The position numbers and the translations under genes were made by a program. Positions 1-64,000 of a stretch of DNA of 64,000 nt are shown one piece after another. The stretch is from Mesodorylaimus sp. YZB2_4 (taxonomy: Eukaryota > Nematoda > Enoplea > Dorylaimida > Dorylaimidae): positions 62,001-126,000 of the forward strand of contig JASANH010001557.1 of the NCBI GenBank assembly GCA_030248295.1, given 5' to 3'. How positions within the stretch are numbered: the first letter of the stretch is position 1; each line of letters starts with the position of its first letter. A model generated the notes under the pieces. That model saw only the letters and a program-made list of their open reading frames with translations. It was not told where the DNA came from and ran no database searches.

Positions 1-500
1 AGCTGCTGGAGGATTGCAGTTTCTGGCAGTCGGTCAAGGAAATAATCGCCTTGTGTGTGGGCATAGGAATGATGGTGGTCATTGCCGAACTGGAGTGAGC
101 TGTGGTGGGAATAGTCAGTTATACTTAACATGGTCCAAGGGTGTTCGTGGCGGCCTTTCTGATTCATTGATATTTGCCATACCCTGCGTGTGGCTCGTTT
201 TTGTTGAGTACGATACTCTTTTATTGTCCCTATTCTGTGCCAGGTGGTGGACTGCGTGTTTCCTATATTTGGCTCACATAAAAGTTTGGTGAGGAAAAGT
301 TCGCTGGGCGGAGTCAACGGGCGTGAAAGTTCGTTTTGGTGGGACTGGGAGAAAAAACATTTGATAAAGATCGCGACTGAGGTGAAATACTTGGCACTCA
401 GCATGGACATGTGGGGTATGGGGTCGTTTGTTTGAGGAGGGGGATGAATGCACAGGGAGGTCATGGCGAGGGTTCAAGTCGACCTTTGGCCCTGACAAGG
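1..500. other. no recognisable gene
   Basis: Short reading frames exist on both strands but none shows a known motif, splice pattern or signal peptide. I see nothing assignable here. Confidence 0.4.
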
Positions 501-504
501 TGCA

Positions 505-1925
505 GCCATGCCAGGCATAGTGATCATTACGTGTATGGCTGATAGAATCTTATGATATGCTTATAATCACTATGCCTAGCATAGGTGCACCTTCTATGAG
601 TTTGCTTAAACTTAGCATCTTGATTGAAAATGATTGACATTGTTGATTGGACACAATAACTTGATCATGGAGCCACTACATAATACCATCCCGATGTCAA
701 GCAATGAATAATGATAAACATGCATCTTCTGGGACTTTGCTTATCCGTACCAGCTGGTCCAGGAGACGATTACTACAAGACTAAAACTTGCCGTAGAAAC
801 AGGCCTAGTGATCATTATTTATATGATTGGTAGGATATCATGCTGTGGCTTAAAGATTGCATCGTTGTATCTAATCAACGATTTGCGGAAAGTTCGTCCC
901 CCACATTTCGTCCCCCACATTTCGTCCCCCGCAATTCGTCCCTGCACAGTTTGTCCCCGAGTAGTTTCGTCCCCCGCTGTTTCGTCCCCTCACATTTCGT
1001 CCCCAGACCATTCGTCCCCAGAAAAATTGTTGTATTCATTGTCAAGGAAATCATAGCATTACCCTTATCATAGCAATACAAATATTGTCCTCAAGAATAC
1101 GCAATGATATATGTAGAATATAAGGCAAGATACTCAGAACTCGAAATTGCATGCGATACCTCTAACAGAATCGATCTCATTTCTGTTATCAAAGTCCTCA
1201 CAAATCCGTTTGACTCTAGCGAAATCGCAGCGTATTTCTTACTCCTCAGACTGCCTGGGCTAGCCATAGTGATTATCAAGCGTAACATCAGAAGATTCTA
1301 TCAACCATACACGTAATGATCACTATGCCTGGCATGGGTGCTCCTTGTCAGTTTTAGTCTTGTAGTAATCGTTTTCTGGACCAGCTAGTATACGAATAAG
1401 CAAACTCCTAGAAGGTGCACCTGTGTTTAGCATTGTGATCATTGTGTGAATGATTGGTTACATCTCATGCAATGGCTTCAAAATTCAACTGGTGTGTCAA
1501 ATCAACAATGTCATTCATTTAGAAATCGAGGTGCCAGGTTTCAGTCCTGCAGGCCCTCAAAAAAGATACGACAAGCAACCAAAAAAAAAACAAAAACACT
1601 CAAAAACCAACACCCCCCCCCACCAGTAATCGTCTCCAGGACCAGCTTTACAAGTAAGCAAACTTAAAAGAAGGTGCGCCTATGCTGGGCTTTGTGATAA
1701 ATATGTTGATCAGTGGATATTTTATGCTGTGGTTGTATAATCAAATTGGTGTGCCAAATCAGCAATATCATACATCTATGAACCAGGGTGTCAAGTTTCA
1801 GTCTTGTAGTAATCGTTTCTTGGACCAGCTATACGAATAAGCAAACTCCTAGAAGGTGCACCCATCCCAGGCATAGTGATCATTATGTATATGATTGCTG
1901 GCATCTTATGCTTTAGCTAGCCTCA
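505..1925. repeat. cluster of degenerate repeat units, partly inverted
   Basis: A unit of roughly 200-240 bp recurs in diverged form near 505-610, 740-890, 1250-1440, 1395-1560, 1620-1800 and 1800-1920. Shared landmarks are AAGGTGCACC, GCATAGTGATCATTA, a TATGATTGG stretch and ACCAGCT. The copy at 1283-1345 is inverted relative to the one at 508-560, so parts can fold back. No coding capacity is visible. It is probably an old non-autonomous transposon family inserted repeatedly beside itself. Confidence 0.6.
888..1022. repeat. short tandem array with core TTCGTCCCC
   Basis: About nine tandem units of 13-16 bp share the core TTCGTCCCC(C) and differ in a 4-6 bp linker. The array lies inside the degenerate repeat cluster. 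Its style (fixed core, variable linker) resembles the arms of the foldback-like element at 49.73-50.53 kb, but no inverted partner array is visible nearby. Confidence 0.6.
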
Positions 1926-2174
1926 TTCATTTATTTAGTGATTCTCTTTGAAACCCACAGTCCATTCCTGATCAGTTACGGGATTACCACAAAAAGCACG
2001 AAACAGTTTTTGAATTTTTTTCTTGGCCTCACAAAATAGCAAACAAGCCGCCAACTTAACAAAAACTTTCTTGATGCAAACCGAATTGCCAGCCAGTTAA
2101 AATTAGTCAATTAAGTTGTTTACAAAAAAATTTTCAGTCATTTTTTGTTGTATCACCCACAAACCCACAACGCG

Positions 2175-2295
2175 CATAGGGCGGGTAGTTCGCTCCTTCC
2201 AGCTTAATGACGTCACGGGAGCGCGAGCGGCCGACCAATCAGAATCGAGGGGGCGTGGCCTAGTCACGTGACCCCGCTTATCAGCCAATCAGATG
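2175..2295 (+). promoter_or_regulatory. CpG-rich promoter-like block (GC boxes, CRE, CCAAT, E-box)
   Basis: Within 120 bp there is GGGCGGG (2179-2185), a full CRE palindrome TGACGTCA (2208-2215), CCAAT (2235-2239), a GGGCGTGG GC box near 2251, an E-box CACGTG (2265-2270) and a second CCAAT (2285-2289). Such clustering is typical of TATA-less housekeeping promoters. The next gene on the + strand is the TBC-domain gene, whose ATG is about 900 bp downstream, so a 5' untranslated exon in between is likely. The assignment to that gene is inference. Confidence 0.5.
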
Positions 2296-2384
2296 TAATA
2301 GGGGTTAGCTATGGGTCTGACTGGGCCCTTCACCCATATGTTCTCTACTGCTGTCCTTCCCCCCTGACACGTGTCAAGTGTGCA

Positions 2385-2525
2385 GGACACCTCATGTCAT
2401 GTCATACTTCATCCATAGCCAAGCGCACTGGAAGGCTAAGGATATTTGACCTAGGCGGGAGTCGAGCCCCTCCCACACCCAGCGTGAGAGGCAGACGCCG
2501 GAGGGTTGACGAACAACAAATTGGC
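2385..2525 (-). repeat. tRNA-like SINE (family 2), minus orientation
   Basis: Read on the minus strand there is a tRNA B-box-like segment (GGGGCTCGACTCCCGC, 2455-2470), then a spacer, then a conserved tail containing GCTTGGCTATGGAT and ATGACATGACATG. The same order occurs at 14.12-14.28 kb, and the tail alone at 37.05-37.13 and 42.06-42.12 kb. Confidence 0.5.
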
Positions 2526-3199
2526 GCGCAGCAGACGCGGATCCCCAATCGAGGGAAAACGCGCGCTGCTTTCAGCAGACGAAAGCGGATCCCCAGTCTG
2601 CTGCGCAAGGGAAAATGGCAACTGCAATCGTCAATTAGAAAATTTCCGCCTCTCTGAACGCCTGTCACTGCGTGGCGTAGCCCCTGAAGAATTGTCTGCT
2701 ATTTTACCGCCAAATTGTTATTCGCCAGCCCTTCAAGCCTCTAGGCCACGACCCGGGCACATATGTATCTGTCAGCCTATTATCAGTGTGGGCCAATGGA
2801 GACCTAGCAGATTGCTTTCCCCAGCTTCTACCAGGCAACCATATGAAACTCGTGTGCACAGAATCTTAACTCATGAACTGTAGACAAATTTTTTAGTCAG
2901 TTTTGAGGCAGCAAAAACCACTTGGCAGTGGAAACTCGGTGGGCAGACCTTGTCGCCGTTATTAGACGTCCTGTGTAGATATGGGGGAATACGTGGACTG
3001 GGGAGGGACCCACTCGGCCTCCCCCTGACGCCTGGCTGATATTAGTTCAGCCTAGCATGTGTTCATACACTAGGCTTACATTGAATAATAAATATCTGCT
3101 GCGCCAGTTCTGAAAGCCCGCCTGCTGCAAAGTGGTGCAGTGCGCGGGGTGTCGACTAATCGTAAGGTTGAGCGTTTTGTAAAAAAGACGGTCGACAAA

Positions 3200-6100
3200 A
3201 TGAATTCGTCTGGTTCTTGTGGAGAAAACGTGTTGTCGCTTGCACGGCACGGTCCGCATCCAACACCGACCAGGAGCCTGTCTGCGGCTGGGAGACCTAT
3301 CGATTGCACCTTAGTCACCCACCGACACGTGGGGATTAGCAGACGGTTCACTTACATCGGGGACGTCAACGACAGCCGCGCCACAGAAGGCAAGCAAACT
3401 GCACTGAAAACATTGCTGGCCAGGGCCAAATCCGCCTTCGACACCGGCGGCGCCATGTCTGGTTGGTACAGTTTATCCGGATATTTACACCTGAAGTTCT
3501 TGGGCGGAGGTGAGTGGGGAGGGATTGCCCCCACTTTCACCATCGCCCAAGTTGCCCCCCTTCCGTTCAGGTTTCACAGCACTACTCCGTTCCAAGCGTC
3601 GTTACTATTTCGTGCTGGATGAAATCAATTGCCAACTAGCTTATTATAAAGATTATGAAGATTTCTTCGCCAGAAAAAAATATCCTACTGGAAATATTGA
3701 ACTGAAAAATAGTGCAGTCACGTTGAATGAAACCAAGCCTCGCGTATTCACCTTGCAGTAAGTCCCCACATGCTCGATTCGGGGGATGCTGTAGTCGTGT
3801 TTTCATTGGCAGAACAATTCTTGAGAGCAACTGTTACTGTAAAATGCCCTTTACACCTTGTTCCCTCTTTCTAAACGACCTTGTCCAAGTTCGAATCCCA
3901 CTGCCTCCAAATCTTTTTGATTTCTGAAACACATTTTCTCTTACAGCACCGTGGGTGGTCGCCAATATGAGTTGGAGGCAGAAAGCGAGGAGTCAGCCTT
4001 GGTTTGGTTGGAGCGCTTACAGGTAGTCCTTCAATTTATTCTCCTATTTTTCATGTTCATGTTTTAGATCAGAAGCACGGGTACTTGCAAGCGCGATGTC
4101 TTCACTGATGTCGAAACAACAGAACTGAGTTTTGACTCCAAGGAGAACACTGAAAATGCCCCTTCTTCTTTGCCTGTAAGTTTTGCTATCAAAAATTTCT
4201 TCTCTGGCCTACCCTGTTTCGTCGTGGTCTTTCGGTTAGCCGTGCCTACTAATTAGAGTCATGGCTGATTTTTCCTGCTGGGCGATAAACTAACGTAAGT
4301 AGATAAAAACATAAGAATTCTATCTAGCCAACCGTGATAAAACCCAAAATTTTTGATGTCAAAACAGAAAATAACATACTCAAACGACACGACTAACAGA
4401 AAAACAAGTTTCATAAATTTATGCACTTTTAAATGTTGTGGTCTGGCCTTTCAATTTGTCGTGGCAGACAGCCCAGTCATACGCTTCTGGCATTTTCCTA
4501 GTCCGTGCAAACTTGCTTGTTACTTTCTGAATAGACTTAGTTAACAAAGAATAATGGTCTGCTAGTGCATGACACTCCACCAGAGCTTACACCCACGCCA
4601 CCGATCCTGGCAGACCGTAGCTTTAAATGCAAATACAGGTGCTGGCTGCTGGCTGCTGGCTGCTCGAGCTGTATGTTGCATATGAATACGATTGGCTCGC
4701 GTCCCACTGACGACATCGCATCCACCAGGCTTCCAGGCTAGCTCGTGTAGGGAGCAGCTCCAAATGCTTTCCTACTGCCCTGCAATCAGTTGCTGGTGTC
4801 GCATAATGGCTGCCTTCAGGTGCCTGTTGTAATCTATATATGCTCGTATTGGCGATTGTGTAGTCAAAAATACTTGGTATGAGTGGGGCTTGAACCGTGG
4901 GCCTTTTGGGGGGCTGTCTTGCCAACTGCGCCCTTGACAGAGGCAGATAATAGCTTCAGCGGTCATGCAGTTTCTTCTTTTATGGCCTCTCCAGCCTACT
5001 ATGGCAGGAGGCAACTGCCAAGTCCACCAGCGTTCATGCAACAGGTGGAAGCTGCCCCTCGCAGACTGGGGGCTTTGGTATCCATAATACTTTACATCGG
5101 CTAGCCGTAGGAGGGCACACCTACCTAATATTTGAGATAGGTTGGCGCACCCACGGGCTCGTCCAGGAATGATTCCCTTTCGAAATATGCTTCGACTGAG
5201 GGTATCGGCAACAGGCACCAATCATTTCAGTCCGAATCACAACTAGCGGACGCCCTGGAAACGGCCTTGCTCAGTTGCAAGCAATCCATCGCATCCAATC
5301 AACGCAAGACCTCGACCCCGTCTCATCCCATACCCACCGCCAGAAAACAATGCTCGTTCTACTTTGGGTCCCGTTCTGGCTCGATCGGCACCACTAGTTC
5401 GAGCACATCGACCGGCCAAGCTGACCATCGATCCCCACCCGGATCACCACTCGAAGAACACCCCGATGAGAACAAACATATCTGGACCAGTCCCAGCGCT
5501 AGTTCACTGCATTGTTGGATAAACCAGTGGCTGTGCAAACAAGAATTTGATATGAGTTCGTAAGTTGGATTTTGGCGGGAGTTCAAATCTTTTGAAGTCA
5601 TTTTTTAGCTGACAGAAACGACATAACTTGATTTTTTGCCTCTTCCAGGAAAGACTCCATGGTATCGAATCCTGGGCCTGGTGATGGTCGTAGCACGATG
5701 ACATCGGCAACAATCAGTTCAATGCCGTCTGAAAAAACAAAAGACAGCGATTACAGCCGATTAGAAGAGAATTGCTATATTTTGTAACAATTCTGACCAA
5801 TTTTTAAGTAGATGCCCAACACTCAAATTGACAAATTATTTTAGGGAAATGAAAAAAGAATTGGAACATTATAAAAGACTCGATCAAAACCAACGTCGAC
5901 AAATTGATGATTTGACATTACAAATGAAGAAAATGACAGAAAAACTGCACCAACTTGAATTGTAAGTCGGTTAAATAAGTGCACTAGACCAATCGTATTT
6001 CACAAAGTCATAATTAGGTCAATTCAAGATAGGCTGACTGAGTAAACAGTCTAGGCTAGGCTGACTGACAATGAGTAATCAGACTAAGACAAGTAGCCTA

Positions 6101-9100
6101 AACGATATTTTACTCGCACTTGACGATGTGCTAGGCATTGAGTTGGTATAACTCAGAGATGGGGTTCGATTCCCGCTCAGGATTAATGTTTTGCGCACCA
6201 CTTTGGCCGCTCTTTTTTATTCTTATGTACGCCTTTTTTGTGAAAACAGCTTAAAAATGAAATATCATGCCTGCGCTTTGACTAGTGTGATTGTCCTAAC
6301 AGCTGGCGACATGTGCTGGCTGATCCACAAAGGAAGGCTCAATAATTCTCCAACTCTCCAATTTCCTATTTTGGCCGTCCTCCTTACAAAGTTTCCTGAA
6401 TCTAATTTGTCTGAATATCATATTTTTTAGACATAATCAAGACAAGCTTGATTCAAAAACGAATTATTTTCAATTACAAAATAAGTTTCTCAATGCCGAA
6501 GTTGTGCGTTTGGCATCGATTCTGAAAAATGAAACGGAAGAACATACTCAATTGAAAATGTGAGTTCGTTTTTGCATCGTGCTTTGAATTTTAAACATTC
6601 CGGTTTAAAATAAAATTTCCCGCGCATTCAGCCAGATTTTCCTCTTCTACGTTTCAATTTCCCGCAAAATGGTTAGCTGGACACTATCTGAAAAAGCGTT
6701 TTCCTTCGAATGCCAAGAAGTTACATTTTTTAGGAAAATGTTGGATATGGAAAGAAGCCTTGATGGTACGAAAATCGACTACACTTTCCTCTTGCAGTCC
6801 AGTTTGCGCATTTATGCGGGCGAAAAGCGCAACGACTGCGCCGAGTTAAAACTATTCGCTTTTCATACTGTAAGTCTGGCCACCAAAAGCAGCATCTTTG
6901 CATTATTTTGTATTTTTAGCATCAAGAACAAATTTTGAGATATTTGAACGAGGCACGCAAACTGGATCCATCTTTGCCAACATGGGAAAGGTATGCCATT
7001 GTGCGCTGGAAGACCACAAAGCACCTGAAACCATATTTTACACATTTTGTGCGCTGGAGGACCAAAACGCTCCTGAAACTATATTTTACACATTTTGTGC
7101 GCTGGAGGACCTAAAAGCTCCTGAAACCATACTTTACTGGGTCTGTGACTGGTAGACCATAATGGGAACACTGTTTTAATTTGTCCATACCATCACCGAG
7201 CAGTGATCATACAAGGCTGGGAAACCGGGAAAATGGGAATTTTGAAGGCCAAGTCGAGGAAAATTAAAAATTGCATTTTGAGGTTTCAAATTGTGAAAAT
7301 TCAGGGGATAAATTTGAGTTTTGTCTGGAAAAACCTGGAAAAATCAGGAGAAATTAGAGTCTATCAGTCGAAATCAGGGAAAACTAAGAGGCTTCATTCT
7401 CCCAAATGACCTATCAGGTAACATAATTTCCCGCTCCTTGTTTGAACCCTGCTGGAGTTTGAAATAGTAGGCGTATCACTCACTGGCAAAAGCACTCTCA
7501 CACTTTGTGAAGATACAGAAATCACTTTACCACCCACTCATCTCAAATCATTCGTTCCTCTAAAAATGTAAGCCCGAGTGGGACTCGAACCCTCTCTTCC
7601 GTCATTCCAGCCCCATGCCGAACAGAACACAGACTGTGGCACTTTACTTCAGCTTACTCCCCAACGGCACAGGTCACGTGGACTCATACGGGTTTAGAAA
7701 TACATTCAACGATGTCGGCCTGGCCTTGCACTTTGCTGCCAGCCAGTTGCTGATATTTTATCGAAGTTCTAATGATCAGGAAAAAAGACATCGTTGGAAA
7801 GAGTATTTGCAAAAGACCAAGAACGGGTTGGCGAATACAGTAGGCTGCAATTCTTGCTTGTTCTCTTTGCCATTTCCTTGGTATGCTAATTGTAGAAAGA
7901 GGCCAGAAATCTGGCCAGAGCGGGTATTCCAGCCAGATATCGAAGTGCCATCTGGCGTTGTCTGGTCCACCAAAAAGTGGCCGATCTAAAATTGAAATTT
8001 GGTAAATATTATTTCCGAGGTTTGTCCAATTGGCAAGCCAGTGCCAGCGATATTCAAGTGGGTCGCCTTAATTTTGTGTTCGGCTTCTGGCGGGAAATCA
8101 ATTTTTTTTCAGAGCGCTTGCAGCCACCAGAAACAGATAACATTGGATTTGATGCGGACTATGCCCAATAATGTACATTTCAGTGCGCCATCTCAGAAAG
8201 GGGTAAGTGTCAGCCACTGAATCGAATCGTCAACACTTCTTGTCCTTTTTCAGATCGTCCAGCTGCAAGCCGTGCTTCAAGCCATTTGCGCCCACAATCC
8301 ACACATTGGATATTGCCAAGGCATGAACTTCGTCACTGCCATTTGCCTTCTATTTCTCAATCCGGAAGACAGTTTTTGGTAACTTTGTCGTCTTGTCGTC
8401 TGTTTTCTCATAGAATCTCTTTCAATACGTCGGAGTGTGTTATGCTGGAGAAGCGACCAGCGGAAAAAACCCAGGGGCGGCTAACCAAGTCTTCTGACCT
8501 TGTCAATGGTTGAAACATCATCCTGACGGGTCCTCTTTGCTGCCGACTCCATCCATGTTTTAGCACTGGCCCAGGTCGGAAAACTCGGCCGATTGCTGCA
8601 ACCTACGGCTAGCGGGCCCGCCGGTGGAAGGAAAAGAATAGGTCATTTCACAGATTTCGGACAATGTTAAATTTGAATTTCCCGCTGTGAGCCGCATATG
8701 ACAGATGAAAATTCCTTCCCTCAAAGCTTGTGCGCGTCTCGCTCGAATGCTTTCAAACAGAATTACAACAACTTTTGGCCACTATAGGAAAAGAAAACCA
8801 ATCAGAAAGCTACAAATCAGGGAAACCGTCAGCAGAAATTCTGTCAATGCAAATGGCGCACAGGCTTTAAAGTGAGGGAATTTTTATCTATGTCAGAATG
8901 ACCCACGTGGCTTGAACCGGAAAATTTAAATTTTGCAGTGTATGAATCCTGTAAAATAGTATATAATCGTTCCCCCCCCTGCCTGGGTGGGTTGACGTTT
9001 CAGCCGCACATATAGTCGCGAGACTTACTGTTCCTGGCTCCAGTCGAAGTGTTTGTTCGGTCGCACTCTGTTCCACGCCCGCTGGCTGTGGTTGTATTGC

Positions 9101-12100
9101 ATTGTTCTCATAGTCTCTCCCTTCATACCAGACGTATTGCACTCTTTTCTAGCCTCCAGTTTTACTCACCCCGTTAAATCCCTCTCCCGCTGCAGGTTCT
9201 TGGTTGCCCTGACCGAGCGTTACTTTGTTCCCAATTATTTCGATCACTCCTTGACGGGTGCTCAAGCCGATCAAGAAGTACTCAAAGACATATTGGAGGA
9301 GAAGTTGCCAGATTTGGCCCAGCATTTTATGAAAAGAGATATCGAACTGGCAACTGTCACCTTGAATTGGTTTCTGGCATTATTCTACGACTCGCTGCCC
9401 TTCGAGGTAAGCTGTGATGACCCTTCACCCTCACCTTCGAGTGCCATCGGTCATGGTACCAGACTTTCCCGAATGGTTTCGTCCAAGTGGGGTATCTTCA
9501 TGCTTCGGACCCAAGCCTGGATAATTATGGGTATCCCCAACCATTTGTGTGCATCAGGCCAGTCGGAGAATAGTGCTCACCCCACCTTTTGTTGATGAAT
9601 TTAGCACAAGGATTTCGCAGAAGCTGCCTGTCTCACGTTTAGAAGTAGCTAGATACAGTGTCCTCGCATAAAAATTCAAAATCGGAAAACTCCCGCCTTT
9701 TTACAATGCTATGAATATGCACCAATTGACCAACAATGCGATCGTTCCATATACGAGTATGCCCATTGAAGTTTGCGTTTTAGACCTTACTTCGCATTTG
9801 GGATTGTTTTCTTCTGGAAGGTCCGAAAGTGCTCTTTCGATTTGTTCTGGCTCTGCTCTACATGCATCGAAGCACGCTGTTGGAATGCTCGGATACAATG
9901 TCCATCCTGAAAGCGTTGAAACTGTGCGCAAAGCACACTTACGACGCCGATGCCCTTGTGAAAGTAAGAGTTGCTTTGCCCATCTTCATCCTAAGGTGAA
10001 CCTATGCTAAAGTCAGCCAAAATTCTGCTAGCTTACAAAACAATTTGTGTATAGGCTATATAAATTCTTACTATTTTGGGCAGTTCGAAATATGTCATCT
10101 TTCAGGCGAGAAATCTGTGGGAACATAGTTACAGCCACAGTAAAAAAAATGAGTGCTTTTTCAGATAGCTTTCGACACAATGCGTCCATTCCCCCGCCGA
10201 CAAGAACTGATAAGACGTCAAACGCGGTACATGGAGATTTTGAAGATACGACTGCAGAAAAAAGATGAATTGAAAGCAGTGGCCTTGGCTAACAATACGT
10301 TCGAGGATGTGCTATATCAGATCGAGCTAGTGCTCAGTCTGCGCGGTAAATATGGACCCTGCTATTGTGCCCCTCCTCTCCCGGACATATAATCCTGTGT
10401 GACGCGGCCGAGGTGCTCTTATGGGACTGGCAACACTAAAAAATCACTCTAGACGGGTAATTATATTTAACTGCCCCCGTCAAATGCAGAGCCAGTTCAA
10501 TATCACACAACCACATCAGTGGCACACAGGGGCAAGTAGGTAGCATGACGAGGCGGGAACTCAAACTTACCCTTTTGGCACGCACCTTCGCGGGAGTGTC
10601 TTGTTTTGGGGGTAATAACAGCTGCACCACCACGGTCCATGGATCCATAGGAAACCCACAGTGGATCCATCGTGGCTATTGACCTGGACCCACATGGAGC
10701 CACGCACTCCCACATGGATTCCATGGAAACGTGGACTCGCTGCAATGCCGCGGGGAAATACAGTACCTGGAACCACGCGGAGTTCTGACTTCCACCTGGT
10801 TTCCACACAGATCCACCGTGGACTGGCATGGAAGTAGAACATGGGAGTCCCCACCACTGTGCTGCATTGTGCATGCAGAAATACTGAAAGCCTGATTCTT
10901 TCCTAATCTGGAACATGGCAGGGCTTCCATTCTGCCTCGGAATCTGCTGATCTCGCAATCAGTGACACAAGCTGATATGAAATGTCCCGTGCTCGTACAT
11001 TCAACCACCTACAAAATCTGTTCCCCAGTCTGCTGATCAGCAGCATAAGAAGTGACTGATCAAGTGTTTCTAGCTCATATCCTATATTTTACATTGTTTA
11101 GAGTCGGAACTCCTGGTGGCCTACTGTTGTCATAGTGGCATAAGGAAGCTAGCCATCGTCTCATGCCAGGCAGGGAAGATCACAGAGCTCGAGCTACAAG
11201 TATGTTTTGTGGCATTTATCTGCATGGGCACTCTTCGTGTTGTAACCAGCAATCCTGGCTGTGGAAGATCAATACTTTTCCCCAGGGGGACGCCAACCAC
11301 TCTGGTTGATGTTTCAGCGGCAGGTCGCGAGACTTGCTTGCTGCAGTCAAAATTTTTTGCCCTAGAAAATTCAGCCTCTCACATTTCCCGCCCCTGTGTG
11401 TGCTAGTTATCGTGTTGTTGCATGAATTTTAGTTCGATTCAACCATCGTGTCTGCCACAATGACGAGCACGGGAAAAGATATTTTCTTATCGCTGCTTTC
11501 TGGTGATATCATATCGATATCACTGGATTTACAAACCAAAGCTTGGTAAAAGGCTGTTCATAAGTTTATAGCAAAAGTGCACCTAACTTGACCCACTATA
11601 GCTCTGTGCACTGGCAAAAACGTTTGCCCGATGTTGTCCTGGAATTATTGTACTACGAAGACGATCGACTATTTGCCGCGATGGCGAATGGAACGTTGGC
11701 CGTGTTCGAGGTAGGCTGGGTGATGTGCTCTTTGTTAGACAAATCGAATAGAGGGATCGTTCTGCACAGAATGCGTCGGAACGCTTGGAACCTGGGGCCC
11801 TGCAAGTGTACTATATTCCCATTGGTGCAGCTCCCCTATCGTGCTTGTGCCTGGTGGAAGAAGAGACGCAGATTTGGTGCGGGATGGGTGGCAGGGTTGC
11901 CGTACTCAATGCTAAGTAAGATTTTTTGAATTTCCCGCATTCTTCATTTTAAAATTTCAAACTTCCCGCCGAACACACGTTCTAATTTTTAGAACTTTGG
12001 ATTGCTTAGAGAGATTAACAATCGCCACAAGTTCGGTCGGTTGCATTTCTGCTTACTTTGATCGACTGCTAACGTTACAATTGACAAAGTTTGGTGTTTG

Positions 12101-14894
12101 GATGTCGGCCTTCAATTCATCAATCATTCAATTATGGGACCCCAACACGCTGACTTGCAAATTAGTTTTCGATACGTCGATTGACCAGAAGTCATCTTAT
12201 GTAAGTGCCAGGGGTCTGGCCTGTCATTCGCACTGAATAACCTGCGGGGTTACTGTAGGTGGGTGTACCTAAGCATCACCTTGTTAGCAGAACTTTCTAC
12301 TCAGCAGCAGCAGCAGAGGAATCCCATTCGAAAAGTCACGCATGAGACCAGTCCACTCGATAGCTGACCTTTGTAACCCCCCGCCTGGTAGGCCATGGCG
12401 AGTGCGAGAGAGTAATCGATACTCTCCCCTGGCTGGGAAACGTCAACCCCTCGGGTTGATGTTTCAGCCCATAGGTATGGTCGCAAGACTTGCCTGCTCG
12501 AGTCGGAGTTTTAGTCCCGCCGACTTCGGTCGGCCGCCTCCCTCCTACGCCTGCCAGGCTTGGTTACACCTTTAATTCCTTGCTTTGCAGGCCCAAACCG
12601 ACTCGCGGCTGACCTGCATGCTGGCCTTCGACACGTGCGTGTGGGTGGGCACTGCCGATGGCTACGTCCTTGTTTACGACGTGGTGCCGCGCGATTCCTC
12701 GCCCATCAAGCTGTTGGATAGACGCATGACCAAACTGGCCATTGATAGTATCCCATCATTTCTTACACATTCCTCGCCTTCTTTGATCAAAATCGACAAA
12801 TCGTCCAGTCCGCAACGCTCGCCTGTGAGTCGAACTCCGAGCAGTAAGCAAGAATTGAGTCAACGTGATTCCGGGTACAGTGGGACGAACAGCAGTCACT
12901 ACGCCAGCACCGAAGCACTGCAACAGGCGGGCGACAGCAAAGTGACCAATGGCCGCCCGGGCGACTCTCGGCGTCGCTCAGTCTACAAAAATGGACCGCG
13001 GTGGAATGAGCGAAAGAAATGGCAGAGTTGTCACGACCTGTCGCGTCAAGCAGCTGAATCCACGCTCGATTACGACCAAACTTTGAAATGTCAGCCGCAA
13101 AGGCAACGCTCCTCGCCCGCCACCAGCTCGAGGAAACATTCTATTCAAGTCAAGAAGAAGCAGTCTCTGCAAACTCGGCCCAGTTTCTCCAGTTTGGCCA
13201 CATCGAACTCCGGTACAGGCCTAGAATATGACGATCTCTTCGTCCCGTATCCTGACTATGATTCCAACACGTCCCTGGTGGGCGGCCTGCTCAGCTCGTC
13301 CAGATCAAAGTCGCAGTCGGACTGGAGTCTCAGCGCGGCCACCGCCTTCCTCACATCCTCGACTTCGACTGGCCATCACTCACCCGATCGAACGCCCGCA
13401 GCCGATGGCGTGTTCACTTTCGAGTCCATGCCCTGGTCACCGAGATCCAATGTCGATGGGCGGATGAAAAAGTCCAGGCGTCAATTGCTGAAACGACCGA
13501 CCAGACAAGAGCTGAGAAGAAAGGACTTGGATGTGGACGAGTGCATGGCAGGCGCGCAGCAGCAGTCTCGCAGGAACAGGGCATCGCCGATCATGGCCAT
13601 CAGACAATCCTTGACCTTCCCGCAGGTGGTAACCGAGGCGGCCACCGACACTGACAACGAGTCCGTCAAATCCAATGTGGACGTATCAGAAACGGCCAGT
13701 GTGCTGTCCATGTCGAGCACGGGTGCCATCGAACCACCCTATCCCTATCGATTACAGTGCATTATGAGACTGAAGATTTCCGACAAACTGATTCGATGTT
13801 TGACACTGACCAAGTAAGACCCTGTTCTCACCTCCGCTCAGGGCTCCCACACCAGGTGATCATAGCACATATCCAATTTAGGGTGGTCTGATCGTGGGTC
13901 CAGTCATGCATGCATGTCAGCAAGGTTGTGGGTAAAAGACTGTGAGCTTGACAAACAGTACACACATGCAACAAAACGGTAAAATATGGTTTCGGGTTGG
14001 GCTCCCTTCTGCGGTAGATAGTACTGTGCTATGACTGAAATCTCTTTTGGATCAAACGTAAATCGAGCATCACTGCGAGGCTTAAATCAAAGCATGAGCA
14101 GTAAAATTGGGTGTTGGGACATGCTATGCACACTGCTGCACCACTGGGTGCGCTCTTTTACACGGGCTGGGTCGACTCCCGCCCGGGTAAACAATGATTG
14201 TCAAATATGTGTTCCTTAGCGCTCGAGTGCGCCTTATGGGCTTGGCTATGGATAAAGTGTGACATGACAGGACATAGCTGAAGAGCGGCCAGCCGCGTAA
14301 CGCCTCAGCGGTAAAGAATTTAGAGGACCCTGCTCAGCTGACCGCGTGTGTTTTAGGGCATCAGATGGTCAACAATGCGTGATCAGTTCTGCTGGCGGAC
14401 TGGACGAGAGCGAGGCCATCCTTATTTGGACAAAGGATGTTAATGATGAGCACGGGGTAAGAGCTCGTTGTTGGAATGCTTAGGGATCGTGGGTCGAGTG
14501 GACGGTACCAATTTTAACCCATTGGTGGTCCCCACTCACTTGACAACCAGTCAGTGCCTGGCAGTCTTGCGAGCGGGCTGTCGATATAACAAGGGAGACT
14601 GGGAGCGCCTGACCCTTACTCATCCGGGCACAGGTTCGGATTCAACTTGACCTAATCACTATGCTCAATGTCTCCGCCATGTCAAACAGTAGCTTATCTT
14701 TGTCAGAAACTGTGGATTCCCAAGCCCGTTGCTCAAACTGACAGGCGATCCAGGCCCAGACAATTGGAGCCGATGACTAAAGCCCAACTAATGAAACGCA
14801 GATCAACGTCGCCGTGGTTCAGAGCATCCTGACCTGCTTGGACACACTATTGACTGCTTGTAATGAGGATGGGAGCCTTATTAAACCGCGCTGA
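3200..14894 (+). CDS. TBC1D2-like: TBC1D2-like Rab GTPase-activating protein with C-terminal beta-propeller
   Basis: 25 coding exons: 3200-3509, 3571-3757, 3947-4022, 4068-4175, 5231-5559, 5649-5783, 5845-5961, 6431-6559, 6734-6869, 6920-6990, 7611-7839, 7896-8057, 8113-8202, 8254-8378, 9196-9406, 9784-9963, 10165-10345, 11102-11199, 11433-11545, 11602-11710, 11770-11915, 11993-12200, 12591-13813, 14357-14456, 14802-14894. They sum to 1621 codons plus stop in one frame. Domains: PH (about residues 85-205), Ser-rich linker, coiled coil (about 350-520), TBC (about 612-925) with both catalytic fingers (ITLDLMRTMPNN supplies Arg, IGYCQGMNF supplies Gln), then WD40-like blades (LFAAMANGTLAVFE, QIWCGMGGRVAVLN, CVWVGTADGYVLVYD). 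A Ser-rich insertion of over 300 residues, likely disordered, interrupts the propeller within the large exon. PH-coiled coil-TBC is the TBC1D2/Armus plan, whose known members act on Rab7 at endosomes. The propeller resembles those of ARHGEF10 and LRRK proteins. ATG 3200 is the first ATG in this open frame; an upstream exon is possible. Confidence 0.85.
4176..5230. other. long intron of the TBC gene
   Basis: No reading frame or RNA gene is recognisable. It contains a short CTGCTGG repeat near 4640 and a tRNA-B-box-like fragment near 4880-4900. Confidence 0.5.
7001..7145. repeat. three 48-bp tandem repeats just after an intron donor
   Basis: Units begin at 7001, 7049 and 7097, each starting GTGCGCTGGA and running through a CTGAAAC..ATATTTTACACA stretch. 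The exon donor of the TBC gene is at 6991, so the array is intronic. Because 48 is divisible by three, the exon frame stays open through about two units before a stop in the third. Confidence 0.75.
7203..7400. repeat. dispersed AT-rich repeat with GGAAAA(T)CAGGG motifs
   Basis: An intronic stretch rich in CTGGAAAAATCAGG and GGGAAAAC-type motifs. Reverse-oriented relatives occur near 38.69-38.89, 39.73-39.99 and 60.83-60.98 kb, where TTTTCCAG and CCCTGATTTT-type motifs predominate. No coding content. Confidence 0.4.
8955..9050 (+). repeat. core repeat family (GTTGATGTTTCAGCC), copy 1
   Basis: Lies in the long intron 8379-9195. It has the shared block GGTTGACGTTTCAGCCGC followed by ATATAGTCGCGAGACTT. 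Other copies are at 11262-11345, 12400-12505, 16520-16610 and, reversed, 16855-16960. Confidence 0.55.
10600..10860. repeat. palindrome-rich intronic block (CCATGGATCC, ATCCACnGTGG)
   Basis: Within the 10346-11101 intron there are many short self-complementary words: TCCATGGATCCATAGG, CACAGTGGATCCATCGTGG, GATTCCATGGAAACG, ATCCACCGTGGA. They could form several hairpins. No protein or RNA gene is recognised. It may be the remains of a foldback element. Confidence 0.4.
11262..11345 (+). repeat. core repeat family, copy 2
   Basis: Intronic. Contains GGTTGATGTTTCAGCGGCAGG followed by TCGCGAGACTTGCTTG, matching the other four copies. Confidence 0.55.
12400..12505 (+). repeat. core repeat family, copy 3
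   Basis: Intronic, just upstream of the large propeller exon. Contains CCTGGCTGGGAAACGTCAAC, then GGGTTGATGTTTCAGCCC, then GGTCGCAAGACTTGCCTG. The GTCAACCCC..GGGTTGAT pair can form a small hairpin. Confidence 0.6.
14120..14280 (+). repeat. tRNA-like SINE (family 2), plus orientation
   Basis: In the intron 13814-14356. A B-box-like GGGTCGACTCCCGCC (14169-14183) is followed about 40 nt later by the family tail GTGTTCCTTAGCGCTCGA..GCTTGGCTATGGATAAAGT..GACATGACA. The reverse copy is at 2385-2525. Confidence 0.55.
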
Positions 14895-14930
14895 GTATGA
14901 TGATTTGTCACAATGTTGAATAACCTGAAG

Positions 14931-14936
14931 AATAAA
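14931..14936 (+). terminator. poly(A) signal AATAAA of the TBC gene
   Basis: AATAAA 37 nt after the TGA stop at 14892-14894, in the right orientation and spacing for the 3' end of the TBC-domain transcript. Confidence 0.65.
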
Positions 14937-14939
14937 TGC

Positions 14940-15690
14940 TGTCGGAAGCTGTAGTAGTCTTACAGCACTGACGATGAGACTGACAGTGCAGCACTGACAG
15001 TACAGCACCTAGTCAGCAACCAAGCAACCTTACATCTACCGTGGGTCTCGCAACGGCCGTACAGCAACTTTACAAGACTTTTTCTATACATCTTGCCAAG
15101 AAACATAAAACTACACACTTCTGGCAGAGAAACAGCTTGTGCGGTGATCAAGCAAGCGGCCTATCACCTGTATCCACGACTTAGGGAAGACCGAATAGGG
15201 AATCAAGGTGCACAAAGTCAGCAGTATTTCTAATCAGCTTGCCCAGTTACAGTCAGACTGACGCTTTCAAGCTCGAGTGTTGTGACTACCTGTAAGCCAG
15301 AGACTCTGATCATAGCTTGCTGGGACGGGTGATCGGATGAAAATGGCAACCTCTTTCAATAAGCGCAAAATCCACACGCTGCAGTTATTTATCACAACCC
15401 ACTGCTAGAAAGGCGTTTCAGAGATGGAGCGAGTGGTACTATTGAAAGCGAGACCGACATTTCGCTGCGGCGGATTGAAAGGGCGAAGAAATGGCAAGTA
15501 AAGGTGCTAAAATGACTAATAACTTGTGGGTGGCATTGACACCGGATGACAATGTTAGCCAGACATTAGCAGTAAATGAGTCAAAGAATGGTGAATGCCG
15601 ATAGAAGATCAGGAACACAATAAAATCCATCTCGCTTCCGTCTCTCTCCATACGTTCCCCCGCACCAACGCGGAACTGGTAGGAATTGGA
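14940..15690. other. intergenic spacer
   Basis: Lies between the 3' end of the TBC gene and the start of the IgGFc-binding-like gene. It must contain the promoter of the latter, but no TATA box or factor-site cluster stands out. Confidence 0.4.
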
Positions 15691-15693
15691 AAT

Positions 15694-18600
15694 ATGGACC
15701 AAGTCTGGCGTCTTTTCCCGCAACTAGCGTTCTTGATCCTTTTGATCCAATTTCCACTTGCAGGTGCGAGGGCTATGTTAGCTGTGCTTGCCCATCAGCT
15801 GATGTTGTTTCTCACAGGTGGTGTCAGCAATGCGGGAAAGACTTTCGTTCAAACATTCAACTTCAATCACCCGACTGTGGAAGCCCAGGTCACGCATGCT
15901 TTCATTCTGTCGACGGATGCAGCCTCGTGCACAATCACGATCACCGCGGACCATCCGCCATTGACCACGTACACAGTGCAATTGAACAATTCGCAGTCTG
16001 TGGTCTATACGATCAAAATAGCATCGACCAGGGGCATAAAACTCGAAGCGCCATGCGACTTCATCGTGTATGGCCTGAACTTTGCCCCTCAGAGCGCAGA
16101 TGGATGGTTGGCGTTCCCCGTCGAGTCGTTGGGTAATGAATACGTCATTTTGGGAGTGCAACCGTGGCTGGCCGAACCAACTCAATTGACCATCGTGGCC
16201 GCCAATGACAACACAGTGTGCACATCCTCTTTCCCCGACGGTACGACGCGTGTCTCCAACCTTAATTCTTTGGGTGTCGACTACATGACTAAAAGCATAG
16301 ACTTGACTGGAACAACAGTCTCATGTAATGACAAGGTAAGTCTGGCCCTTGCAACTTTCGATTCTTAAAATATCCTTTTCCTGCTCAATGAAAAAGACAA
16401 AGCACTGTATGGGCCCTAGCTGTAAATGGAGTGTGCAAAGCCCGGTCGCCCTGATCGCATGTCCATTTCTCAAATCGAAGTCATTCCAAAGCATCCCATG
16501 TTTAGCTGGCCATGACGAATGGGAGGCGATTATTGATCTCTCCTTGTTGGGTGACGTCAGCCCTTTGCGGTGATGTTTTGGCCGCAAATAGAATCCGGCC
16601 TAACTCTAGTCAGAGCTTTTCTCTCACCGACCTCGATTGGTCGCATTATCCCCACGCACGTTGATGACGATTGCACTTCTCCTCAGTACCCGACATTGGT
16701 TTAGCCCGTGAAAGGCGAAGCTAGCTCCACATTCACTATGTTGCAGTGCAGCACGTAACTACATGAAGAAGAACACTTCTTCATCATTGCGACCCTCAGG
16801 TAGGTCAGGCATGTGAGAGGATGGTACTGACCAAGGTCGGTGGGTCGTAACCTCCGCCTTGAACAATGCAAGTCTTTTGACTATACCTGCGGCTGAAACA
16901 TTAACCCAAGGTCTTCCAGCCAGCGGAGATCGATCATCTGCTCCCCACCCACCACGACTGACGAGGGTCACATCATCCTAAAAATAATCCTCATGGCTAG
17001 CCGGCTTCTCTTGCTTAACATCCATTGATCAGATCACACGTTTAGGTCACTGTGCTCACTGGCCAAAGGTGCTCTGTGGTGCCAGCGAACTGCAAAGCCT
17101 GCGATCACACAGTCGAGCAAGTTCCACCAAAGTCCACGCTTGGGCGCAAATTCGCCCTAGTCCCTTTGAATCACAATTGCAAAGCCCCACCAACATGCTG
17201 CTCAGACCAAACTTTTTGCGCCAAATGCGTGGAAATATATCGCATCATGGCTGTGGAAGACAATAGTCGCATCGTCCTGAATGGAACAGAGTCCAACGAG
17301 GCCTTTACCTTGAACTCTCGCGAATCCCGCTATATTCTTCTTTCTCAAACAGAAACTGCGTACCTGACTAGCACCAAGCCAGCTATCGTCAGCCAAATGT
17401 TCGCCAGTCAAGAATACGAAGGAGCTAATCAAGATCCAGCTTTCACTATTATTCCTCATATTGAAAGTTACGACAGCCAATACCGCATAGCCACCTGCTT
17501 CCCCCAATTCCAGACCCACTTCGCCAACTTGGTCGTGCCAGCCAACACGAGCCCCGATATGCGCCTTAATGGAGCGCCTTTCCTTACAGCCAGCCAAGCC
17601 ATCCCAATTCCTGGAACTAACTTGGAAGCTTTCAAATACCAGTTCGACTGCTCATCGTCAGGCGGCCACCCGTTGTCCATCACTATCCAACATTTGCAAG
17701 GGGCTGGTTTCGGTTTGCTAATGTATGGGTTCAGCGCCTGGGTGTCGTATGGATATGTGGGTGGAATGAGGCTAGATGAGGCCGTGAACATCGAATGCAA
17801 CCAGCCACAACTCACCCTAGCAGTCCCATCCATTTCGTCTCAAGTTTGCAATCTGGCAGAGGCTGAACCCATTTTCGACCCTCCCACAGCTTGGAGCGAT
17901 GATCAGTGCTGCCTAGGCACCAGCAGTCTGACCACCGTTGACAATGAGATCGAGTCTACATCGTGCACCAAATCTGTCGCACGAGCGTGGACACTGGAAG
18001 ATGGATGTGGTCAGTCGATCAGCGTCAGCCAGCTCAGTGTCCTCACCAGGGCGCCTGACAGCTATCAAGCGCCGCCAGAGCGAGTCGAGTATAACGGCAG
18101 TTGTTCGAGTGTGAACGCTGACATCACCGGCCGCCCAATCTTGCAGACTGATTGCGGCCAGACAACATCCATCTCTTACGCAGACGCCATCGACACCACC
18201 CATGTCAACAGGACGTGGATCATTACGCAAGAATGCTCTGGCGACCTGGTATTCGAGCAAGTCATCACATGTGGTAAGTGCTCAGGGGCGTAAATGGAGG
18301 GAGGGAAAGCACAGGCGACGCTGCAGGCTACCAGTAAATCAAGGGCTGCTGCACGCGTGTCGCTACATTCCTACCCAGAAATGTTTCTGGAATAGGCAGC
18401 AGAATGTACAGTATGAATATACAATGCTGAAGAAGGTGTTTCAGAGACTTCAGGAGACTGATCTGATCTTCAGGGAGGTACTTGCCGTGTTGTAATATCC
18501 ATCGCGACCCTTCTTCAAGCGACTAGGCCTTCAACTCCCACTAAGCCCAATTTTCTGTCTGCAGGAATCGAGTCCATGCAGCCTGTAAGGATGAAACGCC

Positions 18601-18746
18601 ATTGCCCATCCAGTACTTACTGCGGCGACCCTGACCTGCATCAAAGTCAGGATTGCGAGATCGAAGAGCAGGACCAAAGTAGCGGCGAAAGTCGTAGCGG
18701 CGAAATCAGCGAGGATAGCGGTCACCGCAACAAGCAAGACCAGTGA
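15694..18746 (+). CDS. secreted IgGFc-binding-protein N-domain-like protein
   Basis: Four coding exons: 15694-15763, 15818-16335, 17046-18273, 18565-18746. They give 665 aa in one continuous frame. The start is a true ATG followed by a hydrophobic signal peptide (MDQVWRLFPQLAFLILLIQF). The first intron is only 54 nt, and reading through it would break up the mature N-terminus. The body matches the IgGFc-binding protein N-terminal domain: repeated beta-rich segments, YLTSTKPAIV, and the family signature GFGLLMYGFSAWVSYGYVGG near residues 410-435. A Cys-rich region follows (paired Cys, CCSDQTFC, DDQCCLG). The tail exon is short, charged and Ser/Glu-rich with no membrane segment, so the product is probably secreted. 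In vertebrates this domain begins the mucus protein FCGBP; no VWD repeats are present here. Its role is inferred to be extracellular or mucosal. Decayed relatives lie downstream. Confidence 0.8.
16520..16610 (+). repeat. core repeat family, diverged copy 5
   Basis: In the intron 16336-17045. It shows GTGACGTCAGCCC..GGTGATGTTTTGGCCGC followed by AATAGAATCCGG, a weaker match to the family consensus than the other four. Confidence 0.35.
16855..16960 (-). repeat. core repeat family, copy 4 (reversed)
   Basis: Same intron as copy 5. The reverse complement reads GGGTTAATGTTTCAGCCGC then AGGTATAGTCAAAAGACTTG, with a CGCTGGCTGGAAGACC block upstream as in copy 3. Confidence 0.5.
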
Positions 18747-18749
18747 TAA

Positions 18750-19400
18750 CGTCAGACCAGGGTGATCGGCGCCATGCCGTAGGGTTTTTGTTCTCGTAAT
18801 GCCTTAATTTCCTCGTGACACAACTAAGAATTTATTAGAAATCGGGGGAAATTCGAGCAGTTTTTGAGTTGCCAATTATTTTCTAGATCCCTTTTTCACT
18901 AGATCTGGCATTACCAAACTGCAAGTGGAGACAAATGACACTACTCTGTCATGGAGGTGCAACAGTTGCCTTTCATGCATATTTACATATATCATGAGCT
19001 GACAGCAGTATTAAAAGAATTCGAACACTTCGTCTTGAAAGGACGTACGATTGGACTCCTTGCGACGGCTGCTATTCGTAGCTTGCGGGTTTGAGCCTGG
19101 TTAACCTAGAAACACTGCCAAGGTGCTTCGTAGACGACCAGCAGTCCAAGGTTTGACTGCTAAACAGCCACATGAAAGACGCTTTCGTCAGGAGCAAGGT
19201 ACAAACCTTGTGCCACCGCAAGGCTACAAGCTAAGCGCACCTGCAGCCCAAATGTGGTGCTGTGATGGGCTAGAAAAGCGTGTTGAAAAGGAGTGTAAAG
19301 GAAATGATAGGAGTAGATTGCAGAGAATACAAGGTGGGCAATTTTACATTAAGTGTTCTTGAAAACTATATTTACCATCATTTTAATCACATTTTTACAT
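18750..19400. other. intergenic, no gene recognised
   Basis: No reading frame with recognisable domain content. An ATTAAA near 19011 could serve as a weak poly(A) signal for the upstream gene. The rest is unassigned. Confidence 0.35.
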
Positions 19401-19439
19401 AATTTCTGAAGCGAAACCAAAGTGAAATGCTGCCAGCAA

Positions 19440-19695
19440 ATGAAGTTTTCAGCGGACAAAGGCATCAGCCGACAGAGGGCGAATCGCTTCTTTTTTATCT
19501 TTCCATCTTTTCCATTCAGCAGACACACAACTTTGTTATCCTGCCTTACTAATAAAACCATTGCATTTCCTTCCACTCGGCCATCGTAAAAAACATTTTT
19601 CAGTCGCTCTTGCCATTGAGCCTGAGCACTGATCATGAGTTTTGTATTGATATCGATTCACTTTGCAGCTGATCAATCGACAATTTTTTAGAGAC
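19440..19695 (-). pseudogene. decayed MACPF-gene 3' fragment
   Basis: This stretch aligns base for base, with small gaps, to about 23168-23406, the region of the intact MACPF gene that encodes the end of its ectodomain. Shared peptide pieces on the minus strand include QWQ.RLKNVF.DG.VEG and K..FALC.LM. The fragment lacks the MACPF domain itself and the C-terminal membrane segment and has no start. It is therefore a relic of a second MACPF gene, in the same orientation as the intact one. Confidence 0.75.
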
Positions 19696-20059
19696 GGTAG
19701 AATGATATTTGTTAGAGGCGTAAGCCAACAAAAGAGCGACCATCCTTTCTGAACTCCCCGACCACGTATTGCCGACAGATACGCTTCCTACAAACACTCT
19801 CAATCACCACCAGCTCTTGAAGGTCTATGACCTGCTGGGGCCCTCGCACCAACATTTAGTACTTATACTAGATACCCTCTCTTATTTCATGCTGTGCAAA
19901 TCCTTCCAAGCGATGCTTTTTAAGACATGCGGCGGGACTTCTATTTGGCTACACACGATTTTAAGAAAAACTTAGCTCCCTGACGAAGTCACGCACGAGC
20001 CTTTAACTAAAATCATGAACATAACAATAAGCTGTTGCCATTAATCGACAGACACGTCT

Positions 20060-20180
20060 AGTCACAAGTCATCAATGCAAGGCTCTGGTATGGATACGGC
20101 CTGTGGATTTCGTCCGGATACCCCGGTGGAATGAGATTTGATGAAAATGCATAATATTGGGGCACTTCAACCTGATGTAC
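20060..20180 (+). pseudogene. decayed IgGFc-binding-like fragment
   Basis: The plus strand reads LWYGYGLWISSGYPGGMRFD and then hits a stop. This matches the signature of the intact gene near 17700-17790 (GFSAWVSYGYVGGMRLD). Nucleotide similarity fades on both sides. It is a relic of a second copy of that gene, in the same orientation as the intact one. Confidence 0.65.
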
Positions 20181-21237
20181 CCAGCAGAGGTGAAAATCGA
20201 GTCGGTTAAGGCTGTCTGTGTGCTTTGGAATAAAGCCTCCCTGCATGTGTTTTGTGTGTGATGTCTTGGGATCGTGTATAGCCATTACATACAAGTCAGC
20301 TCGTTCAATTTAAGTTTCAAAGGCAGCCGTAGTTTTAGCGTGCCTGGGATAGGACAAAAATTCCCATCTTTTTAGGTGGGAAACCTTGCCCAGTATTTGT
20401 CAGTTTGTCGTACTCGCCCCTTTTGGTGCCAGGATGTACTTAACATAAAGTTCTGATTGCGTTTCTAGTCCGTTTGCATTTTTATACGATTGCAGAGAGG
20501 TTGACTCCAGCTGATGAATTGCCTATTTGAGCTTTAGCGCGCGAGCTGACTGGGGTCTGCTTGCGCGCGGCGAATGTCTGAATTTTTGTGTGGTCAGATG
20601 AGTCGTGACTTCAGTTGGGGGCCATCCATAAAGGTCGACCGCACAAAATCTCGATTTTTGACCCCCCTCCCCCCTGACCGCATGCCGACCACTTATCGCG
20701 AACCCACCTCAAAAATGGTCGACCACTTCAGCCAGACCCCCCCTTCCAAACGCAATTTTGTGAAATGTTTCGTCTTATGCTTTCTCGAGCTCGACAAGAT
20801 GCCATCTCCTTCGAAGGCAAATCGTTTTTGATTTATGGAGCGGATTTCTATTTTGTAAAAGCCTCCACAAACTTTTCCCACAACTTTTCCCCCATATTTT
20901 TTAAAAGTTTTGCGGGTTTGGCCGCGCCGGCTCTGTTCACTACGGGACTTCCAATCATATTAGCTGGCAAGCAGTCATTAAATGATAAGCGCGGCTGTGA
21001 GGTGACTAGGGATAGGTTGGGATCCCAATCCTGATCCTGATATTGAGGCATCGGGATTCTGCTAATAATTATGATATGCATAAGCATGGCAGGTGCACTC
21101 TGATCCATCATATCTGCCATGAAGCAGTAGCGATGAAGAGGCCACAACAACATCAGCTCAAATCGATAATGATGGCAACACTGATTTTACTTAGCCTAGG
21201 CTGACCTTGCTGGACGCGTATCGAAACTGCGAATGTA

Positions 21238-21403
21238 CCGTATTTCCTCGAAATCCTCCCCCCTCTGGTTATTCTCCCCTGTCTAGACCCCGATTGAACT
21301 TTATTCTCCCCCATCTAGAAATCCTCCCCCCTCTGTTATTCTCCCCCGTCTGGGACCCATCTGAAAAAATTTCTCCCGCGGGGAGAATTTCGAGTAAATA
21401 CGG
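21238..21403. mobile_element. 166-bp MITE with TA target site
   Basis: The ends CCGTATTTCCTCGAAATCC and GAATTTCGAGTAAATACGG are inverted repeats, flanked on both sides by TA (21236-21237 and 21404-21405). The interior is rich in TTCTCCCCC. Short length, no frame and TA duplication suggest a Tc1/mariner-class MITE, nested in the larger element. Confidence 0.7.
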
Positions 21404-21639
21404 TACTCATCAATTTCAGCTTATTTATAATGACTGAAACTCGACCTGATAAAAAACCTGGATGACTAAAGTGAGCTTTGGTATGGAAAATAGACTTATC
21501 TCCTTCGTGCGTGCAAACTGTTCGACCTCAAACAAAAAATCCCGATCCCGATCGGGCTTGCCCTGATCTCGATCCTGGAAAAAGGTCATACCGCCCTATC
21601 CCTAGAGGTGACCAGCTCTCATGGCAGGTTTCTGTGTCT

Positions 21640-21935
21640 TCACTGGGAGCATCTCAACACGAAGGCATACTGGGTGAGAAGGGGCTTGGGCTTATCGTAG
21701 CTTAGGAACCATCTCGACTGGTGTTTGAAGACAGTTTCCCAATTCTCTGCCCCTTGGGTGGGCGTCCGCCGTTTGACAGTAACGTGGTGTCGCCCGGAGC
21801 CAGGTGTCCAAAGCCAGCGACAAGCTACTAAACTGGCGTCCCTCGTCGGAATATAACCTCGGTCTCCCAGTCAGGGTTGCCGGCCAGAACGACGCCTCAA
21901 CCAGCTTAGCCATCGCCTCCCAACTTCTCCCTTTC
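21640..21935 (-). repeat. tRNA-derived SINE (family 1), copy C
   Basis: On the minus strand there is an A-box TGGCTAAGCTGG (21901-21912), a degenerate B-box GGTTATATTCCGA (21846-21858), then a body ending in a GAGATGCTCCCAGTGAAGAC segment. The order and spacing match copy A at 26.05-26.40 kb. Confidence 0.5.
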
Positions 21936-22209
21936 GGATCAGATGGCATTCCATTTGGGAATAAGAGTCCTGATGAACCCGAAATTGCATTATCGAGAAT
22001 GAACGACCAAGGAGAAGAGGAGACAAAAAGTTTTGAAGGTTTTAACGCGCACTACTGGTGAAGATAAAAGGTGTTTTTTTGTCATCAAAAGTCTAAAAAT
22101 TTGCTGCGGTCGACCATTGGCCGCTACCCCTCCCCCGACCGCAGCTGACCACTTTTTGCCAACTTCCTCCCCCCCTAGGCTGCGGTCGACCTTTATGGAT
22201 GGCCCCTTG

Positions 22210-23040
22210 TTGGTTATCTGGAAGAGAACTTCGTACATATACACCCTGCAGAGGTCCTGCATTATTGGCTTGGCGAAATGTCCTTCCCATAAGCCATAAT
22301 TCCTCGATTTTTAAGGCAGGATTTCGAAAACACAATTAGATTTCAAACACGAACACCCACAACATGCAAAACCTCGCACTCTTTTTAAAAAGCTTACTTT
22401 TCATTGCGGCGCAAAAAAAGGGAAAGGATTTCCACGGATAATCACGTAAACACAGCAGCGCAAGTAAATCATGCACGCATTTCTCACCATCCTCACTGTC
22501 TCCATATACACACATTGAAACGCAGGCGTCAGTATTTCAGCACAGTACGTATGTACTTTCTCTACATTTTTCTATGATACTTGTCCAAAATGTAACCAAA
22601 CACATACACTCAGGAGGTATGTATGTGATCAAAATAATTATTACTTCACTTATAGAATGCTTTTCAGAGATCCCTTAGATAAATTTTTCAGTCATGCGAT
22701 CCGAGGACACATCAAGCCCGACGCAGATGATTTATTTTAGGCCGCTGAAGACAGGGTTTGAGTTTTGTGTTGTGGCGTCCACATTACACTTGCTGAATTT
22801 CAGTTTCCCACAAAAAAAAAGCGTCAAATGTGGAATTTTGCGGTGAATAATCGACTAACAAGGCTAGATTCTGATCTGTGCTGTCTGATACATGCAGTAG
22901 TAATAGTCATACACAGTTTTTTTGATTAACTTGTAGTGTAGATGCAGTCAAGGTACTATTATTAACCAAAAAACACGGGCTCTCAAGTCAAACACTTTCT
23001 TGATGAACAACGCCCAAAATGATGACGTGTCGATGCTCAC
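22210..23040. other. intergenic, possible 3' region of the MACPF gene
   Basis: No reading frame recognised. A minus-strand AATAAA (22732-22737) lies about 300 bp beyond the MACPF stop and could be its poly(A) signal. Confidence 0.35.
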
Positions 23041-23041
23041 A

Positions 23042-25206
23042 TCAGAAAGCTGGCAGTGTACGTAAAACACCAAAGATAGCCAATATGGTACCTCCAGTAA
23101 CGATCAAAATAATCACTCCGATATTCAATGCTGGCAATCTGGCGATGGCTGACCCAGAAATGGCCGCTGTCTCAGCCCGCATCAGCGGACAGAGTGCGAA
23201 TTGTTTCTTTTCTTCGTCTTTCCATCTTCTCAATTCAGCACACACACTGTCATTGTTATCATACCTTACTGATAAGACCACCGTGTCTCCTTCCACTTGA
23301 CCATCATCAAAAACATTTTTCAGTCGCGCTTGCCATTGCGCAACTGAGCACTGAGTTTTGTACTGATATCGACTCACTTGATCACTGATCAATCGATCAT
23401 TTTTTGCCTGGTTGGTCACCAGACCAGTAAATGACTGAGCTTGGTCTTGATACGTTTCCAGTGCCATGGTGCACGATTTCATCCATTTTTCCACATGAAT
23501 ATCCAAAAAATCAATATCTTCTTTTTCTAAAACATACTCGATCAAATGACAAATCGATTGCAGGTCAGCCCCGATCAATGACGGCCATTCGCGCAATGAT
23601 TGCGCCCAATCTCGCCACAATAAATCGAAAGAGATTGGAAAAGTGTTCTCGATCAGAAGACGCTCCTTGATATTCTCCCTTCCTCCCGCCACTTCAACAT
23701 GCCCGTGAATAAGTGACGAGCGGGTGGCATTCTCGCACAATTCAATATCATGCCCAGTCAAATTCGGTATCATTCTACCAGAATTCGGTGAACCTAAAAA
23801 TCGAAGAAGGGATAAATCCCACAAATCGTCCTCGAACACCAGTTTTTAAAGTCCCGCCGCAACACTTTTAATTTGCCCAAAAACCATGTTTTGAAAAGAG
23901 ATAGTTAAAACTTTCATTGCAGGAATTTTTTTTATAAATGTGCTGGAGAAGCTAAAAGTACACAACAACCTACATTTGAAAAATCTCCCTGAAGTTGACT
24001 CCGTTTCTTGCAAATTTTAGTGTGTTCCACTCCAAAAACTTTGGATTACTGAGTAAATCATGCGGCATAATTACTTTGCTATTCAATCAATTATAGCCAT
24101 CTGTTTTTTTCTTGCAATCGTACAAAGGCTGGTAAGACTTTAAAAAGTTTATAGCAAATTTTAAAGGAGACTGCTAATCCAACATTGTCAAATTTTGAAT
24201 TCCCATTTTCCCGCCTTTTTCTTTGATTTCTTATTCTACAGTACCAGCAACATTGCTTACCATTTCCAATCAAATATTCTAAACACTTTTTCAACTCCTT
24301 CATGCTTTCGAATGATTTTGCCCAGGATTGATCGCAATCGATTTTTCCATACAAGGCGAACACTCCCCCTAATTGTCCTCCTTCAATATAATGAGTCCCA
24401 AACTCTTCGAAAAGCTCGAACCAACTTCGGTGAACTTCGTCTTCATTATCGTAAAGACGAAATCGAAATTTCTTATTGAAAGCTGCAACAAAACGATTGT
24501 TCAGTATCGATTTCTGGTGATCAATCGACAGCGTATATTTTGATGTTTCGAATTCGATTTCGACACGAAACCACGGCTTGTCCTCTTCAATGACGTGACT
24601 AAGCAAGTCGGCCAGATCGTTGTGATCGTAATAGTGGTCAATAAATGCCATATCCAAGCTCGATCGATTGGTCACTTTATCGATTAGTGATCGATAATAA
24701 TCAAAACTCGATTCGAAAGTGTGAATTCGAATTTGAGCATTCGATTTCTTGATATTTTTTTGATCCGACCTCTTTTTATCCGCCTGGCTCTTCCCTTTTT
24801 CTACTGTCCAATTGGAAATAATGGATGGTAATCGATATCTGATCTCGCCTCTGATCGACTGCTCGATGACTAATCGACAATCCTCATCTTGATCAGAATT
24901 CGAGGCTTTATATTCCAATCGTGATCTAAAGAGGGAACTTATCGATCGACCGAATCGATTAGTCAGGGGGGCATGGAATCCTTTTTCGATCGATATTGGC
25001 CAGAATATGGTTTGGCATGGGCGTCGAGTAGTGCAGCAGATGGGTGGTCTCTTCGACACTGTGCTAGTGCCACTGCTGGTCGTAAGGGTCGTGGTGTTGG
25101 TGATAACGCTGATAGGATCAGTACTGGTCTCATTCTTGTCATAATCACCACTGACGAGCAGAATTATGGAAAATAGCGATCCTAGAACAGGCCACACGCC
25201 GTGCAT
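23042..25206 (-). CDS. MACPF (perforin-like) membrane-anchored protein
   Basis: Two coding blocks are visible on the minus strand. The first runs from ATG 25206 to a donor after 24261. It has a signal peptide (MHGVWPVLGSLFSIILLVSG), a Thr/Ser-rich segment, a basic stretch, and a MACPF domain carrying the hallmark EEFGTHYIEGGQLGG near residue 280. The second runs from about 23830 to the stop at 23042. It has an alpha-helical Trp-rich part typical of the end of MACPF domains, several Cys, and a C-terminal hydrophobic helix (IGVIILIVTGGTILAIFG). The joint between blocks is unresolved: the first ends in phase 1 and no clean matching acceptor was found, so a small exon may be missing. MACPF proteins oligomerise into pores in immunity or development. 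The C-terminal anchor recalls perforin-2/MPEG1-type membrane proteins, but overall identity to any subfamily was not established. Confidence 0.75.
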
Positions 25207-25349
25207 GTCTTCGAGGCAGTGTATCGACTGGTTGACGTTATCCAACAGCCAACAGGCCACCTTCGAGTTCTTTGCACACTGACGTGAGCCTCGTCTAAAA
25301 GCTTCTTTCCGTTTAAAGCTGGTGTTTTTTATGTTCACCCGTTTCTCCA

Positions 25350-26045
25350 CTCGAGCTGGCGGCCTTCAAAGCTCAGTCTCGAGTCGAGATGTTTTTGCCG
25401 ACCACCGACGTCGAACGACGCTCAATTTTCGTCATTCACCCGTCCGTCGTCCGGGGCGATCCAGGCGAATGACTGGCCCATCCCCTCGCCCAGACCATAA
25501 AAGTACATGACCCCCGGCCACGATCGATAGCCAGCCACCTCGTAGAACAGATTATGCACTCGCTCGGGCAGCCTGGCCAACACTGTCCGGACTTGTAGAC
25601 ACGGCCGAGGCCCTTATTTAGTCAGATAATCACTGAATATTTTAATAAGTGGGCACAAAAGCGCCCGCTCGAGCACCTATTCCGTGAACTCATTAGAGCA
25701 GAGTTAATTAAACTTACTCCTCCCATCCGAGGATTAATTGCCTGGCATTTATGAGTAACATAATGCAAAGTACTTTTTCAAATTTTCCGCTGAGTTAATT
25801 ACTAGTTATCAACAAGTGAAATCGATATTTTCTTTAAACATGTTTGATTGAGTCGCATCAGAGTAGAGCCTTTCCTCTTTGCGCATATTGATTTTTTGAG
25901 TCTTTTTGAATTCGCGCGCATGTAAGCTGCCACTTATAACAGCACGCGCGGTAGCCAAGTGCAAAAGCCAATAATAACTTTTTTGTGATCGAGAAACGAT
26001 AAGACAATTTTTCTTCTCAAAAAATTGCGAGTTAGGTACTGGACT
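25350..26045. other. upstream region of the MACPF gene
   Basis: No gene recognised. It lies 5' of the MACPF start and should contain its promoter, but no clear TATA box or site cluster was seen. Confidence 0.35.
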
Positions 26046-26049
26046 TCAG

Positions 26050-26400
26050 TTCTCCCCTTCAGAAAGGGCTGAATGGGTTTTTTGTGGGCTTAAAAGCACG
26101 TTTTTGCCTGAACCGACCAGCCCACACATCTGTGCGTCTGCACTAGGAGCACCTCCACGCGAGGGCAACCTAGACTGGACAGGTGGGCTGTGGACCCTGG
26201 TGGTGTTCGTCAGCCGCGGCCTACGTCTCCACTCGGAGCACGTCCAGGCGCTCCCAGGTGAGCCGCCTGCTGAATGGCATGCAAGGGCAACGCGAGTTCG
26301 CAAATCACTCGCCAGGGATCGAACCCAGGATGAGTCCAGCCCCTCGCTCCAAAAAATACTGAGAAACGAATGCTGAACCGCTGCACCACCGCGGGGCCGC
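26050..26400 (-). repeat. tRNA-derived SINE (family 1), copy A
   Basis: On the minus strand, A-box TGGTGCAGCGG (26379-26389) and B-box GGTTCGATCCC (26315-26325) have normal pol III spacing. They are followed by a roughly 250-bp unrelated body. Body fragments reappear near 21.64 and 50.85 kb (GAGCACCTCC..CGAGGG). Confidence 0.7.
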
Positions 26401-26519
26401 CACCCCTGAAGCTTGTTGTGACTGGTGGAAGCTGTGAAGCCCGCACTGGACATATGTAATGATTGGCCGGACACTGTTTTTACATTGTGACGCATTATGT
26501 GTGATGTTTTCGACGAGGG

Positions 26520-26625
26520 ACATGACCGGGGATCGAGCCCGGGCCGAATCCAGCCACTCGCTCCCGAGAAATGCTGCGAAATTAACACCAAACCGCCTGC
26601 ACCATCGCGGCCACAGTGGCTGAGT
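26520..26625 (-). repeat. tRNA-derived SINE (family 1), copy B, head only
   Basis: Minus-strand A-box TGGTGCAGGCGG (26593-26604) and B-box GGCTCGATCCC (26528-26538) with the same GGAGCGAGTGGCTGGA linker as copy A. The body is missing. Confidence 0.65.
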
Positions 26626-26629
26626 GGTG

Positions 26630-27470
26630 ACTTTTACTTTACGCAGGATGCAACGTCAGGCTTCTGGTAATTGGGCGCACTTGTTCCATCGACTTAAAAA
26701 AATTTAGACTCTCGCCTCTGAAAACTTTTACATCAATTTCTTGTCACATCCAGGCCTCGATTGAGCGCATATTGTGGTAGCGCTTACCAGATTAGGTTTA
26801 TTGGAGGATAAAATTACTCGAATATGTTCCTTATTCGAAAATCTCCACCACTCTACACATATTCTATGGTTTGCAAGAAGAGGTTTCTTGGAAGAAATGG
26901 TAACAGGGCGATGAGAATGGGTTTGTTGGATGAAAGAATACCTGTCGGATGTAGGCCAGTTGAGCCGTTCCTGATTGTGCCGTTTATAGTTGCGCTGACA
27001 TATGTACTGTATTTGCGCTGTTTTGGTTTGCGCCTCGTCCTAGCGCCGGCCCCCAAATTGGGCTGCTTTCTGTTGCGCCGCTTTTTGATTCAGCCGGGTC
27101 ATTTACTGTTTGTGGCCAGCTTCGACCAAACCACCAAACCAGAACCAGAGTTTTAGAGCCGAACCATACCGACTGCCTCGTATTGTAACCAGCGCACCCA
27201 GGCGGCGGGAGAAAGTCGGCACCGAAGTCTCCAAGCAAAAACTCCACGAGTTGACTGACATTGCTGAAAATCACGAAAAGTTTACTCCCAGCAGGGGAGC
27301 GACCAACCCCCCCCGCGGCGTTGGTTAAAATATCATTCCACATTGACTGACAATGCGAAAATAGAAAAGCTTTTAGTTAAAAAAGCTTCTGGTGGGGGGG
27401 GGAGACATTCATAAACTAGGAATTATCGTGGGTGCTCTTGATCTTGACTGCCATTCAACAAGCTGTTGAG
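26630..27470. other. no gene recognised
   Basis: A plus-strand frame at 26824-27156 has hydrophobic stretches, but no start context, splice signals or family match support it. The remainder is unassigned and includes poly-C and poly-G tracts. Confidence 0.35.
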
Positions 27471-27657
27471 CTTTACTACACGTACAACTTGTTTGGTTTA
27501 CCTGACTAGCAGCAAACAACCTATTCTTCTTTTCGATCCTGGTTCAGTCCTGGTCTGGTCTGGTTCAGGTCCAGGTTCGGCTGCAAAAGCCGGTGAGGTC
27601 GAACCCGGGTTTGTGGCAGTTGCCTGTTGCCTCGCAGACCATCTTACCTTTCAATGA
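27466..27657 (+). pseudogene. possible third IgGFc-binding-like remnant
   Basis: The frame contains YLTSSKQPILL, similar to YLTSTKPAIVS of the intact gene, with an identical TACCTGACTAGCA stretch in the DNA. Similarity ends soon after. It may be a third decayed copy or chance. Confidence 0.25.
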
Positions 27658-28134
27658 TCCTGATGAATGCTGTTACTGCAATAACATTTTTGTTGGGTTC
27701 TTTGCGGCAGCCATCAAAACTTGAGCGATTCAATCACCCGCAGTATGAGCATTGATCACAAATCTCTGCGGCACAAAGTGTTTCCAATCCAAAGTCAACT
27801 TTACAGTTTCTTATATCCAGATCAAGAGCCTACACCTACTCTCGGAGCATATATTACAGCATTGTATGTCCGAAAAAGAGGATATCTACATAGTTGTATG
27901 CGATATCAATTGCAGAGTCAAGACTGCTGTGAGGACAAGGACTTCAGTTTTTCAATGCTATTTTTGGCTTTGTAACGTTAAATATGGGCCTTGAGTACAC
28001 CGCTCGAAAGAAGTTAAAATAGGATCCAATTTGGATGCATAGTCAGCAATGAATAGAAGGCATGTATGTGAGCTACCTTTTGACTGGTAAGACCATAACC
28101 GTACATACAGTACCTAATATTGCGTGAGAAAACA

Positions 28135-28265
28135 GCTCAGTTAGCGGTGAGAAAACAGCTCAGTTAGCACCAGCGCAACTCAAAACGGCGCAATTAAGAG
28201 CCGGCGCAACTCAAAACGGTGCAATCAGGAAACGACGCAGTCCGAACGGCGCAACTCGTAAGTGG
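28135..28265. repeat. short tandem array with core GGCGCAACTCAAAAC
   Basis: A run of imperfect 15-20 bp units with cores GCGCAACTC and GCGCAATT, preceded by a doubled GGTGAGAAAACAGCTCAGTTAGC-like unit. It resembles the TTCGTCCCC and GGGCAATTG arrays in style. Confidence 0.55.
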
Positions 28266-28367
28266 CGCACTTAGGTAACCTACCACTTGCGGGGAGAATT
28301 CTCGAGCATGTGCGATAGGCGTGTCTAGCCTGTGGCCAAGGTTGTGCATTTAGTTGTCTCATACATC

Positions 28368-29185
28368 ATCAGATAGCAGTGTATCAGCTTGCTCATAGCG
28401 GTGTATTAGCTTGCTCATAGCGGTGTATCACCTTGCTCATAGCGGTTATTAGCTTGCTCACAGCAGTGTGTCAGCTTGCTCATAGCAGTGTATCAGCTTG
28501 CTCATAGCAGTGTATCAGCTTGCTCATAGCAGTGTATCAGCTTGCTCATAGCAGTGTATCAGCTTGCTCATAGCAGTGTATCAGCTTGCTCACTAAGCTG
28601 AGTGGTATCTAACTTGCTCATAGCAGTGTATCAGCTTGCTCATAGCAGTGTGTCAGCTTGCTCACAGCAGTGTGTCAGCTTGCTCATAGCAGTGTATCAG
28701 CTTGCTCATAGCAGTGTATCAGCTTGCTCATAGCAGTGTATCAGCTTGCTCATAGCAGTTTATCAGATTGCACATAGCAGTGTATTATCTTCATAATTGC
28801 AGTTTATCAGCTTGCTCACAGCAGTGTATCAGCTTGCTCATAGCAGTGTATCAGCTTGCTCATAGCAGTGTATCAGCTTGCTCATAGCAGTGTATCAGCT
28901 TGCTCATAGCAGTGTATCAGCTTGCTCACAGCAGTGTGTCAGCTTGCTCATAGCAGTGTATCAGCTTGCTCATAGCAGTGTATCAGCTTGCTCATAGCAG
29001 TGTATCAGCTTGCTCATAGCAGTGTATCAGCTTGCTCATAGCAGTGTATCAGCTTGCTCATAGCAGTGTATCAGCTTGCTCATAGCAGTGTATCAGCTTG
29101 CTCATAGCAGTGTATCAGCTTGCTCATAGCAGTGTATCAGCTAGCACATAACAGTATCAGCTGCTCAAAGCAGTATAACAGCTGC
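28368..29185. repeat. 22-bp minisatellite, about 35 copies
   Basis: The unit is CAGCTTGCTCATAGCAGTGTAT, tandem with few substitutions. It degenerates at both ends and has one disruption near 28590-28620. Variant units (CGGTG for CAGTG, CACAG for CATAG) are grouped rather than random, which suggests local amplification. There are no spacers, so it is not CRISPR-like. Confidence 0.9.
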
Positions 29186-29334
29186 TCAAAAAAGAAAACA
29201 GCACTAGAAGCCAACAGCTCCAGAGAACATGCACCAGCTCTTTTTTCTCTTTTCGATGTGAGATTTGAAATTCAGCAAAAAATGTCGAAGTCAGTTAAGC
29301 AAGAAGCTCATGATCGAAATTTTTAATACACTTC

Positions 29335-29600
29335 TTAGTTGCCCGCTTCTAAAACTGATCCTATGTTTTCAAGAGTTTTAGCCGCGGCTTCTATCGAATA
29401 TGGTTGATCTTTATGTGGCCAAAGCGTGAACCCAAAACCTTCGCGACGATGCGCGGAGACTGATGATTTTTGCCAACGATGCGAACGTGTCGAATGTTGG
29501 CCACCCACGCCTTCGACGAAGCTGATGCGAAATGCGAAGTGGAAGCAGCCACTTCGCACCCATTTCATCGTATCGTTTCGACAAAGTAAGCTCCTACAAA
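29335..29600 (-). pseudogene. unassigned ORF with PDZ-like end
   Basis: A minus-strand frame of about 85 codons stops at 29335. Its end (HRREGFGFTLWP ... IGSVLEAGN) resembles the carboxylate-binding loop (GFGF) and following strand of MAGI-type PDZ domains. A possible acceptor (TTTGTAG) lies near 29597. The match is short and the domain incomplete, so this may be a relic or a coincidence. Confidence 0.25.
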
Positions 29601-29604
29601 TAAG

Positions 29605-30662
29605 TGGCCTATTTTGGCCCTCCTCTTCGCCTCGCTGATCAGCAGCCATGGGCAACCAACTAATTGCGACTCGTTGAACATCGACTTAGTCATTGTGATT
29701 CATCTTGTTCAGTTTTACAAAGATGATCTCGAGGCCATCAAGACAGTGCTGAAAACCAGGATTCCTAAAATGTTCAAAGTTGGAGATGAAAATACTCGTC
29801 TTTCTTTGGCATTTGTGACTACTGTATATATGGTTACACTACTGTCACAAACCTGACAGGAGATATGTCTGTTTTTAAGAGAATTTTGCGAGAAGACATT
29901 TCTAAATCTAAAAGTCTTGGATTCATCGAGCACTTGTATCATTTTCTACAACAAATCCTAGATTTTGTGTTCACAGGACAACCCTCGAGGCCACGCATTT
30001 TGCTCATCCTTTGTAGTTCGAACTGTGGGAAATTTTCATCACACGAACTAAAATAAGCGCAGGATGTGATTGCAGCTGGCGGCCTCATTTTTTACATTTA
30101 CCTCAATACTATGGATCCAGAAGACGGACCCGGTGTCCTACGTTTAGTTGGTGGAAATAAAGACCATATTTACAACATGTCTGGTCCATTTAACGATACT
30201 AAGTACTTCAACATCGATGTGCTCAAAGCACTGAAGGAAATATGGGAGCAAGAGCTGTGCAAGTTCGAGGAGATTTGCTTGTACCACAGCAACAATCAAG
30301 GCCACTGCAGCAAAGACTTCTACACACCGACCATCCCAGACTCCATCGGGGATTGTTTCAAAGTGGCCAAGGCTTCTTATACCGCCTTCAGCCCATGCGA
30401 GCCAGCCAAGTGCGAGGAAGCGTGCAACAGTCTGTGGCCATCGACAAAACCACCCCCTGACTGCAACGTCGCGTGTGGCGTGACCAATGTCGCTCGAAAT
30501 GCCCCACGTCGTTGGAAAAAGCTGGAGTTTTGTCCACAGTCTTACGAATGTCCCGCGTGCACAGCCGAAGGCCGAAACCTGGCGCATAGATCTGATCGGA
30601 TTATTTCACCAAAACAATTATCTTTTGTTTTCCTCGCTCTCAGCATGTTTGGCTGCATCTAA
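29605..30662 (+). pseudogene. broken von Willebrand A-domain secreted protein
   Basis: Reading frames on the plus strand together give a hydrophobic leader (LALLFASLISSHG), a VWA-like first strand (IDLVIVIH), helix and strand segments, a buried strand (RPRILLILCSS), the last strand (GGLIFYIYL) and a Cys-rich tail with a hydrophobic C-terminus that could direct GPI anchoring. The frame shifts near 29826-29832 at a TATATA run, and a TAA interrupts it at 30054-30056; the frame then resumes in register. No ATG precedes the leader in frame. The metal-binding DxSxS motif expected after the first strand is absent. It is most likely a pseudogene; a 36-nt intron (29824-29859) could hide the shift but not the stop. 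Confidence 0.6.
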
Positions 30663-30669
30663 TTTGAGT

Positions 30670-32300
30670 TGAAACTCGCGAGAAAAATGTCAAATTCTCT
30701 TTATTTCATATAAAAAAATTGATTTACAGTACAGTGACCCAGCCAATACATAGTCTTATTTTTCCAGGGAAGGGGAACTGAAAGCCAAGGGAAGATGGGT
30801 GATTTCTTGAAGCCGAAGAAAAAATGTTAAAAGGTTTAGTAATTCATTTTTTGCTCATTCCATTCAAATCAAAGTTATATTTAAAGTGATTTTTCTTCGT
30901 TTTATTTGCGTTTTTTTGAGTTTTTAACGTGATTTTCTCAAAATATCGAAGAGTGACCACTAAATATTACTTCTATTTTTTAAATAAACTAATTTGCTGT
31001 TTTCTCTTAGGATTTTCTGCAAGACCGGGTGTTGAAGAGCGACCAGGACCTTCTCAAGCGAAAAAGATGACATCAAGGAGTCGTACTACCCCATAAAAGG
31101 ACGGTGACGCAAAATTCAACAATATTTTTCACCCCTCGATCGAAACCCCCCAAACCCCCCCCATTTTTTTTCCGAAAAAAAAAAGAAAAAAAAATCAAAA
31201 TCATCGCAAGATCGAATGTTATTTTTAAGTTTCTAGTCTCACTGTTCGTTACATATTTCCGCCCAAAGAATAAATTTTTTAATAATTTTGGATATAATTG
31301 TCGGATAACTTCAAAGAAAAGAAATGAGCGCGTCATGAAAATTGCGACTGTATTGTTTTGGCCAGTGCCCCTTTTAGGTTAGCGAGATTGCGAGCTCAGC
31401 CAAGGTCTCGTTTTGGCCAATGTTTTGCAAAGATAGCCAAGCATTCTTAAAACCTGCTCTTTTCAACCCCTTTTTACAAATTGCATTTAGTGCTCAAGTA
31501 AATGAGTCAAGTGCCCGAGTGAGCTTAAATTTTGTTGCACCAGCACATGGTGAGGAGCCTTAAGGGCGAGCACATGCTCTGGCATGTGCATTTTGAACCA
31601 TCTCAAACATCCCATCTTCGATAATATGTTCTGTCCTTTTCGAGAGCCTTCAAATCAGTCTCCAAAAAGTGCTTCTCGATTTTGATAGGCTTGTCTACAT
31701 TCCAATTGCGAGACTCACAGGCATGCAGAATTAAAGTGTGTACAATAGTCTATTGGCAGACTGTTGCAAATCAAATTCATCGAAACCACACGTCAGTAAA
31801 ATATTTTAATCAGCCTATAATCATCAAATTGCAACTTTGGACTCAAGCAGATATGAAAAATAACTGGAAATTAGATCCCATCAAGCGCCTCAAAAAAGGT
31901 TTTTTTTAAATTTTTGTTAAATTTCGACCATTGTCGACCAAGTCATGGTCGGGGTGCGGACATGTCAGGAGATTCACACACTGCCTGCCTTGCGAGCCAG
32001 CCGTATGAACATTGGATAAATGGGGACTGGCCAAACGAAAACATAGGCTGATAAGGGAAACTGACCAAAAAGAAATTAAGTCAAAATGGGTGGCTGGCTG
32101 AACTGGGACACTCGACCCAATTATCGCTGGCGTCAATTAAAATAGTGTTCATACTGGGAAATCCAGCATGTAATTACTTCGATCTTCCCTATGAAGGCAG
32201 CCATCTTGATGTCAGTAATCTGATGGCTCTTGTGTGGTCTCGTGCGTCTGGCATATTCATCCCATGTGCTAACAATTATCTAACAATAAGCCATTCTTGA
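30670..32300. other. intergenic, AT-rich, no gene recognised
   Basis: Contains homopolymer runs around 31145-31195 and no supported reading frame or RNA gene. Confidence 0.4.
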
Positions 32301-32309
32301 ATCAGTGCC

Positions 32310-33398
32310 CCAGCATCGACCGACCCGGGTGTGAGGTCACCAAACCGACCCGACCCGACCCAGGGTCTGGATCGGCCCGACCCGATCCAGAACCGACTCG
32401 ATCCGACCGACCCAACGTTGTATTGCGCCCACTCATTTGTATTCTGGCATGATGCACATTCTTTCTTCGACAAAGAACCATCGATAACAGACACCCGCAG
32501 TCAGAAAGAAGGGGCTCACGGATTTCGGGCAAAAACGGACAGGGGAGGAGAACTTTAGGACCACGTTAACGTGATCGTCCCTTGCCTCATGCTGTCTTAG
32601 GCGACAGCGTAGAATTTCTCAAATTTGTACTGTCCAACCGCACCTGCAATATCCCGTTTCGCTTCTAGACTTGACTTCTTAGAGTAGAAGGTGGCCAGTA
32701 TGAGGACAGATTTTAAAATTTCTTTGGGCTTTTGGCCCCCCCCCCCCCCAGCTATCCCAATTTCCTAAGGTTTTGCCAGTTGCCAGCCAGCACTCATGAT
32801 GACAGGTGCGGCCGTGTGTGAGGTGATTAACTCTCATAGCAGGTTCCCTCTGACGGCCTGACTTGTAGCTGCTCTGCTGGAACATCACCGCCGAGGGCAT
32901 CCTGTGCCAGAATCGGCGTTTCCGGATGATAGAACACAAGAACAAAGGGCCCCGACAGGCAATCAGGACCAGTTTTCTTAGTCGAGGGCACCACTTTTCC
33001 ACCTCCAATTGAATTCCTGGTGAATCGCCCACAGCCATTTCTCTGAGAACGGGTCTCCTAAACTGACGTCTTCAGCCAGAATAGAACTGAGGCGTTTCAG
33101 TCAGGGTTGCCCCCCCCCCCCCCCCCCCAATCAGCCTCTCACAAGCCAAATGAGCCCCCGCGCGTCTCTGTGGACAGAAGGTGGGTGGGGTCGAAACTTG
33201 CAAAAAAACGTCGATGTCATGCATGGGCGGCCAGTCCAGTGGGTTGAAGTGTCGATCCTAGCTACCTGCATGAAGACATGACTGGACGCCAGGGAAAAAA
33301 TTTTGGCGGGAATCCAAAATTCCGATCCGGACGACCCACAGCTTGGGTCGGTTCCCCCAAAGCGATCCGGCCCGGATCAGTGGGTCGGTCGATGCTGG
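32310..33398. mobile_element. non-autonomous hAT-like element, copy 1
   Basis: The 1089-bp element has ends CCAGCATCGACCGACCC and its inverse, flanked by the 8-bp direct duplication TCAGTGCC (32302-32309 and 33399-33406). Next to the ends are arrays of GACCC/GATCC words; the interior has poly-C tracts. Copy 2 at 54070-55201 is inverted with a different duplication. The 8-bp duplication points to the hAT class. No transposase is encoded. Confidence 0.85.
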
Positions 33399-33731
33399 TC
33401 AGTGCCAGCAATCATCACTGTTTCTACGTGCATTGGGGCCAGGCACACTGTCCATACCAATTCAGTTTTCCCAGGACCACTGTGGAGCAATGGTTCTGGG
33501 CAGTGAGAGCTAACATAATAGCAAATAAAGTGCTGAGACAAGAGTCACTTTCCTGCTTCACGGCAGCCAAAGTCACCAAGTACATTCTCGTTTTAAAATC
33601 CTCCAAACTGTCATGCCAAGATCGACTGCATATTATGCAAAGGGCACACAACATTAACTGCATCTAAACAAGGCAAAGCAGGCACAAAACAATGGCCTCA
33701 GGAGATCCGCGATGAAAGGCACAATATCGCA

Positions 33732-36700
33732 CTATGTACAACTTTCAGTCTTATTATTACCTAACAACAATTTCAATTGTTCCTGCACGAACATTTCCTC
33801 CTCAGGGTCCACTTCTTCGCTATCACCTTCCTCCTCATCGTCGTCATCGCACTCCAACCTGTCCTCAGTTCCCTCGTCCACCAGCTCCACTCTTTTACTC
33901 GCCTCATCGGCACCTTCTTCCATTTTTCTTTCTTCCTCGTCCTTTTCACCAACTTTATCCACTGCAGTCACCAAGGCAGCCTCGGCTACTGTCGGAGAGC
34001 AGCTTTTCGACGAAGCCTCCGTCAAAGAGGGACGAATCGAACCTTGATTGGCACCCGCCGCCATCATCTGCCCCGTTGGTGACCAGAACTGTGGAAACGC
34101 TGCGGGGAAAGGATAAGGCCAACAAAACTGGGCATTTCCTGGCGTCGCCATGACCGAGCCCATGGGGGGCGCACCACCGTCCTGACCCATCGATGCACCA
34201 GTGCCTGGCGACTGTCGTTGCTCCATCACTGAGGCACCATTGGGACACACTGGACCAGCCGATGTAGTCGTCGCAGATGCGGGATGTGGGTAGCAGTACA
34301 TCATGGGCCAGGGCGTATATGGCCAACCAAATTGCGGCCACCAGCCGTTGGCAGCAGCGCTCGGCACCATTGGATAACTAAAAGCGGATTCACACCAGCG
34401 TCAGCACACAGTCGATCAAGCGATCACATCCTCCCTGCACCCCTAACCCCCCCCCCCCCCACAAGAATGATACAATCAGGCGCAAAAGTTCAGGACCCAA
34501 CTATATACCGTAGATACATAGGAGGCTAACATCGAACAACGCCCACTGCATTTTCCAAGATCCACGATCTCATCACTTACTTGCTGAGATCAGGAAACGG
34601 CAACGTCGACGACGATCCAACTGGCACGACTTCGCGCGGCAGGGGTACACTTCCTAGCGACGATGGTGTGACAGTCAAGGGCAACGAACTCGATGACCTC
34701 ATTTTCTGCCGATAATTAGCTCTTCGATTCTTCATCTTGTTAATAAACGCCGATTGCCTATTGGTCTTGTATTCTGGGTCACTCACAGCGCCTTGGTCTG
34801 AAACAGAATCTTATTATCAGCAAACTTACAACGTGTCGCTTTTAGATTTCCAACTTTCATTAGCCTCATCTGAATCTCTACGGAGCCCACAGACATTAGG
34901 AAGCGGACAGTAGGACGCCGTTTTCACACACCTTTGGTTGCTCACAAAAATCAAATGATTCAAAACTTTAAAACTCACGCTCATTCTCAAAAAAAGCCCA
35001 TAAATCGCCAAAACATGGCTTTACGAAGCAGCAGCTGGAACCCCTTGTTTTTCTATTTTCCCGTCCCACTGCGCGCATATTTCACTCGAGCATCGACAGA
35101 GCACTGCAAAACAACGATTTTACGGGGTCCTCATTGTACTCTCACAGTGCCTCACTCTTTGTGTCAAAAACACTTGGCAGCCTCAGCAGTGATTGATGCA
35201 GGTCGACTATCTCATTTTCCTCCTCGCAAACCATGTGCACCAATTGCACAACCAAGTTCGCAATCGAGGTGATAAACTTGTTGGACGAACCTACTGTCCC
35301 AAACACCCTTTTAGCTGCACGGCATGGCCATATCCTGTTTTTTTTAAAGCAAAACCTCTACTTTTTCGCAGAATGCTTACTGCCTTGGACCTGAGACGAA
35401 AACGTGATGCGCATCCTCAGTTACATGACATGTAGTATTAACAATTCACGCAGTATTTACAATTCGCTTCACCCTCAGCGAATTCAGAAACCATACCACT
35501 TGTATGTCTTATACAGTACAGCACGCCAGAGTGCAAAATATGGGTCAGACCGTCAACGTTCTCAGTCTTAGTCAACTTCCAATAACCCCAAAATCAATTA
35601 TGTCGCTTCCTAACTTTGCTTTCCAGTATTTCAGCATGGCTAGGGTGGCCTTGCACACTTAACTACCATGTGCTTATAAAACACGATGGTTTGATATGCT
35701 TCAGCGAACATGTTCTGCACAAAAGGTGACATTACCATACGACCACTGCGTCCCAATGTCCTAGTGTATTGCGACCTAGCGTCAGGAAAAATTTTTGGAA
35801 ATGTGTAATAGGCGTGTTTGGCCTGTGACGAAGGTTGTGTATTTGGTTTGCCAGTCAATACACTCTCTTCTCCCCAGGTAAGACAGAAGTCCGTCTGGCT
35901 CCTCCGATGAGCAAACCTGCATGGGGTGCTTTTAATACACCCACTCCCAGCGGTAGCTTCTCCAATGTACAGCCTGGTGCACCTGCGAATCACCCAGGCC
36001 CCACTTACCAGCGATCGATGATGACGACGACCAATTCCAACTGGCCCTGTGCCTCCTGTATCGATCATCCACAGCCTCGCTGGCGCCCGCACTCGGCAGG
36101 GTCGTCATTTCAGTCACCGCATCGCCATTGCTCAGAACAGCCGCCGATGTTCTTCGCGATTTACAAAATTGGAAGAGTCGTTTTCGATAATCGGCGCACA
36201 CGAATAACCAAGCACTGACCACCAGAGCGGGCGCGCACATCAGAATGACCTGGAACTGGGCCATCCGTACATCGCGATCATTGTGATAGTGGCACGCAGA
36301 ATTCGATTCGTCCACATCTTTGTGACTGTTACGTAATTTACATCTAAAAATCATTGAACGAATTGATAAGATATTCGAACTAACACCCTCTTTTTCTTCT
36401 CTGGCACTCATTGAATTTCCGAATTTTACACAATTATAAATCCATTGCACCCAAAAGGTGAGGACCCCTTTTCCCGCCATTTTCAGATTCAAATTTTTGA
36501 GCAGAGGCCCTCAGATTGATAAAAACCTCGAATTCAAGCTTGCATTTTTTGTGCCTCTACGGTGCGTTTCTTAACTATAATCAGTCTCCAGAGCTACATC
36601 GATTTCAGCCTGAACACCTGAAAACTCTCTCATTCTCAACTTACGCGACATAATTCACAATCATTTCACGTTGTTCATTCGAAGCCAGCATGTCAGTGAA

Positions 36701-39700
36701 AACGAGCGAGGCCGATGTCATTTGCAAAACGAGCAAGCAAATCAAAAGAAATCCTAGAAGATGAAATTCTTTATTAAATTACTTCCAAATAAAAAAATGT
36801 TCATCCCATACCAACTTGTGTAATTGTCGGCACTTGCTTTGCAGGCTTATTCAATCGATCGCCGACCGCCAGCTTATCATCGCTTCGAAAGGCAACCAGA
36901 ACGCCTAAAAAAGAAGTTAAAAATGCTAAATCTTCCACGCAAAGAGTGAATTATAAAAGTTTTGCAAGAGAAAAATGTCTCTGCCGAATAACTGATTATG
37001 GCTAATAAACTTTCAGCATTAACAATACATACAGGAGGTACCTACATCTAATTATGATTGTGTTCCTTAGGCCTCGAATGCGCTGTACAGTGCTTGGCTA
37101 GGGTTAAAGTACGACATGACATGATTCTGATCCCAACTTTTACTCTCTAGTTTTAGTGTGCGCGAATTTCCCAAAAACAGAGTATAGATCGCTGTCAGTT
37201 ACTTCTAACTGCGCGTATTTCAAGTAGGTTAACATGGGTTTATTTTGTAGTGGATATCACATTATCCACCTCCCTTGCTTTTTCTTTCATATCTTATCAC
37301 TTCCTTTCTCATCCTAGGCTTAGGCTCAGGCTCATTATTCTGGTATTTTCTCGATTAAAAAGCATCGAACACAAGTTGTTTCTGCCGTCGTGTTTTCTAA
37401 ACGTGCGAGCTCCAACGCACGACGCGTGCTCTGCGACCGCGCAAACGGTTTCGTTGCAGTCGCAAACAGCCGCTGTCGCCGCCTTTGACGCGTGTCTGCC
37501 TGGCAGGGTACAGATTTGAAATACAGTCGAGTCCGCTTAGTATCACCAGCTCCGGACGGGAAGAAAATGTGACAATATTCGGACTGTGTAAAACCGAAGT
37601 ACACTCTAAAATTGCCAAAACTTTACTTTTTTGCGTTTTATCGCCATTCGTATTATTTTCATATATTCCTAGCGTTTTTTAAAGACAAAACGCTTTTTCA
37701 AAAGTTTTTTTAACCAAAGAAATTCATAATATGAGGATCAGTCAGATCAAAGCTGAAGCATTAAGGTGCCATGCGCCTTCATGTAAGCGTTTTCTTGCGA
37801 GAAATCCTAGTTTTTGAGGATTTTGCATTTGTTTAAGACTGACAAGAGTGAACTCTTTTCTAATACTTATTCCGCTTGGCCAAGAAATTTATGTGACAAT
37901 AAGCGGACAAAGCCAAATTCAGCGCGATAGTAAGCGAACTCAATATGCACACAAAGTATAGGGAAGAAATTCGGGACTTCGGACTGTGACATTATCCAGT
38001 GTGACTATGAATGGACTCGACTGTATGCTCTAACTGCGCGTAATGCGTACAGTTAATCCAACGGTCACCTACAGTAAGAGACCTATTCGCTTTGTTGCGC
38101 AGACTCTGTTGCATTTTTGTGTCATAAAAGAATTCTTTTCGAGGTTTATATTCAAGTTTTACAAGATCTTCTCTGAACCAGATTTTTAAAATTCTGTAGT
38201 GATCAGGATGATGTTAGTTTCATATTTACCGCGCATTGCTATTTGAATATGGTTGCCTTCTTTTTTATTTGGCACTAGTACATTTGTTAAGTCTAATTAT
38301 GAGTCATGCTATCTTTGCGTGTTCTACGAAACCTATATAAGCTCGTCTTTTCGTGTCTTCGGAGCGCTTTAGTCCGTTCGTGAATTGCGGTAAGCCAATA
38401 AAGAGTTGCTTTTAATCGAGTAAAGCGCCCTTTGTAGGAACCCACCCAAGCTCTACAATTCAAAAACTTGCGCCATTTGTGAAAGCTAAATGTTTTAACT
38501 ATTCTAATCAGGCAGCTAAATACAAAAATTTCTGTATATTTCGATAATCATCTAAAACCTAGGCCCCTGGTCAAGGAAGTCTGAAAGTTTTTAGGCGCTT
38601 GAATTGAAAAGGGGTGCAGGAAGCTCAAAACTAAGTTTCTTGTATCCATTGCATAATAAACTTTTTATATCAACATGATTCACACATGGCGCAGGAAAAG
38701 ATTCCTTCCAGATTTCTCCATGCACCTCAGGCAAAACTTAAATTTTTTCACAATCCAAGACATCAAAATGTAATTTTTCCCATCTGTGATCTGCAAGATT
38801 CCCGTTTTGCCGAGTTTCACAGGGTTTTTTTCAGAAACTTTTCACATTCCCTAACTTTTCCAGTTTTTCCAAACTTGAACGAGCCCTGCTTAGCCCAAGC
38901 CTTGCGATCGTGCTACATGCAACATGGTTTGGAGGCCGCACGTTGGTGGTGGCGGGGTCGAAATTTTTGGCAGGCAGTCTGGCTGGCAACCAATTTTATT
39001 TGATAACGCGTGATAATTATCCCATTTTTGTATCGTTATGCCTCCTTGAGTCTTGAATTTCAACATGAGAACTGCGAAACTCATGGGGAGGCATTTTCGC
39101 TCAAACGTCTCACTGCGCTCGGCCAATCTTCCCTCCCGACTGTCATAAACTCTCTTGCACCTGAGCATCAGTGCGCGCGGCAAATTCAAATATTCGACTA
39201 TCAACAAGTTCTGTGATACAAAGTTACAGCGCACTCTCTATTCGCTCATATTTCATTTCGAGAATTGGAGAATGTGACTTGTACAGGGCCACGCCGAAAG
39301 TCTGGGCAGGTCCAGGATTTTTTCCAATAGGAGAGGGGGTTTAGACCCACTTTTTCAAACGTTTTTAAATTACAAAATTGACAATTTTTCAAGCCTACCT
39401 GGTATACATCCCCAGCTTTGGATGCTCACGATAAGAAATTTTCGCTTTTCAAATTTGAACTGCCTTGACTTGCAGCATTCAAAAAAAAATTTAAAACTGT
39501 GGATGCCAAGAGTATTTATATCACGAATATGGAATAATTCCCGGTATTAAGGCCGAAGACTAGAAAATGATTACAGCTAAACTTGGTGCATCATCTGAAA
39601 CCCAGCCCCTGGCCACCTGGGAGGGGGTCGAAAAAGCAAAAGAAAGCAAGTTTTTTGTATCCATAGCGTTATAAACAATTTACATTAACAAGGGTCACAC

Positions 39701-41631
39701 ACGGCGGGGAAAATGATTTGGTTACCCCAAACAAAACCGAAAGTTTTCTGAATTCCTTAGTTTGCACCTCAAAATACAACCTTTTACATTTTTTCCTGAT
39801 TTTGCCTGAAAGATTCCAATTTCCCTGGTTTTTCCGTGTTTTCCAGATAAATTTGAAAATTATCCTATTTTCTTCAACAATTTAAAAACATCAAAATCCA
39901 TAATGTAATTTTTCATAGTTTTCCACGATTGTGGCTTCCTATTTTCTCTGCTTTTCGCAGGTTTTTCAGACATTTCCAGGCAGAGACTCAGCAAGTTTTG
40001 GCTCGTCCATCGGGGGGAGGGACCCATTTTTCAAGCCTGGGGCTTAAACCCCTCAGTTCAGTTTCAGATGCTGAATTGATGCCTCGTTAATCCCCAATAA
40101 AGCCCCCAAAATCAGTTTAAGTCACGATGCGTCCATTAGAAACCACTTTCTTTTAAAAATGCTAAATCCTTACTCAATCCGAATAAAATAAAAGCAAAAA
40201 TCGAAGAGACGGCCAACGGCGCCACATACCACATTATTCCATGCCAACTCGTCTTACTCACAAAACAAACCGCCAAAATCGGATCTCCATCAATCTGGAA
40301 TCGAAAAAATTTCTACTAAGAGAAACAAGCTTTTTAACAAATGTCAAATTGACCTGCATGGAAGCCAGACCACCCGTCAGCATCATAATCACCAACGAGA
40401 CCACACTGACCAATTGATAAGGCGAAAATGAACAATGCTGAGCAGCGCATCGCCATCGCAGATGCAAAAACGAAAACACGACCACCCACGACGACGCCGC
40501 CACCGTACTAGCCAATAAAGCCGTGTATTGTAAAGTGCACCAAATACCAGCCCTGAAAAAAAGTTAAAAACGGAATTATATTTTTTGAAAACACTAAAAA
40601 TATAATTTTACTGCAAAGATTCTCGCCTGGTCGGTTCTTTTAATCGAATACTTCCATCCGGACGACAAATACTATCCGAATCCGATATTATTTGAATAAA
40701 CCAAGTTAAAATTAATGTTAAATGGCAAGCGAGAAAATAAAAAAGTGGCCAAAAATATGCACGACGATTTTTCGTATCTTGATTCTCCGAATATAATAAA
40801 CCCTGAAAATTTTTCAATTTAAAGATTTTTCAAAAATCCAAAAAAAGCTTTTTTTAAACTTACCATTGTAATTAAAGTAAAAATAAAAATACAAAATAAA
40901 CCAATTAATAATAATTGTTGAATCGGTTGATGTCGATCGATTCGAAGACTTGTACAATTTAATCCGCAATGATCAACAATCCAACCAGTTTTATAATCGG
41001 TTAATATTAATGGATTTAAACATTTCAAATCCGATGTCCAAACCGTATTTTTCGATATTTTACATTGATTTGTAAAAATTGAATTCAATTCAACGCTTTC
41101 ATTCGTGAAAAAACAATCGCCTAACGAGTTCGGCCATAATTGTTCTTCGATTAAAAATGAACATTTCGAACGAGTTTCTGAACAAAGTGACCTCGATATT
41201 CGTTGAACACGTCCATTCTTGCAGGGCGGATAAAATATTGAACAAAGTAATTCGCGTAATAAACGCCAACATTCGGGAAGACCCGAATAAATTGATAAAC
41301 GTTCGCTTAATTCTTGCGGTGTTAAACGCCAATTTAATGTTTCTAAATGTCGAGACGATGAAAAAGCGAATTGTATGGAGGCACCGAAACAAGTCGTTCC
41401 ATTTTCCACTAATCGACAACCATCGATCGACGAATCTTCGACGTAACATTCCGGTTTCATGGTCCAATCTTTTTTGAAAAATGGATTTTCAACAGTTTGC
41501 GATGGTTTGACAGATTTTTGACGAAAATTAACTCGACTATTTCTCAGTTCGTGTTGTTCGAGTAAAGTATTGGAGGAGTGGATAAATGGGATAAAAGAAA
41601 TTGAAAGAAAAATAAGTTGAAAATAAGCCAT
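33732..41631 (-). CDS. smo: Smoothened, Hedgehog-pathway 7TM receptor
   Basis: Nine exons on the minus strand: 41631-40864, 40802-40612, 40552-40354, 40294-40174, 36904-36812, 36753-36645, 36343-36009, 34797-34581, 34377-33732. They give 892 aa with all phases consistent. The start is the ATG before a signal peptide (MAYFQLIFLSISFIPFIHS). A Cys-rich Frizzled-type domain follows (CFGASIQF, SGLPECWRLL, LLCSIFYPPC), then the linker, seven membrane segments and a cytoplasmic tail. Diagnostic for Smoothened rather than Frizzled are ICRPDGSIRLKEPT in the first extracellular loop region, IDGDPILAVCFV and GFLLICLLVLQ. The tail carries a PKA-type RRTS after the last helix, RQKMRSSSS, a Trp/Pro/Tyr-rich stretch and a strongly acidic run before the end. 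Known role: relays Hedgehog signal when Patched is inhibited, usually at cilia. Intron 4 (36905-40173) holds transposon sequence. Confidence 0.93.
34798..36008. other. Smoothened intron 7
   Basis: A 1.2-kb intron with no recognisable gene or element. Confidence 0.5.
37050..37130 (+). repeat. SINE family 2 tail fragment
   Basis: TGTTCCTTAGGCCTCGAATG..GCTTGGCTAGGGTTAAAGT..GACATGACATG matches the tail of the copy at 14.12-14.28 kb. It lies in the large Smoothened intron, antisense to the gene. Confidence 0.5.
37524..38023. mobile_element. 500-bp pogo/Tigger-like MITE
   Basis: Inverted ends CAGTCGAGTCC and GGACTCGACTG are flanked by TA on each side (37522-37523 and 38024-38025). The interior contains several variants of CGGACTGTG and AAGCGGAC, a style typical of pogo-class elements. 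No transposase frame. It sits in Smoothened intron 4. Confidence 0.7.
38565..40130. repeat. two direct copies of a ~1-kb degenerate repeat
   Basis: The segment starting near 38570 (CCCCTGGTCAAGG, TTTCTTGTATCCATTGC, TTCACACATGGCGCAGG) recurs near 39600 (CCCCTGGCCACCTGG, TTTTTGTATCCATAGCG, TCACACACGGCGGGG). Each is followed by TTTTCCAG-rich sequence. A third weak relative lies near 60.66-60.98 kb. It is an unidentified transposon in Smoothened intron 4. Confidence 0.5.
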
Positions 41632-41699
41632 TTTGCAGTAAATGGTGCGCAAGGCAAGGCGAGGTTGAAAAGCACCAAAAATTGCAAGAAAGGCACAAA

Positions 41700-43990
41700 G
41701 ATAAATAAGCTAAATCTAAAATTTATATTTTTACGGCATCGTAAACAATTTTTTTTTACCAAGCGGCACGAAATATATGGATAAATAATTGCAGAGATTG
41801 AGGATACTGTACACTGCGCGCTGCACACTTGACGCAGGCAAAGGCGCGTTCTGACACAAAAGGGCGGGATATCCAAATTAGACTCGGTTTTCGAATTGAG
41901 AAAGCGAATCCAAAAATTTTGGATCGTGGATTCCTCTAAGTGACGACAAGAAGGATGAAATTTCTGGAGTGCGAATAAGCGCTATGCGAAGTCGTAATTT
42001 CGAGCATGAAAAGAAGATTGTTTGCGCATGCGAAAACTTGCGGGCATGCAACTATGCCACACACATGTCTCATCTCATGTCATATCATACTTTATCTAAA
42101 GCGAAGAATGAATAGCGAACTCGATGGTTAACGAAAGTTGACCCAACCTTAACTTCCAATAAGCCCTTGCGACCGCCTTTACTTGACGCATCGCATCGCT
42201 TGTTGCGACGGTCGCACTGCTATAGTATAGCTATATCATCTTCACGATGCAGCAAATAAGCTTATCCGCGATGCGACCGTTGTGATATAGTATACTTGCT
42301 TGCGGCGAATAATGGTTGACTGCGTCAATTAGCCCTCTAAAGTGACGCATCGCACCGAAGTGCAGTATACTTTGGGCTTAAAGCATAGAATAGCATAAGA
42401 GGAAAGCAGATTAATTGCTTATTTATATTTGGATTCAATCAACTACAAAAATTTTGAGCAGGTCTGCTGGAGGTCTGGCTCCTGTCGTTATGCATTGATC
42501 AAAAAATTGATGGAGTTGCTAAATGGTAAACGGCCCACGAATCCAGTTTCTGTTAGAAAAGTGCGCCAGAGAATGCAGGACATGGAGAAAAGTGAAGAAA
42601 CAGTCCAACAATAATGGCGTCAAGAGACACACTGGTAGTGGTCGAAATGAAACACTTCCTACAAGGAGGTCATTGCGTCGAAAATGGGTAACACTCTAGC
42701 GTCTAGAATTCCAGGAAGTATGCTTGAAGCAGGTGGAACCTTTAGCGATGGCATGTTCAGAGGATGAGAATGAAGGTGACTACACAGGTGGTTTTGGCTT
42801 ACACTTGCACCACGAAGCACTCAGGCTCCACCCACTCTGCTGCATTCTGCTGGGTGACACTGACTGCTGGACTGTGCTCTGATGCTGAATGCAGGCCAAG
42901 CTGCTGGCTGATCTATATGTTCGACCTGAGCGGTTTTTGCGGGTAGGACATCTGGTGACGAAACTGATGCAGTCGTGAAGAATGATAACTTGGACTGGTT
43001 TGAGGGGGCTGAGTCTAGAATCGACTGATCATCGACAGCCGAGTCTGACGCTCAGCTCGACATTAGCCCTTGTAAATCAGTTCCAAGATCCTGACGCTTA
43101 CGGCGTATTTAGCCAAATTGCACTATCAAGTGACCATGAGCCGTTCAGCAATTGGCCACTGACTTATGGTCTGAAGGACGCATCGAGCTGATTTATGCCA
43201 CCAACCCAAACTGGAGCAACATCGAAAATTCCGGAAAATGCGGGCCGATCTGCTACTCGCACAACCAACATCACGCACAATAGTTGCAAACTAATGTGGT
43301 CGAGCAAGTAAAAGTCAATGGTTTTCGATCGTCAGTGCGGGTATGGAAATAGCAGCGAATCGGTATGTGGAGCGTGAACATATAAAGACAGAGTGGCAAG
43401 ACACTACATAGCATTTTTTGGCAGAATCCATGTTTTAAATCAGCACTCCCTCTCAAAAATATAGTATTTAGCATCAATAATCCCACCTGAGTCTGCTGAT
43501 CTCCAACGATATGTTTATCAGTCGAAAGCCAATATAGTGAGCGAGCGCGCTGAGAAGGAGTAAAGACCAAGGCGGAATGGCTTATTCAGATATACTGTAG
43601 GCACATAAGTATTAGCCTTCCGCCTAATGCATCTGCTGCATAGACTGCTAGCCAGACAGGAAGTGGCTTGGGCACAGGGTTTTTGATTTTAGCCATTAAG
43701 GAATACTGGAAAGCAAAGTTAGGGAACGACTTGATTGATTTTAAGGCTACCTTGAAGTAAACCAGGACTAAGAATGTTGATGGGCTGACTCGTAGTTTTC
43801 ACTACTGTATGGCTTGCTAAATAAGCCGCTATACACAAGAAATTTTGTTTTTAAATTCTCTGAGGTTGAAGCGAAGTGTAAATACTGCATAAATCACTAT
43901 GCATATGATAACATTGAGGATGTTCACCCCTTTCGTCTAATGTCCGAGTGCAGTAGCATTTTGGAGAAACGTAAAGAATTTAAGATCTGG
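41700..43990. other. region upstream of Smoothened
   Basis: No gene recognised. It contains a SINE-2 tail fragment (42.06-42.12 kb) and, at 42170-42370, repeated GCGATGCGACCG and TATAGTATA words. The Smoothened promoter should be near the left end, but no site cluster is evident. Confidence 0.4.
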
Positions 43991-44007
43991 CCATTACGTT
44001 GGGGGCG

Positions 44008-44430
44008 CGTTTTGGTCGGTTTTCCCGATGATCGTAGCCAGATCCACCTTCAAAGTGCGATTGCCAAACAAGCTAGCATCAGAAGCCTGGTTTGTTGGGG
44101 CACTGGCTGCAGGAGAGGCTCGTTTCGCGTTTTGGTCGGTTTTCTCGATGATCGTAGCCAGATCCACCTTCAAAGTGCGATTGCCAAACAAGCTAGCATC
44201 AGAAGCCTGGTTTGTTGGGGCACTGGCTGCAGGAGAGGCTCGTTTCGCGTTTTGGTCGGTTTTCCCGATGATCGTAGCCGGATCCACCTTCAGAGTGCGA
44301 TTGCCAAACAAGCTAGCATCAGAAGCCTGGTTTGTTGGGGCACCGGCTGCAGGAGAGGCGCGTTTCTCGTTTTGGTTGGGGTTCCCAGTGATCGGAGTCG
44401 GATCCGGCCTCATGGTTCGCTTGCCAAACA
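44008..44430 (-). repeat. 120-bp tandem repeat, 3 full copies plus a diverged one
   Basis: Copies start at about 44008, 44128, 44248 and 44368 with the word CGTTTTGGTCGGTTTTC. The period is exactly 120 bp. The minus strand is open across 43994-44488 and would encode a 40-residue repeat (SLFGNRTLKVDPATIIGKTD and a SPAA..APTNQ part). The plus strand is also open in two frames, as expected when a multiple-of-three unit is amplified, so coding is unproven. Confidence 0.75.
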
Positions 44431-44499
44431 TCGTTTCTTCTGAAATTCTATTCGTGGGAAGGATGGCAAGGCGTAATAGACTGCTCACGAGAGTAAGAC

Positions 44500-45020
44500 G
44501 CAGAGGACTGACAGTAACTAGTTACTGCTTGAAACAGGCAGTGAATTGAAAAGTGGTGTACTCCGAAGTGCCGCCTGTAAATGCAAGTGCAAGTGATTCT
44601 TCGCTAGACTTTACAATTTCCATTTAAATAAAGTGGTTTTCCTATTTACTCATTGATGTATTGCCTGTCTGTGGTCTGGCTTCAGGATGCTATTTTCTAT
44701 AAGAGCGAACCGCAATCGATTTTTCTTTCACTTGTGAAATCCTTGGCTCGCCCTGGGATAGAACTAGGGCTGACCAGAGGATGGCCCAAGTCAGGAACAG
44801 TACCACGTAGTCCACGGACACTTATTGATACAGTTTACTATCCCCACACCAATAAGGCCGTGTAGACTCACAATTCGGGGAGCAGCCGCACGTGTCGGCC
44901 GTCAAAGGGGTTCTGACGGACCTGAGCCCGAAGTGCTCACAGAGCAGTTCAGATCAGGTGATCCAGACTAGTTCTCAACCGATGTCTGCAATCAGACCAG
45001 TCACTCGACCTCAACCTCGC
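44500..45020. other. no gene recognised
   Basis: Includes a reversed tRNA-B-box-like word near 44755 (GGGATAGAACTAGG). No other supported feature. Confidence 0.35.
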
Positions 45021-45024
45021 TCAC

Positions 45025-45440
45025 GTAGGTTTGGCTCGCTATCTCGGTAGTGCAACTCGGCCCCGCCTCCTCGCGCCGTTGCCGCCAGAAGCAGACAGCA
45101 TTTTGATGATGTTTTACGTTCAAATCAAGCGCGAACTGCGACTGCTTATTGCAACCAGTCTGCTCGCGTCTGTAGCAACGCGTTGCTGAGGGAGGGAAAA
45201 AAGGGAGGAGTTAAAAAAAAGAGGGGGGCACCTCGCGAGGGCAGTTTAAAGCAAAAAGGCGAACTACAGTTTGTGGGCGGGTCGTCGCCTAGCAACTTGT
45301 AGTTCGCCGTTTGGCGATTGACCAAGAAATGCGTTTGCCCCGATGTTTAGAAAATGAGTCACCAGCTGTGTCAACATTGTAGGCCTACGTTTTATAAGGG
45401 GGTGGGCCTGGGGTGGGGCCTTGATGTATATAATTGAAGA
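45025..45440 (+). promoter_or_regulatory. CpG-rich promoter-like block with RFX-type X-box in a hairpin loop
   Basis: An X-box-like GTCGCCTAGCAAC (45284-45296) lies in the loop of an 11-bp perfect inverted repeat (GGCGAACTACA 45258-45268, TGTAGTTCGCC 45298-45308), beside GGGCGGG. Upstream is the palindrome AGCAACGCGTTGCT (45174-45187). Downstream are GGGTGGGG-type boxes and a TATATAATT TATA-like word (45426-45434). RFX sites mark ciliary-gene promoters in animals. No gene was identified in either direction, so function is inference. Confidence 0.45.
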
Positions 45441-45499
45441 ATCTTGTGTGATCATGCGATCAGCAATCATCGAAACATATCATTCCTAATATCATCGGC

Positions 45500-48280
45500 T
45501 GATTGATGGACCAAAAAAAAATTCTCGATCAGTGCACCTACTGCAAGAATAGTCAGCAATTATGCTTGACAATGGAATTAAAAAGTTCTTTTTAATCGCT
45601 TTCGATTTCAAAGACAGCGCTTTTCCAAAAGAAGGATATTGTGGAGCTATTGGACTCCTGACTGGTTCATTTGCAAGGATACTATCTGCTTTCAGCGCTT
45701 TTGCCGTTTGATCCCCGGGCGAAGGCTGTTATAAGGCCGGCTGAAGCCGAATGTCACCTCAAGCTTAAGTCTTGTATGTACCAGACTAAGCCTAAGCCTG
45801 GTGTCATATGCCAGCCTAAGCTTTAGCCAAAGCCTAGTACCAGCCTAAGCTAATCGGGCCAGCTAACCTATTGTATGTTGGGGACCAAGCAGCAAAAGTG
45901 CCTTGCTTTTTAGTGCCGGGCCATTAGTACCTCGTGCGGTCAGCTTTCCAGCAATCACACTTTTTGATTTTTGAGGAGATTCAAGATCTTTCTTGTAATT
46001 TGAGTAGGTTTTTTAGGATTTTGAGCGGCACCTTGAAATTTGAGGAGTTTTCTGAGGTTTTTGAGGGTGCTGGAAACCATGTGTAATTTTGTAGTTGCGT
46101 GTTTGCAGCTGGGTATCCTATTGTTTCCGCCGCCTACCCAATTCTTTTCAAATAGAATTTTCAGCGACGCATGCGTTTTCTAGAAATTTCAGCAAAAACT
46201 TTTTGTTGCAACCGCTATTTAACATTTCTTAAAAATTTCAATCAACAAACCAACGAAAACTTGAAATTGACGAGAAATCGGATGCTTTTCCAGAATCTTC
46301 TGGCGTGCGCACAGGTACATCCATGTCGCACAGCATGTGATGCTCAGGTACATCGTGGAGGCGGCCATTGTTGTGGAAAATTTGCATACGCGCTAGCCCT
46401 GTGCTTTACGTTAGTGCGCACCCGAAATCTACGTGCGCTCTCGGTCTCGTGCTGGCCCTGACATAGGAGAGGCGGACCGGTTCCCTGAACCAGTACACAC
46501 ATAGGCCAGAGGGCATAACACATGCCTAGTCCATGCCTATTACACTTGCAGTATAGTGAGAGAGGGCCGTTGTATTGATGTCCGTAGTTCAACAATAAGC
46601 ATCAAGAACTTAGAAAACTACGGAATCAAAATGCAGCATTATTTTGGTCGACGTGATTGCAGAATATATTATGAGCAAGCAGCTGGAAATAAATGATCCA
46701 CCTCAACTGCAAGAATTCACTGGTTTATAGGCTGGAACTCTAACCATGATGAAGAATCAACATGGAGGGAAGCGGCCAGTGTTAGTAAAGTCTGTCTGAC
46801 AATGCAGTTTCAACAAGGCACAAGCTGTAGAAGAAGTAGAGGCAGTAAAAAGCAGAAAATAAAAAACAGTGCTTTTCGCTCGTATGAGTGTTATGGTGCT
46901 GCGTGGTTACGAAAATATGGATCTGACTTTTCAAAGTAACAGAAACCACAACGATTATTTTTTTATGTGTTTAGCTGCACGGAGGCGCCCAAAAATTTCA
47001 AATCCCGACTACGAAGAAAATAAAAGAGCAAAAGCAGGCTCGGCATGTTTAGCGTAAATGGACCCCAAATTCTTACTGTATGTAGTGTGTGCACAATATT
47101 CGTTCATACACAGCAGCCACGCGGTGTGGATTCCTCGAATTCCTACTGTAGTGTGTGCACAATATTCGTTTATTTATAGCAGCCGCGCAGTTTGGATTTG
47201 TTTCGCATGCAATTAGACATTTTTGGTAGGACATAAAATTCTGAAGTTTTTTTTAATTTTTTAAGTGTTTAATAAAAATGTTTATTCTTGGAAAACCTCG
47301 CCTAGCACGCCCTTTGCTAAAAAGCCTGTTTCAACACAGAGATAAAGTTATTTTTAATCACCTTCTAAACTTAGCATTTTGCCAAAGCAGGATATTTTGG
47401 AGCAGCTGACTACAGTAATCCTGACAGGTATTTGATTATCACTGATACAATACTAATCTAAGGCCGGTTTCATAATCACCTAAGATATTGGTGATTGATA
47501 AATGTGTGAGAACTTACATCTTACTTGAAAATGATTACAGATCAAACTAAAGAACTGCCAATCCGTAAAAGCGAGAGCAACAATTTTCGCAAGATCAGGG
47601 CTGAGAATTCACTGATCTGGCTGATGTCGAATTTTCTTCCAATCCATCAGCAGAAATTTCTGAAAAGCAATATCTTTTCAATAATACCAAAATCATTAGG
47701 CCTTCTCAATTTGGCATTGATTTTGTGTAATATCTGTTGATTTAGTCGAGTAAGCAATCCCTTAGCGGTTTTTGAATTGACGCGAGATTGATTTCAAGAC
47801 TCACATTACAGCCTGGGAGAAGCATCGTCGATTTGTGACTTGACAAAACGATTCCCCGCTTTTGTGCTTAGCTCGCTTCCCTGTGGCTCAGTTTCCGTTT
47901 CTGTCGCTGACCTGGGCCCCGTTTCACCACGTCTCCGTGAACGGACATGTCCGTCCGTCTAAAAAGGACCCGTCCTGGACGAGTCCGTCCAATGGGTGTT
48001 TCGCCAGTCATTCCTGCAAAATGGGTGAACGGACGGATGGACGGCTGACCATAGTGGTCCCTGCTTATCTACATTCGCAGAGATAGTGTAACAAAGGTTG
48101 TTGTGTAGTCAGTCGCAGCTTGTCAAGTGGCCCGAGCAGTCAGTTTTTTTGCTTTCTTTTCTAATACACGCTTCCACAGCCGTCTCTCTCTACACAGGTT
48201 TTGTATTCTCTCGGTTTGGGTTCGTGCCTCCGCCTTTCTGGTAAACTGTGTGGTCGGGCTGTATTTCTAAGCAGTAGAAT
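45500..48280. other. gene-poor interval
   Basis: No supported coding region. It holds scattered CCTAAGC words (45.77-45.86 kb), a partial tandem duplication with GTGTGTGCACAATATTCGTT at about 47070-47200, and GTCCGTCC-rich self-complementary sequence at 47.92-48.05 kb that may be a small foldback element. Confidence 0.4.
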
Positions 48281-48399
48281 ATTTATTAGGAAGGAGCAAT
48301 CAGCGACCTATTCCCGAAATTCCTAAAGACCTTGCGTCTTCCGGCGTTTCTAGTTATTCTAGTTTTTTTTTTGGTTTTTTTTTTGGGACGACGCCAACG

Positions 48400-48496
48400 A
48401 GCAGCCGCCGCTGATGCTGATGGTCGATGAAGAAGTGACGCTGGAGGAGGCCGGCAAAACTTGATCGATGTCAACGTCGGCGGTCAGCCCGCAGAG
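48400..48496 (+). other. possible exon ending LIDVNVGGQPAE
   Basis: The DNA before a consensus donor (CAGAG/GTGAGT at 48497) reads NLIDVNVGGQPAE, which resembles the first strand of BTB/T1 domains. The frame has a stop upstream and no ATG, and no continuation exon was found. Confidence 0.2.
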
Positions 48497-48863
48497 GTGA
48501 GTACATGTTTGAAAAATTTTTCAGCATTGGGTCATTCAATTTCGTTTTGATGCTCTTCCGGAATCTTGACCCTACAATAATCCTTGTCGGGGTTGGTTCT
48601 GACTCAATTACGATTTGGTCAAAATTTTCAATTTCTGTAGTGCTTTCAGCTAAGAAATAAATTTTAAATTTTCGTAAATTTTAACGGTCAGATTTTTCGA
48701 CCCAGAGCGCACATACACCTTACAGCCTTGCATGAGGCCTGAAATCCTTTGTAAATTACTTTGCAAGGATGAATGGATGCATGAAGGTAGGGAAAATAAA
48801 TAAATAATACACAGTTTGAGGACAGAATCATTCGCCTGCTGTACGTTTGCCCTCCTCGCACTC

Positions 48864-49455
48864 AAGGCTCGTACATACTCTCGTCGTATCGACGTAAGAC
48901 GTGGCAAAATAGACGTAGCACACACTCTGTATAAGTTAATGATGTGCAGGCACGGCATACTGTAGCTACGTCGGGAATCCTACGTCGATCTGCTCCTACG
49001 TCGACGTCGATACGTCTACGTCGACGTCGATACGTCTACGTCGACGTCGATACGTCTACGTCGACGTCGATACGTCTACGTCGACGTCGATACGTCTACG
49101 TCGACGTCGATACGTCTACGTCGACGTCGATACGTCTACGTCGACGTCGATACGTCTACGTCGACGTCGATACGTCTACGTCGACGTCGATACGTCTACG
49201 TCGACGTCGATACGTCTACGTCGACGTTGATACGTCTACGTCGACGTCGATACGTCTACGTCGACGTTGATACGTCTACGTCGACGTCGATACGTCTACG
49301 TCGACGTCGATACGTCTACGTCGACGTCGATACGTCTACGTCGACGTCGATACGTCTACGTCGACGTCGATACGTCTACGTCGACGTCGATACGTCTACG
49401 TCGACGTCGATACGTCTACGTCAACGTCGATACGACGAGAGTATGTACGGGCCTT
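48864..49455. mobile_element. 20-bp satellite array enclosed by 32-bp inverted repeats
   Basis: The ends at 48864-48895 and 49424-49455 are inverted repeats with one mismatch (inner part TCTCGTCGTATCGACGT). Between them, about 22 tandem copies of TACGTCTACGTCGACGTCGA run to the right end with only a few substitutions, while the left part is unique. A small MITE-like element seems to have amplified a sequence derived from its own end. No clear target duplication was found. Confidence 0.8.
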
Positions 49456-49612
49456 CACGCAGCAAACCGTGTTCAAAAGATAACTGCTTTGATGCCTTCG
49501 CGAACATGTACCAGCAAAACAGGGTGCAACCAGGGGCAAGTTTTTTGGGGGGATAGGTATGATCATGATGGTCAATGAGGACACCAACACTCGCTATTTT
49601 AATGGTTTGGAC

Positions 49613-49650
49613 CGCCAGCATCGACCGATCCGAGGGGTGGATCGGCAACT
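49613..49650. repeat. isolated hAT-like terminal fragment
   Basis: CCAGCATCGACCGATCC matches the end of the two hAT-like copies. No partner end was found nearby. Confidence 0.5.
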
Positions 49651-49728
49651 AAAACTTTTCGTGCTTTATCTGCTGGAAACTGACAGGGTATGACATAATA
49701 TAATAAGGAAATCCCGTTTTAGACGAAT

Positions 49729-50534
49729 CACGGGCAATTGTTCGCCGGGCAATTGTCCGTGGGCAATTGTCCGTGGGCAATTGTTCGCGGGGCCATTGTT
49801 CTTCAGGGCAATTGTTCCCCGGGCGATTGTTCGCTGAGTAACTTTGTAAGGATTCTATTTTATGAGAAGATAAGGCAACGCCCTAGGATTTAAAACTGTC
49901 GACAGAAAACCCTGATCCTTTTACTAAAAACACAAATCATGTCGGCAATACATTTAGAAAAACTAGTACCATCATCCGGGGTGACTTTGCCTGATTTTTA
50001 GGGGCAAGCTCATGATTTCCTAATCCCATTGCTGATTGGCTGATAGGCGCTACGCGTCTTTAACTTAAAATAGCGATAATTCTAGCCAGCCATCCGGCCA
50101 TCCATTTTGCTTTAATCAATTGCTGACCAGGGCCACCAGGATTGCTGATCTAGTCATCCTCTTCCTCTTCGATGCGCAACAAACGCCGAACCCAGCCACT
50201 TCTTTTCTCTGATTTGCCTGACCCGATTTTGAAAAAACCAAAGACGTCAGTAAAAGCTACTTTGTATCTTGGCCTTAGGAGTGACCGTAATCCCAAGCTC
50301 CAAGTACATGTGGGGACAAGTACCTATGAAAGGAACGATAGCAGCGTCTTGCAAAAGGCAGTGTACTGCATATACGATAAAGGTCACGAAATAACTTCCT
50401 CCCATTGACCAAAAACGCCCTGCCATGGCGAACAATTGCCCGGCGAACAATAAGCCCAGGCGAATAATTGCCCAGCGGACAACTGGCCGCGAACGATTGC
50501 CCGGCGAACCATTGCTCGCGAACAATTGACCGGA
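49729..50534. mobile_element. foldback-like element with repeat-built arms
   Basis: The left arm (about 49729-49845) is a run of units on the theme GGGCAATTGTTCGCC. The right arm (about 50428-50534) is the same theme inverted (GGCGAACAATTGCCC). About 580 bp lies between, with a short frame (50172-50408) of no recognised family. Arms built of short tandem repeats are typical of foldback and some Mutator-like elements; class not settled. Confidence 0.7.
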
Positions 50535-50849
50535 TACCCTTTAGACGTTAGTCAGCGCTCTTGTGTTCTTTTGAGTGGTCCGACAGGGTAACAGCGAGGA
50601 AAGGGGCAGATTGGTGAGAACGCAGTGCCAAATGAGTCATTCCCATCCATTTTTTGTTTTTCGAAGCGAATCGGAATTGAGATCCATGCCTAGGGTCGGA
50701 TTGCTCGATGCAGCAGGGCCTCGCGCCACCCTAGCTTCCCACGGGACTTCCAACCCGTTTGGGACTTCCAACCCGTTTTTGCCTATAGCTGGTCAGCAGT
50801 CATCTTATGATATGCGAGGCCGTGCGGCAACTAGCCCTCACGGCAGCTC

Positions 50850-50905
50850 CCCACTGTGTGTCCCCGCTAGGAGCACCTCCGCACGAGGGTATCTCGTGTC
50901 AGCAC
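50850..50905 (-). repeat. SINE family 1 body fragment
   Basis: CTAGGAGCACCTCCGCACGA in the same order as copy A (TAGGAGCACCTCCACGCGAG). No tRNA-like head nearby. Confidence 0.4.
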
Positions 50906-51479
50906 CAGCATCCCAGGATGATACTTGGCGAGAAGGGAAGGTTCTTCTCGACTGATGTTCCTGATTCTCCACTCGTTCAATAACCGCCACTCGACAGTAC
51001 TGGGGCCATATGCACAATGGATCCATTCCTGAGCGGGCCCGCTCGCGCGAACGGGCCCATTCCAGCCCGAACGGGCCCGTTCCTCTAGGAAGCTCGAACA
51101 GGGTATGCACAATGGCGAATGGGTTGGTTGTGCACAGCCCGTTTGAATGGGCGCTCGAGTGGGGTGTGCGCGCCCGTCCGTCCGCGGCCCGCGGCAAGGA
51201 AATTATTCGTACGTTTCTTCGCCAGAAAAAAACCCATGGCTCATGGAATATCAGTAGGCATGGTAGTGCCTGCTTACTGTTAGACCAGCCAACCAGACGC
51301 CCAATGCGAAAGGACGATTTTCGCCGGCTAATAACTCAAGAACGGGTGGACGAAAATTTTTGATTTCTCACACTTCAAAGAATCGGCCGAGTCTACAATC
51401 GCGCCATTTTTTAACAAAATCCGTCCAGCCGTAGCTGAATTCCAGAATACGCGATATCTTGTTTAGAGGGAAAGAGACA

Positions 51480-51513
51480 AGGAGGAGGAGGAGGAGGAGG
51501 AGGAGGAGGAACA
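51480..51513. repeat. (GGA)n microsatellite
   Basis: A pure run of about ten GGA triplets after a GAGACAAGGA lead-in. Confidence 0.9.
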
Positions 51514-51514
51514 A

Positions 51515-52475
51515 CATGTGCCCAGATCAACAACCAGAGGTCGCACAGTTGTGAATGTTAGTTTTTCTGAAAGCTGAAACTTTCGGACTCTGCCTTTTGA
51601 TGGTCATTTTTTTTAAAGATTCAATTTCCGAAAAGTTGATTCTAAAAATAGTCACTGTTTCAGCTTTTTTTATCCGTCGGTCGTCAGGTACTGGACGGAT
51701 TTCGATAAAAATTGACATGGTTGCAAATCTGACTTATCTTGCAAAGCTTGCGAAAAATCAACTTTTTCGGTTCAATCATTCTTGAGTTATCGACTATCGA
51801 AAGTTGCTAGCGCTGGTGTCCCTCGTTCACTTTTCGGCGCGGTGTTTAGAAACATCAACTGAACGGGTTGAGGCGCAACGCCATTGAGTGGCTAGGCTTA
51901 GCGCGCTCTCACGAAGATGGCTTTGGTGGACACCAATAAATTTGCCGATAATAAATTGAGAGTATGTGAACGGGAATAAATAATGTGGAAAGAATTTCCA
52001 TGGTCATGACATGTTCTATTAGATGTGGAGGTAATATTGTTAAGAAAAATTAAAGCTAATAATAACTTGTTAAAACTGGCGGATCCTGAGCGTTCTGTTA
52101 GCTTCTGATGGAATGCTCTGAGGATGAAGAAGTTGAGACCACTCGAGCATGAGATAGTTCTCCGTACGAATTACGAATCCTTACGAATGAGTTTTTTTGT
52201 TTTTCCTGCTGCCTATATATCTGAGTACATATTCGAAAAATCTGTGCATTTCATGAGCGGGCACGGTAGTGCGGGTGGGAGTTTCAGACTATGAAATGGT
52301 CGATCTGTAGGCGGTCTTTACGAGTAATTTCATGGGCGAGGGTTCACGTTCCGTTTTATGTTTCTATTTTTAAGAGGTTTGGAAGAAGGTGTTTGGTGGT
52401 CACTCAATTCTATCAGTTGCTCCAAAAAGTGTTTTTTGCCAAACTAGTTTCTAGCAAAAAACGAAAAACGGTTTA
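51515..52475. other. no gene recognised
   Basis: No supported reading frame, RNA gene or element boundary. Confidence 0.35.
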
Positions 52476-53259
52476 ATCATTTCCAAAAAAGTCTGTCATC
52501 ACAGACTCAAAACTTTTAGACCAACCAATGCACACAGTGGAATCAGGGCTTGGGATGGCTGGTCTACTCGGCCACAAGAAAAAAGGGGAGTCTCGCAACA
52601 TGTTAGGCGCTGCGCACAGCGCGTAATCGCTCGCACATATATACCGTATGTATGCATTGGGATGTCAGCGTCAACTCCAAAAAGCTTGTGTTCTGTGCAC
52701 TGCTGCTCTTCAGACAGACTCCCAAAAGGCAGCTGTGCTGATTCACACGAGCAACCTAAATGCGCCGAAGCTGTAGCGCTGCGAGTGAAGTAATATGGCT
52801 TATCGTTACATGCCTAGCCTCAAGGGACACTGGAATATCTCCCCATCCCCTTTCTTCCTACTTGATGTTCATGCTCATGCTTTATCATATAAGTAATGAA
52901 GCGCTCGAGGATGAAGGGACACATGACACAAAATGATTTACCTTTGCCGCTAGTCGAACACTCCTACTAACTATAAGAGCAAGCGCTACTACGCATAGCC
53001 CGCGAATTAGACACTCCCAGCCCACTTTGTGGACCACGAGCACAGGATTGCTTGATCCTCTGCTCGTTGCCAAGATCAGTCGTTCTGTTGATATTCATGC
53101 AGAAAAAGCAGCTTCTGCTCAGACATACTCGTATTTCCTAAGCGATTGTAGCGCTTAGTAGTGGCCGAATAGACCAGCCATCCCAAGCCTTGCTTCACTG
53201 TGTTCATTGGCTGGTCTAAAAGTTTTGAGTCTGTGATAACAGACTTTTTTGGAAATGAT
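52476..53259. mobile_element. foldback-like element with 100-bp inverted arms
   Basis: The left arm 52476-52575 and right arm 53161-53259 are inverted repeats at roughly 90 percent identity, sharing AAAAAAGTCTGT.ATCACAG and GGCTTGGGATGGCTGGTCTA. The loop of about 585 bp has no coding content. Similarity may extend weakly beyond 52476 and 53259. Target duplication not identified. Confidence 0.75.
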
Positions 53260-53810
53260 AGAAACTAGAAGTGTCCGGCAAGAAAGTGCGCAGATTTCGA
53301 TCCAGGCTTGAAGCCAGGCTTGAAATTTTCCTTTCTTTCTATACAAGATCATTTGTTGTGAACAGTCACGTGATCTGTTGGGGCAGACAGTGGAAGTCCG
53401 ACTCCATTGGCGAGGTAGTATTGTAAGGGAAACATGAGATCCAGTTTGAGCACTATGATAATCATGTCGTATGCGTTTCTATATTACCTTCGCTCTGTTA
53501 GGCCTATGTCAACATCGGGTGGAGGTCATGCTGACTGGTTCCCGTGTTTCCTTTTGTTTCGTGAACATACTCTCCTATGACAGCTGCGACCTTACTGCAA
53601 CGGGTCCTCTTTATTTTCAAACTAGGTTCAAGGCAACAGAGGGTAGCCTTGCATTCCTTCCCTTCAAAGTAGGAATTAAAAATGTTCATGTGGGTAGCCT
53701 TTGCTGTAAAACAGAAAGGAAAAAATCCGACAGGAAATCGACCCATGACCTTACAAATCGATTTTACAAAAGTGTAATGCATCCACGCATGCGTCGCCGA
53801 GGGAGCCCAG

Positions 53811-55376
53811 CTAACCTAGTCTCGCTCTGCATTTGTACAAAGTACATTTGTACAACATTTCCACAGAACACCGATTATTCCAGACATGGATCATCTTGGT
53901 CACTTCCCTTGACGGCACACGTGGCATTCCCAGATTAGTCGTGAGTCGGAAAATCAATAATTTTCTTGCCACCGCGTCATCACAGGCTTTTTTTGTTGAA
54001 AAAATGAGTTTGATCACTTCGGAAAAACGGAACGCATAAAAAGAGTGAAATTCTTGAGTATGTTCGTCACCAGCATCGACCGACCCACCGACCCGGCCAA
54101 ACCGACCCGCCGATCCGGGCCGGATCGGTTTAGGGGAACCGACCCAAGCTGTGGGTCGGCCCGATCGGAATTTTGAACTCCCGCCAAAATTTTTTCTCTG
54201 GCGTCCACTTATGTCTTCATGCAGGCAGCTAGGATCGACACTTCAAACTTACTGGACTGGCCGCCCATGCATGACATCGACGTTTTTTTGCAAGTCTCAA
54301 TTCCACCCACTTTCTGTCCACATAGGAGCGCGGCTCATTCGGCTTGGAGAGGTTGATTGGGGGGGGGGGGGGGGAGGCAACCCGGACTGAAACACCGCAG
54401 TTCTATTCTGGCTGAAGACGTCAGTTTAGGAGACCCGTTCTCAGAGAACTGGCTGTGGGCGATTCACCAGGAATTAAATTGGAGATGGGAGTGGTGCCCT
54501 CGATTGAGAAAACTGGTGCTAATTTCCAGTCGGGCCCTCCGGTCTTGCCCTCTATCATCCGGAAACGCTGATTCTGGCGCAGGATGCCCTCGGCGGTGAT
54601 GCTACAGCGGAGCAGCTCAAAGTGAGGCTGTCAGAGGGAGCCTGCCATGTGAGTTGATCGCCTCACACACGGCCGCACCCGTCATCATGAGTGCTGGCTG
54701 GCAACTGGCAAGACCCATAGGAAATTGGAGTAGGTGGGGGGCCCAGCCCAAAAACATTTTTAAAAAGCTGTCCTCGTACCGGCCACCTTCCACTCTAAGA
54801 AGTCAAGTCAATAAGCGAAACGGGATATTGCAGGTGCAATTGGACAGTAAAAATTTGTGAAATTCTACGCTGTCGGTTCAGACAGCATGCGGCTGGGGAC
54901 GATCACGTTAACTTAGTCCTAAAGTTTTCCTCCTCCTTCCCCTCTCCGTTTTCGTTTGAAATCCGTCAGCCGCTTCTTCCTGACTGCGGGTGTCTGTTAT
55001 CGATGGTTATCGATTGAAGAAACAATGCATCATGCCAGAAAACATATGAGTGGGCGCAATACAACGTTGGATCGGGTGGATCGGGTCGGTTTGGGTCGGG
55101 TCGGTCGGATCGGGTCGGTTCTGGATCGGGTCGGGCCGATCCAGACCCTGGGTCGGGTCGGGTCGGTTTGGTGACCTCACACCCGGGTCGGTCGATGCTG
55201 GGTTCGTCAGCGATTGAGTTGATAATTTCACGAGCAATAACAGTCAAATAATCCTCCACTTTGCAGCGGTATAATTGCCACTTCTTCCCCGTTTTTATCG
55301 AAACCGGCATTTCGATATTACTGCCATTTTCCAAATCCATTCCAGTCGAATTTTCATTCACGTTTACTATTGTACT
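53811..55376 (-). pseudogene. unassigned reading frame interrupted by the hAT-like element
   Basis: On the minus strand, about 55376-55202 and 54069-53811 are each open, in the same register once the element and one target duplication are set aside. The upstream half includes KTGKKWQLYRCKVEDY, the downstream half LIFSTKKACDDAVARKLLIF. I recognise no family. It could be a host exon or part of another transposon. A stop lies just upstream near 55380, so the start or an upstream exon is unknown. Confidence 0.35.
54070..55201. mobile_element. non-autonomous hAT-like element, copy 2 (inverted)
   Basis: 1132 bp with the same terminal CCAGCATCGACCGACCC, flanked by GTTCGTCA direct duplications (54062-54069 and 55202-55209). 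The sequence is the reverse of copy 1 throughout, including poly-G in place of poly-C. The different 8-bp flanks show that the two copies inserted independently. Confidence 0.85.
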
Positions 55377-55889
55377 CCACCATATTCACGTTTTCGCATA
55401 TTCAGATATCAAATGAAAAGCTGAAGTATAGACGATGGGGGATCATGCTGGAAGCTAGATGGCTAAGGCTTTTTTAAGCTGTTTAAACCCTGTTTTCCAA
55501 TTAGCATAAACGAGCAGGACCTTTGAAAGTCATCAATTTGGAGGGTATCTCCGACTTTGGTGCCCCTTATTTCGAGACATGTAGAGAATAGAAACTTTTT
55601 CCGACGAGCATTCGATTCCTCGTCCATTTCCAAACACGCTAATGTGTCGGTGATTAGGAAAAACTAAGAGATCTGTGGGTTATGACCGATATCGCCGAAG
55701 CACTTTCGAAAAAAGCGTTTTTCGAGATAATCCAATAAAAATCGAGTGTGTACAAGAAACCATCGTTGCGTCACTATCACCGCTCATGGATGTACTAGTT
55801 AACACATCAAAAAGGGTCAAAAATTTCACCTGGCAACCTATGTTTCACATGAATCGAACCTTACAGAAGCCCTGTCTTAAATGAATGGA

Positions 55890-56110
55890 CAAACATCGTC
55901 GAGCCCCACATCAGCATGCTTTATAATTAGAGGGAAGTCTTTGTACAGTTTTTTCTTGTCGTCTCTAGTGTTGAGATCGACTTTGCCGAACCCAAAACAT
56001 TTTCTCCTCCATGATGCTGACAAACATTTCTTTTTCATCGACTCGATCCATAATGGGAAACGACCTGATTGGCTTCTGTCGCATCGTACTTTACGGCCGA
56101 ATCGGTAAAT
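55890..56110 (-). pseudogene. unassigned coding remnant
   Basis: The minus strand is open here and contains FGKVDLNTRDDKKKLYKDFP followed by LIIKHADVGLDDVCPF. The layout loosely recalls a segment of transposon-borne family B DNA polymerases, but no catalytic motif is present. Stops follow. Confidence 0.2.
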
Positions 56111-56343
56111 TTTTTAAGGCTCCACTGGTTTCCGCTCGTTGAATGGCTGCAGCGACTTTCTTGGCGACTAACCATGGACATTCCCAGAAGACGACGTCCA
56201 AATTAGATCCCAATTTGGTCAATTCGATACTTGACTGCAATTCGATACTCAACTGCATCTTGCTGTTGTTGCAATTGATTGGCTGGTGTTTTTCGCAGAT
56301 CCTTGTTCAGGCATTCTGAATCATGGTTGTGGTAGAAGCAGCC

Positions 56344-56485
56344 ATTAAAGTCAAAGACTTTCGGAATTGCAGAATCGCTTGTCTGAATATGGCGGCGCAG
56401 GCGGTTGATACGTCGTATCGTCTGTATAGCCAGTGATTGGGCATCAACACACACGATTTCCAAATCCCAAGGGTCCAGCAATCGG
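56344..56485 (-). pseudogene. fragment of retroelement gag, near-identical to 57.43-57.56 kb
   Basis: About 135 bp almost identical to the zinc-knuckle-proximal part of the gag relic at 57300-58120, in the same orientation. Flanking sequence differs, so it is a recent partial copy or conversion tract. Confidence 0.7.
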
Positions 56486-57299
56486 GTCGATTTGACAAAT
56501 TTTGATTTGCAAAAAAAAACTGGGCAGGGAAACACAAAAACATACCACGCAAATGGATGAGAGAGCGAAACTTAAAGTAATTCGAAAATTACGAAATTTA
56601 GTAGAAGAAAAATTCAAAGCAAAAATTGCATTAGATTTGGATTAAGATTTGATAGAAGGGTGGAGGAAGATGAAACATATTCCCAACACAACACATACAC
56701 AAAAAGGAATGATAAGCTAGATCTATTCAAAGGTGTAGATAGAGCTCGCTTACTGCAGAAATGAAGACCATTCGAGAATGTATCCAGGGTGGCCCTCAGG
56801 ACCAACACATCATTCCACTTGACCATTGACTGAGAACCAGAACCACGACGCGAAGAGGCAGAGAAAGCAGTATCTTTCTCAGTATCAGAATCAGTATGAG
56901 AAAGCATGACTAGGTTGAGTAAGGGCAGGCATTTGCTGGAGGCTGGAAGATTTGGGGAGGTGTGTGTGTTGATGATGTCGGGTGATTGTCGATTTGTTCT
57001 AGATTCTTGTGGTCTTTGGGAGGTGCTTCGATTAGACGTACATAGGTTTCACATGGTTTCTCGTCCTGGCATGACCGACTCCATTTGATCGAAGCTAACT
57101 GACTGTTGTGCGGTGAACATTAGAATGATTCAATATGTTGCACATCGCTTACAGCTGGCGCACGACTGCTAATTGATATGATTGATTAATCCTGGGTAAC
57201 GACAGGCAAAGCAGGGCCAGCATGGCTGCAAGAAAAAGAACCGATATTAGCAAATGTTTCTTGTGACTGCTAGAGAAACGCTTGTGACACGCCCTTAGC

Positions 57300-58120
57300 T
57301 GCAGCCATGTCTTGAACATACAAAAGCGGGCATCGAAAATCGCCATGACCAGGCGTGCGACCACACCCTGGCACTTCGGATGGTGGACGTTCTGGACAGA
57401 GCGGTTGAAAGTGCCCTGTTGTATGACAAGAATTGCAGAAACGCTTGTTTGAATATGGCGGCGCAGGCGGTTGATACGTCGTATCGTCTGTATAGCCAGT
57501 GATTGGGCATCAATACACACGATTTCCAAATCCCAAGGGTCCAGCAATCGGGTCGATTTGACTGTTGTCGTTGACCCGATTGCTGGTTTTGATATATCTC
57601 TTGATTTGAATTCGACCATTGCTGATTGGTTTGCTGCTGATTTTGCAATTGACGACCCCCTCTGGCACCACCGCGGGCACCACGCTGAAAATTAGAGCCA
57701 TTTTGAGAAGCGATGTTACTTGAACTCTGAGAAGCATTGCGTGGTGAAATCCATATTGGCGCGGATCCCTTATACCCATAGTTACTTGGATGATTTGGCG
57801 TGGTACCGCTGGCATAGGCGCTTGCATATTCGTCGCTGGCGAAATCAGTAGCGATCGCATTGGCATTCGATGGGAGTAGGCCAGTCGTGGGCGTCTGTTC
57901 GAGAGAAGCCAGTTCCCACTTGATTGCATATTTGGTCAGATCATCAAACGAAGGACGTTGGTCCTTGGCCAAACTGTATCCATCAAGTGCGCTTCGCAAT
58001 GGAATGGGCACGTTCTGCTTAAACGTGTCCATCAATAGTCATTCGCGGTCGGCGGGCAAAGATTCGGGCATTGCTTTCTGGTCAGCATGCTGCAATCGAT
58101 GCGCATAGTTTTGACGACTA
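57300..58120 (-). pseudogene. Ty3/gypsy-like gag relic
   Basis: The minus strand encodes a capsid-like segment (RPSFDDLTKYAIKWELASLE), an Arg/Gly and Gln/Asn-rich linker and a Cys/His nucleic-acid-binding region (CNSCHTTGH, CGRTPGHGDFRC). The same plan is found in the gag at 63-64 kb. There is an in-frame stop near 58037 and a frame change near 57560, so it is not functional as it stands. Confidence 0.7.
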
Positions 58121-58639
58121 TCGTTTGGCTGCAGCTTCGTTTTCCTGAAGAGGGAGTGCACGTAGGACCATTCACGTATTAGGAAAAACGTACACATGGC
58201 CTCCGTTAGCTAACGTTTCGACCGTGAGCGACGTTGCTGATTCGCCGGAATTCTTTCTGAGGCAAATATTGCATCTTTAACGTTTTTGATCGAGTCCGAC
58301 GGTTCGACTTTCAATGTATTGGTTCTTTGCTTGAAAATACGCACAAAAAGTTTCATGCTTGCTTTAGGCGCTAAAAAAAGAAAAAACATCAAGCTTTCCC
58401 GTCGGAGAACCAGACTCTGATATTCGTGAATTATAGGTGGCCCAGGTACATACATATGTTGGCTTGTATATTTCACGCTTTTACCATACATTTTGAGCTG
58501 AAAACTATTTCTAGCTAAAACTTCCCTGTCCCCGCCCACGAAATCTGGCCTACATTATCTTATAGTCTCAATGGAGGACAGAAGGAGGACATGAGGTCAT
58601 TCCTCGCCCAATAGGCAAATAAAGGCATTTTCGCAACCA

Positions 58640-59090
58640 TTACGTTGGATCTCCAGCCGTTTAACGTCGAGATCGAGCACACAATCAACACAGGAGACCA
58701 CCCACCTGTCCACATCCCTCCTCGTCGCATTCCATTTCATCAGCGTGGGGTGGTGTACAAGATGATTCAGGACATAAAAGAGCGAAGATCTTTTATGTCC
58801 TGAAGACAAATCGGCAAATCGAAGACTCCCGTAGTGCTTGGGCCAGCCCCATTTGTTTAGTCGATAAGAAGTCGAGCTCCTTACTGCGATTTACTGTGGA
58901 CTACAGAGACGTGAATGCCATCACGGCAAGGGACGAGTACACGTTAAGCAGAATGGACGACATTTTGGATTCGCTTTCCAGGGCCAAGTTTTTCTCCAGC
59001 CTTAATCTTATTTTAGGATATTGGCAAATCAAATTGAAAGACAGTGATGAAGAGAAACGGCATTTCATGTTCCTGGCGCGAGTGTTGTTG
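58640..59090 (+). pseudogene. Ty3/gypsy-like reverse transcriptase relic
   Basis: The plus strand gives the pol linker (INTGDHPPVHIPPRRIPFHQ) and the start of the RT domain (SPICLVDKKSS, FTVDYRDVNAIT, LNLILGYWQIKL). A stop lies near 58798. The catalytic YxDD region, RNase H and integrase are missing. It is opposite in orientation to the neighbouring gag relic, so it derives from another element. Confidence 0.75.
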
Positions 59091-59099
59091 GTTTTGGCG

Positions 59100-61000
59100 G
59101 ACATTATTGGCGTCGAGGCCCATATTATCATCGAGTCGGATGCTCATTGCTTGATAAGACTGAGATTTTGGGAAAGAATTTGTGGTCCCGTCGATTTGGA
59201 GGAAGGAGTCGGAGCAACTGGAGCTTTTTTGAACTTCCTCTTTCAAATCTAGGTGCTGTGTCCTTGGTGATCCAAGACGCTGTCTTCACGACCATAGGAA
59301 AGGTCATGGATGCAAAGATAAACGCGGGTATTATGATAGATTTTTTGAAAATTTGGTAACAAGAACATACGGTTATGAAATTCAATGTGCTGGGCTAAAT
59401 AAATTGGTGCAGCTAGTGGTTTTGTGAGCCTGGATGAAGTTATGTCTGTAGTAATTTGAAGTTTGAATAAATTTCATTTGGTAATTTGGAAGGCGCCTTG
59501 GTTCTGTTTCTAGTTGCACACTTTTTTTTTTGCTGTAAAGAGAAGAATGAGTGCGAAGGCGGGGTTGGAAGTGGCGGTGGCAGGGGTTGTGGCGGTGGAG
59601 CAGCAGCGAATGGACGCGTCAGCTGAGGCCAAAGACAACAGCGACTGCTTCCACGCCGTCACCGCAGCCATGGTTGAGAGGCTGCGGCCACGCTAAACCA
59701 AATGATAAAAGAGTTGCTGCGAGTGCTTTTTGAAAGTTGCTGCACACGCGTTTGATAATTTTAAAATTTTTTGATTTGTTTTGAGTGATTTGAGGTTTGT
59801 TATTTTTGTGGTCGTTGTAGCCCACACGTGTTGTACATAAATGAGTGACGAGGAACCGAGTATCAAATGTAAAATGCTATTAGCTGATTCTTTTTTCCAG
59901 CTCCATTCACTGTCCTCGGCCTTCTTTCTTCTGGCTTGTAGTCGCTGTCGCTCCCTTTGGACTCGTTCTCACTGTCTTCTGATTGCGGCTGGTGCCATCT
60001 TCATATTCCTCGACGACAATGCGGCGTTCTGTAAACACATACTTACGGGTGATATCGGGCAGCAGTTCGCCGAGTTGTGCTCGCGTCCACCTCGATATAG
60101 GCCAACTCACCATTTCCGCTAAAATTCACGCATATTTTTATTATTCAAATTTAAAAGCACTCGTAGATGTGGAAGATGCCAACGTTATAAGCTAAGTGCG
60201 GGAGCAACAGTCTCTGCAGTATTCACAATGGCTGCAGAGTAGTCCAGTTGGGTGAAGTTGAACCTACTGATCCTATTGGATACGGTATCGACAGTGTCTA
60301 TATCGAGAAGTGGGTCAGAATTCAAGACCAGTGATGATAAACGTGGTACATCAAGCCCTCCTCATCAGTGTCAACCCAGGCTGAGTAAGTATTTTTCAGA
60401 GGCTAAAAGCTGATTTGTGATAAGGCAGTTCATTAAAATTTCTCGGACAGAGCTAGTTTGAATTTAAGGGTGCACCTAGCGTAGCGTGAAAGAGAGCACT
60501 TTAGAGTTTTTGATTCCTGGTAGAGAAGCACAAAACCGGTTTTGGCATTTGGGCTGTGGTCAACTCAAAGCCGAAAGTCCAACGAGCAAAAAAGGATGTG
60601 CGCTGTTAAGCTATCCCCCCATCCATTAGTTTCTCATAAAACTTTCCTCACCTTGCGCGGTCCTGATCTGATAAACAGCAGCATCCGAAACCTAATCCCA
60701 GCCAGAATAAGGTGTGAAATTTTTTGGGCGCCTGAAAGGGGGGGTTCAGAGGGCGAAAAAAATGCGGTGCGAAGTTTTTACATTTATGAAGCGGGCTCAT
60801 GATTCAAAAAATAATTTTTCCAGATGCTCAAGGTGAAAAAAAATTTCTCAATTTTCTAGTTTAAAAATTAAAAATTCTATTTTCCAGTTTTTCTTGATTC
60901 TGGCTTCAAGACTTCTCCCCGATTTTTCCGCGTTTCCCAAATGCAACTTGAAATTATCTCTTGAATTTTATCACGCTCTAACACATTGACCCTTCTGTCT
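59100..61000. other. no gene recognised
   Basis: Several short frames without family resemblance. AATAAA words occur near 59390 and 59466. The stretch 60.66-60.98 kb resembles the degenerate repeat in Smoothened intron 4. Confidence 0.35.
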
Positions 61001-61068
61001 TTTCTAATCAACGACACATCATCGTGTTCGGAAACGAATGAGGAATCGAATGCCCGTTGCGAAAAGTT

Positions 61069-61545
61069 TTATCTCTCACCTATATCAAGATATTGGGCGC
61101 CAAAGTTGAGGGTCCTGTTCGAGCTTCGAGGGTCCTGTTCAGATTTCTTGACTACCTCGCCACTTTGGACGCCGGGGGTAGGATTTGAACGAAATTGAGC
61201 GCATACCAAACGACTGACCTGAGCTGATATGTAGTCGATTGGAGAGGAGACGATTGGCATCAAAATTTGAGACTCGGAATTGTCGATTTGACTGGATTGG
61301 CTGACAAATGGAATCTTGACTCCAGCGAGTGATCCATTGTTGTATGTAACAGTTTTACTCGATTCGCATAGCGTATGCTTGTACACCGAACCAATGTCTT
61401 GACCAATGAGCATGGTGATGGTACCCGCAGGGTCATTCAAAATGGCAACAGGATGCAAAATTGTTGTTGTACCGAACGTGAGGTGAACATATTGGATGCC
61501 CAAAATTTGGGAGCCAACTCTTTTAAAGTTACAAAGCAGCCTCAA
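61069..61545 (-). pseudogene. retroelement protease C-terminal half
   Basis: The minus strand frame holds the second half of a retropepsin-like fold (HPVAILNDPAGTITMLIGQD) followed by a linker. The active-site half is at 63.1 kb on the same strand, separated by about 1.5 kb containing a plus-strand gag-like ORF. The simplest reading is one element split by the insertion of another. Confidence 0.55.
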
Positions 61546-62009
61546 TTCGCTAATTTTTCTTCACTTTAACAAAATGACTTGTACCTAATAGTTCGACTCT
61601 CTACTTGAACACTTGATCATGACCCTGCTGTAAGGGGGAATGAAGACCAAGTTATGCAAATGAGAGTGACCTCGTTCGATATTAGGCCTGTCTTGTGATA
61701 TCAGGTGATTGCTGTGCTTGGAACTGGTGTCCTCTTGTCTGATGTGTGTTATTTGTTTGTTTTGTGCTGGTGCACTCTTGCCTTTGGGTAGATGCTCGCT
61801 CTCTAATCAGTGTTCATGCGTGCGTGTACTCGGTGCGGTCGAGTGGTGAACCTTCTCTATAAGACAAGTGGTCTTATATTGGTTCCCATTGCCGGTCTCT
61901 AACCCGTGTGAGCCATGCACCCTATCCACCGATTCTCCACCTCACTCCCGCCCGATACTACCTAGGCTTTGCAAGCCACTCATCGATTTCGCCAATTATT
62001 CTGCCCGAA

Positions 62010-62926
62010 ATGGCCGATCAGCCGCCAAATGCTGATCAGGTCACCGACGAGAATCCCGTTGAAGAGTCTACTGTCCAGATCACGGCCGTCGATCGGCCCC
62101 CCTATGAGCGCGACCAATTACCCCCTGCAGCTCGACGACAGCTTATCTCGGTTGAACAGGCCAAACATCTTCGTCAAGAAGTGTCCGAGTCGTATGAACG
62201 TGCCGTTGCAGCTGTCGTGGAGGCAGACAATTCCAGGCGTCATGCCGAGTCAATACGAAGTGCAATCGAACGACGGGAGCAGCAATGGGACGAAGAACGA
62301 TCGCAATTTGCTCAGGAACGATCGAAATTTGCTCAAGAACGGTTAAAGACGGCCATCCTCGAGGCCCAACTGCAGGCGCTACAAGCAAAAGTGGACAAGG
62401 TAGAGCAGAGTAAGCAGCCTGATGTCCGTTCCTCTGCTCAGGGTGGTCACCAACCCAGTACTGGAGTCATCCCTGAGTGCCCCGCCTATGCCCGCTCTGA
62501 TCCAGACCCCCGTGCCAATGATCCGCCACAGTCCCAAATCGGTTCGACCCGCTGGACGTCGTCCCCGTCAAGATTGTAACCAGTAACTGGTTCTCGTGGT
62601 GACAATTCGAATGGTACGACAGCCTTCGCTTTTGGCGGAACGTGCTTCGTTCGTTGGTTCCTCAAGCACACCATGAACCCGGCAATGAAGATGACGCTGA
62701 CGCACTCCGCCAAGTAGTGTCATCCGCGGCCCTCGCTCGAGCTCAGTCCGATTTGGATCACACGTTCGGCCCAGAAACCGATTTGATGCAATTTTGGTTC
62801 GATAAGATCACGACCACATATAATACAGGTGGGGTTTTTGTCGATTTTTTCGCAACAACTCCTCTCGATATTAGGTATCTACATCCAGTCACGAAGCAGC
62901 CGCTCGTGTATGACGCTCGAGCGTGA
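62010..62926 (+). pseudogene. gag-like coiled-coil ORF of a nested retroelement
   Basis: From ATG 62010 the frame runs through an acidic/Pro-rich start, a long charged coiled coil with two QERSKFAQER-type repeats and a Pro-rich part, stopping near 62577. A second frame (62600-62926) continues with a Trp-rich capsid-like segment (WYDSLRFWRNVLRSLVPQ). The frame break and missing zinc knuckle mark it as decayed. Retroelement origin is inferred from plan and context. Confidence 0.45.
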
Positions 62927-62994
62927 ATGTGGGGTCGTCCAACGAACACCCAGCAGCAATCCGAACCAGTGTCCAATTTAGGTGACGCTCCTAA

Positions 62995-64000
62995 TCAGAC
63001 CACTTCATCCGCGGGTACTGGCTTGCAGCCCCAACAACGCCACGTCAGATAATAGGTCAGATAATCGTCCCGCCCCCTCCATCGACTGTTCCAGTATGGA
63101 TGGATATCATTGTACGTCTTGCTGGACATGACTGAAACTTGAGCGCCAGTATCGATTGTGACTTGAACTTGTCGACCATCGATGCCGATAACGATTTCAG
63201 GCGATGGCTGTTTCTGATAAGGTGGAAAAGTACCAGCATGGAAAGAAAAAACATTACCTTGATTTGGTGATTGATCAACGACATGATTGTAAAATAAAGC
63301 GGAAGTTGAGGGAGCTTGCTGTTGTATGCATGGATTGCCATTTTGAACAGCGGCGACATCTTGAGCGTACAAAAATGGACATCGAAATGGACCATGACCA
63401 GGCGTGCGTCCACATCCAGACGTGGTGCAGGGCGGACGACTAGGGCAATGAGCTGGAACATGTCCTACAGCATGACAATCGGAGCATTTTCTTGTTGCTA
63501 CATCGGCGGGTGGAGGAATCGAAATTGTGGTATCGTACTGATAGCGAGTGATCGGGCACCGATACACACGATCGCCAATTCCTCTTGGTGGTCGAACATG
63601 CTGTGACTGACAGGATCGATTGTTCGTTCGAAACTGGTTCGACTGTTGACCATAATTTTGTGTTACTGATGCCAATTTGACTGAGGCTGATGTTGTTGGC
63701 ATTGAAGCTGTTGATGCAGACGATGGCGAGTTCCAGTTAGATGGTTTTGGCGCAGTTGAATTGTGAAGCTGCCATTTTATTCCCCGAAGTTTGATCTCTT
63801 CAAACGTTGGTCGTTGCGTGTTGTCGACATAAAGGTCTTGGATTAATGCAGCTAGCGGTCCCGGCATATTACCCTGGAATTGTTTGATCAGTAACCATCG
63901 CAGCTGGTCTTGATTCGCCGTAGGGAATGCCCTCTGTGCTGCTTGCTCCAATCGGTCGGCATATTCAGAGAATTTTTCGTTTGGAAGCAATTTCGTCTCT
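62995..64000 (-). CDS. Ty3/gypsy-like Gag and start of protease (partial at window edge)
   Basis: The minus-strand frame continues beyond the right edge of the window, so its start is unknown. It encodes a capsid C-terminal segment (FSEYADRLEQAAQRAFP, RPTFEEIKLRGIKWQL), a Ser/Thr-rich linker, a Cys/His region (CSDCHAVGHVPAHC, CGRTPGHGPFRC) and a retropepsin start with the catalytic VTIDTGAQVS at about 63143-63162. The frame runs into unrelated sequence and stops at 62995. The rest of the protease appears at 61.07-61.55 kb. It is part of an LTR-type retroelement; LTRs were not located. Confidence 0.75.
   Translation of the reverse strand, partial: ETKLLPNEKFSEYADRLEQAAQRAFPTANQDQLRWLLIKQFQGNMPGPLAALIQDLYVDNTQRPTFEEIKLRGIKWQLHNSTAPKPSNWNSPSSASTASMPTTSASVKLASVTQNYGQQSNQFRTNNRSCQSQHVRPPRGIGDRVYRCPITRYQYDTTISIPPPADVATRKCSDCHAVGHVPAHCPSRPPCTTSGCGRTPGHGPFRCPFLYAQDVAAVQNGNPCIQQQAPSTSALFYNHVVDQSPNQGNVFSFHAGTFPPYQKQPSPEIVIGIDGRQVQVTIDTGAQVSVMSSKTYNDIHPYWNSRWRGRDDYLTYYLTWRCWGCKPVPADEVV

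Follow-up and report, generated by a model that had tools for sequence, protein, structure and literature searches.

LRRK1 is reported to phosphorylate TBC1D2 and to relieve a contact between its PH and TBC domains (PMC6176412, in excerpt), and an effect on Rab7 has been reported for the control of TBC1D2 by LRRK1 (PMC5348726, in excerpt). In human TBC1D2 (Armus) the dual-finger pair consists of R676 and Q713, which lie 37 residues apart, and C. elegans TBC-2 acts in vitro on both Rab5 and Rab7 (PMC6176412, in excerpt). A related arrangement is known from Dictyostelium, where TbcrA, an RCC1-TBC protein with Rab5 as its target, is brought in by the TBC1D2-like PH protein PripA, to which it binds through the RCC1 part (PMC8980073, in excerpt). 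A survey that sorts 262 human WD40 proteins into 21 architecture classes contains, in its main text as excerpted, a word beginning with TBC once and the term PH domain never (PMC5172248).

The locus described here lies in a 64-kb stretch of DNA, referred to below as the window, and its features are collected in Table 1. The exon chain over the whole coding span is confirmed as genuine, with matches to PH, TBC and propeller domains that are far above chance. An earlier note on this DNA had read a single in-frame chain leading from a PH domain through a TBC domain into a propeller, and this is also what we obtain when the 25 exons are rebuilt independently from the raw sequence: all 24 introns (45 to 965 nt) are GT-AG, there is a single frame with a single stop, and the Pfam models for PH, RabGAP-TBC, Beta-prop_LRRK2 and WD40_2 are all matched. 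The three blade strings quoted in that note are likewise all found in the rebuilt protein, while its single poly(A) signal gives way to two hexamers near the gene end. Splice-site scoring identifies two weak acceptors, those of exon 5 (-0.6) and exon 25 (-1.2), and if exon 24 is left unspliced the frame runs into a stop at 14481-14483. Scans of the window with Rfam (gathering threshold) and for tRNAs returned no matches.

Table 1. Positions of the predicted gene and its parts in the window
Feature	Position	Strand	Details
Whole coding span	3200..14894	+	25 exons, 1651 aa; alternative end 14483
PH domain, residues 93-192, exons 1-4	3476..4070	+	Pfam PF00169, 4e-9
Probable coiled coil, ~residues 400-539, exons 6-9	5746..6869	+	charged heptad-like stretch, by eye
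RabGAP-TBC domain, residues 653-868, exons 12-16	7935..9882	+	Pfam PF00566, 1.2e-54, profile 2-216 of 216
Codon of catalytic arginine R708	8155..8157	+	DLMRT motif
Codon of catalytic glutamine Q745	8317..8319	+	GYCQGMN motif
Exon 17, TBC1D2-like tail	10165..10345	+	hydrophobic toward its end
Intron 17, 756 nt, questioned join	10346..11101	+	donor and acceptor rank
Propeller blades, residues 956-1223, exons 18-23	11102..12719	+	PF23748, 6.9e-16; PF19056, 1.2e-13; PDB LRRK2-type, 4.7e-8
Serine-rich insert inside propeller, ~residues 1224-1567, exon 23	12720..13751	+	limits by eye
Last propeller blade strands (probable), ~residues 1568-1621, exons 23-24	13752..14456	+	longer Pfam match without insert
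Exon 25, uncertain final exon and stop	14802..14894	+	poor acceptor score, -1.2
Poly(A) hexamers	14880..14936	+	ATTAAA at 14880, AATAAA at 14931

The first half of the predicted protein has a PH domain, a coiled coil (by eye) and a TBC domain in the order of TBC1D2 and TBC1D2B. The best PDB match of the PH domain is ORP11 (2.3e-5) and the second is the human TBC1D2 PH domain (2dhk, 4.9e-4). The coiled-coil region (residues 396-545) is composed to 42% of E, K, R, D and Q, and its search against the PDB gave nothing below E 0.26. The TBC domain is complete and carries both the arginine (IxxDxxR) and the glutamine (YxQ) finger by which a RabGAP is recognized, as the earlier note had claimed, and the spacing of 37 residues between R708 and Q745 is the same as that of R676 and Q713 in human Armus. 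Because this pair is kept with the Armus spacing, the domain is predicted to be, and should be, an active GAP. The best PDB match of the TBC region is 4p17, a chain named only as a RabGAP/TBC protein (8.8e-42), followed by USP6NL, and the TBC1D2 catalytic domain is absent among the 18 PDB matches of this region.

The animal's own genome (145 Mb in 1067 contigs) contains further TBC genes. With the PH and TBC domains as the query there were 10 matches at E 1e-5, seven of which are the fused locus itself and three of which lie on contigs C22, C30 and C33; close copies of either the PH-TBC half or the propeller half were found only at the fused locus. The C22 gene encodes a TBC domain followed by an SH3 domain, and it looks like SGSM3. 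The C30 gene carries PH pieces that stay below the Pfam cut-off (14.5 bits versus 25.1), a coiled coil as judged by eye, and a TBC domain whose motif reads GYCQGLNRL. The TBC domain of the fused gene is 46% identical to that of C30 over 183 residues and 39% identical to that of C22 over 199. Comparison with human TBC1D2B, TBC1D9 and EVI5 provides a lead rather than a test, as these reference sequences are provisional: the C30 pieces share 57% with TBC1D2B over 168 residues, the fused gene 42% over 292, and the SGSM3-like C22 gene 40% over 206, while the fused gene shares 34% with TBC1D9 and 26% with EVI5. Since C22 is almost as near to the provisional TBC1D2B (40% versus 42%), the TBC1D2 label of the fused gene is a loose one. 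By this provisional yardstick the C30 gene looks nearer to TBC1D2/2B than the fused gene does, and the fused gene would be a second, diverged TBC1D2-like member in this animal. The TBC1D2-type assignment of the earlier note stands in that, of the few families compared, TBC1D2 comes out nearest by these provisional sequences; the C30 gene, though, looks to be the closer relative. The C30 gene also agrees with the statement that TBC1D2 ends soon after its TBC domain, as the search of the own genome turned up no propeller within this gene or next to it; to the extent that TBC1D2 orthologues were checked for the same propeller, that is, inside this one genome, C30 shows none. Provided that exon 17 is spliced to exon 18, the frame of the fused gene, unlike TBC1D2 and TBC1D2B, runs 783 residues beyond the TBC domain.

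The combination of PH, TBC and propeller domains looks unusual, but it may be an ordinary architecture in some invertebrate phyla that is merely missing from the well-known model animals, a possibility that we take seriously without favoring it, and one that is compatible with the explanation we prefer. The strong divergence of the fused TBC domain from that of C30 is as would be expected for an old gene, and the GYCQ-G stretch, which is unsplit by an intron in the fused gene, is apparently split in the C30, C22 and C33 genes. Against this, we found no description of such an architecture in the literature searched, the coverage of which was incomplete, with most subscription papers outside it.

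The second half of the protein contains a propeller of the LRRK/ARHGEF10 type, and here the earlier note is borne out by two Pfam models, both above their curated cut-offs: Beta-prop_LRRK2 at residues 1012-1223 (6.9e-16, 58.6 bits versus a cut-off of 26.9) and WD40_2 at residues 1000-1274 (1.2e-13, 51.0 bits versus 22.5). The common WD40 repeat model is not listed at E 1, nor at E 10 once the insert is taken out, and because it gives no match we do not regard this as an ordinary WD40 propeller. Removal of the insert raises the LRRK2 model to 62.6 bits and extends the match from profile position 311 to 326 of 359. The insert itself (residues 1231-1560) is 19% serine, mostly hydrophilic, and probably disordered, and residues ~1568-1621 taken alone matched no propeller model. 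At E 1 or below the PDB yields 22 sequences, comprising 19 of LRRK2, two serine/threonine kinase entries aligned at the same place, and ENP2 at 0.97; the LRRK2-type chains range from 4.7e-8 to 1.6e-6. In a further PDB search ENP2, again next after the LRRK2-type chains, had an E of 0.019. Pfam searches of the fused protein matched no ROC, COR, kinase, LRR, ankyrin, RhoGEF or RH1 domain.

Whether the two halves belong together depends on the join between exons 17 and 18, and we consider it likely, from frame, phase, splice sites and equal GC3, that exons 1-25 encode a single fused protein. When scored with a splice matrix derived from the remaining 23 introns, the donor of intron 17 ranks 113 among 3474 GT and its acceptor 19 among 3706 AG on the plus strand of the window. 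The end of exon 17 and the start of exon 18 (11102-11199) are both in phase 1, an agreement that on its own would occur one time in three by chance. GC3 is 0.531 in the TBC exons and 0.527 in the propeller exons; for the whole halves it is 0.507 and 0.604, a gap that is due to the exon with the insert. The frame of exon 18 is closed upstream without an in-frame ATG, the first of which is in exon 19. In the LRRK2 propeller structure 6dlo the first aligned residue comes after 124 others, whereas exons 18 onward provide 93, and for this reason the first blade may begin in exon 17, near residue 925 if loop lengths are equal. Mean hydropathy changes from -1.38 in the charged residues 901-930 to +0.52 in residues 931-960, five of which come from exon 18.

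It is rather unlikely, in our view, that the locus instead consists of two adjacent genes, namely a diverged TBC1D2-like gene ending with exon 17 or shortly after it and a propeller gene that either has a start exon within intron 17 or is trans-spliced. Read through, exon 17 would add 15 residues, GKYGPCYCAPPLPDI, before a stop at 10390-10392, and intron 17 holds two candidate start-exon donors (three ATG-donor pairs) with a score of at least 5 and the right phase, compared with an average of 0.62 donors in tiles of 756 nt. About 700 nt separate the end of the fused gene from the point where its downstream neighbor's first open frame begins, so an intron of 756 nt could also fit a gene boundary, and the domains described for TBC1D2 proteins are PH, coiled coil and TBC (PMC6176412, in excerpt). 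A stand-alone second gene would, however, encode a propeller and little more, the frame of exon 18 is without its own start, and the join has good splice sites, all of which argue for one gene.

Several other observations on the join were set aside. The absence of a poly(A) hexamer from intron 17 was dropped as evidence for one gene, given that 0.73 AATAAA/ATTAAA would be expected there. The first blade in exon 18 seemed to the eye to resemble those of the JIP-like and ARHGEF10-like propellers described below, but shuffled sequences do as well, 1996 and 1572 of 2000, respectively, reaching the score, which counts against the single gene. Comparison of the last blade is also weak, its score being reached by 92 of 2000 shuffles for the ARHGEF10-like and 1055 of 2000 for the JIP-like propeller. 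The end of TBC1D2 likeness at about residue 934, inside exon 17, had at first spoken for the fusion but was likewise rejected as a boundary, as the reference sequence used stopped nine residues later.

Relatives of the propeller were also sought in the own genome. All six matches at E 1 with the fused propeller as the query are the fused locus, and the WD40_2 model found two more propellers, on contigs C48 and C6. The COR-A model found a single locus, on C8. These whole-genome Pfam propeller scans missed the fused locus, where the blades are split by introns, and their silence on other loci is weak evidence. The C48 gene, with an RH1-like start just below the cut-off (22.8 bits versus 24), is presumably JIP3/4-like, and the C6 gene, with a RhoGEF piece at 32.8 bits (cut-off 27.6), presumably ARHGEF10-like. 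The C8 gene (C8:1229200-1248900), which we take to be LRRK1-like, has ANK_LRRK2 at 30.6 bits (cut-off 27.5), LRR and COR-A above their cut-offs and a kinase match that falls short of its own (18.3 bits versus 23.1), while the pieces taken for its ROC domain and propeller were matched by no such model. COR-A matches only C8 at E 0.1, and the LRRK1-like gene is perhaps the sole LRRK of this genome.

All three genes were read as unspliced pieces and the blade fragments for comparison were picked by eye. The fused propeller is 26% identical to the JIP-like one (47 bits) and 22% to the ARHGEF10-like one (42 bits), while these two share 37% with each other (64 bits); to the LRRK1-like gene it aligns in short pieces only, at 22.3 bits or less. 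Judged from these fragments, the propeller of the fused gene forms a branch of its own within the LRRK/ARHGEF10/JIP group, and with Pfam favoring the LRRK2 model and the in-genome comparison favoring JIP, we leave it without assignment to a single family. That the propeller came from an LRRK gene, with the docking domain of a regulator being built into its target GAP, would be compatible with our preferred explanation and would fit the top Pfam model (the LRRK2 propeller), the restriction of convincing PDB matches to the LRRK2 type and the reported phosphorylation of TBC1D2 by LRRK1 with relief of the PH-TBC contact (PMC6176412, in excerpt), but it is improbable given that a separate LRRK1-like gene is kept on C8 and that the blade fragments resemble the JIP-like (26%) and ARHGEF10-like (22%) propellers and hardly the LRRK1-like one.

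The surrounding DNA contains other features. A 34-nt element occurs in two copies (85%), at 11285-11318 in intron 18 and 12435-12468 in intron 22, with similar text seen by eye in intron 14, and is probably a dispersed repeat. The next gene downstream (15595-18290, plus strand) encodes a protein with an IgGFc-binding domain (PF17517), which is matched at 3.2e-6 in one open frame and at 4e-30 in another. It is followed on the minus strand by a MACPF/perforin domain (24094-25365, 1.2e-8) and by a Frizzled-type cysteine-rich domain (40822-41709, 1.9e-8) with a subsequent hydrophobic stretch by eye, perhaps a relative of Smoothened or Frizzled. Open frames at 43796-44549 and 48966-49556 consist of near-perfect tandem repeats (by eye), and a reverse-transcriptase fragment at 58665-59249 on the plus strand (19.8 bits, below the cut-off of 29.6) is probably part of a retroelement. 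Elsewhere in the genome, which by its gene content seems to be an animal's, there are 14 COX1 matches on 10 contigs, C73 among them; several have stops other than TGA, and these look like nuclear copies of mitochondrial DNA. The C73 COX1 frame requires TGA to be read as tryptophan and has AGA/AGG at serine, ATA at methionine and AAA at lysine sites of other animals, a pattern that agrees with the invertebrate mitochondrial code and speaks against a flatworm, echinoderm, tunicate, sponge or cnidarian.

We lean, modestly, toward one gene and one protein, a PH-coiled coil-TBC Rab GAP with an LRRK/ARHGEF10/JIP-type propeller, that works as follows. A diverged second TBC1D2-like gene would have acquired the propeller. 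The PH domain would place the protein on phosphoinositide-bearing endosomal membrane, where the TBC domain would drive GTP hydrolysis on a Rab, most likely of the Rab7 or Rab5 class, through its arginine and glutamine dual fingers. The propeller, a platform without catalytic activity, would either bind a partner or fold onto the PH-TBC half, with the GAP being released upon partner binding or phosphorylation of the long serine-rich insert, a likely site for this modification. A single transcript, GAP activity, the target Rab and the role of the propeller are all inferred from the DNA. The RCC1 domain is itself a propeller, and since in both pairs, LRRK1/TBC1D2 and TbcrA/PripA, the partner with the propeller acts on a TBC1D2-like module or together with it, the window gene would in the simplest reading unite this arrangement in a single chain; by analogy the fusion may echo the known LRRK1-TBC1D2 pair, a link to which the sequence lends little support. 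More specifically, and doubtfully, the built-in LRRK-type propeller might be a switch that opens and closes the PH-TBC unit on late endosomes, with the LRRK1 and TBC1D2 partners combined in one polypeptide.

How the predicted protein relates to known systems can be summarized by its parts. Like TBC1D2 (Armus), TBC1D2B and C. elegans TBC-2, it has an N-terminal PH domain, a coiled coil and a TBC domain whose R and Q fingers are spaced by 37 residues, but the domains described for those proteins are the PH, the coiled coil and the TBC, and the excerpted text mentions no propeller (PMC6176412), whereas the fused gene has one. TBC1D31 (WDR67) also combines a WD40 propeller and a Rab-GAP in one protein, but its propeller is N-terminal, it has a long C-terminal helix, is centriolar and has no PH domain named in the excerpt (PMC12506977), whereas the propeller of the fused gene is C-terminal to the TBC domain. 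In Dictyostelium, TbcrA and PripA likewise bring TBC and RCC1 together with a TBC1D2-like PH protein, in Rab5-to-Rab7 conversion, but as two proteins and with an RCC1 domain that is not of the LRRK type and is N-terminal to the TBC domain (PMC8980073, in excerpt), compared with one predicted chain here. LRRK1 and LRRK2 have a C-terminal propeller of the type matched in the fused protein, which is without their ROC, COR, kinase, LRR and ankyrin domains, and, like the fused protein with its probably disordered insert, LRRK1 has a disordered loop in its WD40 domain, one that bears a phosphorylation site (PMC10412621, in excerpt). ARHGEF10 and JIP3/JIP4 share the WD40_2 propeller with the fused protein, which lacks RhoGEF and RH1, and its propeller is less like the JIP-like or ARHGEF10-like one than those two are like each other (37%). 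If it is one chain, this architecture, for which we found no description, would offer a handle on the connection between LRRK-type propellers and the inactivation of Rabs. When two domains occur fused in one lineage, their separate counterparts elsewhere often interact, and the fusion thus suggests that TBC1D2 GAPs may dock to the propeller of LRRK, ARHGEF10 or JIP proteins.
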